Assembly: GCA_903831455.1 (NCBI GenBank) | Contig: CAIKXV010000146.1 | Span: 1-45,689 of the forward strand | DNA length: 45,689 nucleotides | Direction: 5' to 3' | From: an uncultured Pseudomonadota bacterium | GTDB lineage: Bacteria > Pseudomonadota > Gammaproteobacteria > Burkholderiales > CAIKXV01 | Part shown: positions 1-45,689 of the stretch, one piece after another | Numbering within the stretch: position 1 is the first letter of the stretch | Layout of the letters: every line of letters begins with the position of its first letter | Translations under genes and position numbers: made by a program | The notes under the pieces: generated by a model | The model's input: only the letters and a program-made list of their open reading frames with translations | Told to the model about the DNA's origin: nothing | Databases searched by the model: none

Positions 1-1193
1 AGACCAACGGACTCACCGGGCTCGCCCATGTCACCGAGCACATGATGTTCCGTGGCTCGCGGCGGCTCGCGGACGGCGAGTTCTCCCGCCGCATCGCGCA
101 GCTGGGCGGTCGCGACAACGCGTTCACCGGCCGCGACTACACCGCCTACCACCAGCAACTCGTCGCTCGCGAGCTGGCGACGGCGCTGGACCTGGAGGCC
201 GACCGCATGGCCGCCATCAGCGTGTCGCCCGAGCTCTTCGCGCGCGAGATGCAGGTGGTGATGGAGGAGCGACGCTGGCGCACCGACGACCGGCCGCGTG
301 CCGCGCTCGCCGAGCAGCTCTACGCGTCGGCGTTCACGATCCATCCGTACCGCACGCCGGTCATCGGCTGGATGACCGACCTGGAAAACCTCACGCCCGA
401 CGACGTGCGCGATTTCCATCGCCGCTGGTACGCCCCGAACAACGCGGTGCTGGTCGTGGTGGGCGACGTGGACGCGGCCGAAGTCTTCCGGCTCGCGCAG
501 CGGTCCTTCGGCGGGCTTGCCCGGCGTGCGCTGCCGCGCCGCAATCCGCAGGCCGAGCCGGAACAGCGGGGGGCGCGGCGCGTCGTGCTGCAGGCGCCCG
601 CCCAGTCGCCGTTCCTGATGCTGGGCTTCCAGGTGCCCGCGCTCCGCGATGCCGAGCGCGACTGGGAGCCGTACGCGCTGGAGGTCCTCGAGTGGCTGCT
701 CGACTCCGGCGATGCCGCGCGCCTGCCGCGGACCCTGGTGCGCGAGTCGCGGGTGGCGGCCAGCGTGGATGCCGGCTACGAGAAATACATGCGCGGGCCG
801 GGGTTGTTCGTGCTCACGGCTGCACCGGCCGAAGGGCGCACGGTGGGCGAACTCGAGGCCGCGCTGCGCGCCGAGATCGCCCGCATCGCGCGCGAGGGCG
901 TCGGTGCGGACGAACTCGCGCGCGCGCAGACCCAGGTCATCGCCAACCACCTGTTCCAGCAGGACTCGATGCTGGCGCAGGCCACCCAGATCGGGATGGC
1001 CGAGATGGCGGGACCGGGCGTGCGCGCGATCGAGCGCTTCGTCCCGCGGATCCGCGCGGTGAGCGTCGAGCAGATCCGTGAAGTCGTGCGGCGCTATCTC
1101 GCCGAGGACCGGATGACCGTGGCCGTGCTCGATCCGGTGGCCCCGCCGCGGCGTCCCGCGGGACCTGCCCGCGACCTGCGCCATGCCGACTGA
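1..1193 (+). CDS. M16 family zinc peptidase, catalytic subunit (5' partial)
   Basis: Partial gene. The reading frame is open from base 3 and enters the window just before the M16 zinc motif HxxEH, read as HVTEH at 27-41 (the ORF does not begin at the later ATG at 42). A downstream acidic stretch, EMQVVMEER, fits the third zinc ligand region of the family. The rest has the normal M16 fold sequence, including a W-Y-x-P-N-N-A segment and a central domain. M16 peptidases of the PqqL/YmxG type degrade peptides in the periplasm or cytosol, often as a pair of one catalytic and one inactive subunit. The stop overlaps the start of the next M16 gene by 11 bases, so the two are translationally coupled. 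The signal peptide, if any, lies upstream of the window. Substrate unknown. Confidence 0.93.
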   Translation, partial: TNGLTGLAHVTEHMMFRGSRRLADGEFSRRIAQLGGRDNAFTGRDYTAYHQQLVARELATALDLEADRMAAISVSPELFAREMQVVMEERRWRTDDRPRAALAEQLYASAFTIHPYRTPVIGWMTDLENLTPDDVRDFHRRWYAPNNAVLVVVGDVDAAEVFRLAQRSFGGLARRALPRRNPQAEPEQRGARRVVLQAPAQSPFLMLGFQVPALRDAERDWEPYALEVLEWLLDSGDAARLPRTLVRESRVAASVDAGYEKYMRGPGLFVLTAAPAEGRTVGELEAALRAEIARIAREGVGADELARAQTQVIANHLFQQDSMLAQATQIGMAEMAGPGVRAIERFVPRIRAVSVEQIREVVRRYLAEDRMTVAVLDPVAPPRRPAGPARDLRHAD

Positions 1194-2547
1194 GCGGGTG
1201 CGCGGGGTGCGTGCCGCAGGTGCCTGCCTCCCGGCGTTGGCGCTGGCGCTGGCATTGGTCGTGCCCTGGGTGGCCGCGCAGGCCGCGGTGTTCCAGTCGT
1301 GGGCGCTCGAGAACGGTGCGCGAGTCGTCTTCGCCGAATCGCGCGCGCTGCCCATCGTGGACGTGGCGGTCGACTTCCGGGCGGGATCGGCTTTCGACCC
1401 GCCGGATCGCTCGGGGCTCGCCGCGCTGGTCCAGCACCTCGCCCGCACCGGTGCAGGTGGCCTGGGGGAGGAGGAGATCGCCCGGCGCTTCGCCGATGTC
1501 GGGGCCCAGTTTGCAGGACGCGTCGACACCGATCGCGCGGGCTTCACCTTGCGCACGCTGTCCTCGCGCGCCGAGAGGTCGATCGCGCTGGGGGTATTCG
1601 CGCGCGTGGTCCAGTCACCCGATTTCCCGCAGGTCCCGCTCGAGCGCGAGCGCGCCCGCATCGCCGCGCAACTGCGCGAGGAAGCCTCGCGGCCCGGCAT
1701 CCTCGCCAGTCGCCTGTTCTTCCAGGCCGCCTACGGCAGCCATCCCTATGCGAACCGGCCGCTCGGCGAGGCCGAAGGCGTGCGCGCCATCACCCGCGAG
1801 ACCGTGCTCGACTTCCGGCGCCGCCACTACAACGGCGTGTCCGCGGTCGTGTCCATCGTCGGAGACCTCTCCCGCGCCGAGGCCGAGGAGATCGCCCGGC
1901 AGGTCGCGGGCGCGCTGCCGCCCGGCGGCGTGCGGGCGGCCGTGCCACCGGTGGCCTCGCTGGCCGCCGCCGTCGTGCGGCGCGTCGCGCATCCCGCGCA
2001 GCAGAGCCATATCATCGTCGGCGTGCCGGCGGCGACCTGGCCGGATCCCGACCATTTCGCGCTGCTGGTCGGCAACCACGTGCTCGGCGGCAGCGGGTTT
2101 TCGTCGCGACTGTTCACCGAGGTGCGCGAGCGTCGCGGCTATGCCTACGGCGTGTCGAGCACGCTGCAGCCGTGGCTCGAGCGAGGTCCCCTGCAACTGT
2201 CGCTGCAGACGCGCAAGGACCAGACCGACGAGGCGCTGGCGGTGCTGCGCACGGTGCTGGCCGAGTTCATCGCCCGCGGACCGACCTCCGAGGAACTGGC
2301 GGCCGCTCGGCGCCATCTGGTCAATGCCTTCCCGCTTCGGCTGGATACCCAGCGCGAACTGCTGGATGCGGCGGCGCGGATCGGTTTCTACGACCTTCCG
2401 CTCGACTGGTATTCGCGCTGGTCGAAGCAGGTCGAGCGCGTGACGCGCGCCGATGTGATCCGGGCGTTCCGTCGCCTCGATCCCGAACGCCTGGTCACGG
2501 TGGTCGTGGGTGCGCCCGACGAGACCCCGCCGACGAGGGCGCGATGA
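1183..2547 (+). CDS. M16 family peptidase-like protein, non-catalytic partner
   Basis: A 454-residue protein with an N-terminal signal peptide (hydrophobic run about residues 18-32, ending AQA). It has the M16 fold, but the HxxEH zinc motif is replaced by LVQHL at the equivalent place, so it should not bind zinc. It keeps the C-terminal R/Y signature of M16 partners (SRLFTEVRERRGYAYG). This is the usual pattern of an M16 beta-type subunit that completes the chamber of the catalytic subunit encoded just upstream. The ATG at 1183 overlaps the upstream stop, and the gene's own stop overlaps the rsmD start (ATGA at 2544-2547), which places it in the same operon. It probably acts in the periplasm; the substrate cannot be read from the sequence. 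Confidence 0.92.
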   Translation: MPTERVRGVRAAGACLPALALALALVVPWVAAQAAVFQSWALENGARVVFAESRALPIVDVAVDFRAGSAFDPPDRSGLAALVQHLARTGAGGLGEEEIARRFADVGAQFAGRVDTDRAGFTLRTLSSRAERSIALGVFARVVQSPDFPQVPLERERARIAAQLREEASRPGILASRLFFQAAYGSHPYANRPLGEAEGVRAITRETVLDFRRRHYNGVSAVVSIVGDLSRAEAEEIARQVAGALPPGGVRAAVPPVASLAAAVVRRVAHPAQQSHIIVGVPAATWPDPDHFALLVGNHVLGGSGFSSRLFTEVRERRGYAYGVSSTLQPWLERGPLQLSLQTRKDQTDEALAVLRTVLAEFIARGPTSEELAAARRHLVNAFPLRLDTQRELLDAAARIGFYDLPLDWYSRWSKQVERVTRADVIRAFRRLDPERLVTVVVGAPDETPPTRAR

Positions 2548-3214
2548 GCCGGGATCGCGGAGCCTCGCGCGCGGTCGCGCGCCCGGGCGCGCCGGGCCGC
2601 GTGGATCCCCGGGTGCGTCGCGGCGCTGCGCCCGGCGAGGTGCGCATCGTCGGCGGTCGCTGGCGCGGCCGCCGGCTTCCGGTCTGCCCGCTCGAAGGGC
2701 TTCGACCCACGCCCGACCGCCTGCGCGAGACGCTGTTCAACTGGCTGGGACAGGATCTCACCGGGCTGCGCTGCCTCGATGCCTTCGCCGGCAGCGGCGC
2801 GCTCGGTTTCGAGGCCGCCTCGCGCGGTGCGCGCGAAGTGATCCTCGTCGAGCGCGACGCGCGGGCCGTGCGCGTGCTGCAGGAGGACTGCGAGCGTCTG
2901 GGCGCGCGGGACTGCGTCCGGGTCGTACGCGGCGATGCGCTACACTTTCTCGCGCAGGTGGCCGTGCGTGCGTCGTTCGACGTGATCTTCCTCGACCCGC
3001 CGTTCGACTCCGATCTGCTGCCCACGGCCCTCGACGCGGCGAAGCCCTGCCTGGCCGACGGCGGTCTGCTCTACGTCGAGTCCGATCGCCTGCCCGAGAC
3101 CGATGCCGGATGGCAGTGGGTGAAGCAGGGGCGGGCGGGGATGGTCGCCTGCGGACTGCTCGCCCGTGCGCCGGATCGCGCCGCCGATTCGCTGCCCCCT
3201 GCAGGAGACACCCG

Positions 3215-3218
<4 letters not shown>
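2544..3218 (+). CDS. rsmD: 16S rRNA (guanine(966)-N2)-methyltransferase RsmD
   Basis: A 224-residue SAM-dependent methyltransferase that modifies G966 of 16S rRNA in the assembled 30S subunit. Visible motifs are GGRWRGRRLP near the N terminus, TPDRLRETLFNWL, the SAM-binding loop DAFAGSGALGFEA, the acidic end of strand 2 (VERD) and the catalytic motif DPPF. The start is the ATG at 2544, which overlaps the upstream stop as ATGA. About 30 arginine- and glycine-rich residues precede the conserved core and may be disordered. Its stop overlaps coaD in the same ATGA manner. The rsmD-coaD pair is a very common bacterial arrangement, which supports both names. Confidence 0.95.
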
Positions 3219-4028
<810 letters not shown>

Positions 4029-4095
4029 GCATCCCGCGCGGCACCGCGGCGATCGCGCGCTCGCCGCCGGGGCGGCACTGGCGGCGATACGGGCG

Positions 4096-4117
4096 GCTTG
4101 CGCCTGCAGGGGCAAGC
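4096..4117. terminator. Hairpin between convergent ferredoxin and mutM genes
   Basis: An inverted repeat with arms GCTTGC(G)CC and GG(G)GCAAGC around a TGCA loop, nine positions with one mismatch. It lies in the 110-base gap between two convergent genes, the place where a shared terminator would be expected. There is no T-run on either side, so an intrinsic terminator is not proven. Confidence 0.35.
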
Positions 4118-4138
4118 ACCGGGCGCCATGGCCTTGCC

Positions 4139-5086
4139 TCAGCGCTGGCAGCGCACGCAGTAGAACGTCGATCGCGCGGCCTGGCGTATCGCGCGCACGG
4201 GCGAGCCACAGCGCGGGCAGGGCTGCCCGGCGCGATCGTAGACGCTGAAGCTCTCCTGGAAACGTCCGGCCTGCCCGTCGCTCGCCACGTAGTCGCGCAG
4301 GCTGCTGCCCCCGGCATCGAGGGCGCGCTCGAGCACGGCCCGTACCTCGGCCACGAGCCGCTCGCAGCGCGCGAGGCCGACGCGTCGGGCAGGGGTGAGC
4401 GGATGGATTCCCGCGGCGAACAGGGCCTCGTTCGCGTAGATGTTGCCGACCCCGGCCACCACGTGCCCGTCCATCAGCGCGAGCTTGATCGCCGCGCGGC
4501 GCCCCCGGGTGATCCGGTACAGGTAGTGGGCGTCGAAGCCGGGTTCCAGGGGTTCGGGGCCGATCGCCGCGAGCAGGGGATGCAGTGCGCCCGCGGCGCC
4601 CGGGGCCGGGACGGGCGGGACGCGGGGCTGCCGCGCGGCGGTGCCGTCGACCGGGGCCATGCCCGGGGCGTGTGCCGGCGTCGTCCCGATGTCCCCGAGG
4701 GCTTGCGCGTCGCTCGGCGAGGTGGCGGGCAGCCACAGCACGGCGCCGAAACGTCGGGGATCGCGAAGGCGTAGCGCGAGTCCGTCGTCGAGCACGATGT
4801 CCACGTGGTCGTGGCGCGTCGCGGGCTCGATCGCGGGCACCACCCACAGGCGACCCGACATGCCCAGGTGGACGAGGATGCGCCCGGCTTCGCCGCAGGC
4901 GAACAGCAGGTATTTCGCGCGGCGCTCGATCGCCTCGATACGCTGCCCGGCAGCGGCCTGCTCCAGCCCCGCGGTGACCGGCCAGCGCAGTGCGCGCTGG
5001 CGAACCACCACTCGCGCGATGCGACGGCCCTGCGCGACCGCCAGCAGCCCGCGGCGCGTGGTCTCGACCTCGGGCAGTTCGGGCAT
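4139..5086 (-). CDS. mutM: Formamidopyrimidine-DNA glycosylase with an internal insertion
   Basis: A 315-residue base-excision repair enzyme that removes 8-oxoguanine and formamidopyrimidines and nicks the abasic site. It starts with the catalytic MPELPEVETTRRG (Pro2 nucleophile, Glu3). It also has Lys58 in RRAKYLL, the DPRRFGA motif, the helix-two-turn-helix segment GVGNIYANE (about 214-220) and a complete C-terminal zinc finger (Cys290, 293, 310, 313). The family is usually about 270 residues. The extra length is an Ala/Pro/Gly-rich stretch at about residues 122-167 (bases 4586-4723), between the DPRRFGA strand and the conserved GPEPL linker. It is the last gene of a minus-strand run and lies 23 bases after the DUF4340 gene. 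Confidence 0.95.
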   Translation of the reverse strand: MPELPEVETTRRGLLAVAQGRRIARVVVRQRALRWPVTAGLEQAAAGQRIEAIERRAKYLLFACGEAGRILVHLGMSGRLWVVPAIEPATRHDHVDIVLDDGLALRLRDPRRFGAVLWLPATSPSDAQALGDIGTTPAHAPGMAPVDGTAARQPRVPPVPAPGAAGALHPLLAAIGPEPLEPGFDAHYLYRITRGRRAAIKLALMDGHVVAGVGNIYANEALFAAGIHPLTPARRVGLARCERLVAEVRAVLERALDAGGSSLRDYVASDGQAGRFQESFSVYDRAGQPCPRCGSPVRAIRQAARSTFYCVRCQR

Positions 5087-5109
5087 GGTCGCGCGGCGCG
5101 CGCGCGCGC

Positions 5110-5952
5110 TCAGCGCCAGTTCGGCTCGAACATCCGCCGAGCGGTCTCGCGCGACAGGTGGTACTGCAGCCCCTCGTCCTCGCGGATCACGACGAACTCG
5201 GGGTCTCGCGCACCGACCGACACCGCGATCGTCTTGCCTTCCTTGTTGCGGATGATCGCCCTGGGCTGGCCCGGCTTGAGCTTCGCCGGCTGGGTGAGCG
5301 TGCCCGAGGACAGGCGCCACTCGTCGATGAAGCGAAGCAGTTCGTCCTGGCTGGGCGTGATCGGCGGCTTCGGCGTCACCGTCCAGGTGCCGTCGACCTG
5401 CGCGACCTTGAACCCGGGCAGTTCCACCGAGACGATCTCCGCCTCGGCAGCCGTCCACAGCCGGTTGTCGGCCATGCGTTCCGGCTGGGGGGGGATGGCC
5501 TGCGCGTACTGGGGGTTCACCATGTAGACCGAGTCGCCGGTCTTCACGTACTGCATCTTCAGCATGCGGTTGAGCGTGCCGAACTCGAACACCTGCTGGT
5601 CGAGGATCACCGTCGCCATCGGCGGGTCGAGCTCGAACCGGGCGAGATCGGTCGCCGGCAGCTTCTCGACGCTGACCGCGCGCACCAGGTCGGCGAGCCG
5701 CCGTGCCTCGAAGTTGTCGGCCCGCGCGCGGAAGGGTGCGGTCACGTACCACTGCTCCCCCTCCCGCTCGAGCACGACCGGCACCCCCTTGCGCAGCCGG
5801 ACCTCGACCCGCTTGATGTCCTCGGGCTTGAGTTCCGAGAGCTTGTGCTCGGTCGGGCGCGGTTCCTCCTGCTTGGGCTTGAGGTAGAGGAAGGCGCCCA
5901 GGCCGACGACGGCCAGCAGCAGGACGAGGTTGAGGATCAGGCGATTCTTCAC
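5110..5952 (-). CDS. DUF4340 domain protein, membrane-anchored
   Basis: A 280-residue protein with a short positive N terminus and one membrane segment (about residues 5-23, ending FLYLKPK), followed by an extracytoplasmic domain. The pattern of repeated beta segments (VLEREGEQWYVTAP, then a D-N-x-L-W element) matches the DUF4340 family. Members are nearly always encoded next to an ABC exporter with a GldG-like subunit, as here, so it is probably an accessory part of that complex on the outer face of the inner membrane. No enzymatic motif is seen. The 192 bases between it and the GldG-like gene hold no gene I can recognise. Confidence 0.85.
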   Translation of the reverse strand: MKNRLILNLVLLLAVVGLGAFLYLKPKQEEPRPTEHKLSELKPEDIKRVEVRLRKGVPVVLEREGEQWYVTAPFRARADNFEARRLADLVRAVSVEKLPATDLARFELDPPMATVILDQQVFEFGTLNRMLKMQYVKTGDSVYMVNPQYAQAIPPQPERMADNRLWTAAEAEIVSVELPGFKVAQVDGTWTVTPKPPITPSQDELLRFIDEWRLSSGTLTQPAKLKPGQPRAIIRNKEGKTIAVSVGARDPEFVVIREDEGLQYHLSRETARRMFEPNWR

Positions 5953-6144
5953 GAAGCGATCTCCGCGAGGCTACTGCGCGCCCGGGAACGGGCACGAGGA
6001 TGCGACGATTTCAACGGACGCCGAGGGTGGCACGCCGTTCCCTCCGGAACGCGCCCTCCCCCGGGCGGGGTCGATGACGGATCCGATGCGATCGCCCCGT
6101 CCGTCCGGGCAGCCTGCACGGGTGGTCGCCCGCGTGAAGCGCCA

Positions 6145-7494
6145 TCAGGCCCTGCGGCGACGACGCCACCAGATGACGCCGCCGGTCACGAGGAAGCCCA
6201 GCGGCAGCAGCACCAGGAAACCGTAGACGATCACCATCATCGAGGTGCGCGACAGGGTGAGTCCCGAGTCGAGCGTGGCCCGCGGCTGCACCGTGATCAG
6301 GTTGTCGTCGCCGGCGAGCCAGTTGACGATGTTGATGCCCAGGTCCATGTTGCCCACCAGTCCGACGTACTGGTTGGCGAGGAAGTGGCCGCTGCCGACG
6401 ATGACCACGCGCTGCGGCTTGTCGTTGAGGGTACGCTCGAGCGCGAGTCCGACGGTGATCGGACCTGGCGTGTCCTTGCCCTTGTCGAAGGTGATCGACT
6501 GGCCGATCGGGCTCATCTCCAGCCAGCCGCGCGGGGCGACCTCGATCAGCGGCGTGTCGCGCCAGTCGCGGCTGTCGTCGACGGTGATCGAGCGGGCGAA
6601 GGGCAGGATGGTGTTGAGCGAGAAGTTCTTCGCGATCGGGTGCTGGCCGTAACCGGTCGCCACCGCCATCGTGGGCGAGGCGTTGATCAGTTGCGCGCTG
6701 GGGTCGACCACCGTGCCGCCGTTGAGCACCAGTCCGAAGATGTCGGCGATCGGCTGCATGCCGCGGATCGGCTCCTGGTCGATCAGCCACAGCAGGCTGC
6801 CGCCGCGATCGATCCAGCGCTTGATCTTCTGCACCTCGGGTGCGAGCAGGTCGACCTTCGGGCTGGCGATGACCAGGATCTGCAGGTTCTCGGGCACTTC
6901 CTGCGCGAGCGACAGGTTGAGCAGCCCGGTGCGGAAGCCCTTGTTCTCCAGCTGCTTGCCGAACAGGCCGAGGTCGTGGTTGGCGTCCCCGTTGAACTTG
7001 CGCTCGCCGTGGCCATCGAGCGACATGACGAGGCGCTCCTGGCCGCGGGCGAGCCGCATCAGCACGTTGGCGAAGGCCTGCTCGGTCAGCGTGGCGATGT
7101 TCTCGCTGCGGCGCCCGAACTCGACGACCAGTTCGCCGTTGACCTGGACGCCCGCGGCCTGGGCGAGCTTGGGCTGCTCGCGCGGATCGATGAAGGCCAG
7201 TGCGATGTCCTGCTTCACCCGCTGGTAGGGCGCGAGGAAATCGCGGACCACCTTGCGCAGGTCTTCCTGGGCGGTCGCGTAGGAGGTGATGGTGACCGGG
7301 CCATTGAGCTCGCGCAGCATCGCGATCGTCGGCTCGGAGAGCGTGTTGCGCGCGTTCTGGCTGACGTCCCATTCCTTGCGGTAGTCGCGTGCGACCCAGG
7401 ACAGCATCCCGGCGAAGGCGATGAGCAGCAACACGAACAGCCAGTTCTGTGCCGAGAGCTTGCGGCGGGACTTGGTATCGATGCGAGTGGCCAT
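6145..7494 (-). CDS. GldG-like ABC transporter auxiliary protein
   Basis: A 449-residue protein with an N-terminal membrane segment (about 17-36), a large extracytoplasmic domain and a C-terminal membrane segment ending in a WWRRRRRA cytoplasmic tail. The domain belongs to the ABC-type uncharacterised transport/GldG family (ABC_transp_aux). Family features include the LSEPT segment shortly after the first membrane helix, VTITSYAT, and a GHGERK segment of the ThuA-like fold. It is encoded directly after the ABC permease. In gliding Bacteroidetes GldAFG forms one complex; in proteobacteria the role of the homologous set is not settled, so a motility function should not be assumed. Confidence 0.88.
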   Translation of the reverse strand: MATRIDTKSRRKLSAQNWLFVLLLIAFAGMLSWVARDYRKEWDVSQNARNTLSEPTIAMLRELNGPVTITSYATAQEDLRKVVRDFLAPYQRVKQDIALAFIDPREQPKLAQAAGVQVNGELVVEFGRRSENIATLTEQAFANVLMRLARGQERLVMSLDGHGERKFNGDANHDLGLFGKQLENKGFRTGLLNLSLAQEVPENLQILVIASPKVDLLAPEVQKIKRWIDRGGSLLWLIDQEPIRGMQPIADIFGLVLNGGTVVDPSAQLINASPTMAVATGYGQHPIAKNFSLNTILPFARSITVDDSRDWRDTPLIEVAPRGWLEMSPIGQSITFDKGKDTPGPITVGLALERTLNDKPQRVVIVGSGHFLANQYVGLVGNMDLGINIVNWLAGDDNLITVQPRATLDSGLTLSRTSMMVIVYGFLVLLPLGFLVTGGVIWWRRRRRA

Positions 7495-7555
7495 GGTCGG
7501 GGACGCGCGAGGTTCGTGGAGGCGGGCTGCGGGCAGGACGCGGGGCGACGGGCGC

Positions 7556-8299
7556 TCAGGCGCCCAGGCGGTCCGCGTCGAGGCGCCGGATCGACAGGAT
7601 CAGGAACACCGCGGTGAACAGCACCAGGAAGACGATGTCGCTGGTGTCGAGCAGCCCCTTGGTGAAGCTCTCGTAGCGGCGGATCAGGGCGAGCATCAGG
7701 AACGGGCTGTCGGGGTTGGCCTGCGACATGTTGAGCAGCCACAACCCGAGCAGGGTGGCCAGCGTGCCGGTGGCGGCCACCACGGGCTGCGCGGTGAGCG
7801 CGGAGAAGAACACGCCGACCGCGGCGAAGGCCGCGGTCATCAGCGCGAGTCCCAGCGACAGCGTGCCCAGCAGGCCGAGATCGAGCCGGCCTCCGAGGTA
7901 CATCGACGCGGCCATCAGCAGGATCAGCACGAGCGACAGCAGAAGGAATGCGAAGAGCCCGGTGAACTTGCCCAGCACGATCTGCGTCATCGACAGCGGC
8001 GCGGAGACGAGGAAGGTCATCGTCTGGTTGCGCCGCTCCTCGGCGATCAGGCGCATCGACAGCAGCGGCACCGCCATGATCAGCACCACCGCGGCGGCCC
8101 CGAAGATCGGAGCGACCACGATTTCCGTGATGCCGGGCGGGGTCTCCATCTGCATGAGCTGGCTCTGCACCGTGATGAAGGCATCGAGCCGGGTGACCAG
8201 GATCCAGCCGAGGATGACCTGCAGGAAGGCGAGCACCACCCACGCGAGCGGCGAGGCGAAGAGTGCCCGGAGTTCCTTGGCGGCAATGGTGAGGATCAT
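7556..8299 (-). CDS. ABC transporter permease (GldF/ABC-2 type)
   Basis: A 247-residue integral membrane protein with about six hydrophobic segments and the ABC-2 opening MILTIAAKELRALFASPLAW. Family features include the ERRNQTMTFLVSAPLS motif after the second helix and a C-terminal short cytoplasmic tail. The ATG at 8299 overlaps the ATPase stop by one base (TGATG), so the two are translated together. With the ATPase, GldG-like and DUF4340 proteins it would form an exporter complex in the inner membrane. The substrate is unknown. Confidence 0.9.
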   Translation of the reverse strand: MILTIAAKELRALFASPLAWVVLAFLQVILGWILVTRLDAFITVQSQLMQMETPPGITEIVVAPIFGAAAVVLIMAVPLLSMRLIAEERRNQTMTFLVSAPLSMTQIVLGKFTGLFAFLLLSLVLILLMAASMYLGGRLDLGLLGTLSLGLALMTAAFAAVGVFFSALTAQPVVAATGTLATLLGLWLLNMSQANPDSPFLMLALIRRYESFTKGLLDTSDIVFLVLFTAVFLILSIRRLDADRLGA

Positions 8300-9249
8300 C
8301 AGGCGGCCTCCTCGCGCTGGGTCAGTTGCACGAACACGTCCTCGATGTGCGAGGCGGCGGGGGCGACATGGGACAGCCGCCAGCCGCGCTCGGCGGCACG
8401 CGCGACCAGCGCATCGATGGGGTCGGCGCCCTTTTCGGGCTCGACGCGGAACATCCCGTCGCTGGCGGGGCCCACGACCTCCACGTGCGCGACGCCTGGC
8501 ACCGCGGCGATCTCCTCGACCGCCGGCGCCTGCCGCAACCCGAGCATCAGGGTGCCTCCCCGGAAATGGCGCAGGCCGGCGATGGTGTCGTTGAACACCA
8601 GCGAGCCCTTGTGCATGATCTGCACCCGGTCGCAGACCTGCTCGACCTCGGGCAGGATGTGCGTGGACAGGATCACGCTGTGCTGTCCGCCCAGTTCGCG
8701 GATCAGCGCGCGGATGTCGCGGATCTGGTTCGGGTCCAGGCCGACGGTGGGCTCGTCGAGGATCACCACGTCGGGATTGTGGATGATCGCCTGCGCGATG
8801 CCCACCCGCTGCTGGTAGCCCTTCGACAGCGTGCCGATCAGTCGCTGGCCCACGTCGGTGAGCCCGCAGCGCGCGCGCGCGGTGTCCACCGCGGCGCCCA
8901 CCTGCTTGCGGGGCACCCGGTGCAGCCGTGCGGCGAGCGCGAGGAACTCGTTGACCGTGAGGTCCCGATACAGCGGGGGCGTCTCGGGCAGGTAGCCGAT
9001 GCGCGCCTTGGCGTCGCGCGGGCGCTCCAGCATGTCGACGCCGCAGATCTCCACCTGTCCCGCGCTGGGCGCGAGGTTGCCGGTGATCATCTGCATCGTG
9101 GTGGTCTTGCCGGCGCCGTTGGGTCCCAGGAAGCCGAGGACCTCGCCGCGGGCGAGCGTGAGATTGACTTCGTTGACCGCGACGCGCTTGCCGAACTGGC
9201 GGGTGAGCGCCGTGGCACGCACGGTCAGGTTTTCGTCCGTTGCAGTCAT
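8299..9249 (-). CDS. ABC transporter ATP-binding protein (GldA/CcmA type)
   Basis: A 316-residue ATPase with Walker A GPNGAGKT (42-49), signature LSKGYQQR, Walker B VVILDEP and the switch histidine in STHI. The C-terminal 90 residues form the extra domain typical of exporter ATPases of the CcmA/NatA class. I chose the ATG at 9249 (MTATDENL) because an upstream in-frame extension has no similarity to the family and would leave little room for a promoter. It is the first gene of a minus-strand operon: ATPase, permease, GldG-like, DUF4340, mutM. Confidence 0.92.
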   Translation of the reverse strand: MTATDENLTVRATALTRQFGKRVAVNEVNLTLARGEVLGFLGPNGAGKTTTMQMITGNLAPSAGQVEICGVDMLERPRDAKARIGYLPETPPLYRDLTVNEFLALAARLHRVPRKQVGAAVDTARARCGLTDVGQRLIGTLSKGYQQRVGIAQAIIHNPDVVILDEPTVGLDPNQIRDIRALIRELGGQHSVILSTHILPEVEQVCDRVQIMHKGSLVFNDTIAGLRHFRGGTLMLGLRQAPAVEEIAAVPGVAHVEVVGPASDGMFRVEPEKGADPIDALVARAAERGWRLSHVAPAASHIEDVFVQLTQREEAA

Positions 9250-9458
9250 GCGGGGCAGCGATTCCTGGGCAGCGAGGGGGGCGGCGATGCGCGGGCGCGG
9301 CGCCGGGGCATTGACGACAAGCGCACGGCGAACGGCCTGCGACCGACGGTACGGAGCGTTTTCGATCGGCCGGAGACTTGGACACACGCTCGCTGGCGGT
9401 TGTTCCCCGGGCGCGGCGCACGACTGCAGTTTCGCGACGAACTACAGCGCCGGCCGCC

Positions 9459-9487
9459 TTGTGACGGCGGGCAAATATACCTAAACT
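9459..9487 (+). promoter_or_regulatory. Candidate sigma70 promoter for the TPR-lolB-ispE operon
   Basis: TTGTGA (9459-9464) and TAAACT (9482-9487) are each four of six matches to the -35 and -10 consensus and are 17 bases apart, in an AT-richer patch. Transcription would start at about 9494, only a few bases before the ATG at 9498. This argues for the downstream ATG at 9642 as the true start of the TPR gene, or for a leaderless message. Confidence 0.35.
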
Positions 9488-9497
9488 GGGCTGAAAC

Positions 9498-11691
9498 ATG
9501 AACGAATCCGTGTCTCGCCCCGCGGGCCTCGCGCCCGGCTGTGTCGCCGGACCGCGCCCCCCAGGGCCGGCAGACGGCGCATGTGCACGGCCCACCCGCG
9601 TCGCGGCACTCCGGCCGGGGTGCGCGGAATCGGGCGATGCGATGCGCAGCCGTCGGGGTCCGGCGCCCGCGGCTGCAGGCGATCGCGCATCTGCACGACC
9701 GGCCCGGTTGCGGGCAGCGGTCGCCTCGCTGGCCGCCGCCGGTCTGTGGATGGTCGGCGTGCCCGGGCCGGCAGGGGCGGTCGCAGCCGCCGCGATGCCT
9801 GCCGGGCCGGCCCCGTCGATTGCGTCCGGTGTCCAGCCTGCCGCCCTTGCGGTCGCGCTTCAGACCCTTGCCCCCGACGTCCCGGCCATCGGCGCCGAGG
9901 CCGGCGGAGGCGCGCAGTCGCAGGCGAACCCGCCCGAGGGGGCCGAGGGCAGCGCCCCGGCGCCAGGCGACGGCTCGCGCACCGCGCCCGATCACGTGCG
10001 ACTCGCCCAGGCGGGAGCCGCGGCGCCGCCGAGCGTGCCCGCGGACGCTCCGGCCTCCAGCCGTCGCGAGGCCTGGCTGCCCGAGTCCGCGCTGCCGCGC
10101 CAGGACCTCACCCGGCAGGTGCTGTTCCAGTACATGCTGGCGGAGATCGCCGCGCAGCGCGGCCGCCCGGACGTGGCGGTGGCCGCCATGACTTCGCTGG
10201 CGCGGGCGACCCGCGACCCTCGGATCGCGCAGCGCGCGACCGAGCTTTCGGTCCGGGCGGGCTCGCTCAAGGCGGCGCTGGACGCCGCCCAGCTGTGGGT
10301 GGCCGTGGACGAACGCTCGGTGCAGGCGCGCCAGGCGCTGGTGGCCCTGTACCTCAACGCAGGGCAGATCGATCTCGCGCGGCCCCACCTGCAGCGGCTG
10401 CTGGCCGCCGAGGGCGAGAACGTCGGCGGCGGCTTCCTGCAGCTGGGGGCGCTGTTCGCCAAGCAGCCCGATCGTGCGCGAGTGCTCGCCGTGGTGCGCG
10501 AACTGGCGTCGGCGCACCCCTCGCTGCGCGAAGCGCGGCTCGCCGTTGCCCAGGCGGCATGGAACGCCGGCGAATTCGACCTCTCGCTGCGCGAGGCGCG
10601 GGAGGCACGGCGCCTCTCGCCCGAGTGGGAACTCGCGGCCCTGTTCGAGGCGCAGGTGCTCGCGCGGCGTTCGAACGCCGAGGCGATCGTCGCGCTCGAG
10701 GCGTTCGTCAAGGCCAACCCGGGCGCTGCCGAAGCCCGGATCAACCTCGCGCGGCTCTATGCTTCGGAGAAGCGCCTGCCCGAGGCGCGGGCGCTGTTCC
10801 GTTCGATTGCCGGCGAGTCGCCCGACAACCTCGATGCCTCGTTCGCGGCGGGCCTGCTGGCGCTGCAGTCCGGCGACCACGAGGAGGCGAGCACGCTGCT
10901 CGGGCGCGTGCTGGCGGGGAGACCCGCGGGATCCCGATCTCGTGCGCTACTACCTCGCGCGGGCCGAGGACTCACGCGGGCGCCTGCCGCAGGCGCTGGA
11001 GCATTACCGCGCGGTCACCGGCGGCGAGCATCGGCTCGCCGCGCAGCTGGGCGCGGCGACGGTGCTGGGTCGCATGGGCCGCGTGCCCGAGGCCCGCGAG
11101 GCGCTATCGCGCGTCGTTCCCGCGTCGCTGGCCGAGCGGGTACAGGTGACGCTTGCGGAGGTGCAGGTGCTGCGCGACGCGCGCGACCTCAAGGCGGCCT
11201 ACGACGTGCTGGACGCCGCGCTCTCGCGCACGCCCGATTCGCCCGAACTGCTCTACGAGCAGGCGCTGATCGCCGAGCGGCTGGGCCGCGTCGACGTACT
11301 CGAGCGCAACCTGCGGCGGGTCATCGAGATCCAGCCCGGCCACGCGCACGCGCACAACGCGCTGGGCTATTCGCTGGCCGACCGCAACCTGCGCCTGGAC
11401 GAGGCGCTGTCCCTGATCGACACCGCGCTGCGACTGTCTCCGGAGGATCCCTACATCCTGGACAGCATGGGCTGGGTCCTGTTCCGGCGCGGGCAGCCCG
11501 AGAAGGCGCTCGAGTACCTGCGGCGCGCCTGGCGCGGGAAGGCCGACGCGGAGATCGGGGCCCACCTGGGCGAGGTGCTCTGGTCGCTCGGCCAGCGCGA
11601 CGAGGCGAGGCGCATCTGGGACGAGTCGCTCAAGGTCGAAGCCGGCAACGAGACGCTGCGCGGCACGATGAAGCGCCTGCTGCGGCGGTGA
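9498..11691 (+). pseudogene. TPR-repeat exported protein, interrupted by a +1 frameshift
   Basis: A tetratricopeptide-repeat protein of about 730 residues whose reading frame changes near 10920. The first frame runs well from 9498 or 9642 to ...EEASTLLGRVLAG, then turns into arginine-rich nonsense. The next frame continues the same protein as DPRDPDLVRYYLARAEDS and ends at 11691. Removing one base, for example the A at 10920 in GGGGAGAC, restores a perfect L-A-G-D-P-R-D-P-D-L join. Helical repeats such as AHAHNALGYSLADRN and PYILDSMGWVLFRRG are clear TPR units in the C-terminal half. A signal peptide follows the ATG at 9642, making that the better start. The gene precedes lolB and ispE, a conserved betaproteobacterial order. 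Both halves keep normal coding character, so this is either a recent mutation or a sequencing error. Confidence 0.85.
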
Positions 11692-11717
11692 GCGGCAGCG
11701 GGCGCGATCGGCCCGGG

Positions 11718-12308
11718 ATGCGCCGGGCACTGTCCCTCGCGTTGCCGCTGCTGCTTGCGGCCTGCGCCAGCGTGCCCCCGGCCCCGCCCGCCCCGCTCGG
11801 CGAGGTCCGCGGAGATCCGCCGTTCGAACTGTCGGGTCGGTTGGCGCTACGCGATGGCGAGCGCTCGCTAACGGCTAACCTTCGGTGGCAGTTCGATGGT
11901 GGGGCAGATCGGCTGTCATTGTCCGGGCCGCTGGGCATCGGTGCGGTGGAGATCGTCAGGTCCCCGGGGGGCGTCGTGTTCCGCGATTCCCGCGGCGAGC
12001 GCCGCGCGCCGGATGCGCAGGCCCTGATGCTCGAGGCGCTGGGCTTCGCGCTGCCGCTGGAGGGACTGCGCTTCTGGGTACGCGGCCAGGGCGGCCCCGG
12101 AGTTCGCGGCGAGGGGGTCGAGCGCGACGCCCGGGGCAGGCTTGCCGCGTTCGCCGAGGACGGCTGGACGGTGACGATCCCCGCCTATTCGCCCGATCCG
12201 TTGGCCGCCCTGCCGCGCCGACTGGACGTGCAGGCACGGGACCTTCGCCTGCGGCTGGTGATCGACGCGTGGGTACAGCCGCCCGCGGGCGCGGGGGGAG
12301 GGTCGTGA
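11718..12308 (+). CDS. lolB: Outer membrane lipoprotein assembly factor LolB
   Basis: A 196-residue lipoprotein. The signal peptide ends with the lipobox LLAAC (about residues 12-16), so the mature protein is anchored by its N-terminal cysteine. LolB receives lipoproteins from LolA and inserts them in the outer membrane. The family pattern FELSGRLALRDGERSLTANLRW and a later DGWTV segment are seen. I used the ATG at 11718. A GTG at 11688 in the same frame overlaps the TPR stop as GTGA and would add ten residues; either is possible. Position between the TPR gene and ispE matches the betaproteobacterial order. Confidence 0.9.
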   Translation: MRRALSLALPLLLAACASVPPAPPAPLGEVRGDPPFELSGRLALRDGERSLTANLRWQFDGGADRLSLSGPLGIGAVEIVRSPGGVVFRDSRGERRAPDAQALMLEALGFALPLEGLRFWVRGQGGPGVRGEGVERDARGRLAAFAEDGWTVTIPAYSPDPLAALPRRLDVQARDLRLRLVIDAWVQPPAGAGGGS

Positions 12309-13210
12309 GCCCGGCAACCGGGCCCGGGGGTGCCACCGTCGATTCCGGTTCGCTGCAGTGGTTTCCCGCGCCGGCCAAGCTGAACCTCGTGCTGCACGTG
12401 ACCGGGCGCCGGCCGGACGGCTATCACCTCCTCGAGACGGTGTTCCGGTTCATCGACCATTCCGATGCGGTCGGGCTGGCGCCCACGACCGACGGGCGGA
12501 TCGTGCGGGTGGTTGACCTTCCGGGCGTACCCGAGGACCACGACCTGTCGGTGCGGGCCGCCCGCGCCCTCCAGCAGGCCACCGGCTGCCGCCTGGGCGC
12601 GCGAATCGCGCTGGACAAGCGCATACCCCAGGGGGGAGGCCTGGGCGGGGGCAGTTCGGACGCCGCCACGGTGCTGATCGCGCTCAACCACCTGTGGGGC
12701 ACCGGCCTGTCCCGCGAGCGCCTGCAGGCCATCGGCCTTGCCCTCGGGGCCGACGTGCCGGTGTTCGTGTTCGGGCAGACCGCATTTGCCCGTGGCATCG
12801 GCGAGGTCCTGCAACCGATCGATGCCGAGCCCGCCTGGTACGTCGTGCTGGTGCCGCCGGTGGCGGTGGCCACGCGCGAGGTGTTCAACGCTCCGGAATT
12901 GACACGGAACGCCCCGCCGGTGACAATCTCGGGTTCTTCGGGAGCTCGTTTCCGGTTTCCGCTCGCACCGGGTCGCAACGACCTGGAGCCCGTGGTGACC
13001 CGGCGCTTCGCGGCAGTGGCTTCGCATCTCGCGTGGCTGCGGCAACAGGGGCCAGCGGCGATGAGCGGATCGGGTGCCTGCGTCTTCGCGGCATTCGCCT
13101 CGGAGGCCGAGGCGCGGGAAGTCTTCGCGCGGCGGCCGCCCCCGATGCAGGGTTTCGTGGCTGCCGGGCTCGACCGCCATCCGCTCGACGGGATCTTCCC
13201 GGCGGCGTAG
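12305..13210 (+). CDS. ispE: 4-diphosphocytidyl-2-C-methyl-D-erythritol kinase
   Basis: A 301-residue GHMP-family kinase of the non-mevalonate isoprenoid pathway; it phosphorylates CDP-methylerythritol with ATP in the cytoplasm. Seen are the PAPAKLNLVLHVTGRRPDGYH start of the domain, the glycine-rich GHMP loop GGGLGGGSSDAA and the C-terminal MSGSGAC motif. The start is the GTG at 12305, which overlaps the lolB stop as GTGA; about 17 residues precede the conserved domain. Followed by tRNA-Gln and prs, as in many betaproteobacteria. Confidence 0.96.
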   Translation: MSPATGPGGATVDSGSLQWFPAPAKLNLVLHVTGRRPDGYHLLETVFRFIDHSDAVGLAPTTDGRIVRVVDLPGVPEDHDLSVRAARALQQATGCRLGARIALDKRIPQGGGLGGGSSDAATVLIALNHLWGTGLSRERLQAIGLALGADVPVFVFGQTAFARGIGEVLQPIDAEPAWYVVLVPPVAVATREVFNAPELTRNAPPVTISGSSGARFRFPLAPGRNDLEPVVTRRFAAVASHLAWLRQQGPAAMSGSGACVFAAFASEAEAREVFARRPPPMQGFVAAGLDRHPLDGIFPAA

Positions 13211-13238
13211 CGCGAAGGCCTGGAAGCCGGGGTTCTCC

Positions 13239-13313
13239 TGGGGAGTCGCCAAGTGGTAAGGCACCGGATTTTGATTCCGGCATTCGTAGGTTCGATCCCT
13301 ACCTCCCCAGCCA
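13239..13313 (+). tRNA. tRNA-Gln (UUG anticodon)
   Basis: A 75-base tRNA with encoded CCA. The acceptor stem pairs TGGGGAG with CTCCCCA, followed by G and CCA. The anticodon stem CCGGA/TCCGG encloses the loop TTTTGAT, giving anticodon TTG (glutamine, CAA/CAG). The T arm GTAGG-TTCGATC-CCTAC is perfect, and the D arm has the short GTGGTAAGGC form typical of tRNA-Gln. It lies 28 bases after ispE and 93 before prs and is probably processed from the same transcript. Confidence 0.97.
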
Positions 13314-13406
13314 TCCATCCGCGTCGATGAGGCGGTCCGGGCGATCGAGCCGGAGGCCTCGGGCGCGCCCAGCCGGTGCAACGGGGCAAAGGGGAGCGGG
13401 GCGAGC

Positions 13407-14363
13407 ATGGCCTACGACCGGTTGATGGTCTTCTCCGGCTCGGCGAGCCACAAGCTCGCCGAAGGGGTGGTGCGCCACCTGAACATCCAGCTCGGCCGCG
13501 CGATGGTCGGCTGCTTCAGCGACGGCGAGACCCAGGTCGAACTGCTCGAGAACGTGCGCGGGCGCGACGTGTTCGTGCTCCAGTCCACCTGTTCCCCGGC
13601 CAACGACAACCTGATGGAACTCATGGCGATGGTCGATGCGCTCAAGCGCTCGTCGGCCGCGCGCGTGACCGCCGCGGTGCCCTACTTCGGGTATGCCCGC
13701 CAGGACCGCCGCCCCCGCTCGGCGCGAGTGCCGATCACCGCCAAGGTGGTGGCGAACATGCTGCAGTCGGTGGGCGTGGACCGGGTCATCACCATGGACC
13801 TGCACGCCGACCAGATCCAGGGCTTCTTCGACATCCCGGTCGACAACATCTACGGGCAGCCGATCCTGCTCGCCGACGTCTGGAAGCAGAACTACGACGA
13901 CCTGTGCGTGGTGTCCCCCGACACCGGGGGCGTGGTGCGCGCGCGCGCGATGGCGAGCCGGCTCGAAGCCGACCTCGCCATCATCGACAAGCGTCGGCCG
14001 AAGGCCAACGTGTCCGAGGTGATGAACATCATCGGCGACGTGACCGACCGCACCTGCGTGATCGTGGACGACATGGTCGATACCGCCGGCACCCTGGTGA
14101 AGGCGGCGCAGGCGCTCAAGGAGCACGGCGCCGCCCGGGTGGTCGCCTACTGCACGCACGCGGTGCTGTCCGGCCCCGCGATCGAGCGCATCTCGCACTC
14201 GGCCGGGCACCTGGACGAACTGGTGGTCACCGACACCATCCCGCTGTCCGAGGCGGCGGCGGCGTGCCCCCGCATCCGGCAGCTTTCGGTGGCCTCCCTG
14301 CTTGCGGAGACCATCCTGCGGGTGAGCAACGAGGATTCGGTCAGTTCGCTGCTGATGGACTGA
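13407..14363 (+). CDS. prs: Ribose-phosphate pyrophosphokinase
   Basis: A 318-residue enzyme of normal length that makes PRPP from ribose 5-phosphate and ATP for nucleotide, histidine and tryptophan synthesis. It contains the flexible ATP loop region YARQDRR, the PRPP synthase signature [17 protein letters not shown] and the ribose-phosphate loop [13 protein letters not shown] strong AGGGGAG site precedes the ATG. The order ispE - tRNA-Gln - prs - rplY - pth is conserved in betaproteobacteria. Confidence 0.98.
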
Positions 14364-14470
14364 CCTGCGCCGGGGCTTGCCCTCGGCAGACAGCCCCGCC
14401 GGCCGGTTGCGGTCGAGCGGGACCCCAACCGCCGCCCTGGTCGCGGGGCGGCGAACACGAAGGAAACATC

Positions 14471-15139
14471 ATGTCACTCGAAGTCAGCGCGAAATCGCGC
14501 ACGCTGCAGGGCAAGGGTGCGAGCCGCCGCCTGCGCAGCGCCGGCACCGTGCCCGGCGTCCTCTACGGTGGGGGCCAGCCCGCCCAGTCGATCGAAGTCG
14601 ACCACAAGGACCTCTGGCAGAAGCTGCGCGACGAGAAGTTCCATGCGTCGGTGCTCTCGATGGAACTCGATGGCTCGAAGCTGTCGGTGCTGCTGCGTGA
14701 CGCGCAGATGCACCCCTGGCGCAAGGAAGTGGTGCACGTCGACTTCCAGCGCGTGGCCGAGGACCAGGAACTGCACATGAAGGTGCCGCTGCACTTCGTG
14801 AACGCGGAGTCCGCAGCCGCGGTGAAGTTCAACGGCGCGATCGTCACCCACATCATGAACGAGGTCGAGGTCGCCTGCCTGCCGCGCCACCTGCCCGAGT
14901 ACATCGAGGTGGACCTCGCGCAGATCACCGTCGGCCACAGCGTGCACCTGTCCGACCTCAAGCTGCCCGAGGGCGTGCGCCTGCCGGGCCTGGCTCGCGG
15001 CGACTCGCCGGTGGCCAGTGCCACGGTGCCGCGCGGCGCGATGGAGGAAGAGAAGACGGCCGATGCCGCTGCGGCGCCCGCCGGCGACAAGAAGGACGAG
15101 AAGAAGCCGGCCGACAAGAAGGACGACAAGAAGAAGTGA
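14471..15139 (+). CDS. rplY: 50S ribosomal protein L25/general stress protein Ctc
   Basis: A 222-residue long-form L25 that binds 5S rRNA. The N-terminal L25 domain (SRRLRSAGTVPGVLYGGG; HVDFQRV) is followed by the TL5/Ctc C-terminal beta domain and a disordered tail rich in lysine and acidic residues (about 195-222). The AAGGAA ribosome binding site lies 7 bases before the ATG at 14471. The gene sits between prs and pth as is usual. Confidence 0.96.
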   Translation: MSLEVSAKSRTLQGKGASRRLRSAGTVPGVLYGGGQPAQSIEVDHKDLWQKLRDEKFHASVLSMELDGSKLSVLLRDAQMHPWRKEVVHVDFQRVAEDQELHMKVPLHFVNAESAAAVKFNGAIVTHIMNEVEVACLPRHLPEYIEVDLAQITVGHSVHLSDLKLPEGVRLPGLARGDSPVASATVPRGAMEEEKTADAAAAPAGDKKDEKKPADKKDDKKK

Positions 15140-15147
15140 TCCTGCGG

Positions 15148-15230
15148 GGGCGCCGCGAAGCGCCCTCGGCAGTTCGTGGGCGAGGGGCTGCGGCCCCTCG
15201 TCGCACTTGCGGCGCACGCGATGCGCGTGC
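15148..15230 (+). other. Three tandem hairpins between rplY and pth
   Basis: The 110-base gap holds three separate inverted repeats. The first pairs GGGCGC with GCGCCC (15148-15165, loop CGCGAA). The second is a perfect 8-bp stem CGAGGGGC/GCCCCTCG with TGCG loop (15181-15200). The third is a perfect 7-bp stem GCACGCG/CGCGTGC with ATG loop (15214-15230). No T-run follows any of them, so they may act as message processing or attenuation structures, not as simple terminators. Confidence 0.5.
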
Positions 15231-15249
15231 CAGATACCGGCGGCACTGG

Positions 15250-15873
15250 ATGAAGCTCATCGTCGGACTCGGCAATCCCGGGGCGCAGTACGAGCGTACC
15301 CGCCACAACGCCGGCTTCTGGTTCATCGACCGGCTGGCCCGCGACCGCTCGGCCACGCTGCGCGAGGAAGGTCGCTACCACGGGCGTGCGGCGAGGGTCA
15401 GTCTCGCCGGCGAGTCGTGCTGGCTGCTCGAGCCGCAGACGTTCATGAACCTGAGCGGGCAGTCGGTGGCTGCGTTGGCGAACTTCTACAAGATCGCACC
15501 GCAGGACGTGGTGGTGGCGCACGACGAGCTCGACCTGCCCGCGGGCACGGTGCGGCTCAAGCTGGGTGGGGGCATCGCCGGCCATAACGGGTTGCGCGAC
15601 ATCGCCGCGCGCCTGGGCACGCGAGAGTTCTGGCGGCTGCGGCTGGGCATCGGGCACCCGGGCGACAAGGCGAAGGTGCACGGCTACGTGCTGTCTCCGC
15701 CGCCGGCGGCCGAGCAGGCCGAGATCGACGCGGCGATCGCCCGCGCGCTGGAGCAGGCCGAGCGGATCGCCCGCGGCGACTTCGAGGGCGCGATGCTGCG
15801 CCTGCATACCCGTCCGGAGGCGGCCTCCCGCGCCGCACCGGCCAGACCGGGCCCGCGTGGCCCGCAGGAGTAG
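15250..15873 (+). CDS. pth: Peptidyl-tRNA hydrolase
   Basis: A 207-residue enzyme that cleaves peptidyl-tRNA released by stalled ribosomes. The family motifs are MKLIVGLGNPGAQYERTRHN with catalytic His19, PQTFMNLSG, the HDELDLP segment and GGGIAGHNGLRDI. The start was set at the ATG at 15250, where the conserved MKLIVGLGNPG begins; an upstream open frame has no similarity. The C-terminal 15 residues are Arg/Pro/Ala-rich and beyond the usual end. It is followed by ychF after 3 bases, the common pth-ychF pair. Confidence 0.97.
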   Translation: MKLIVGLGNPGAQYERTRHNAGFWFIDRLARDRSATLREEGRYHGRAARVSLAGESCWLLEPQTFMNLSGQSVAALANFYKIAPQDVVVAHDELDLPAGTVRLKLGGGIAGHNGLRDIAARLGTREFWRLRLGIGHPGDKAKVHGYVLSPPPAAEQAEIDAAIARALEQAERIARGDFEGAMLRLHTRPEAASRAAPARPGPRGPQE

Positions 15874-15876
15874 AGC

Positions 15877-16971
15877 ATGAGCGTCAAGTGCGGCATCGTC
15901 GGCCTTCCCAACGTCGGCAAGTCCACCCTGTTCAACGCGCTGACCAAGGCGGGCATCGCGGCGGAGAACTATCCGTTCTGCACCATCGAGCCCAACGTGG
16001 GCGTGGTCGAGGTGCCGGATCCGCGGCTCGCGCAGTTGGCCGCCATCGCGCGCCCCGAGAAGGTGCTGCCGGCCGTCGTCGAGTTCGTCGACATCGCCGG
16101 ACTGGTGGCTGGCGCCTCCAAGGGCGAGGGCCTGGGCAACCAGTTCCTCGCCAACATCCGCGAGACCGACGCGATCGCGCACGTGGTGCGCTGCTTCGAC
16201 GACCCGAACGTGATCCACGTGTCCGGCCGGGTCGACCCGGTGGCCGACATCGAGACCATCGACACCGAACTGGCGCTGGCCGACCTCTCCACCGTGGAGA
16301 AGGCGCTTGCCCGCTACTCGAAGGTGGCACGCGCCGGTGGCGACAAGGAGGCGCAGCGCCTGGTCGCGGCACTCGAGAAGTGCCGCGTGCAGCTCGATGC
16401 GGCGCGCCCGGTGCGCGCGCTCGACCTCTACCCCGAGGAATGGGCGGTGCTGCGACCGCTGTGCCTGATCACCGCCAAGCCCGCGATGTACGTGGCCAAC
16501 GTGAAGGAGGGCGGCTTCGAGGGCAACCCGTACCTCGACTCGGTGCGCGCGCACGCGAAGGCCGAGGGTGCGCCGGTGGTGGCGGTGTGCGCGGCGATCG
16601 AGGCGGAGATCGCCGACATGGCCGACGAGGACAAGTCGGTGTTCCTCGCCGACCTCGGCATGGACGAGCCGGGCCTGGACCGGGTGATCCGCGCCGGCTA
16701 CAGCCTGCTGGGGTTGCAGACCTACTTCACCGCGGGTCCGAAGGAGGTGCGCGCATGGACGGTGCGCGTGGGCGCCACCGCGCCGCAGGCCGCGGGCGTG
16801 ATCCACACGGATTTCGAGCGCGGCTTCATCCGGGCCGAGGTGATCGCCTTCGACGACTACATCGCCTGCAAGGGCGAGCAGGGGGCGAAGGAGGCCGGAA
16901 AGATGCGTCTCGAGGGCAAGGAGTACGTGGTGCACGACGGGGACGTCATGCACTTCCGCTTCAACGTCTGA
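15877..16971 (+). CDS. ychF: Redox-regulated ATPase YchF (OLA1 family)
   Basis: A 364-residue P-loop protein of the Obg group that prefers ATP and associates with ribosomes. Seen are the G1 loop GLPNVGKST (9-17), [10 protein letters not shown], the G3 region [20 protein letters not shown], and the C-terminal TGS-like domain ending in [11 protein letters not shown]. Length and N terminus match the family exactly. Its final bases (CTTC-ACGTCTGAG-CGAGC) are repeated with two changes about 35 bases later, after the stop. Confidence 0.98.
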
Positions 16972-17560
16972 GCCGAGCGGGTCGTGTCGGAGAACTTCGA
17001 CGTCTGAGTCGAGCAGGCCAAACGCCTGACGATCAGGGCGGATTCCGGCGGACCTCGCGGGCCCCCGGCACCTTCGTCGGCGCGGTGGGGTCGGGCGGGT
17101 GCCCGCCGCCTTCCGGAACCGTGCCCTGTCCTCTCGCCCGAAGCCAGGCGCGCGGCGCGGCACCTCGAGGATCGTCCGGGCCTTTGCCGGGCGAGCCACC
17201 GGGCGCGCGGGCTTCGTCCCGCGCCCGATCGGGACCCCGCCTGCGCGGCCGGAGGACCGCCGATCCCGTGGCCCGGCATGCCATCGCGGCGGGCGCCCCT
17301 GCCCGCGCCCCGGCGGACACGGAACGCCTTGCGCCCGGCGGTGGCAGAATGGCCGCGCGCGGATTTCGCGCGCATGCCACCCTCGATACCGGCCTCGCGT
17401 CGCCGCCGGGTTCGCAAGGCGCACTCGTGCGAGTCGCGCCCCAGGCCGGGTGGATCGCCTTGCCGCGTGCGCCGCCACCCAGACCCCCACCGCGATCGTT
17501 GCGATCGCCTCCCACCGATGACTGCCCGGACGGCATGACCGGCCACAGAGGACGCTTCCC
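16972..17560. other. 589-base intergenic region without a recognisable gene
   Basis: The region separates the housekeeping block from the accessory block. It begins with an imperfect second copy of the ychF 3' end (16994-17013) and a short stem CCTGA-CGA-TCAGG near 17030 with no T-run. Short open frames exist in it, but they are arginine/proline-rich, have no similarity I recognise and no good ribosome binding site. No tRNA or clear promoter was found. Confidence 0.5.
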
Positions 17561-18442
17561 GTGAACGAGACACCGATCGCCTTCACCTCGCAGGGCCTGC
17601 GTCTGGCCGGCGTGCTGCGCAGGCCGGCGGGCATGGGCGAGGGCGAGCGTCGTCCGGCGCTGGTCGTGCTGCACGGCTTCGGCAGCAACAAATCGGCCGA
17701 GAACGTGCTGGGCCCGTGCGCGGAACTCGAGGCGATGGGCTACATCACCCTGCGTTTCGACATGCCGGGCTGCGGCGACAGCGAGGGTCCGCGCGGACAC
17801 CTGATCTGCATGGACCAGGTGCAGGCCACGCTCGACGCGGTCAGCCGCATCGTCGGGGAGCCGGGCGTGCGCGCCGAGGCGATCGGACTGGTCGGCTCGA
17901 GCTTCGGGGCCGCGGTGGCGGTGTATGCGGGCGCGGCGGACTCCCGGATCGCCGGCGTGGTCTCCTCGGGCGGCTGGGGCCACGGCGAGCGGAAGTTCCG
18001 CGGCCAGCATCCCACGCCCGAGGCGTGGGCGAACTTCACCGCGATGCTGGCCGAGGGGCGGGCCCACCGCGAGCGCACCGGCACCTCGCTGATGGTGCCG
18101 CGCATGCAGATCGTGCCGATCCCGCCGGGGCTCAAGCGCCAGCGCGTGCCGGGTGGACTCGAAGCCTTCACCGCCGAGACCGCCCAGAGCATGTACGACT
18201 TCCGCGCCGAGGAAGTCGTGCACCGGATCAGCCCGCGGCCGCTGCTGCTGCTGCACAGTTCGGTCGACTCGGTCACGCCCACCGAGCAGTCGCTGTCGCT
18301 GTTCGCGAAGGCGAAGATGCCCACCGACCTGCACCTGTTCGGCGACACCGATCACTTCATGCTGGCCGAGGGCAATCGGCGGGTGTGGAACGTGGTGCAC
18401 GACTGGCTGCGGAAGTACCTGCCCCTGGAGGAATCCCGATGA
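17561..18442 (+). CDS. Alpha/beta hydrolase
   Basis: A 293-residue cytoplasmic alpha/beta hydrolase. The oxyanion motif HGFGSNKSAENV is at residues 38-49, the nucleophile elbow GSSFG at 112-116 (Ser114), a probable acid in HSSVDSVTP and the histidine in DTDHFML. The GTG at 17561 is used as start because an AGAGGA site lies just upstream and the protein aligns from there. Its stop overlaps the next gene, a Bug receptor, as ATGA, so the two form an operon. Such pairing suggests a hydrolase for an ester or amide related to the carboxylate bound by the receptor, but the substrate cannot be named. Confidence 0.88.
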   Translation: MNETPIAFTSQGLRLAGVLRRPAGMGEGERRPALVVLHGFGSNKSAENVLGPCAELEAMGYITLRFDMPGCGDSEGPRGHLICMDQVQATLDAVSRIVGEPGVRAEAIGLVGSSFGAAVAVYAGAADSRIAGVVSSGGWGHGERKFRGQHPTPEAWANFTAMLAEGRAHRERTGTSLMVPRMQIVPIPPGLKRQRVPGGLEAFTAETAQSMYDFRAEEVVHRISPRPLLLLHSSVDSVTPTEQSLSLFAKAKMPTDLHLFGDTDHFMLAEGNRRVWNVVHDWLRKYLPLEESR

Positions 18443-19389
18443 GAGCACGCCGAGCACTGCTGCTGCTGGCACTGGTCGCCGGAACCGCGCTGGCCCAGGA
18501 CTATCCGCGCAAGCCGATCCGGATCGTGGTGCCTTATCCGCCCGGCGGCGTGACCGACCTGGCCGCCCGGCTGGTGGCCCCGCGCATGGGCGAGACGCTC
18601 GGGCAGCCGCTCATCGTCGAGAACCAGCCTGCCGCCGGCGGCGTGGTGGGGACCAACGCGCTCGCGCGGTCGGCCCCCGACGGCTACACGCTGGGCGTGG
18701 TGTTCGACAGCTTCGCCACCAACCCCTGGCTGTACAAGGGGGTCACCCACGACCCGATCAAGGACTTCGCGCCCATCTCGCTGATGGTGCGCAGCCCGCA
18801 ACTGCTCGTCGTGCATCCGGGCAAGGGCATACGGACGATCCAGGACCTGCTGGCCCAGGGCAAGGAGAAGAACAGGCTGTTCTTCTCCACCCCGGGGGCG
18901 GGTACCTCGAGTCGGCTGTCCTCTGAACTGTTCAAGTCGATGGCCAACATCGACATCACGCTGGTGTCCTTCCGCGGCGGGGCCCCCGCGCTCAACGACC
19001 TGCTCGGCGGACAGGTCACCGGCATGATTGCCTCGATGGCGCTGGTGCTGCCCCACGTGCAGTCGGGCAAGCTGATCGCGCTGGGGGTGTCGTCACCGAC
19101 CCGCGCGGCACAGGTCGGCAACGTCCCGCCGATCGCCGACACGCTGCCCGGCTTCGACGCGCAGTCGTGGACCGGCATGATCGCCCCGACCGGTACGCCG
19201 AGACCCATCCTCGACAGGCTTCACGCCGCGGTCGTCAAGGCGCTGGCGAGCCCCGAGGTACGCGAGAAGCTCGCCGGCCAGGGCGTCGAGGTGGTCGGCA
19301 GCACCCAGGCGGAATTCGGCGAGTGGCTGGCGCGCGAGACCCAGCGCTGGAGCCGGATCATCCGCGAGCGCAACATCACGGTCGAATAG
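18439..19389 (+). CDS. Bug-family tripartite tricarboxylate transporter substrate-binding protein
   Basis: A 316-residue periplasmic receptor with a signal peptide ending ALAQ (about residue 20). The Bug family hallmarks are YPRKPIRIVVPYPPGG, the loop ending ARSAPDGYTLG, and FRGGAPALNDLLGGQV. Bug proteins bind small carboxylates or similar ligands. No TctA or TctB membrane subunits are encoded nearby, so it is an orphan receptor, as is usual in this group. The ATG overlaps the hydrolase stop. Its last 14 bases overlap the convergent LDH2-type gene. Confidence 0.93.
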   Translation: MRARRALLLLALVAGTALAQDYPRKPIRIVVPYPPGGVTDLAARLVAPRMGETLGQPLIVENQPAAGGVVGTNALARSAPDGYTLGVVFDSFATNPWLYKGVTHDPIKDFAPISLMVRSPQLLVVHPGKGIRTIQDLLAQGKEKNRLFFSTPGAGTSSRLSSELFKSMANIDITLVSFRGGAPALNDLLGGQVTGMIASMALVLPHVQSGKLIALGVSSPTRAAQVGNVPPIADTLPGFDAQSWTGMIAPTGTPRPILDRLHAAVVKALASPEVREKLAGQGVEVVGSTQAEFGEWLARETQRWSRIIRERNITVE

Positions 19390-20416
19390 GCGGCAGCTCC
19401 ACGCCCGCGGCCTGGCCGATCGCGCCCAGCGTCTGCCAGGCCGCCGGATCGATCGCGATGCCCTGGGTCGCGCGGGCCTGCTGCGTCGCGCGTCGTCGAT
19501 CGCCCGGCAGGTGGATCCGTTCGACGCCCCGTGCCCGCGGCAGTCCTTCGATCGTCTCCCGCAGGCTCCGCACCCGCTCGACGAAGTCCGCGCCCGAGGG
19601 GAACGCGTCCACGCGCGCGAGCAGGATCATCGCGTTCTGGGTGTGCCGCCGGTCGGCCGGGGTGGCCGCGCGCAGGTGCGGTTCCACCACCGGGTTGGCC
19701 ACCGCGAGGCTGGCCATCAGTTCGAACATCAGCGCCATGCCCGACCCTTTGGCACCGGCCATCGGCAGTGGGGTGACGGCGCGGGCCGCGTCGGTGGTGA
19801 CCGCGCCGTCCGCGTCCATCGCCGCGGCCAGGGGCAGCACTTCGCCGCGCACGCGGGCCCGACGCAGGCGGGCGAAGGAGATCTCGCTGACGGCCATGTC
19901 GAACACGACGGGCTCGCCATCCGGACCGGGCACGGCCATCGCCAGCGGGCCGGTGGTAGCCGCCGCGGTCGCGGCGCCGTGATAGGCCATCAGCGGCGGG
20001 CCGGCCACGAACAGCATCGCCAGGCATCCCTGCCGGGCGGCCAGTTCCACGTACTGGCCCATCGCGCCGGCGTGGGTGAGGCGACGCACCCACAGCGTGG
20101 TCGTGCCGCTCGCGCGGACTTCCCGCAGGGCCTCGTCCATCGCGCAGGCCATGGCAACGGCGCCCGCCGCCTGCCCGGCCTCGATGATGAGCGGGGCGTC
20201 GTGCGCGCGCCGCGGGCGGGCGCGGACGTCGATGTCGCCGGCGTCGATCATCTGCAGGTAGACGGGCAGGAAGGCCACGCCGTGCGAGCCGATGCCGCGC
20301 TCGTCGGCCCACTGGAGCGAGGCGGCGACCCGCGCCGCGTCAGCGGTCGACAGTCCGCGGGCCTGTAGGACGGCCGCGGTGAAACGGGCGAGGGAGAACG
20401 AGTCGACGACGGGCAT
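19376..20416 (-). CDS. Ldh family (malate/L-lactate/ureidoglycolate) NAD(P)-dependent oxidoreductase
   Basis: A 346-residue member of the LDH2/MDH2 family, unrelated in fold to classical lactate dehydrogenases. The catalytic histidine region is seen as WADERGIGSHGVAFLPVY. Other family elements are AGAMGQYVELAARQG, the FDMAVSEISFARL segment and MAGAKGSGMALMFELMA. Members reduce or oxidise 2-hydroxy acids (malate, lactate, sulfolactate, ureidoglycolate). The family does not reveal the substrate. It is convergent with, and overlaps, the Bug receptor gene; the shared position suggests a link to carboxylate metabolism, which is inference. Confidence 0.9.
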   Translation of the reverse strand: MPVVDSFSLARFTAAVLQARGLSTADAARVAASLQWADERGIGSHGVAFLPVYLQMIDAGDIDVRARPRRAHDAPLIIEAGQAAGAVAMACAMDEALREVRASGTTTLWVRRLTHAGAMGQYVELAARQGCLAMLFVAGPPLMAYHGAATAAATTGPLAMAVPGPDGEPVVFDMAVSEISFARLRRARVRGEVLPLAAAMDADGAVTTDAARAVTPLPMAGAKGSGMALMFELMASLAVANPVVEPHLRAATPADRRHTQNAMILLARVDAFPSGADFVERVRSLRETIEGLPRARGVERIHLPGDRRRATQQARATQGIAIDPAAWQTLGAIGQAAGVELPPIRP

Positions 20417-20584
20417 GGGGCAGGTCTCGCGGGGGGCGGAAGGGGTTCGGGCCGGGGGCGTCGTTCGCCCGGCATTGCCCTCCGGGCGCGTGTCGCGGCC
20501 CGCGAGGCCCGGACGCGGTAGTGTAGGGCCACGCGTGGACTGCCGCGCGCTGGTGCCGCCCACCCGACCGCGAAGGATGAAGAC

Positions 20585-21451
20585 ATGTGGCTGCTGACCC
20601 CGTTCGGTTTCTTCAGCATCGTGCGCAAGCCCGGGGATACGGCCGCCGGAACGCTCACCGTTCGAGCGCGCGTGCGGGCCGATCTCGAGGCCTTGCGCGC
20701 GCACTGCCTGCCCGGCCTGGGCGAGATCGTCGCGCATGCGGGCACCGACTATCCGTATCGTGCGCGGGCACCCCGCGGCGAAGTCGGCCTGGCCCTGGCG
20801 AACGTGGCCGCCGGCATCGACTACGCCAACTTCAAGGATGAAGTGGCCCGGTGCCAGGGCAGCGCACGCGCCGAGGTCTACTCGGGGGTGTGGAGCGTGC
20901 TGTTCGACCTCGAGGACCGTACTGCGCCGGCACTGCCCGCGGCCCCTGGTCCCGCGAAGGCTGCGCGGCGCCCGTCGGGCGCGAAGCCGACCTCCACGCA
21001 TCCCGCGCCGGATGCAACCGCCGCGCGCCGGTCGCATGCAGGCCTGGCCGAGGCCTGGGGCGGCGTGCTGGTCGACCACCGGGGGCGCGTGCTGCTGCGC
21101 GAGCCGAAGGGGCACTACGACGGCTACGTGTGGACCTTCGCCAAGGGCCGGCGCGACGCCGGCGAGACGCCCGAGCAGACCGCGCTGCGCGAAGTGCTCG
21201 AGGAAACCGGCTATCCGGCATGGATCGTCGCCGAACTGCCCGGGCGCCACGCTGGCGGCACGACCCTCACCGGCTACTTCCTCATGCTGCCCACCGGCGA
21301 GCCCGGCCCCTTCTGCGAGAAGGAAACCTCCGCGCTGCGCTGGGTGGAGTTCGACGAGGCCCGGGCGTTGATCGGCCGGACCACCAACCCCGGGGGGCGT
21401 GCGCGCGACCTCGAAGTGCTCGCCGCCGCGCGCGAGGCGTGCCTGCGCTGA
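20585..21451 (+). CDS. Nudix hydrolase with an additional N-terminal domain
   Basis: A 288-residue protein of two parts. Residues 1-110 form a small domain opening MWLLTPFGFFSIVRK, with IDYANFKDEV and a VYSGVWSVLF ending. As I recall, this resembles a stand-alone bacterial protein of about 100 residues. Residues 111-150 are an Ala/Pro-rich linker. Residues 155-288 are a Nudix hydrolase with a complete Nudix box (Gly188, Glu194, Arg202-Glu203, Glu206-Glu207, Gly209). Nudix enzymes cleave nucleoside diphosphates linked to another moiety. The substrate is not predictable from the box. The ATG at 20585 begins the conserved N-terminal domain; an AAGGATGAAGAC site precedes it. Confidence 0.88.
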   Translation: MWLLTPFGFFSIVRKPGDTAAGTLTVRARVRADLEALRAHCLPGLGEIVAHAGTDYPYRARAPRGEVGLALANVAAGIDYANFKDEVARCQGSARAEVYSGVWSVLFDLEDRTAPALPAAPGPAKAARRPSGAKPTSTHPAPDATAARRSHAGLAEAWGGVLVDHRGRVLLREPKGHYDGYVWTFAKGRRDAGETPEQTALREVLEETGYPAWIVAELPGRHAGGTTLTGYFLMLPTGEPGPFCEKETSALRWVEFDEARALIGRTTNPGGRARDLEVLAAAREACLR

Positions 21452-21524
21452 CCGCAGCGCGCCGACAGCGCGCGAGGCCTGCCGGGTCCGCGCGGTCGGA
21501 GCTGCAGGTCCTCGTACCGGGCCC

Positions 21525-22730
21525 TCAGCGCCCTGCCGCGAGCCTGCGTACCACCCACGGCACGGTGACCGTCTCGAAGATCTGCTGGTCGGACAACGTG
21601 CGGGTGCGCCCCATGTGTCCGCCCTCGGGATTGACCCACGATTCCTTGGGGTCGCCCGCGCTCATCAGCAGGTAGAGGTCCTCGATCGGCACCTGCGTGT
21701 CGCGCGCGCCGTTGATGAGGAACATCGGCGCCGAGGGCCGGTTGAGCCAGCCTGCGTCCCGCAGCGACATGCGCGGCCCGTAGGCGAGGAAGTCCTCCAG
21801 GGTCTTCACGCCGTAGACCGCGGCGCGCGCCTCGAACAGGCCGAACAGGTACTCCCGCGTGCCCAGCGCCTTGCGCTGCCACTCGGGCTGGAAGTAGCCG
21901 TGCACCGGACCGCCCTGTACCACGGCCCCGCGCAGGCGCTCGCGCTCGGTGTAGGCCACGCGCGCCGACCAGTGGCCGCCCCAGCTGCCTCCGTAGACGA
22001 CCAGTCGCCGCGCGTCGATGTCCTCGCGCTGCAGCAGGCGATCGATGGCTGCACTGAACACCTTCTCGGCCCCGGGTTCGATGAGGATGCGCGTCTGCCC
22101 GGTGCCGGGCATGTCCAGCGCGAAGAAGGCGATGCCCTGCGCGAGGTAGCCCGCGTTGCGGATCGCGGCATTCTCCTTCCGGCCATCCAGCCCGCCGATG
22201 GTCATCACCACGGGCGGACGCTTCACCCCGGCCGGCTTGCGCAGGTAGCCGGTGATCTCCTGGCCGCCGTAGGTGAACTTCACGGCCTCGATCGGCGGAT
22301 CGATCGAGCGGGCGTAACCGGCGAAGGCCTCCAGGGCCTTGTCGTACGCGCGCCGGGTGCCGGGCGAATCCTCGAGCGGAAAGCGCGCGAACAGGTAGTA
22401 CTCCATCGCGTGCTCGAAGGCCCTCGCCGCTGCAGCCTTGTCGCTCGACTCCAGGCCGCGGGCGCGCGCCAGATGACGATCGCCGATCGTGCTCCACGCC
22501 GCCGCCCAGTCGTCGCGCGCGGGCGTGCGGATCAGGGCAAGCGCCTCGCGGACCTCCGCCGGGTCGAGCTGCGACACCGGGTAGGCTCGTCGGTTGGCGC
22601 GTTCCTGGATCTCGGCCTTGAGTTCAGGCAGGGTGCGCGGCGCGGCGATCTGCGCGAGTACCGACGCGGCGGACATGGCGAACAGAAGCAGGGCAGCAAG
22701 GGCCTTGAGCCCGAGGCGTGCATGGACCAT
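21525..22730 (-). CDS. Exported alpha/beta hydrolase (FrsA/S9-like)
   Basis: A 401-residue secreted hydrolase. The signal peptide ends near residue 26 (SVLAQ). An N-terminal helical cap (about 35-145) is followed by an alpha/beta hydrolase domain with the nucleophile elbow GGSWGG (247-252, Ser249), an acid in NGARDTQVP and the histidine in EGGHMGRT. The cap and the GGLDGRKE oxyanion region resemble the FrsA/DUF1100 esterase group and 2,6-dihydropseudooxynicotine hydrolase-like enzymes. The substrate is unknown. It is convergent with the Nudix gene, 73 bases away. Confidence 0.85.
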   Translation of the reverse strand: MVHARLGLKALAALLLFAMSAASVLAQIAAPRTLPELKAEIQERANRRAYPVSQLDPAEVREALALIRTPARDDWAAAWSTIGDRHLARARGLESSDKAAAARAFEHAMEYYLFARFPLEDSPGTRRAYDKALEAFAGYARSIDPPIEAVKFTYGGQEITGYLRKPAGVKRPPVVMTIGGLDGRKENAAIRNAGYLAQGIAFFALDMPGTGQTRILIEPGAEKVFSAAIDRLLQREDIDARRLVVYGGSWGGHWSARVAYTERERLRGAVVQGGPVHGYFQPEWQRKALGTREYLFGLFEARAAVYGVKTLEDFLAYGPRMSLRDAGWLNRPSAPMFLINGARDTQVPIEDLYLLMSAGDPKESWVNPEGGHMGRTRTLSDQQIFETVTVPWVVRRLAAGR

Positions 22731-23104
22731 CGTGTTCCCCCTGCGCAGGATGTGGTCTGTGGCGCTCGCCTGGCGCCGTGCGCACTGGCCGCCTGCGCCT
22801 GCAGCCGTCGCCTCCCCGGGAGGACACTACCCGCGGCGTGTCGCCGCCGTCAACGCTCGGCCTGCCGCGGACGGCGTGCAGCATCCAGGAGGGTACGCGC
22901 GGCCGGCCCTGACCGGTCGGTTCCCGAGCGACCCGCCGACCTCGGGCGTGTCGACCGTGCCGGGACTCGAAGGCGGTGGCACTGTCCGGCTCGCCCATCG
23001 ACATCCGGCGCCTCCTGACCGATAGTCACGCCGGTGCGCGCGGTGTCGGCGTCCCGGGCGGGTTGTCGCCGCTCGCTCGCGCTGCACCCGCGGGAGGCCT
23101 TTGC
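22731..23104. other. 374-base divergent intergenic region
   Basis: Separates the exported hydrolase (minus) from the DUF2235 gene (plus). The right part holds a good sigma70-type promoter for the DUF2235 gene, listed separately. In the left part I see no further gene or RNA. The codons upstream of 23105 stay open in the DUF2235 frame, but there is no similarity there. Confidence 0.5.
22998..23026 (+). promoter_or_regulatory. Candidate sigma70 promoter for the DUF2235 gene
   Basis: TCGACA (22998-23003, five of six matches to TTGACA) and GATAGT (23021-23026, four of six matches to TATAAT) are separated by exactly 17 bases. The expected start of transcription at about 23033 leaves a 72-base leader with a GGGAGG ribosome binding site before the ATG at 23105. 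Confidence 0.55.
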
Positions 23105-24109
23105 ATGAAAAAGATCGTCGTCTTCGCCGATGGCACCTGGAACTCGCCCGAGGAGGGTCGGCCCACGCACGTGCTGCAGATGGCGCAGGCCGCCTGCCAG
23201 CCCGATCAGGTCGTGTTCTACGACTGGGGCGTGGGTACCGAGGGCCAGCGTATCGCGGGCGGGGTCTCCGGCGCGGGCATCGACAAGAACATCATGGACT
23301 GCTACCGGTTCGTGGTCCACAACTACGAGCCGGATGACAGGCTCTACTTCTTCGGCTTCAGTCGCGGTGCCTACACCGTCCGATCGCTCGCCGGGTTCAT
23401 CCGCAACTGCGGGTTGCTTCGTCGCGAGCATGCCGAGCGTATCGCCGAGGCCTATGCGCTCTACCGGAGCCGGACCCGCACGAAGGCGCCGTGGGGTCCG
23501 CGGGCGCAGTCGTTTCGCGAGCGCTACGCGGTGGCCGACCTCACGCCCATCGAGTTCGTGGGGGTGTTCGATACCGTCGGCACCCTGGGCATCCCGGTCC
23601 CCTTCTGGGGCACGCTGGGCGAGCGCGAGTTCCTGTTCCACGATACCGAACCCAGTCGCATCATCCGGCACGCGCGCCACGCGCTGGCCATCGACGAGGA
23701 GCGGGAGGACTTTCTGCCCACGCTGTGGAACGACAAGCCGGGACTGGACCTGCAGCAGGTGTGGTTCGCAGGCGTGCATGCAGACGTGGGCGGCGGTTAC
23801 GCGGAGCCGGGACTCGGACACGTGGCCATCCGCTGGATGGCCGACGAGGCGGCAACGTGTGGCCTGCACTTCGAGCGCCATCTGCTCGAAACCCTGGTGC
23901 CCGACCCGTTCGCGCCGTTGCACGAGAGCCGCAGCGGCATCTACCGGCTGCGCGGCGAGGAAGTGAGAGCCCTGTCCGGCCCGGTGCACCGCTCGGTGCG
24001 CGATCGCTGGGAGGCCGACACCGACGGCTACCGCACGCGCAGTCGTGCGCTGGCACGGCTGCTGCAGTCGGTGGACGGGGACTGGAGCCGCATCGACTGC
24101 ATCGGCTGA
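23105..24109 (+). CDS. DUF2235 (T6SS phospholipase effector Tle1-like) domain protein
   Basis: A 334-residue protein that is almost entirely a DUF2235 alpha/beta hydrolase domain. It begins KKIVVFADGTWN, has the nucleophile elbow GFSRGAYTVR (Ser86) and a GVFDTVGTLG strand. A late AGVHADVGGGY supplies the probable acid or histidine. DUF2235 is the catalytic part of Tle1 phospholipase effectors, but here there is no VgrG, PAAR, immunity or other type VI gene nearby, and no signal peptide. It is therefore better seen as a free cytoplasmic hydrolase of unknown substrate. The start is set by the GGGAGG site 7 bases before the ATG. Confidence 0.88.
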   Translation: MKKIVVFADGTWNSPEEGRPTHVLQMAQAACQPDQVVFYDWGVGTEGQRIAGGVSGAGIDKNIMDCYRFVVHNYEPDDRLYFFGFSRGAYTVRSLAGFIRNCGLLRREHAERIAEAYALYRSRTRTKAPWGPRAQSFRERYAVADLTPIEFVGVFDTVGTLGIPVPFWGTLGEREFLFHDTEPSRIIRHARHALAIDEEREDFLPTLWNDKPGLDLQQVWFAGVHADVGGGYAEPGLGHVAIRWMADEAATCGLHFERHLLETLVPDPFAPLHESRSGIYRLRGEEVRALSGPVHRSVRDRWEADTDGYRTRSRALARLLQSVDGDWSRIDCIG

Positions 24110-24165
24110 CCGGCGCCACCCACCTCGCTCCGAACGGCAGCGCACGGCGCTGCGATCCGCCCGAC

Positions 24166-24180
24166 GGCCCGATCCGGGCC
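24166..24180. terminator. Hairpin between the DUF2235 gene and the ptx transport operon
   Basis: A perfect inverted repeat GGCCCG-ATC-CGGGCC in the 174-base gap between two convergent genes. It lacks a T-run, so intrinsic termination is only a suggestion from position. Confidence 0.3.
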
Positions 24181-24283
24181 GCTCTCGCGCGAGCCCGGGC
24201 GGACCGCGGTGCGTGTGGACGGCCGGAGTCCGCATGCCATGCCGGCGAACCGCGTGGCGAGGCGGGCGCGCCGCCCCGCGTCG

Positions 24284-25096
24284 CTACTTGAGCTTGCGTC
24301 GCAGCCATGCCCCCAGCGAGTCGACCACCACCACGCAGGCGAGGATGGTGAGCAGGATCGCGGAGACCTGGTCGTAGCGGATCAGGCGCAGTGCGGCCAT
24401 CAGCTCGAAGCCGATGCCGCCCGCGCCCACGATGCCCAGCACCGCCGAGGCCCGGAAGTGATACTCCCAGCGGTAGATGGTGATGTCGGCCAGTTGAGGC
24501 AGCACCTGGGGCAGCACCGCGTGCGTGATGACCTGGAAGCGGCTCGCGCCTGCCGCGGTCGCCGCCTCCAGCGGCTTGGGATCGACGTGTTCGATCGCCT
24601 CCGCGTAGAACTTCGCCACCATGCCGGTGGAGTGCAGCGCAAGCGCGAGCACACCCGGCAGTGCGCCGAAGCCGACCGCCGCGACCAGCAGCACGCCGAA
24701 GATGATCTCCGGCACCGATCGCAGGGCGGCCAGCGCCGTGCGCGAGACGCGGTAGACCACGGGATTGGGCGACGTGTTGGGTGCGGCGAGCAGCGCGAAG
24801 GGTAGCGACAGCACGACCGCCAGCGCGGTGCCGGCGATCGACATCGCCAGCGTGTCGAGCAGAGGACGCAGCCAGGCCTGCCAGCGGCTGAAGTCCGGCG
24901 GCACCATTTCCGAGGCGAGCTGCGCCACGGCAGGTCCGCCCTCGATGAAGCGCCGCGCGTCGAAGAAGCCGGTGATGGCCAGCGCGGCGATGCAGACGGC
25001 CGCGATGACCACCACCAGCCGGGCATGCCCGAGCCCCGTGCGGCGGGCCTCGGCCAGGAGGGCCTCGTGGCGAGTGGTGCTGGCGACCGTCATCAT
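24284..25096 (-). CDS. ptxC: Phosphite/phosphonate ABC transporter permease (PtxC/PhnE family)
   Basis: A 270-residue inner-membrane permease with about six membrane segments. The PhnE/PtxC-type coupling segment is seen as FYAEAIEHVDPKPLEAATAAGAS, followed by the LPQVLPQLADITIYRWEYHFRAS region typical of phosphonate permeases. The start ATG at 25096 overlaps the binding protein stop (ATGA). It is the third gene of an ATPase - binding protein - permease operon, the order ptxA-ptxB-ptxC. The name depends on the adjacent ptxD; from sequence alone it could equally be a phosphonate permease. Confidence 0.85.
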   Translation of the reverse strand: MMTVASTTRHEALLAEARRTGLGHARLVVVIAAVCIAALAITGFFDARRFIEGGPAVAQLASEMVPPDFSRWQAWLRPLLDTLAMSIAGTALAVVLSLPFALLAAPNTSPNPVVYRVSRTALAALRSVPEIIFGVLLVAAVGFGALPGVLALALHSTGMVAKFYAEAIEHVDPKPLEAATAAGASRFQVITHAVLPQVLPQLADITIYRWEYHFRASAVLGIVGAGGIGFELMAALRLIRYDQVSAILLTILACVVVVDSLGAWLRRKLK

Positions 25097-25965
25097 TTCA
25101 CCTTGGCCAGGTCCATCTTCAGGATCTGCGCGGTCTCGCGCAGGACGTCGTAGGACTTGTCGGAGGCTGCGGCGAAGGCCTCGACCCGGAACGCTCGCAG
25201 GACCTCCTTGTCCTTCATGTTGAGGAAGGCGTCGCGGATCGCCTGCTTGAGCTGCGGCGCGAGGTTGCCCTGCATCGTGATCGGGTAGTTCGGGATGTCG
25301 GCGGTCACGTCCAGGCGCACGACCTTCGCCGGGTCGATCACCTTGCGCTCGATCAGCGTGCGGAAGATCGGCTCCGACAGCGCGCCGGCCGGGATCTGGC
25401 CCGCCTGTACCGCGCGCGCGACCGCATCGTGGGTGCCGAGGTGGACCACCTTGTAGTCCTTGTCGCCCTCGAGGTTCGCCTTGCGCAGCAGGTGCGCGCG
25501 CGGCGCGAGGTGGCTGGAGGTGGAGGCCTGGTCGCCGAAGCCGAACGGACGCCCGCGAACGTCGGCGAGTGTCTTCACCGGGCCGCCGGCCGTGGCGATC
25601 AGGATCGACTGGTAGCTCGCCGACCCGCGCTCGACGCCGACGGCGAAGGCCTCGATCTCCGGCGCTCGCGACTTGGCGAGCACGTAGGAGAACGGCCCGA
25701 AGTAGGCGACCTCGATACGGCCGAAGCGCATCGCCTCGATCATCGAGGAGTAGTCGGTGGTGACCACCAGTTCGATGTCCTTCTTCAGCGCTTTCTCGAG
25801 GTGGGTCTTCAGCGGTTGCGCGTTCTGGATCAGCGTGGATGCGTTCTCGTCGGGCAACAGGGCCACGCGCAGGCGGGACGGATCGCGCGTCTGTGCGGAA
25901 ACGGGCAGCGACAGCGGCAGGGACAGGGACAACGTCAGCAGCGGAAGGAACGAACGGCGGTTCAT
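25093..25965 (-). CDS. ptxB: Phosphite-binding periplasmic protein (PtxB, PhnD family)
   Basis: A 290-residue PhnD-family binding protein with a signal peptide (residues 1 to about 25, ending VSAQ). After it comes RVALLPDENAST, then TTDYSSMIEAMRFGRIEVAYFGPFSYVLA. The ligand-binding loop is seen as DQASTSSHLAP, and HDAVARAVQAGQIPAGALS also belongs to the family. The STSS form of the loop differs from the STSG form of the second system in this window. The start at 25965 was chosen because GAGG lies 7 bases before that ATG, while the ATG at 25977 has no site. By position next to ptxD the likely ligand is phosphite; phosphonate cannot be excluded. Confidence 0.87.
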   Translation of the reverse strand: MNRRSFLPLLTLSLSLPLSLPVSAQTRDPSRLRVALLPDENASTLIQNAQPLKTHLEKALKKDIELVVTTDYSSMIEAMRFGRIEVAYFGPFSYVLAKSRAPEIEAFAVGVERGSASYQSILIATAGGPVKTLADVRGRPFGFGDQASTSSHLAPRAHLLRKANLEGDKDYKVVHLGTHDAVARAVQAGQIPAGALSEPIFRTLIERKVIDPAKVVRLDVTADIPNYPITMQGNLAPQLKQAIRDAFLNMKDKEVLRAFRVEAFAAASDKSYDVLRETAQILKMDLAKVK

Positions 25966-26015
25966 CGTGGACCTCATGGGCAGGGGAGAAGAGGGCGTCG
26001 GCGCGTGCCGATGGT

Positions 26016-26867
26016 TCAGGCAGCCTCGGCGGCGAGCGGAGGATCGAAGCCGTCCGAGTCGATGGCACCCCCCGCCCGTGGCGCCAGCACGGCACCCTGG
26101 CCGTAGATGCGCGCGAGCGCGTCGGCGTCGAGTCGCGACGGCGAGTCGTCGAACACCACGCGGCCGGCAGCCAGCGCGACGACGCGGTCTGCGAAGCGGC
26201 GCGCGAGTTCGACCTGGTGCAGGCTCACCACGGCCGCGATGCCGGCCGACTGGCAGACCTCGTGGATCAGCGCCAGCACCCGCTGCGCGGTCGCTGGATC
26301 AAGGCTGGCGACCGGCTCGTCGGCCAGGACCAGCCGGGGCTGCTGGGCCAGCGCGCGGGCGATGCCCACGCGTTGCTGCTGGCCACCGGAGAGCTGGTCG
26401 CAGCGCTGCAGGGCATGATCGATGAGCCCGACGTTCTCGAGCGCCTGCAGGGCAATCAGCCGGTCTGCTCGCGGCAGCGGGAGCAGGGTGCGCAGGCTCG
26501 GGTACATGCCGAGGCGTCCGGTGAGCACGTTGTCGAGCGCGCTCAGGCGACCGATCAGCTGGTGCTGCTGGAACACCATCGCGGCGCGTGTGCGCAGCTG
26601 TCGAAGCGCCGCGCGGCCGCGCGCCTCGCCGATGCCGTCGAACCACACCGAGCCGTCGGTGGGCGGAACCAGGCCGTTGAGCGCGCGCATCAGCGTCGAC
26701 TTTCCCGCGCCCGAGGGGCCCAGCAGCACGAGGAACTCCCCCGGCGCCACGTGCAGGTGGGTGGGGTGCAGTGCGCGGTATCCGTTCGGGTAGGTGACCC
26801 CGAGGCCGCGGGCCTCCAGAAGGAGACTGCGGGGGGGCGAGGGGGGCGGCGTGAGGGTCATCGGCAT
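26016..26867 (-). CDS. ptxA: Phosphite/phosphonate ABC transporter ATPase (PtxA/PhnC family)
   Basis: A 283-residue ATPase with Walker A GPSGAGKS (50-57), Q-loop FQQHQLIGRLS, signature LSGGQQQR (159-166), Walker B LVLADEP (179-185) and the switch His in SLHQVE. The FQQHQL(I)GRLSALDNVL(T)GRL segment is typical of the PhnC group. About 20 extra C-terminal residues follow the usual end. It is the first gene of the transport operon, directly behind the PhoB-like promoter element, and is followed after 50 bases by the binding protein gene. Confidence 0.87.
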   Translation of the reverse strand: MPMTLTPPPSPPRSLLLEARGLGVTYPNGYRALHPTHLHVAPGEFLVLLGPSGAGKSTLMRALNGLVPPTDGSVWFDGIGEARGRAALRQLRTRAAMVFQQHQLIGRLSALDNVLTGRLGMYPSLRTLLPLPRADRLIALQALENVGLIDHALQRCDQLSGGQQQRVGIARALAQQPRLVLADEPVASLDPATAQRVLALIHEVCQSAGIAAVVSLHQVELARRFADRVVALAAGRVVFDDSPSRLDADALARIYGQGAVLAPRAGGAIDSDGFDPPLAAEAA

Positions 26868-26885
26868 CTCGCTTCGAGGCGGGAA

Positions 26886-26924
26886 GTCCGAACCCTAGGT
26901 GCTGCGCGTTACACGGCCATGACG
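26886..26924 (-). promoter_or_regulatory. PhoB-box-like promoter element of the ptxABC operon
   Basis: Read on the minus strand, half-sites GTCAT (26923-26919) and GTAAC (26912-26908) are spaced 11 bases apart, as in a PhoB box. They are followed after ten bases by TAGGGT (26897-26892) in the -10 position. The element is shared with the second phosphorus-type transporter (44126-44164): 30 of 39 positions agree, including blocks GTCCGAAC and CTGCGCGT on the plus strand. The implied transcript starts about 17 bases before the ptxA ATG. Binding by PhoB is inference. Confidence 0.6.
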
Positions 26925-26963
26925 AAACACGAAACGAAAGTGCAACACATCACGAAACATAAT
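26918..26963 (+). promoter_or_regulatory. Repeated ACGAAA(C/G) motifs and -10-like site before ptxD
   Basis: The AT-richer patch between the divergent ptxA and ptxD genes contains ACGAAAC at 26922, 26929 and 26952 and ACGAAAG at 26934. The 12-mer CAT(G/C)ACGAAACA occurs at 26918-26929 and 26948-26959, 30 bases apart. CATAAT at 26958-26963 is a good -10 hexamer toward ptxD and has no matching -35, which fits an activator-dependent promoter. These repeats are candidates for binding by the LysR protein encoded after ptxD or by PhoB. Confidence 0.5.
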
Positions 26964-27121
26964 CGGTCGTCGTCGGTGTGCGCTCCACGGGTCGTGACCT
27001 TCGATGCCCGCGTGCGTCCCGGCCGGGACGCGCGGATGCCGCGTCAAACCCTCCCGCTCCCGATGCCCGTCACCGCGATCGGTGCGAAGGATCGCCTGCC
27101 GTACTCACCGAGGAACACCCC

Positions 27122-28120
27122 ATGTCTCGTCCTGTTGCCGTGGTCACCAACCGCGCCTTTCCCGAAACGCTGGCCTTGCTCGCGGGCACCTGCGAAGTGC
27201 GATCGAACGATGCCGATGAACCCCTGCCACGCGAAGCGCTGCTCGCGATGGCGACCGACGCGCAGGGACTGGTGGCCTTCATGCCCGACTGCATCGACGA
27301 GGCCTTCCTCGAGCGCTGCCCCCGGTTGCGCGTGGTGGCCTGTGCGCTCAAGGGCTATGACAATTTCGACATCGAGGCCTGTACCCGGCGCGGCGTGTGG
27401 GTGAGCATCGTGCCCGATCTGCTCACCGAGCCCACGGCCGAGCTGGCGATCGGGCTCGCGATCGGCCTGGGGCGGCATATCGGCGGATCCGACCGTTTCG
27501 TTCGAACCGGCCGCTTCGCGGGCTGGCGGCCGACCTTCTACGGCCAGTCGCTCGACGGCAGCACGGTGGCGATCATCGGGGCCGGCCGGGTGGGTCGCGC
27601 GATCGCGCGCAAGCTGTCGGGCTTCGCCTGCGAGGTGCTGATGACCGACGTGCACGCGCAGGCGGCGGCGCCGGGCCACGCGCGCCTCGTCGATCTCGAC
27701 GAGGCGCTCTCACGCGCGCACTTCGTGATCCTCGCGGTCCCGCTCGATGCGGGCACGCTGCACATGGTCGACGAACGCTGGCTCGAGCGGATGCGTCCTG
27801 GCGCGCTGCTGGTCAACCCGGCGCGCGGGTCGGTGGTGTCCGAGGCGGCGGTCGCGCGAGCGCTGGTCGAGGGACGGCTGGCCGGCTACGCGGCCGACGT
27901 CTACGAGTGCGAGGACTGGGCCCGGGTCGATCGGCCCGCCGGCATCGAGCCGCGCCTGCTGGCCCTGCCCGAGCGCACGCTGTTCACGACCCACATCGGG
28001 TCCGCGGTGCTCGGGGTGCGCATGGCGATCGAGCGCGACGCCGCCGAGAACCTGCTCGAAGCGCTTGCGGGCGGGCGACCGCACGGGGCCGTCAATCAGC
28101 CTGCCGCGCGCCGAGCGTGA
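27122..28120 (+). CDS. ptxD: Phosphite dehydrogenase (phosphonate dehydrogenase, NAD-dependent)
   Basis: A 332-residue D-2-hydroxyacid dehydrogenase-fold enzyme that oxidises phosphite to phosphate with NAD. It matches Pseudomonas stutzeri PtxD (336 residues, recalled) along its length, with motifs VACALKGYDNFD (73-84), GWRPTFYG (134-141) and ADVYECEDWARVDRP (258-272). Residues equivalent to the described active site are all present: Met54, Lys77, Trp135, Tyr140, catalytic Arg235, Glu264 and His291, and Ser294. The nucleotide loop is GAGRVG (153-158), with Asp176 after strand two, which favours NAD over NADP. An AGGA site precedes the ATG at 27122. It is divergent from the ptxABC-like transporter and overlaps the LysR gene. 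Confidence 0.93.
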   Translation: MSRPVAVVTNRAFPETLALLAGTCEVRSNDADEPLPREALLAMATDAQGLVAFMPDCIDEAFLERCPRLRVVACALKGYDNFDIEACTRRGVWVSIVPDLLTEPTAELAIGLAIGLGRHIGGSDRFVRTGRFAGWRPTFYGQSLDGSTVAIIGAGRVGRAIARKLSGFACEVLMTDVHAQAAAPGHARLVDLDEALSRAHFVILAVPLDAGTLHMVDERWLERMRPGALLVNPARGSVVSEAAVARALVEGRLAGYAADVYECEDWARVDRPAGIEPRLLALPERTLFTTHIGSAVLGVRMAIERDAAENLLEALAGGRPHGAVNQPAARRA

Positions 28121-29034
28121 TCGATCTCGACTGCCTGGCCTCGTTCGTGGCGGTGGTCGACACCGGAAGCTTCGGTGCGGCTGCCGCCCACAGGGGGCTG
28201 TCGCAGTCCGGCGTGAGCCAGCATGTGGCGCGCATCGAAGCGGCGCTGGGCGAGCGACTGCTCGTGCGCGGGCGCCGGGCGAGCCTGCCCAGCGAGGCCG
28301 GCAGCCGGCTGCTGCCCTACGCGCGCGAACTGCTCGCGCTCGAGGCGCGGGCCCGTGAATCGGTCGCGCCGTCGCGGCTGGCGCTCGGCGCCTCGGGCAA
28401 CATCGCGACCTATCTGCTGCCCGAGCTGGTGCGCCGGTTTGGCGAGACTCCCGCAGGGTGCGCAGTGGCGGTGGATCTGTCCACCGGATCCAATCCCGAC
28501 GTGCTGCGTCGCCTGGGGCATCGACTGCTCGACCTCGCGCTCACCGAGTGGGTGCCGGCGGACCCCGCCCTTCGGGCGACGGCCTGGCACCGCGAGCCCC
28601 TCGGAGTGATCGTTCCTCCGGGCCATCGGCTGGCGTGCGGGGGCCCGCTGTCGATCGATCAGCTGGCGGCCGAGCCGATGATCGGGGGCGAGCCCGGGTC
28701 GGGCACGGCCACGCTGCTGCGCGAGCGGTTCGGCGAGGCTGCAAGGCGGTTGCCGGTGCGGCAGGCGTTCGGGAGTACCGAGGGCGTCAAGCGCGCGGTG
28801 ATGGCGGGTCTGGGGGTATCGATCGTGATGCGCGTGGCGGTGCAGGCCGAACTGGACCGCGGTGCGCTGGTCTGGAGGGAGCTGGAAGGCGAGCCGCTCG
28901 TCAAGACGTTGCAGCTCGTGCGGCGCGCGGGGGACGGCGACGGCGCGCTCGCGGAGCGCTTTGCCCGGTTCCTGCAGGCGGCAGGGGCGCCACGAGCGCG
29001 CGAGACGGATCAGGCGAGCCGTCCCGCCCTGTAG
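28117..29034 (+). CDS. ptxE: LysR-family regulator of the ptx locus (PtxE-like)
   Basis: A 305-residue LysR-type regulator. The N-terminal winged helix-turn-helix is seen as LASFVAVVDTGSFGAAAAHRGLSQSGVSQHVARIEAALGE split over residues 7-46, followed by a substrate-binding-like effector domain (about 90-290). The GTG at 28117 overlaps the ptxD stop as GTGA, so it is co-translated with ptxD. In P. stutzeri the fifth gene of the ptx locus, ptxE, is also a LysR regulator located directly after ptxD, which is the basis for the name. Its last 25 bases overlap the convergent pirin gene. Confidence 0.87.
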   Translation: MIDLDCLASFVAVVDTGSFGAAAAHRGLSQSGVSQHVARIEAALGERLLVRGRRASLPSEAGSRLLPYARELLALEARARESVAPSRLALGASGNIATYLLPELVRRFGETPAGCAVAVDLSTGSNPDVLRRLGHRLLDLALTEWVPADPALRATAWHREPLGVIVPPGHRLACGGPLSIDQLAAEPMIGGEPGSGTATLLRERFGEAARRLPVRQAFGSTEGVKRAVMAGLGVSIVMRVAVQAELDRGALVWRELEGEPLVKTLQLVRRAGDGDGALAERFARFLQAAGAPRARETDQASRPAL

Positions 29035-29975
29035 TCGGCGATCGCCGCGTGGATCTGCTGCTCGCTGTTCATGACGAAGGGTCCGTACTGCACGATCGGC
29101 TCGCGCAGCGGGCGCCCGGCGATGAGCAGGGCGAGGGCATCGGCATCGCCTGCGTCCAGGCGCACGCCATCGGCCTGCGGATCGTTGCCGAGGATCGCCA
29201 TGCGCTGCGCGGGCACGGCCTGCCCGTCGATCGACAGCTGGCCGCGGTACACGTACACGAACGCGTTGTGGTCGGCCGGCAGGGCCTGCTCGAAGCGCGC
29301 TCCCGCGGGCAGGCGGAGGTCGAGGTAGAGCGGTGCCGTGGCATCGCGCCGCACCGCGCCCGCCACGCCCTGGCTCTCGCCGGCGATCACCGTCACCTGC
29401 ACGCCTGCCGGGGTGAGCAGGCGTGGTAATTGCGCAGCGGTGAAGTCGCGATACCAGGGGGCCGCCATCTTGTCTTGGGCGGGCAGGTTGAGCCAGAGCT
29501 GGAAGCCTTCCATCCGCCCGTGCTCCTGCTCCGGGATCTCGGAGTGGATCACGCCGCGGCCCGCGGTCATCCACTGCACGCCCCCGTTCTCCAGCAGGCC
29601 CTCGTTGCCCGCGCTGTCGCGGTGGCGCATCCGCCCGGCGATCATGTAGGTCACCGTCTCGAAGCCACGATGCGGGTGATCCGGAAATCCCGCGATGTAC
29701 TCGTCCGGGTTGTCGCTGCCGAAGGCATCGAGCATCAGGAAGGGATCGAGTCGCTGCTGGAGGTCCTGCGTGAGCACGCGGGTGAGCTTCACGCCCGCGC
29801 CATCGGAGGTGGCACGGCCGGCGATCAGCCGCTCGATGCGACGTGGGCGAAGCAGACCGGGTGAGGAAGCGGGCGATGACGCGATCGGCGATTGCGGCGT
29901 CGATTCGTGCACGGCCGGGGTGGCGTGGGCGGCTGCCGACGCAGTCCGGGCGGCAGGCGTGGGTTCGACAGGCAT
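29010..29975 (-). CDS. Pirin family protein
   Basis: A 321-residue bicupin of the pirin family. The N-terminal cupin carries the metal-binding pattern FPDHPHRGFETVTYMI with a later HSEIP and EGFQLWLNLP. The C-terminal domain ends in the family motif REPIVQYGPFVMN. Some bacterial pirins act as quercetinases and others as regulators, so no reaction is claimed. About 40 Ala/Ser/Pro-rich residues precede the domain. The ATG at 29975 is supported by AAGGAG 8 bases upstream. It is convergent with and overlaps ptxE; I see no functional tie to phosphite use. Confidence 0.92.
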   Translation of the reverse strand: MPVEPTPAARTASAAAHATPAVHESTPQSPIASSPASSPGLLRPRRIERLIAGRATSDGAGVKLTRVLTQDLQQRLDPFLMLDAFGSDNPDEYIAGFPDHPHRGFETVTYMIAGRMRHRDSAGNEGLLENGGVQWMTAGRGVIHSEIPEQEHGRMEGFQLWLNLPAQDKMAAPWYRDFTAAQLPRLLTPAGVQVTVIAGESQGVAGAVRRDATAPLYLDLRLPAGARFEQALPADHNAFVYVYRGQLSIDGQAVPAQRMAILGNDPQADGVRLDAGDADALALLIAGRPLREPIVQYGPFVMNSEQQIHAAIADYRAGRLA

Positions 29976-30165
29976 CCTGAACTCCTTGAAGGTGGGGTGG
30001 CGTGCAACTCCCCGCCATCCACGGGGGCAGATGGGGTCGAGCCCGCGTGGCCGCAACCCCGGCCGGGCGCGCTGCGGTCGGGCCGGAGGGGGCGCACAGG
30101 CGGGCGTGCCGGCCCCCTGGCGGGCGCGTCCCGTGGCGAGCACACCCCGTCGTCCGGCATTCGCC

Positions 30166-30171
30166 TATAGT
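30166..30171 (+). promoter_or_regulatory. Candidate -10 element before the serine hydrolase gene
   Basis: TATAGT matches five of six consensus bases and places the start of transcription about 10 bases before the AAGGAGGAG ribosome binding site at 30187-30195. No good -35 hexamer is seen 16-18 bases upstream. Confidence 0.4.
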
Positions 30172-30196
30172 GCGCCTGGCGCACACAAGGAGGAGC

Positions 30197-31489
30197 ATGC
30201 CGATGAATCGCCGTTCTTTGTCCGGCCTCGCGGCCGGAGCCACGCTGGCGCTGCTGGCGGCGTTGCCCGCGTCGGCCCAGCCGCTGCCGCCGATCAACCC
30301 CGAGCAGGCCGGGTTCTCGCGGGACGGACTCGCGCGCATCGACCGCTTCTTCGCGCGCGAGATGGAGGCCAACCGGGTACCGGGTGCGGTCGTGGCCATC
30401 GCCCGCGACGGGCGCCTGGTGCACTACAAGGCCTACGGGCACCTCGATCGCGAGGCCGGTACGCCGATGCCGCTGGACGCGATCTTCCAGTTGGCCTCGA
30501 TGACCAAGATCCTCGCCTCGGTCGGGGGGCTGGTACTCAACGAGGAGGGGCGCCTGCCGCTGAAATCCCGGCTCGACGAGTACTTCCCGGCCTTCTCGAA
30601 GATGAACGTCGGGGTCGTGTCGCCGAAGGGCGAGATCACGCTGCAGCCCGCGCGCCCGATCTACATCCACGACCTGTTCCGCCATACCTCCGGCATCACC
30701 TACGGGGGACGCGGCAGCACGCCGGTCCACAAGCTCTATCCGGCCAGTTCCTCGGCGGTGGCCACCAAGTACACGGGCGACGAACTCATCGCCACGCTCG
30801 CGGGCCTGCCGCTGCTCCACCCGCCCGGCACGGTGTGGGACTACAGCTTCTCCACCGACGTCCTGGGACTGGTGATCGAGAAGGTGGCCGGTCGGCGCCT
30901 CGGCGAGTACCTGCGCGAGACGGTGTTCGAGAAGGTTCGCATGACCGACACGCACTTCGAGGTGCCGGCCGATCGTCGCGCGCGGATCGCCCGGCCGCTG
31001 CCGATCGATCCGATCACGGGCAAGCCCCAGCGCATCGCGGCGCTGGACGCGATGAACCGGTTCGATTGCGCGGGGGCCTGCGCCTTCGGCACCGTCGGCG
31101 ACTACCTGCGTTTCGGGCAGATGCTGGTCAATGGCGGGACGATCGACGGGCGTCGCGTGCTCAGTCCGCAGACCGTGGCGTGGATGACATCCGATCATCT
31201 CGGTCCGAACATCCGCAACCAGTTGCCCGACATCGAGCCGCACCGCGACGGTTACGGCTGGGGGCTGGGGGTGGCCGTGCGCCTGCAGGACGGCCAGGCC
31301 GCCACGCCCGGCACGCGCGGCGACTTCACGTGGAACGGCGCGAACGGCACGCTGTTCTGGGCCGATCCGCAGGAGCGGCTGGTCGTGGTCGTCGGTACCG
31401 CCGCACCCGGGGAAATCCGCAAGTACTACCGCGAGCAGATGGGTGCCCTGGTCTACGGCGCGATGACCCAGTTGCGGCGGACGCGCTGA
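30197..31489 (+). CDS. Beta-lactamase-fold serine hydrolase, exported
   Basis: A 430-residue member of the beta-lactamase/EstB/penicillin-binding-like family with a signal peptide ending PASAQ (about residue 28). The nucleophile motif SMTK is at 101-104. The second motif is YSF (216-218) in WDYSFSTDVLG, as in many esterases of the group, not the YxN of true class C beta-lactamases. The C-terminal half contains GDFTWNGANGTLFWADP near the position of the third motif. It is more likely an esterase or peptidase than an antibiotic resistance enzyme. AAGGAGG lies before two in-frame ATGs (30197 and 30203); spacing slightly favours 30203. Confidence 0.88.
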   Translation: MPMNRRSLSGLAAGATLALLAALPASAQPLPPINPEQAGFSRDGLARIDRFFAREMEANRVPGAVVAIARDGRLVHYKAYGHLDREAGTPMPLDAIFQLASMTKILASVGGLVLNEEGRLPLKSRLDEYFPAFSKMNVGVVSPKGEITLQPARPIYIHDLFRHTSGITYGGRGSTPVHKLYPASSSAVATKYTGDELIATLAGLPLLHPPGTVWDYSFSTDVLGLVIEKVAGRRLGEYLRETVFEKVRMTDTHFEVPADRRARIARPLPIDPITGKPQRIAALDAMNRFDCAGACAFGTVGDYLRFGQMLVNGGTIDGRRVLSPQTVAWMTSDHLGPNIRNQLPDIEPHRDGYGWGLGVAVRLQDGQAATPGTRGDFTWNGANGTLFWADPQERLVVVVGTAAPGEIRKYYREQMGALVYGAMTQLRRTR

Positions 31490-31529
31490 GCGGTCGCGAC
31501 AAGGAAACCGGCGGGGCCTCGCGTCTCAC

Positions 31530-31546
31530 GGGGCCCGGCCGGCCCC
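31530..31546. terminator. GC hairpin after the serine hydrolase gene
   Basis: GGGGCC and GGCCCC form a 6-bp stem around CGGCC, 40 bases after the stop at 31489. There is no T-run. The rest of the gap to 31768 holds nothing I recognise. Confidence 0.3.
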
Positions 31547-31768
31547 CTGCCGCCTCGCCCCTCGACCGGCCTCGCTTCGGTTCGTACCGTCGCCCCGGCG
31601 GAGGGGCCTGCACGGCGCCCGGTGGGCAGGCGGGCGCCTCGCGATCCGGCCCGAGCCGCGCGTGCGCGCCGAAGACGCGGTTGGCCAGCCCCCACGCGGC
31701 GCCCCGGGCGTGCCGCGCGGGTCCCTGCTGTTTCGCGTGCGCCGGGGTGCGGCGCACGTGCGCGTCGA

Positions 31769-32560
31769 TCAGCCCGCCGCGAGAAAGCGCTGCACGCGTT
31801 CGTTGAACAGGTCGGCGCGGGTCTTCGACAGCGAGTGGCCGCCGTGTTCGACCAGTTCGAGTTCGGCGCCCGGGATCGCCTTCGCCAGTGCCTCGGCGTG
31901 ATAGGCGGGCGTGATGTAGTCGTCGCGCGCGGCCATCACCAGCGTGGGCGTGGTGATCCGGTGCAGGTCGGCACGACGGTCGAAGGCCATGATCGCGTCG
32001 ATGCGGCCTACCGATACCTCCACCGGCGGCGCGCCGGCGACCGCGCGGCGCATCTCCTCCTCGATCTCGGCATCGTGGCCGTTGACGAACTGCGGCGAGT
32101 AGAGCCACAGCGGATGGAAGCGCGCGTGCAGCTCCGAGCCTGCCTGCTGGTACATCAGGCGCCGGGCCTCGAACAGGCGACGGAACCACGGGTCGCACCA
32201 GGTCCAGGTGGCGTAGATCGCCATGCGCGAGAGCCGCTGGGGATGCAGCACCGCGAGGGTCTGTCCGATCGCACCACCGGTGGACTGGCCCACCAGGCGA
32301 ACGCGCTCGATGCCCAGCGCGTCGAGCAGCGCGATCACGTCGGCGGCCATGCCGTCGACCGAGAAGCTGCGCTGCAGCCTGTCGCTCGCGCCGGTGCCGC
32401 GCTGGTCGTAGGTGATCACCCGGTAGCGCTGGCTGAAGAAAGGCACCTGCGGCGCCCAGGAACGTCCTGTTCCGTTCAGTCCGCTGACGAACAGCAGCGG
32501 CTCGCCGCTGCCGGACTCCTCGTAGGCGATATGTCCGTCGCCGATGGGCACTGTGGGCAT
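31769..32560 (-). CDS. Alpha/beta hydrolase (3-oxoadipate enol-lactonase/RutD-like)
   Basis: A 263-residue cytoplasmic alpha/beta hydrolase. Oxyanion region SGLNGTGRSW, strand DQRGTGASD, nucleophile elbow GQSTGG (91-96, Ser93), acid in ARDDYITP and histidine in HGGHSLS are all present. The closest groups by pattern are enol-lactonases and RutD-like aminoacrylate hydrolases; the sequence does not decide. An AGGAGAAAGACCC site precedes the ATG. It is divergent from the Bug receptor at 32836, a pairing also seen at 17561-19389, which suggests shared carboxylate metabolism. Confidence 0.88.
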   Translation of the reverse strand: MPTVPIGDGHIAYEESGSGEPLLFVSGLNGTGRSWAPQVPFFSQRYRVITYDQRGTGASDRLQRSFSVDGMAADVIALLDALGIERVRLVGQSTGGAIGQTLAVLHPQRLSRMAIYATWTWCDPWFRRLFEARRLMYQQAGSELHARFHPLWLYSPQFVNGHDAEIEEEMRRAVAGAPPVEVSVGRIDAIMAFDRRADLHRITTPTLVMAARDDYITPAYHAEALAKAIPGAELELVEHGGHSLSKTRADLFNERVQRFLAAG

Positions 32561-32835
32561 GGGTCTTTCTCCTCCTGCGTGTCATGGCCGGCTGCGGGAC
32601 GTCGTCGCAGACCCGGGCGCCGAACAGGCGCGCGCGGGGCGGGGCGCGCATCGGTACAGCCCGATGGGCCTGCACTTTCGCGGCGATGGCGCGCGGCTGT
32701 CAAGCATGCCGAAGTCCGGTTCGCGGCCCGCCCGGGCTGGGGCCGAAGCCCGGCTCATGCCCGTCGGGCGGCGGCGAGGCGAGTCGCGTGCGATGCGCTA
32801 AGCTGCACTCATCGCAGTCGTGCAGGAGTCCGACG

Positions 32836-33858
32836 ATGAATGCTGATGCCCGTCGCGTCGTGCCGTGGCCCGGTCGAGCGGTCCGCTCCGCCGGGCCGAC
32901 CGGCCGGCTTCGCCCGTGCGCGGTCGTGCTGATCGCGCTGGGGTTCGCAGGCCCCGGGTCGAGCCTCGCCTACCCGGACCGTCCGGTGCGCCTGATCGTG
33001 CCCTACGCGCCTGCCGGCGGCACCGACCTGGTCGCTCGCATGGTCGCCCAGCGGCTGTCGGAATCGACCGCGCAGCCGTTCGTGGTCGACAACCGCCCCG
33101 CGGTCGACGGCATCGTCGGCAGCGAGCTGGTCGCGCGCGCGCAGCCCGACGGCTACACGCTGCTGCTGGTGTCCACCAGCCACGCGATCAACGCCGCGCT
33201 CGGACGCAAGCTGCCCTACGACACGCTGCGCGACTTCGCGCCCATCGTGCATACCGCCAACCAGCAGCTGCTGCTGGTCGTGCACCCGGCGGTAGCGGCG
33301 AAGTCGGTGAAGGACCTGGTGGCGCTCGCCCGCGCGCGCCCGGACGCGCTCAATTACGGTTCGAGTTCGAACGCGACCGCCTTGCCGATGGAGCTGTTCA
33401 AGGCGATGACCGGCACGCGCATCCAGCATGTCCCCTACAAGGGCTCGGGGCCGATGCTCAACGAACTGATCGGCGGACAGATCCAGGTGTCGGTCGCGGC
33501 GGCGATCTCCGCGATTCCCCACGTGCGCTCCGGTCGTCTTCGCGCGCTGGCGATCGGCGATGCCCGTCGATCGACCGAGCTGCCGGACCTTCCGACGATC
33601 GCCGAGTCGGGCGTGCCCGGCTACCAGGCGACGATCTGGACCGGCATGTTCGCCCCGGCGCGCACGCCGACCCCGGTGATCGCCCGCATCAACGCCGAGG
33701 CGGTGCGTGCCGTGCAGTCAGCCGACTTTCGCGCGAAGCTGATCGAACTGGGCGCGGAGCCGGCCGGAGGCACCCCGGCGCAGTGGGGAGCCTTCGTGCG
33801 CGAGGAGATCGACAAGTGGGCGCGCATCGCGAAGAGCGCGAAGATCGTCGCCGACTGA
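32836..33858 (+). CDS. Bug-family tripartite tricarboxylate transporter substrate-binding protein
   Basis: A 340-residue receptor with a long N-terminal region; the hydrophobic part of the signal peptide is at about residues 27-45. Family elements are YPDRPVRLIVPYAPAGGTDLVARM, split by the ligand loop, then ARAQPDGYTLLLVS, HVPYKGSGPMLNELIGGQI and a MFAPARTP ending segment. AGGAG lies 7 bases before the ATG at 32836. The 275-base gap to the divergent hydrolase gene contains no other gene. No TctAB genes are present. Confidence 0.92.
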   Translation: MNADARRVVPWPGRAVRSAGPTGRLRPCAVVLIALGFAGPGSSLAYPDRPVRLIVPYAPAGGTDLVARMVAQRLSESTAQPFVVDNRPAVDGIVGSELVARAQPDGYTLLLVSTSHAINAALGRKLPYDTLRDFAPIVHTANQQLLLVVHPAVAAKSVKDLVALARARPDALNYGSSSNATALPMELFKAMTGTRIQHVPYKGSGPMLNELIGGQIQVSVAAAISAIPHVRSGRLRALAIGDARRSTELPDLPTIAESGVPGYQATIWTGMFAPARTPTPVIARINAEAVRAVQSADFRAKLIELGAEPAGGTPAQWGAFVREEIDKWARIAKSAKIVAD

Positions 33859-34114
33859 GTAACCGGCTCTCCCGTCACGCAGGCGCGAGTCGCTGCGCAG
33901 GCGATCCCGCGACGGCAGGCTGCGGCAGCGCGCCAGCGGTCCGAACCCGCGCATGGCGGGCGTGCGCAGGCGAGGCCGAGCCGCCGGCGCGAGCCTGGCA
34001 GCCGGCCGCCCGGCGCAGGCGGGTACGACCCGTCGATCCGTGCAGCGCGGACGGGGGCGGGTGTCCGGCCCCTGCGCCGCCGAAGCCACCTCGCAGCCGC
34101 GCCCGCTGCGACGA

Positions 34115-35203
34115 TCAGTGCGTCACGCGCATCCCGAGGGCGTGTGCCTGGCGTCGTTCGAAGTCCCTGCAACGATCGTCGTGGTGCTGGCCGACGATGC
34201 CCCCGCGCACGGTGCCGGGCTCGATGCTGCGGAAGATGGCCCTCCAGCTCTCGGGCAGCCGGTCGCCGTCGGGCGTGGCGAGCCAGAGCCTGAACAGCAG
34301 CCGGCGGCGCTCGGCCTCCGGGTGATCGACGAAGTCGGTGCGCGAATGCAGCGTGACGTGGCTGTTCATCAGCTGCAGGTCGCCGGCCTCGAGGAACATC
34401 GTGTACGCGAGGTCGGGGCGACGCACCAGGCTGTCGAAGCGCTCGAGCGCCTCGCGGTGGCGCAGCGACAGCTTCGGAACCCCATCGATCTGCTGGGCCG
34501 ACTGCACGCGGTTGCGGTTCCACTTGCTGAACAGCAGGCCACCCTCGAAGTCGAACACCGGTTGCGCGTACGAGGGCGCCTCGTCGGCGGCCTGCTCGCC
34601 CTGGCGGCTGAAATGGATCGGCTCATGCAGCAGTTCGAACAGGCTGGGATGCTCCTCGCGCATGCAGGCGTGCGCGGCGAGCGAGCTGGTGACGATGCTC
34701 ATCCCCCCCTGTGCCGCCGGGTTGTAGCAGGCGAGCGCGACGAAGTCGGTCGAGTCGGTATGGAAGTCGAGTTCGGCGTTCGAGCTGTAGCCGCGGCCGG
34801 TGGTGGTCCGGTAGGCCGCGCCGGTATCGCGCACCTCGGACATGTAGTGGGTGGCCTTGCCCTGCGGCCGGCCGACACCCATGTGCAGGCCCAGTGCCCA
34901 TGCGAGCAGTCCGAAGCGCTTCTCGTCGAGGCCCTCGCGCGGCATGCCCTTCAGCAGCGAGAAACCGCGGCCATGGCGCGCCTCGGCGACGGCCGCTGCC
35001 AGGGGCGCGGCGGCGGCCCCGATGTCGAAGTCGTCGCGGCGGTAGTCGAGCAGCGGCCGGTCGGGATCCCAGGCGCGGTCGACCGCCGCCCGCAGGTCGC
35101 GTCGTGCGCGCTCGTCGAGCCGCAGCACCCAGCGCTCGTCGGCGGCGAGGTCGGCGGCGGCCCAGCGCGAAGGAAGATCGGGAGTGGCGGCGATCGATGT
35201 CAT
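34115..35203 (-). CDS. TauD/TfdA-family Fe(II)/2-oxoglutarate dioxygenase
   Basis: A 362-residue dioxygenase of the TauD/TfdA superfamily. The iron-binding pair is the HTD motif at residues 148-150 (AELDFHTDSTD), with the distal histidine at 286 in HVTLHSRTDF. The 2-oxoglutarate arginine is probably in the RRRLLFRLWL strand (about 299-305). The start is placed at the ATG at 35203; the longer frame would need a TTG. The members of this subgroup have no assigned substrate that I recall. It lies between a Bug receptor and a hydrolase transcribed in the same direction, and 5 kb from ptxE. The 256-base gap before it (33859-34114) holds no recognisable gene. Confidence 0.88.
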   Translation of the reverse strand: MTSIAATPDLPSRWAAADLAADERWVLRLDERARRDLRAAVDRAWDPDRPLLDYRRDDFDIGAAAAPLAAAVAEARHGRGFSLLKGMPREGLDEKRFGLLAWALGLHMGVGRPQGKATHYMSEVRDTGAAYRTTTGRGYSSNAELDFHTDSTDFVALACYNPAAQGGMSIVTSSLAAHACMREEHPSLFELLHEPIHFSRQGEQAADEAPSYAQPVFDFEGGLLFSKWNRNRVQSAQQIDGVPKLSLRHREALERFDSLVRRPDLAYTMFLEAGDLQLMNSHVTLHSRTDFVDHPEAERRRLLFRLWLATPDGDRLPESWRAIFRSIEPGTVRGGIVGQHHDDRCRDFERRQAHALGMRVTH

Positions 35204-35324
35204 GGCGGCGGGTACGGCTGGCGGGAGGCGAGTGGCGAAGGCCGGTGGATTCAGGGGTACGGATCCGGAGCGCGGGCGCCGCAACCAGGGCGCCGGGGAA
35301 GGTTCGATGCGAACCGGGGGCGGA

Positions 35325-36245
35325 TCAGGTGGGTTTCAGGTGCCGGTCGAAGAAGGCCATCCAGCTCTCGAAGGCCCGCTGCTGCACGGGATCGGGTTGC
35401 AGGCGGCCGTCCGGCCCGGGGTACATGAACGCGTATCCGTGCTCCGGATGGGCGTGGCACGCCCACTGCGAAGGGCCTCCCGTCTCGAGCATCCATTCGT
35501 GGGCGAGCTGGAAGATGCCCTGGAGGTGGTCGCCTTCCCGGCCCAGGTGGAGCAGGGGCGTGCGGATGCGCTCGAGGCGGGCCATCGCCTGCTCGCGATC
35601 GGCGTGGCGCCGCACGACCTCGATGTCGTGGTACTGGAGCTCGCCGTCGATGCGCGGCGCGCTGGCGGTCGTGTCCACCGACAGGAATTCGTGCGAGGCG
35701 CCCTCGGCGATCACCCCGCAGGCGATGGCAGCGCCGGCGGCGAGCGCCTTGAGGATCATCTCCCCACCGTGGCTCACGCCGATCGCGCCGATGGCGTCGG
35801 GACGTACCCATGGCTGGGCCGCGAGGTAGCGCCAGACCGCCGCGAGATCGTCGGAGTCGAGCGTGGCGGCGGACTTGAGCGTGAGGCCTTCCCCGCCGCT
35901 GATGTCGTCGGCGAGATTGACCGCGGGACCCTGCCGCCCGTAGAGGCGGGGTATCTCGTTGCGATAGTTGACGTAGGCCACCGCGTAGCCGCGCTCGATC
36001 ATCAGGTCCTGCATGGGCACGACCCGCGCGACTTCGCGCAGCACGTGCGGCAGCCCGCCGCGGCCATCGCCCCGCCCCATCGTGATCACGGGGAACGGCC
36101 CATCGCCGGCCGGCCGGCGGATCACCACCGGCACGTAGATCTCGTCCTGGGTGAGCACGAAGCAGGCGTGCGCGGGGAGCGAAGACCCCTCGATCGTCAC
36201 GGCGTGGGTGTAGCCGTGTGCAGGCGACGGCGGCGCAGGTGTCAT
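35325..36245 (-). CDS. Alpha/beta hydrolase (S9/dienelactone hydrolase-like)
   Basis: A 306-residue cytoplasmic hydrolase with nucleophile elbow GVSHGG (156-161, Ser158), an acid in GREGDHLQG and the histidine in HPEHGYAF. The layout resembles S9-type acyl peptidases and dienelactone hydrolases lacking the propeller. The start at 36245 was chosen because GGAGG lies 9 bases upstream of it, whereas the in-frame ATG at 36254 directly touches that site. It precedes the dioxygenase gene on the same strand by 121 bases and may be co-transcribed with it. Confidence 0.87.
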   Translation of the reverse strand: MTPAPPSPAHGYTHAVTIEGSSLPAHACFVLTQDEIYVPVVIRRPAGDGPFPVITMGRGDGRGGLPHVLREVARVVPMQDLMIERGYAVAYVNYRNEIPRLYGRQGPAVNLADDISGGEGLTLKSAATLDSDDLAAVWRYLAAQPWVRPDAIGAIGVSHGGEMILKALAAGAAIACGVIAEGASHEFLSVDTTASAPRIDGELQYHDIEVVRRHADREQAMARLERIRTPLLHLGREGDHLQGIFQLAHEWMLETGGPSQWACHAHPEHGYAFMYPGPDGRLQPDPVQQRAFESWMAFFDRHLKPT

Positions 36246-36344
36246 GGCGGGCATCCTCCAAGTGTAGACCCAAGCCGGAGAATGGACAGGCGCGCGTGGT
36301 CGGCGGGGTTCGCGGGATGATCCGCGACGCGCTACAGTGCGTCC

Positions 36345-36938
36345 ATGGACGTGGAGTCCTCCCCCTCATGCGCCCTGCATCGCGCCGATCGCGTGCGCGC
36401 AAGGGCGACCGGTCGCGCCACGGGGCGCGTGGCGCTCGCCTGCGTGTCCACGCTGATCCTCCTCGCCCCGTTGCCGCTGGCCCTGGCCCGCGAGTGCACT
36501 CCGGCCCGACATGCCGGCATGGAGCGCTTCGAGCCCCGGGCGGCGGAGGTGTTCGACCGGGCCACCGGCCTGCTCTGGCAGCGCTGCAGCGCGGGGCAAC
36601 GATACGACGCGCCAGCGGGCCGGTGCGCGGGCGAGGCAAGGCTGATGCGGCATGCCGAGGCGAGGGCCCATGCCCGCACGCTCGGCGACGGCTGGCGGTT
36701 GCCGAGCGTTGCCGAACTGCGCGGCCTGGTCGACAAGCGCTGCGGCGTGCCGACCATCGACCCGCACGCCTTTCCCGGGTTCGGCTACCCGCCCCAGCAG
36801 GGCATGCCCTACTGGAGCGCGACGCCCTTCGAGACGCTGCCGAGCATGAGCTACCACGTCGACTTCGCCGCCGGCGACGTGGACGTGCGCACGCGCTCGT
36901 TCGCGCTGGGGGTGCTGCCGGTTCGCGCTGCCCGCTGA
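36345..36938 (+). CDS. DUF1566 (Lcl C-terminal) domain protein, exported
   Basis: A 197-residue protein with a long positive N terminus and a hydrophobic signal at about residues 29-48 (ending LALARE). The DUF1566/Lcl_C domain is clear: FDRATGLLWQRCSAGQ, ARAHARTLGDGWRLPSVAEL, RCGVPTIDPHAFPG and MPYWSATPF. Four cysteines in the mature part could form disulfides. Function of the domain is unknown. A -10-like TACAGT at 36333-36338 lies so close to the ATG that the message would be leaderless, or a later GTG is used. Confidence 0.82.
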   Translation: MDVESSPSCALHRADRVRARATGRATGRVALACVSTLILLAPLPLALARECTPARHAGMERFEPRAAEVFDRATGLLWQRCSAGQRYDAPAGRCAGEARLMRHAEARAHARTLGDGWRLPSVAELRGLVDKRCGVPTIDPHAFPGFGYPPQQGMPYWSATPFETLPSMSYHVDFAAGDVDVRTRSFALGVLPVRAAR

Positions 36939-36972
36939 TCGCACGCCACCTGGACGCGCCTTCGCGGGCCGA

Positions 36973-36981
36973 TGGTATAAA
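36973..36981 (+). promoter_or_regulatory. Extended -10 promoter for the molybdenum hydroxylase operon
   Basis: TGGTATAAA is an extended -10 element (TGn plus TATAAA) in otherwise very GC-rich DNA. Only a weak -35 (TGGACG at 36951-36956, 19 bases away) is seen, as is common with extended -10 promoters. It would give a leader of about 50 bases with a GGAGGAGG-type site before the ATG at 37038. Confidence 0.5.
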
Positions 36982-37037
36982 GCAGGCAGCCTGACCGGGC
37001 GGGTCGCCCCGGGAATCGAGGCGCAGGAGGAGGCACG

Positions 37038-37508
37038 ATGGCCCGAAGGATCGCATTGACCGTCAACGGTCGCGTCAGTCGCATCGAGGTCGACGACCCG
37101 ACCATGCCGCTGCTCTACGCGTTGCGCAACGAGCTGAACCTGAAGGGGCTGCATTTCGGCTGCGGGCTGGCGCAGTGCGGCGCCTGCACCGTGCAGGTCG
37201 GTGCAGCGGCCGTGCGCTCGTGTGCGCTGCCGGTCTCTCAGGCCGAGGGCAAGCCGATCACCACGCTCGAGGGCATCGGCGAGACCGGCCGCCTGCACCC
37301 GCTGCAGCAGGCCTTCATCGACGAGCAGGCCGCCCAGTGCGGCTACTGCACCGGCGGCATGATCATGCAGGCCAAGGCCTTGCTCGAGTCGAACCGGTCG
37401 CCCAGCGACGAGGAGATCCGGCGTGCCCTGGCCGGCAACCTGTGCCGGTGCGGATCGCAGTTGCGCGTGCTGCGGGCGGTCAGGCGCGCCGCGCGCGCGA
37501 TGGCCTGA
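37038..37508 (+). CDS. 2Fe-2S subunit of an isoquinoline 1-oxidoreductase-type molybdenum hydroxylase
   Basis: A 156-residue small subunit with two [2Fe-2S] clusters. The plant-type cluster uses Cys42, 47, 50 and 62 (FGCGLAQCGAC). The helical-domain cluster uses Cys101, 104, 136 and 138 (CGYCTGG and LCRCGS). The short length and two-subunit gene pair without a FAD subunit match isoquinoline 1-oxidoreductase (IorA). It passes electrons from the molybdenum subunit encoded 12 bases downstream to an outside acceptor. Confidence 0.93.
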   Translation: MARRIALTVNGRVSRIEVDDPTMPLLYALRNELNLKGLHFGCGLAQCGACTVQVGAAAVRSCALPVSQAEGKPITTLEGIGETGRLHPLQQAFIDEQAAQCGYCTGGMIMQAKALLESNRSPSDEEIRRALAGNLCRCGSQLRVLRAVRRAARAMA

Positions 37509-37520
37509 CGGGGGACGCCG

Positions 37521-39743
37521 ATGGATCTTCCGATGATGGATCGTCGCGGGTTCCTCGCTGCCGGTGGCGGGTTGTGCGTGGGCCTGTCGCTGGGCGGCGG
37601 GAGGGCCTCGGCGCAGGGTTTCCGCGCCGCCCGAGGGCTGTCCCTGGGCGAGGTGGATACGTTTCTCGCAGTCGCCGCCGATGGCAGGGTGACGCTGTAT
37701 TCGGGCAAGGTGGACCTGGGCACGGGGGTTCGCACCGCGCTCATGCAGATCGCGGCCGAGGAGCTCGACCTGCCGATGTCGCGGGTGAGCGTGGTGCAGG
37801 GCGATACCCTGCTCACGCCCGACCAGGGCGCCACCATCAGCAGCGTGTCCATCTCCCGCGGCGGGGTGGAGGTGCGGCGCGCCGCGGCCACCGCTCGCGC
37901 TGCGCTCCTCGCGGCCGCGGCTCGGGAATGGTCGGTTCCGGTGGAGGGGTTGGCTACCCTCGATGGCGAGGTGCGCGCGCCTGACGGCCGCGCTCTGGAT
38001 TACGGCAAGCTGGTCGGGGGTCGAACCTTCATGCTGAAGGTGGACCCCAAGGTGAAGGTCAAGGACCCGGCGAGCTACCGTCTGGTCGGACGTTCGGTGC
38101 CCCGGGTGGAACTGCCCGCCATGGTCACCGGCCAGTTCGAGTTCATGCACGACGTTCGCGTGCCCGGCATGCTGCATGCCCGGGTCGTGCGTCCGCCGGC
38201 CATGCGCGGACGCCTGGGCGAGGTCGACGATTCGGCTGCGCGTCGCATCCCGGGTTTCGTGGCGACCGTACGCGTGCGCGATTTCCTCGCGGTCGTCGCT
38301 CGCGACGAGTGGGCGGCGATCCGCGCCGCCCGCGCGCTTCGCGCGCAGTGGGCGCGCTGGGAAGGGCTGCCCGACCAGTCGCAGTTGTGGGCCTCCGTAC
38401 GCGCCTCGCCCATCCTGCGCGACGATGTCACGCAGAACGTGGGCAACGCGCCGCTGATGCTCCAGAAGGCCACCCGCGTGCTGCGGTCCACCTTCGATTT
38501 CGCGATCCACACCCATGGGTCGATCGGCCCCTCGTGCGCGATCGCCCAATGGGAGGACGGTCGCCTGACCTGCTGGAGCGCCTCGCAGCAGACCCACGAA
38601 CTGCGCCGCCAGCTCGCCGACATGTTCGCGCTGGGCGCGGACCAGGTCCGCTGCCTCTATGTCGAGGGCTCGGGCTGCTACGGACGAAACGGGCACGAGG
38701 ATGCCGCGGCCGACGCGGCGCTGATTGCGCGGGAGATCGGGCGCCCGGTGAGGGTGCAGTGGAGCCGCGAGGACGAGCATGTCTGGGATCCCAAGGGGCC
38801 GCCCACGCTGATCGACTACGTGGCGGGGCTGGACGAGCGCGGCCAGGTGACGGCCTGGACAGCGGAGGCCTGGATCCCGCAGGGTCAGTCGGTGTCGCGC
38901 GCCACCCTAGTGGCGGCCGAACTCGGCGGGCTTCCGACCGATGCGTCGCACCCGGGCAGCGTGCAGCAGCATCTGGCCATCCAGTACGGGTTTCCGAACA
39001 TCCGCAGCGTGGCGCACCGCCTTGCCCATACGCCGTTCAGGCCGTCGTGGATCCGCACGCCGGGGCGGATGCAGAACACGTTCGGCAACGAGGTGTTTGT
39101 CGACGAACTCGCCCAGGCGGCTGGAGTGGATCCGATCGCCTTCCGGTTGCGTCACCTGTCCGATGCCCGTGCGGCCGAGGTGCTGGGGCGGGTGGCGAAG
39201 CTCGCGCAGTGGGTTCCGCACGAGGCCACGCGACCGGTTCTGCAGGCAGGCAGGCGCACCGGGCGCGGGGTCTCCTACGTCAAGTACGAGCTGGTGCGAA
39301 CCTACGTGGCGGTGGTGGCCGAGGTGGAGGTCGATGTCGACTCCGGTGCCGTCCGCGTCACGCGGGTGCATGTCGCGCACGACTGCGGCCAGGTGATCAA
39401 CCCCGACGGCCTGCGCAACCAGATCGAAGGCTGCGTGATCCAGACGGCCAGCCGCACGATGGTCGAGGAGCTGCGCTTCGATCGTTCGACGGTCACCAGC
39501 CGCGACTGGGCGAGCTATCCGATCATGCGATTCCCCGATGTTCCGGATGTGACGATCGACATCATCGATCGCCCCGGCGAGCCCCCCTGGGGGGCGGGCG
39601 AGCCGACCGCGGCAGTCATTCCATCGGCCATCTCCAACGCGATCCACGATGCGATCGGCGTGAGAATGCGCTCGGTGCCCTTCACGCCCTCGAAGGTCAA
39701 GGCTGCCCTGCGGGCCGCCCGTGAGGCGGGGACGCGCGGCTGA
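37521..39743 (+). CDS. Molybdopterin-binding subunit of an isoquinoline 1-oxidoreductase-type hydroxylase
   Basis: A 740-residue xanthine dehydrogenase-family large subunit. It begins with a twin-arginine signal (MDRRGFLAAGGG), so the assembled enzyme is probably exported with the small subunit. Cofactor-binding elements include GKVDLGTGVRTALMQIAAEEL and the C-terminal GAGEPT loop with the catalytic Glu694, followed by PSAISNAIHDAIG. These enzymes hydroxylate N-heterocycles or oxidise aldehydes. The substrate cannot be read from the sequence. No XdhC/MocA-type maturation gene lies next to it in the window. Confidence 0.92.
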   Translation: MDLPMMDRRGFLAAGGGLCVGLSLGGGRASAQGFRAARGLSLGEVDTFLAVAADGRVTLYSGKVDLGTGVRTALMQIAAEELDLPMSRVSVVQGDTLLTPDQGATISSVSISRGGVEVRRAAATARAALLAAAAREWSVPVEGLATLDGEVRAPDGRALDYGKLVGGRTFMLKVDPKVKVKDPASYRLVGRSVPRVELPAMVTGQFEFMHDVRVPGMLHARVVRPPAMRGRLGEVDDSAARRIPGFVATVRVRDFLAVVARDEWAAIRAARALRAQWARWEGLPDQSQLWASVRASPILRDDVTQNVGNAPLMLQKATRVLRSTFDFAIHTHGSIGPSCAIAQWEDGRLTCWSASQQTHELRRQLADMFALGADQVRCLYVEGSGCYGRNGHEDAAADAALIAREIGRPVRVQWSREDEHVWDPKGPPTLIDYVAGLDERGQVTAWTAEAWIPQGQSVSRATLVAAELGGLPTDASHPGSVQQHLAIQYGFPNIRSVAHRLAHTPFRPSWIRTPGRMQNTFGNEVFVDELAQAAGVDPIAFRLRHLSDARAAEVLGRVAKLAQWVPHEATRPVLQAGRRTGRGVSYVKYELVRTYVAVVAEVEVDVDSGAVRVTRVHVAHDCGQVINPDGLRNQIEGCVIQTASRTMVEELRFDRSTVTSRDWASYPIMRFPDVPDVTIDIIDRPGEPPWGAGEPTAAVIPSAISNAIHDAIGVRMRSVPFTPSKVKAALRAAREAGTRG

Positions 39744-39819
39744 GCGCGGCATCCGGCGCGGCGACATTCACCGCACGCGAGTCGGCGCGTCACGCGCCTC
39801 TTCGACAGGAGTCTCGACC

Positions 39820-40698
39820 ATGGTGATGCGATCGACGTCCGGGCGACCCACCGGACTGGCGCCCGCGCTGTCCCTGTTGCTGGTCGCCGTGCTCGGCGGT
39901 TGTGCTGCGACCGGAACGACGCGCGATACGGCAGCCGGTGCCGTCGCGGACAGGTCCGCCCAGGTGCGCGCGGCCAGCGCGAACCCGCCGCGCGCGCTGC
40001 TCTACGTCGGCAACAGCTTCATGTACTACAACAACAGCCTGCACAACCATGTCGGGCAACTGGTGCGGGGCTCGGCGCAGCCGACCGTCGCAGCCCATCG
40101 CGCCACGTCGCTCACCATCAGCGGCGCGGGCCTGGACTGGCATGACCTTCCCGCGTACCTCAGGCCGGGAGGCGGGCTGGGCCGCTACTCCTTCGTCGGC
40201 GACAACGAGGTTCGCTTCAACCCGCCCGGTCGGCAGTACGACTCGGTGCTGCTGATGGACTGCAGCCAGTGCCCGGTGCACCCGGTCCTGTCGAAGGTGT
40301 TCTTCGAGTACGCGGCCAAACACAGCGCGACGGCGCGCGCGCACGGGGTGGAGCCGATGTTCCTGATGACCTGGGCCTACGCCGACAAGCCCGAGATGAC
40401 CTCGGGCCTCGCCGATGCCTACACCCGGGCCGGGCGGGAGAACGACGCGCATGTCGTGCCGGCCGGGCTGGCCTTCGCCGCATCGATCGCGCGCCGACCC
40501 GACATCAACCTGTACGTGCCGGACAAGCGCCATCCCAGCGTCGCCGGCAGCTATCTCGCGGCGGCGACGCTGCTCGCATCGGTGTGGAACGTGAACCCGG
40601 TGGGCAACCGGTATACGGCGGGCCTGCCCGCGGACGTGGCACGCCACCTGCAGGAGGTGGCCTGGGAGACCGCGCGCCGGTACCACGGGCGCCAATGA
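39820..40698 (+). CDS. SGNH-hydrolase-like lipoprotein
   Basis: A 292-residue protein with a lipoprotein signal (lipobox LGGC, about residues 24-27). The mature part starts the SGNH pattern with LLYVGNSFMYYNNSLHNH (block I, GNS in place of GDS). It has a long central domain and ends it with the block V pair in DKRHPSVAGSYLAA. The fold suggests an esterase or acyl-hydrolase at the periplasmic face of a membrane, with no substrate known. AGGAG lies 9 bases before the ATG at 39820. A second in-frame ATG two codons later is also possible. Confidence 0.82.
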   Translation: MVMRSTSGRPTGLAPALSLLLVAVLGGCAATGTTRDTAAGAVADRSAQVRAASANPPRALLYVGNSFMYYNNSLHNHVGQLVRGSAQPTVAAHRATSLTISGAGLDWHDLPAYLRPGGGLGRYSFVGDNEVRFNPPGRQYDSVLLMDCSQCPVHPVLSKVFFEYAAKHSATARAHGVEPMFLMTWAYADKPEMTSGLADAYTRAGRENDAHVVPAGLAFAASIARRPDINLYVPDKRHPSVAGSYLAAATLLASVWNVNPVGNRYTAGLPADVARHLQEVAWETARRYHGRQ

Positions 40699-40768
40699 CC
40701 TCGAGCCTGGCTCGGGTCCGCCTGCGGGAGCGTCGGCCGGGTGCCAGCCTGCCTCCGGCGGGGATGCG

Positions 40769-41542
40769 TCAGCGCCCTGAGGCTGCCGCCCAGGCGGTGC
40801 CGATCATCGGCGCGGCGCGCAGACCGAGGTGTCCGTAGTCGCCGAAGCGGGCAAGGGCGTGCGCCGCGAGCGCCTCGGCGCCACCATAGCCGCCGCTGAA
40901 GTGCGCGAAGCCGGCTCCGGCCGCGTGGGCGCACTGTGCGTCGACCACGCTATCGCCGACGAGCACGGACTCGCGAGGGTGCGCGCCGAGCATGGCGATC
41001 GCGTGCAGCAGGGGGGCGGGATCGGGCTTGAGCGCCAAACCCCGACCAGCGCCCACGACGATGTCGAACGCGAAGTCCAGCCGCAGCGCACGCAGCACGC
41101 CCTCGGCATCCGACTGCGACTTGTTCGTGCATACGCCCAGCGCGCACCCCGCCGCCCGCAGCGCATGCAGGCAGTCGAGCACGCCCGGGAAGGGCAGCGC
41201 GCGCAGGGCCGGCGCCATGGAATAGGCGGTCTCGTAGGCCACGCACAGGGCCTGTGCGCGTTCCTCGTCGAGCGCGAGGGCCTCGGCGACGGCTGCGGCG
41301 GTCCCGGCGAGTCCGCCGTGCAGCGAGGCCATGACCACATCCGGGTGCACGGGCGGCAGGTCGAGCGCGGCCAGCGCGTCGTCGAGCGCACCGGTGAGAT
41401 CGGGCAGGGTGTCCACGAGCGTGCCGTCGAGATCGAACACGACGACGGGGTGCGCAGCCAGCCATTGCCCGAGGGCATCGGGCGCGAGCGGATCGTGGGT
41501 GGCGGGGGGAGTCATTCGCGGAGGGCGGTCGGCCGGCGGCAT
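40769..41542 (-). CDS. HAD-family phosphatase (phosphoglycolate phosphatase-like)
   Basis: A 257-residue HAD hydrolase. Motif I is FDLDGTLVDTLPDL (Asp37 nucleophile, Asp39), motif II is CTNKS, and motif III/IV are LKPDPAPLL and VGDSVVD; a helical C1 cap sits between motifs I and II. This is the Gph/phosphoglycolate phosphatase pattern. The ATG at 41542 overlaps the stop of the upstream PhnC-type ATPase as TGATG, so the phosphatase is the last gene of a transporter operon; an ATG at 41515 is the alternative. Coupling to a phosphorus-compound importer suggests that it releases phosphate from the imported compound or a product of it, which is inference. Confidence 0.88.
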   Translation of the reverse strand: MPPADRPPRMTPPATHDPLAPDALGQWLAAHPVVVFDLDGTLVDTLPDLTGALDDALAALDLPPVHPDVVMASLHGGLAGTAAAVAEALALDEERAQALCVAYETAYSMAPALRALPFPGVLDCLHALRAAGCALGVCTNKSQSDAEGVLRALRLDFAFDIVVGAGRGLALKPDPAPLLHAIAMLGAHPRESVLVGDSVVDAQCAHAAGAGFAHFSGGYGGAEALAAHALARFGDYGHLGLRAAPMIGTAWAAASGR

Positions 41543-42378
41543 CAGGGAAGGGGGGGCGAGAAGGCGGGAGGGGATACCCGACGTTCATCGGGCACGGACG
41601 GTACCGGCGGGACCGGAGCTGCGGGCTGTTGCACACGAGCGGCTGCGTAGAGCGCATCCTGGGTCGGGCGATCGAGTTGCCCGGGAGCTCCCTCGAACAC
41701 CACCTGCCCTCCGCGCAGGCCGACGAGCCGATCGGCGTGGCTGCGCGCGAAGTCCACCTGGTGCAGGCTGCACAGCACCGCGATGCCGTGCCGATGCGCG
41801 ATCTCGCGCAGGGTGTCCATCACCCGCGCGGCCGACTCGGGGTCGAGGCTGGCGACCGGCTCGTCGGCCAGCAGCACGCCCCCCTGCTGCGCCAGCACCC
41901 GGGCGATCGCCACCCGCTGCTGCTGTCCGCCGGACAGGGCGTCGGCGCGTACGTAAGCCTTGTCGAGCAGGCCGACCTGGTCGAGGACGCCGAGTGCCCG
42001 CTGCCGGTCGGCGTGCGCGAAGCGGCGGACCAGCACGCGCCACAGGGGCGTGCCCGCCAGACGCGCGAGCAGCACGTTGTCGATGGCCGACAGTCTGCCG
42101 ATCAGGTTGTGCTGCTGGAACACGAGGCCGATGCCGCGCCGGGCCGCTCGCAGGGCCGACCCTCGCAGCGAATCGATGCGTTGCCCGTGCACGTATACGG
42201 CCCCCGAGTCCGGGCGCGCGAGCCCGCTCAGGCAGCGGAACACGGTGGACTTCCCGGCGCCGCTCGCCCCGAGCAGCGCGACCAGCTCGCCTGCATGCAC
42301 CTGCAGCGACACGCCACCGAGCGCCTGCACCGCGCCGTAGCGCTTGTGCACGTCGTTCAGCTGCAGCGGCGCGGTCAT
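41542..42378 (-). CDS. PhnC-family ABC transporter ATPase (second phosphorus-compound system)
   Basis: A 278-residue ATPase with Walker A GASGAGKS (37-44), FQQHNLIGRLSAIDNVL, signature LSGGQQQR, Walker B VLLADEP and SLHQVD. The sequence is a clear paralogue of the ATPase at 26016-26867. The C-terminal 30 residues are Pro/Val-rich and beyond the usual end. Its ATG overlaps the permease stop as ATGA. Order here is binding protein, permease, ATPase, phosphatase, unlike the ptx operon. Confidence 0.88.
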   Translation of the reverse strand: MTAPLQLNDVHKRYGAVQALGGVSLQVHAGELVALLGASGAGKSTVFRCLSGLARPDSGAVYVHGQRIDSLRGSALRAARRGIGLVFQQHNLIGRLSAIDNVLLARLAGTPLWRVLVRRFAHADRQRALGVLDQVGLLDKAYVRADALSGGQQQRVAIARVLAQQGGVLLADEPVASLDPESAARVMDTLREIAHRHGIAVLCSLHQVDFARSHADRLVGLRGGQVVFEGAPGQLDRPTQDALYAAARVQQPAAPVPPVPSVPDERRVSPPAFSPPLP

Positions 42379-43199
42379 ACCAGGCGGCGCCGGATCCAGG
42401 CGCTCAGCTGGTCGATCAGCGTGACCATGATCAGCACGGCGACCGTGAGCGTGAACAGGCGCTGGAAGTCCAGCAGGTCGATGGCGGCCTTGATCTCGAT
42501 GCCGATGCCGCCGGCGCCGACGATACCGAGCACCGTCGAGGTCCGCACGTTGGCTTCCCACACGTACAGCGACACCGAGGACAGGTTGGGCAGCACGGCC
42601 GGAAACACCGCGAAGGACATCACCTTGGCGTGGCCTGCCCCGCTCATCGCCGCGGCCTCCAGCGGGGCACGTGGCAGGGTCTCGATCGCCTCGGCGTTGA
42701 GCTTCGTGATCACGCCGATCGAGTGCACGATCATGCCCAGTACCCCGGCGAAAGGCCCGAGCCCCACCGCCGCGACGAACAGGATCGCGAAGACCACCGT
42801 ATCGATGCCGCGGCAGGCGTTGGAAAACCAGCGCACCGGCAGCGCGATCCATCGCGACGGGGTCACGTTGCCGGCGACCAGCATCGACAGGGGCGCGGCC
42901 ACGAGGGCCGCCACGGTGGTGCCGATGGTGGCGATCGCGACGGTCTCGAACGCACGCAGCGCGATCGTGTCCAGCTCGCGGGCGTAGGGAGGCCAGCCGG
43001 TGGCCGCCCATTCGGCAAGCCGTGGCAGGCCGCGCAGCAGCGCACCCAGGTCCACCCGCGCGAGCACCGCGCATGTCGCGAGGAAAGCCAGGGCCACGCA
43101 CAGGGCACCCGCGCGAAACAGGGTCTCGCGCGAGGTCCAGTCGATCGTCGGCTCGAGGTACCCGCCCTCGAGCCGTCGCAGCGCGACGCGTCCGGTCAT
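42375..43199 (-). CDS. PhnE-family ABC transporter permease
   Basis: A 274-residue inner-membrane permease with about six membrane segments and the coupling segment LNAEAIETLPRAPLEAAAMSGA. The LPNLSSVSLYVWEANVRTSTVLGIVGAGGIGIE region is shared with phosphonate permeases. It starts 10 bases after the binding protein stop and overlaps the ATPase. The substrate is set by the binding protein and is not known. Confidence 0.88.
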   Translation of the reverse strand: MTGRVALRRLEGGYLEPTIDWTSRETLFRAGALCVALAFLATCAVLARVDLGALLRGLPRLAEWAATGWPPYARELDTIALRAFETVAIATIGTTVAALVAAPLSMLVAGNVTPSRWIALPVRWFSNACRGIDTVVFAILFVAAVGLGPFAGVLGMIVHSIGVITKLNAEAIETLPRAPLEAAAMSGAGHAKVMSFAVFPAVLPNLSSVSLYVWEANVRTSTVLGIVGAGGIGIEIKAAIDLLDFQRLFTLTVAVLIMVTLIDQLSAWIRRRLV

Positions 43200-43209
43200 C
43201 GCCTGCCGC

Positions 43210-44085
43210 TCAGCCCTTGAGCACGCCGACCTCGCGACCCATCTTCTCCAGGACCGCGTACGGCTCGTGGCCCGTGGGCACGAAGCCGGTATAGGGCCAG
43301 GGCATCATGTCCCGGGCCTTCGCCTCCGGCATCGAGGACAGCGCCTGCTGCAGGCGCCGTGCGAGCTCGGGATCGAAGCCGCGGCGCACCACCACCGGCT
43401 CGTTGGGCAGCGGATCCGATTCCCACACGATCCGGTTGGAGTCGGGCTTGATCTGGCCGTTGCGGATCATCGTGTTGCGGTGCGTGTCCCAGCCGGTGGC
43501 GAGGTCGACCTGGCCGCCGACGGTCGCCATCTGCGCGGCCGCGGCCGAGGCACCCTCGGCATAGCGTCCGAAGAAACTGCGCGGCTCGATGCCGCGCTGG
43601 CGCAGGAAGTGCGTGGGCACCAGCCAGCCGGACGTGGAGCCGACGTCGAGCATCTGCATCGACATTCCCTTGGCGTCCTCGGGGAAGCGCTTGATCTCCA
43701 GCCCCGGCCGCCCGACCACGATGGCCTTGTAGTAGTTGCGGCCCTGGATCAGGAGCATGGAGATCGCCTGCGCGTCACCCTTCAGCCGGGCGAGCACGTA
43801 GCCCCAGGGACCCATCTGCGCCACGTCGATCTGCTGGGTGGCGAGGGCGACCGAGATACCCGCCCAGTCGTTCGCGACGGTGAGGTCGAGCTCCATGCCC
43901 AGCGCGTCGGCCGCCATGCGGTAGACCGGCTCCCACACGCGGCGGGTATCGGCCTGGGTCGGCTGCTGCGGTCCGAGGCCCACGCGAAGAACCGGCTTGC
44001 GCTGGGCACGGACGGGCAGGGTACGGGTCAGGGCAAGGCCGCCGAGGGCGGCGGCGCCGGCGGTGATCACGGTGCGACGGGACAT
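43210..44085 (-). CDS. PhnD-family phosphate-analogue binding protein
   Basis: A 291-residue binding protein with a twin-arginine-like or Sec signal (MSRRTVITAGAAALGG, ending VRAQ at about 28). PhnD-type elements are QIDVAQMGPWGYVLARL, NYYKAIVVGRPGL and the phosph(on)ate-binding loop DVGSTSGWLVP. The STSG loop is that of classical phosphonate receptors and differs from the STSS loop of the PtxB-like protein, so a different ligand is likely. The start at 44085 is preceded by GGAG at a good distance; the longer frame lacks similarity. It is the first gene behind the PhoB-like array. Confidence 0.88.
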   Translation of the reverse strand: MSRRTVITAGAAALGGLALTRTLPVRAQRKPVLRVGLGPQQPTQADTRRVWEPVYRMAADALGMELDLTVANDWAGISVALATQQIDVAQMGPWGYVLARLKGDAQAISMLLIQGRNYYKAIVVGRPGLEIKRFPEDAKGMSMQMLDVGSTSGWLVPTHFLRQRGIEPRSFFGRYAEGASAAAAQMATVGGQVDLATGWDTHRNTMIRNGQIKPDSNRIVWESDPLPNEPVVVRRGFDPELARRLQQALSSMPEAKARDMMPWPYTGFVPTGHEPYAVLEKMGREVGVLKG

Positions 44086-44125
44086 CGGAGTTCTCCGGAA
44101 CGAGGCCGAACGGACGCGGCGGACG

Positions 44126-44185
44126 GTCCGAACGCTAGCGACTGCGCGTGACGCGCCCGTGTCGCTTGCGTGAATGGCGGGTGAC
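44126..44185 (-). promoter_or_regulatory. PhoB-box-like array upstream of the second transporter operon
   Basis: On the minus strand four half-sites lie in exact 11-base phase: GTCAC (44185-44181), TTCAC (44174-44170), GACAC (44163-44159) and GTCAC (44152-44148). Ten bases after the last one is TAGCGT (44137-44132) in the -10 position. This is the layout of tandem PhoB boxes overlapping the -35 region. The last part is the same element found before ptxA. The expected leader to the ATG at 44085 is about 40 bases. Confidence 0.68.
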
Positions 44186-44345
44186 ACGGCAGGCGTCCGG
44201 CAATGCCACGCGACTCGTACGCGGTGGGCGGGGCTTGCGCGTGGGAGTCGTCCGGGCGCGGGCGTGCGGCTGCGGTCCGGTCATGCCGGGCACACGCCCT
44301 GCGTGACTGCCCCGGCAGTCGAAACGGGGCGGACGCGGGTGAAGC

Positions 44346-45320
44346 TCAGTCCATGCGCAAGCCTGCCGCGCGGATCACCTTGCCCCACTTGGCAATCTCG
44401 GCAGCCACGAACTGGCGGAAGGGCTCGGGCGCGAGCGGTGCGGGCTCGGCGCCCTGCGCGAGCAGCAGAGAGCGAGTCTCGGGGTGATCGATTACCCGCA
44501 CGACCTCACGGCTGATCGCCTCGACCAGTGCCCGCGGCGTGCGCGCGGGGGCGAACAGCCCGAACCAGACCGAGCTGTCCACGCCGGGGAAGCCCAGTTC
44601 GTCGGCGGTGGGAATCTCCGGCGCGGCGGCCATCCGCTGGCGGCTCAGCACCGCGAGCACGCGCATCTTGCCCGATCGAACGTGGGCCGAGATCGTGGTG
44701 GTGGACAGGAAGGCCGACTGGACCTCGCCCGAGATCACCCCGGTGATGGCCGGACCCGCGCCCTTGTAGGGCACATGCCAGAGCCGTGCGCCGGTGACTT
44801 GGTTGAACAGTTCGCCCGAGAGCTGGCTGCTGGTGCCGCCGCCGAGCGAGGCGTAGTTGACCGTGTCCGGCTTTGCCCTGGCCATTGCCACGAACTCGCG
44901 CAGGTCCCTGGCCTGCACCTGCGATCCGACCACCAGCGCGATGCCCGACACGGTCAGTCGCGCGACTGGCGTGAAGTCGCGCACCGGATCGTAGGGCATC
45001 GACTTCAGCAGGAACTGCGGGCTCGCGTGGGTGCCGATGTGGCCGTTGACCATCGTATGCCCGTCCGGCGCCGAGCGAGCGGCGATCTCCGCGCCGACCA
45101 TGCCGCCCGCTCCGCCGCGGCTGTCGACGATCACCTGCTGGCCCCAGCGTTCGGTGAGCTTGTGCGCGAGCAGCCGTGCAGTGATCTCCGCGGTGCTGCC
45201 CGGCGAGCCCGTGATCAGCCGGACCGGACGCTGCGGGTAGCCGCCAGGGAGCGAGGCGGACGGATCTGCGGCCAGGGCGAGCGCGGGGACGAGCAGCAGC
45301 AGGGCGGGCAGCGCGGGCAT
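44346..45320 (-). CDS. Bug-family tripartite tricarboxylate transporter substrate-binding protein
   Basis: A 324-residue receptor with a signal peptide MPALPALLLLVPALALA. Family elements are YPQRPVRLITGSPGSTAEI, ARSAPDGHTMVNGHIG, HVPYKGAGPAITGVISGEV and a GLFAPARTP segment. The start at 45320 is supported by GGAG 5 bases upstream; the ORF extends further but without signal or similarity. It follows another Bug gene in tandem on the same strand, with 70 bases between them, and no TctAB genes are seen. The 260 bases between it and the PhnD-type gene hold the PhoB-like array and nothing else I recognise. Confidence 0.92.
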   Translation of the reverse strand: MPALPALLLLVPALALAADPSASLPGGYPQRPVRLITGSPGSTAEITARLLAHKLTERWGQQVIVDSRGGAGGMVGAEIAARSAPDGHTMVNGHIGTHASPQFLLKSMPYDPVRDFTPVARLTVSGIALVVGSQVQARDLREFVAMARAKPDTVNYASLGGGTSSQLSGELFNQVTGARLWHVPYKGAGPAITGVISGEVQSAFLSTTTISAHVRSGKMRVLAVLSRQRMAAAPEIPTADELGFPGVDSSVWFGLFAPARTPRALVEAISREVVRVIDHPETRSLLLAQGAEPAPLAPEPFRQFVAAEIAKWGKVIRAAGLRMD

Positions 45321-45390
45321 GGGAACTCCGGTTGGGGGCGGCGAATCGGTCGATGCGGGGTGCGGGCGGACCATCGGGCGATCCCGGGCC

Positions 45391-45689
45391 CTAATCCGCG
45401 CGGATGGCGGCTTCGCGGACCACCTTCGCCATGCGCGTGCGCGTGGCCTCGATGAGATCGGCTAGCGCGCGCGGCGTGCCCGGCTGCGGGGATGCACCCA
45501 TCGCGGCGAGCTTGCCCGCGACCGCGGGGTCGCGCAGCGCGCGCGCGACCTCGGCATTGAGCTGATCGACCACGGCGCGCGGGGTCCCTTTCGGCACGAG
45601 GATCCCGGTCCATGTCGCGAACGTGAACCCCGGGAGCGCCTGCTCGGCGAGCGTCGGCACCTGCGGCAGCAGCGCGGTTCGCGCCGGCG
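45391..45689 (-). CDS. Bug-family substrate-binding protein (5' end outside window)
   Basis: The C-terminal 98 residues of a Bug receptor. The frame is open to the end of the window (it reads RTALLPQVPTLAEQALPGF at the right edge). The family pattern P-x-V-P-T-x-A-E-x-x-x-P-G-F, WTGILVPKGTP and a closing IEATRTRMAKVV helix are clear. The N terminus and signal peptide lie beyond base 45689. It is upstream of, and probably co-transcribed with, the Bug gene at 44346-45320. Confidence 0.9.
   Translation of the reverse strand, partial: PARTALLPQVPTLAEQALPGFTFATWTGILVPKGTPRAVVDQLNAEVARALRDPAVAGKLAAMGASPQPGTPRALADLIEATRTRMAKVVREAAIRAD

Follow-up and report, generated by a model that had tools for sequence, protein, structure and literature searches.

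Binding proteins of the PF12974 family are usually annotated as parts of phosphonate or phosphite transporters, and UgpBAEC together with a phosphodiesterase serves for the uptake of glycerophosphodiesters. The closest described relative of the protein considered here is HtxB of Pseudomonas stutzeri (PDB 5ME4). According to PMC6629693, the HtxB mutations D206A and D206N break the D206-R178 salt bridge and abolish binding or nearly so. The 'hybrid' HtxB-like proteins have H158 and Y or F at position 176, as given in PMC5700983 and PMC6629693. PtxB, PhnD and GpxB each use a His to hold the third phosphoryl oxygen (PMC5700983, PMC12718374). In PhnD, D205 holds the amine of 2-AEP (PMC5700983). In GpxB, PMC12718374 assigns the phosphate to His199, among others, and the glycerol to Arg223/Thr247.

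The window, that is, the whole analysed stretch of 45,689 nucleotides from an uncultured bacterium of the Burkholderiales, contains an operon of four genes:

43210..44085, minus strand: substrate-binding protein (291 aa), HtxB-related; ATG at 44085; PF12974 147.7 bits
42375..43199, minus strand: PhnE-type permease (274 aa); TIGR01097 241.8 bits, cut-off 216.7
41542..42378, minus strand: PhnC-type ATPase (278 aa); TIGR02315 294.0 bits, cut-off 266.1
40769..41542, minus strand: HAD subfamily IA phosphatase (257 aa from the ATG at 41542); PF13419 95.7 bits

The operon and its coordinates, as proposed by the first-pass annotation, were borne out by the computation: the genes nearly touch, with a 10-base gap, a 4-base overlap and a 1-base overlap in the order binding protein, permease, ATPase, HAD. 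The first three have the scores of a phosphonate-type ABC importer, the PF12974 score being compared with 27. Of the proposed PhnDEC type, the permease and the ATPase stand, but the name PhnD does not: the score for TIGR03431, the C-P-lyase-linked PhnD, is 133.8 bits with the cut-off 261.1, and the nearest relative is HtxB. In the whole draft genome, PhnJ (C-P lyase) was not found, and all matches of PhnW and PhnX were under the cut-off (35.3 and 30.2 bits for TIGR01422 against 220, so PhnX was rejected), in agreement with the suggested absence of C-P cleaving enzymes.

HtxB is the nearest solved structure by sequence (E 2.2e-69, 41% identity) and occupies Foldseek ranks 1–3 for the binding-protein model (pLDDT 88.2), with VIA Z of 33.0–33.7 against 27.7 for the next family. 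The two proteins share the fold, the W52 cap, the T129-S130 loop and Y97, and the S-T-S-G loop noted earlier is indeed present at residues 150–153. The N-terminus, MSRRTVITAG, is presumably a Tat-like start. The residues W74, S150, A181, W199, T201, H202 and E229 of the window's protein correspond to HtxB positions 52, 128, 158, 176, 178, 179 and 206, so that it differs from HtxB by N128S, F158A, M176W, R178T and D206E. The replacements at 158, 176 and 206 are the same (A, W, E) in all 35 relatives; R178 is replaced by T, as in the window, or by I, again in 35 of 35. The tryptophan of the P-H...pi cap is retained in 34 of the 34 rows that reach it. The HtxB system differs also in context, as PhnJ is absent from the window's genome and a HAD gene (in the sister operons, a phosphodiesterase gene as well) is in the operon.

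The published pockets were considered one by one. The F158 wall and D206-R178 salt bridge of HtxB are replaced by A, E and T in the window. The equivalents of the phosphite binder's residues, PtxB His160/Tyr208, are A and E. The hybrid class has S128 and W52 in common with the clade, but A is found for H158 and W for F/Y176; moreover, the 16 hybrid-type loci analysed also have R178 and D206, whereas the clade has A, W, T/I and E at 158, 176, 178 and 206. A hybrid-type binding protein is also encoded in the window's genome, on contig C192 (L054). E. coli PhnD (PDB 3P7I, a 2-AEP binder) has an acid at the cap position, D205 as against E206 of the clade, but it is only 18% identical (Z 26.4), and its phosphoryl His, like the TIGR03431 match, is missing here. 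GpxB (PDB 9LF9), which binds glycerol-1/3-phosphate, is likewise a phosphonate-family protein adapted to a phosphate ester, as described in PMC12718374; its identity to the window's protein is 18% (Z 25.3), and the column of its phosphate ligand His199 is Ala, the column equivalence being taken from the same paper, with GpxB outside our alignment. Judged by the aligned residues, the clade's pocket matches none of the published pockets compared. Among the matches listed in open-licence PMC, titles and starts of abstracts contain no description of the pocket class or of the operon beyond the HtxB/hybrid and GpxB papers.

Two peptide patterns, QMGPWGY and LGPQQPTQ, served to collect the clade loci (n=36); as they are biased towards Q68 and Q18, both positions were excluded as evidence. 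An in-house script was used for gene calling, and HADs and phosphoesterases were identified by BLAST and regular expressions; the Pfam scan covered two of the eight HADs (the window and L037, the same gene as L061) and five of the ten phosphoesterase loci (L061 via L037, L062, L070, L081, L083), plus L079. The downstream flank is readable in 30 of 35 loci, while L058, L063, L066, L074 and L085 end at a contig edge; in L073 only one further downstream gene is visible, and L090 and L091, with partial binding proteins, are outside all counts.

The HAD gene is in the operon in 8 of the 30 readable loci and is lacking from the other 22. The distribution is uneven: all six readable close relatives (75–82% identity, window included) have it, and only 2 of 24 farther clade members do. 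Thus the check whether the HAD gene is conserved with the transporter, suggested in the first-pass annotation, succeeds for close relatives and fails for most farther ones. Ten loci have a PF00149-type phosphoesterase within the operon or directly next to it (that of L079, seven genes away on the other strand, is not counted), and in 17 of the 24 farther loci neither gene adjoins the importer. In the controls, the same rule yielded 0/17 for HAD and 0/17 for the phosphoesterase. However, L047 and L054 encode proteins of 332 and 351 aa that look metallophosphoesterase-like by eye and were missed by the regular expression and Pfam; the true number for the controls may thus be above zero. The control stretches were long ones from 18 of 23 other genomes with matches; G210 and G240 proved to be clade members, and G220 (L052) was dropped, as the gene caller found no binding protein. 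The 17 control rows, including two further loci of the window's own genome, are 16 of hybrid type and L055.

On a tree built by a quick method, with HtxB and PtxB on long branches, the HAD label changes three times and the phosphoesterase label five times over 29 rows (L058, L063, L066, L072, L074 and L087 out, L085 in); L055 and the truncated L087 were left out of the tree. The distance matrices of HAD and the binding protein correlate with r 0.66, a value reached in 811 of 20000 permutations, which is a weak signal of co-evolution.

Three sister loci, L056, L057 and L061, contain a full operon. Beside a divergent LysR gene stand, in order, the genes for the binding protein, permease, ATPase, UgpC-, UgpA-, UgpE- and UgpB-like proteins, phosphodiesterase and HAD (family models were run on L037, a copy of L061). 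The second importer and the phosphodiesterase resemble the UgpBAEC system, but none of the four Ugp-like proteins of L037 reaches its NCBIfam cut-off, and the window's operon lacks them all; at E 1e-60, G000 contains no UgpB-like match. In L083, an independent arrangement, the order is binding protein, permease, ATPase, phosphodiesterase, HAD. The enzyme linked in the ten loci is a metallophosphodiesterase of the SpdA/Rv0805 type or another PF00149 protein. For the second metallophosphoesterase (L070), no solved relative was found at E 0.001.

L060 retains the importer and HAD next to a frame of 65 aa, the first part of which matches UgpC residues 1–22 and the end phosphodiesterase residues 225–262. 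By these two matches, the frame is a deletion scar joining the start of UgpC to the end of the phosphodiesterase. A phosphodiesterase orthologue was not found elsewhere in G000, G332 and G338, where the best matches are 39, 35 and 37% identical; in G323, a 40% paralogue is present beside the 77% orthologue.

The HAD protein (model pLDDT 85.0) has the subfamily IA motifs DLDGT, C[ST]N[KR], KP and GDS..D. Its catalytic residues D37, D39, T139, K172, D197 and D201 are intact in all eight operon-linked homologues, with S or T at 139, and H75-x-G77 is common to them. HAD enzymes are often promiscuous, and thus this one need not betray the substrate.

An HtxB-related importer coupled to a phosphatase, with a phosphodiesterase and a second importer in the sisters, probably means scavenging of phosphate esters. 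We propose, with a probability of roughly one half, that the operon imports an organic phosphate ester and that phosphate is then released inside. The ABC importer with the remodelled pocket would take up a small ester, and the HAD would free inorganic phosphate from it in the cytoplasm. In the fuller operons, the Ugp-like and HtxB-related importers would probably bring in phosphodiesters, the metallophosphodiesterase would convert the diester into a monoester, and the HAD would split the latter into alcohol and phosphate. The window's operon would then have kept only the PhnD-like importer and HAD, its other genes having been lost rather than gained later elsewhere. A monoester is our first choice over a diester, since three operons, including that of the window, have HAD without an intact phosphodiesterase gene. 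On the other hand, Ala at the position of the third-oxygen His argues against a plain monoester, and the 22 readable loci that lack HAD weigh against the reading as a whole. The earlier suggestion of a phosphorus importer coupled to a HAD phosphatase thus survives in the coupling and in the lack of a C-P cleaving gene beside it, but not in the PhnD name or in the PhoB-like array cited for it.

The main alternative, a possible one, is the import of a phosphodiester or phosphonate monoester, with the phosphodiesterase acting first and HAD second. The two-oxygen site of HtxB is kept, the third-oxygen His is gone and there is more room at 158; such a pocket, uniform in the clade at 158, 176 and 206, would fit a phosphorus centre that carries two substituents besides two free oxygens. 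The phosphoesterases at ten loci point in the same direction. So do phosphodiesterases 46–51% identical to the metallophosphodiesterase of the operons, whose surroundings in L116 and L117 include genes for phosphonoacetate hydrolase and phosphonoacetaldehyde dehydrogenase (in L116, also PhnW), and so does the L037 LysR, which is similar to the aminoethylphosphonate type, although its 298.3 bits stay under the cut-off of 341.1. However, the operons of the window, L059 and L060 lack an intact phosphodiesterase, only the 35–39% paralogues are available in G000, G332 and G338, and S128, one of the three third-oxygen ligands of PtxB, is present. Only tentatively may the 35 proteins be seen as a further PhnD/PtxB/HtxB specificity class for a phosphorus centre of this kind, in a small phosphodiester or phosphonate monoester; the full operon would be an undescribed pathway of diester uptake and stripping, and the window's operon its stripped-down form.

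It is doubtful that hypophosphite or phosphite is still transported, with HAD a bystander. The kinship with HtxB, the conserved W52 and the ptx locus on the same contig are consistent with this, but the salt bridge and F158 are replaced, the His and Tyr of the PtxB type are missing, a distinct importer of the ptx type is encoded in the same genome, and the HAD and phosphodiesterase linkage would be left unexplained.

That HAD is an ordinary phosphoglycolate phosphatase beside an unrelated importer is improbable. Phosphoglycolate phosphatase is indeed its best family model (TIGR01449) and the annotation of its nearest structures, the fold search giving mostly phosphoglycolate-phosphatase- and phosphoglucomutase-like matches. 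However, the score of 137.8 bits misses the cut-off of 180, which two other genes of the genome do surpass (195.9 and 189.1 bits), so by these scores the operon HAD is an extra paralogue; further, the linkage recurs in eight loci, among them the scarred L060 operon, and in none of the 17 controls.

A non-phosphorus oxyanion or metabolite is a very unlikely ligand: the binding-protein family also includes arsenite and arsenate binders, and AioX and ArrX are structural matches, but weaker ones than HtxB (Z at most 27.7 against 33), and phosphoesterase neighbours are recurrent.

With a clade whose pocket is fixed but differently built and whose context is phosphodiesterase/HAD, a part of PF12974 annotation would shift to phosphate esters, and F158A, M176W, R178T and D206E are a small set for direct testing of ligand choice in the family.

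The PhoB-like array consists of ACGAAA at 26922, 26929, 26934 and 26952. It is situated 17 kb away, between the ATPase and phosphite dehydrogenase genes of the ptxABCDE phosphite locus (24284–29034), and therefore is not evidence for the HAD operon. Upstream of the latter (44086–44345), ACGAAA/TTTCGT is absent, a consensus search found no sigma-70-like promoter, and PhoB control was rejected, as neither an array nor a Pho-like repeat is seen at the operon. The PhoB consensus used has two matches at no more than three mismatches, the ptx array and one at 39613, with 2.17 expected by chance. The ptx locus is a separate operon with an importer of the same type. Its binding protein shares 21% identity with that of the HAD operon and 24% with HtxB, and carries His and Tyr at the PtxB His160/Tyr208 positions. 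The 'first' importer (24284–26867) adjoins the phosphite dehydrogenase gene and thus is not a further unknown phosphonate importer.

The HAD operon is present in one of 11 genomes of the genus at E 1e-90. Contamination was considered and rejected, since a gene at the opposite end of the window is matched at 69–74% in all ten other genomes of the genus, and the contig therefore looks genuine. The picture given by the first-pass annotation included neither the remodelled pocket nor the phosphodiesterase and Ugp-like importer of the sister operons. The dioxygenase encoded at 34115–35203 is of the TauD type.

The importer operon in the window, placed by the first-pass annotation at 40769–44085, matches the gene calls in position; it is on the minus strand. 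It consists of four genes:

43210–44085, minus strand, binding protein, family PF12974
42375–43199, minus strand, permease, above the curated PhnE cut-off
41542–42378, minus strand, ATPase, above the curated PhnC cut-off
40769–41542, minus strand, HAD protein, 137.8 bits with the phosphoglycolate phosphatase equivalog, below the cut-off of 180

As the first gap is 10 bases and the subsequent genes overlap by 4 and 1 bases, the four genes are likely to share one transcript. The next upstream neighbour, a TctC-type receptor gene, is 260 bases off. The operon is real, conserved among close relatives (binding proteins 75–82% identical, the window counted in), and partly explained: the kind of importer is known, and the operon appears to be a variant with a predicted ligand class only. 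In the best-supported reading, the importer would take up an organic phosphate ester, from which the HAD protein would release phosphate.

The assignment to the PhnDEC type holds for the permease and the ATPase, but the binding protein, although belonging to PF12974, fails the PhnD equivalog (133.8 bits, cut-off 261.1). Among solved structures, HtxB is the closest to it (E 2.2e-69), followed by 5JVB (9.8e-20), PtxB, 5O2J (8.4e-18), and E. coli PhnD (7.8e-12). The confident AlphaFold2 model (pLDDT 88.2) agrees: HtxB entries occupy ranks 1–3 in Foldseek and superpose with Z 33.0–33.7 and rmsd 2.1–2.3 over 258–264 residues, the next family having Z 27.7.

In the HtxB numbering, the window protein has W52, P71, Y97, S128, T129, S130, A158, W176, T178, H179 and E206. 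The scan of genome contigs yielded 36 loci, and in the tree (34 rows) a branch supported by SH-aLRT 100 separates the clade from the rest. S128, A158, W176, H179 and E206 are each present in 35/35 proteins (the window and 34 loci), W52 in 34/34 rows (one further row is truncated), and T178 in 32 of 35, the three Rhodoplanes rows having I178. The modelled "hybrid" HtxB-like class features S128, H158 and Y/F176, as described in PMC6629693. H158, F/Y176, R178 and D206 are found in every one of the 16 hybrid-type loci, which include one from the window's own genome (contig C192). Given the residue differences from HtxB and the hybrid class, the protein is unlikely to bind hypophosphite or phosphite, and the clade pocket, judged by its residues, is none of the published pockets compared here. 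No description of this pocket class was found in the open-licence PMC literature among the matches listed. E206 occupies the position of E. coli PhnD D205, one of the acids holding the 2-AEP amine according to PMC5700983; with W52 and W176 nearby, this makes an amine-bearing ester, e.g. phosphoethanolamine, an attractive guess, but no more.

Three close relatives (L056, L057, L061; 76–82% identity in the best segment) have a divergent LysR gene, then binding protein, permease and ATPase, then UgpC-, UgpA-, UgpE- and UgpB-like genes, a phosphodiesterase and HAD, the families being assigned by models run on L037, a copy of L061. In such full operons, the phosphodiesterase step would precede the HAD step. 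L058, read as contig C99 of genome G210, stops after UgpC, and a second G210 contig ends with the remaining genes, phosphodiesterase and HAD included. The L059 operon is the same as in the window, and in L060 LysR and a 65-aa apparent scar are followed by HAD and then by binding protein, permease and ATPase. In the scar (6278–6472), a match to UgpC residues 1–22 is joined in frame to one to phosphodiesterase residues 225–262, which is most readily interpreted as the loss by deletion of everything between the UgpC start and the phosphodiesterase end.

HAD accompanies the transporter, as had been expected, in 6/6 close loci with a readable flank, but in only 2/24 farther clade members. Under the same rule, neither HAD nor a phosphoesterase was seen beside 17 control loci outside the clade, the zero for phosphoesterase being possibly too low (L047, L054). 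A phosphoesterase is in or just beside the operon in 10 loci. On the tree (29 rows counted), the HAD label requires three changes and the phosphoesterase label, five. The catalytic motifs, with DxD, are present in 8/8 operon-linked HAD homologues, H75 and G77 being invariant. These eight are 30–52% identical, compared with 59–82% for their binding proteins; hence HAD seems to evolve faster.

The nearest family model of the L037 phosphodiesterase is SpdA (216.1 bits vs 400), and its nearest solved relatives are Rv0805 and the 2ZO9/2DXL phosphohydrolase, the latter known as GpdQ (E 2e-28 to 1e-26). Its SpdA-like relatives in L116 (4227–18001, genome G103; with a Ugp-like importer and FGGY kinase) and L117 (1755–8565, G250) have genes for phosphonoacetate hydrolase and phosphonoacetaldehyde dehydrogenase in their neighbourhood, with PhnW nearby in L116 only; this points to phosphonate esters, e.g. 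glyceryl-2-AEP, being taken up and cleaved. In L123 (5880–12392, G186), a Ugp-like importer and phosphodiesterase are adjoined by a HAD-IIA-like protein (83.7 bits, below the cut-off of 100.15), apparently another phosphodiesterase–HAD pairing.

The imported ester may be a monoester or a diester. The former is suggested by HAD occurring without an intact phosphodiesterase gene in three operons (window, L059, L060); elsewhere in their genomes (G000 for the window; G332 and G338, taken as those of L059 and L060 from matching positions) the phosphodiesterase is represented only by 35–39% paralogues. A diester is suggested by the pocket retaining the two-oxygen site while the third-oxygen histidine is alanine. 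As to phosphate esters in general, GpxB demonstrates (PMC12718374) that this family of binding proteins can evolve such binding and that, within a single organism, a UgpB importer and one of the PhnD family can share a substrate. In the full sister operons, genes for the two types are neighbours. The GpxB phosphoryl histidine is not shared by the clade.

Among the farther relatives, phosphodiesterase and HAD both lie inside the operon in L083 (labelled Azoarcus); in L081 HAD lies inside and the phosphodiesterase two genes upstream; and in L062 a phosphodiesterase gene immediately precedes the operon. In the Phreatobacter-labelled loci L070, L071, L076 and L077, a regulator gene is located upstream (of the PhnF type in L070, scoring 189 bits vs cut-off 156.8), and a Ugp-like importer and another PF00149 protein are also encoded. 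Neither HAD nor phosphoesterase is found in 17/24 loci, where neighbours vary: amidase in L065 and a transglutaminase-like gene in L064 (by eye), an RpiR-type regulator in L074 and molybdenum hydroxylase in L084 (by Pfam). The latter (6371–9102) occupies the next same-strand genes after a gap of >250 bases, and in L086 it is one gene further on; a two-subunit enzyme (2Fe-2S and MoCo subunits) is also encoded near the importer in the window (37038–39743, opposite strand). Beside its clade member, L079 (4374–9858) encodes a further PhnD-like binding protein (30% by BLAST), which comes with an ATPase and a permease of its own; the same gene run includes a CUT1-like set.

The PhoB-like array, earlier taken as evidence for the operon, belongs elsewhere. 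ACGAAA occurs at 26922, 26929, 26934 and 26952, the sole window site with three such motifs (either strand) inside 50 bases, and none lies upstream of the HAD-linked operon. The array is flanked by two genes:

26016–26867, minus strand, PhnC-type ATPase (left)
27140–28120, plus strand, phosphite dehydrogenase-like protein (right)

The latter product matches solved phosphite dehydrogenases at E ~1e-109 (best glyoxylate reductase, 5.5e-58) and is followed by a LysR-type gene. In its gene content, 24284–29034 resembles a ptxABCDE locus for phosphite oxidation, which consists of a PhnC-, PhnD-, PhnE-type importer (binding protein, permease, ATPase), phosphite dehydrogenase and LysR. This accounts for the "first" importer of the window (24284–26867) and removes the array from the evidence; the repeats (26922–26957) lie between the divergent genes and may serve as a binding site for a regulator.

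The window opens contig C146 (from base 1), which is part of a 4.1 Mb draft genome (306 contigs, 97.8% complete, 4.5% contaminated). The noted absence of C-P lyase, PhnW and PhnX beside the operon extends to the whole draft, with no PhnJ found and no PhnW or PhnX match above the cut-off. Three more strong PF12974 loci are present (C23, C192, window 25150–25863). The binding protein occurs in 1/11 genomes of the genus, while the gene at the window's other end has 69–74% matches in all ten others; hence the operon likely arrived recently. In 300 genomes of the order (E 1e-40), matches to the window's binding protein fall at 78–80% and then at ≤47%, with nothing between.

The hybrid-type HtxB-like importer clusters L054 (2623–11657, C192) and L047 contain, by eye, pyridine nucleotide-disulfide oxidoreductase-like, DUF547-like and metallophosphoesterase-like proteins, the latter matching no Pfam family in either; L047 also has a radical SAM protein, again named by eye. 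In the window, 34115–35203 encodes a dioxygenase of the TauD family; among solved structures it is closest to 7N7V and FrbJ, the latter a phosphonate hydroxylase.
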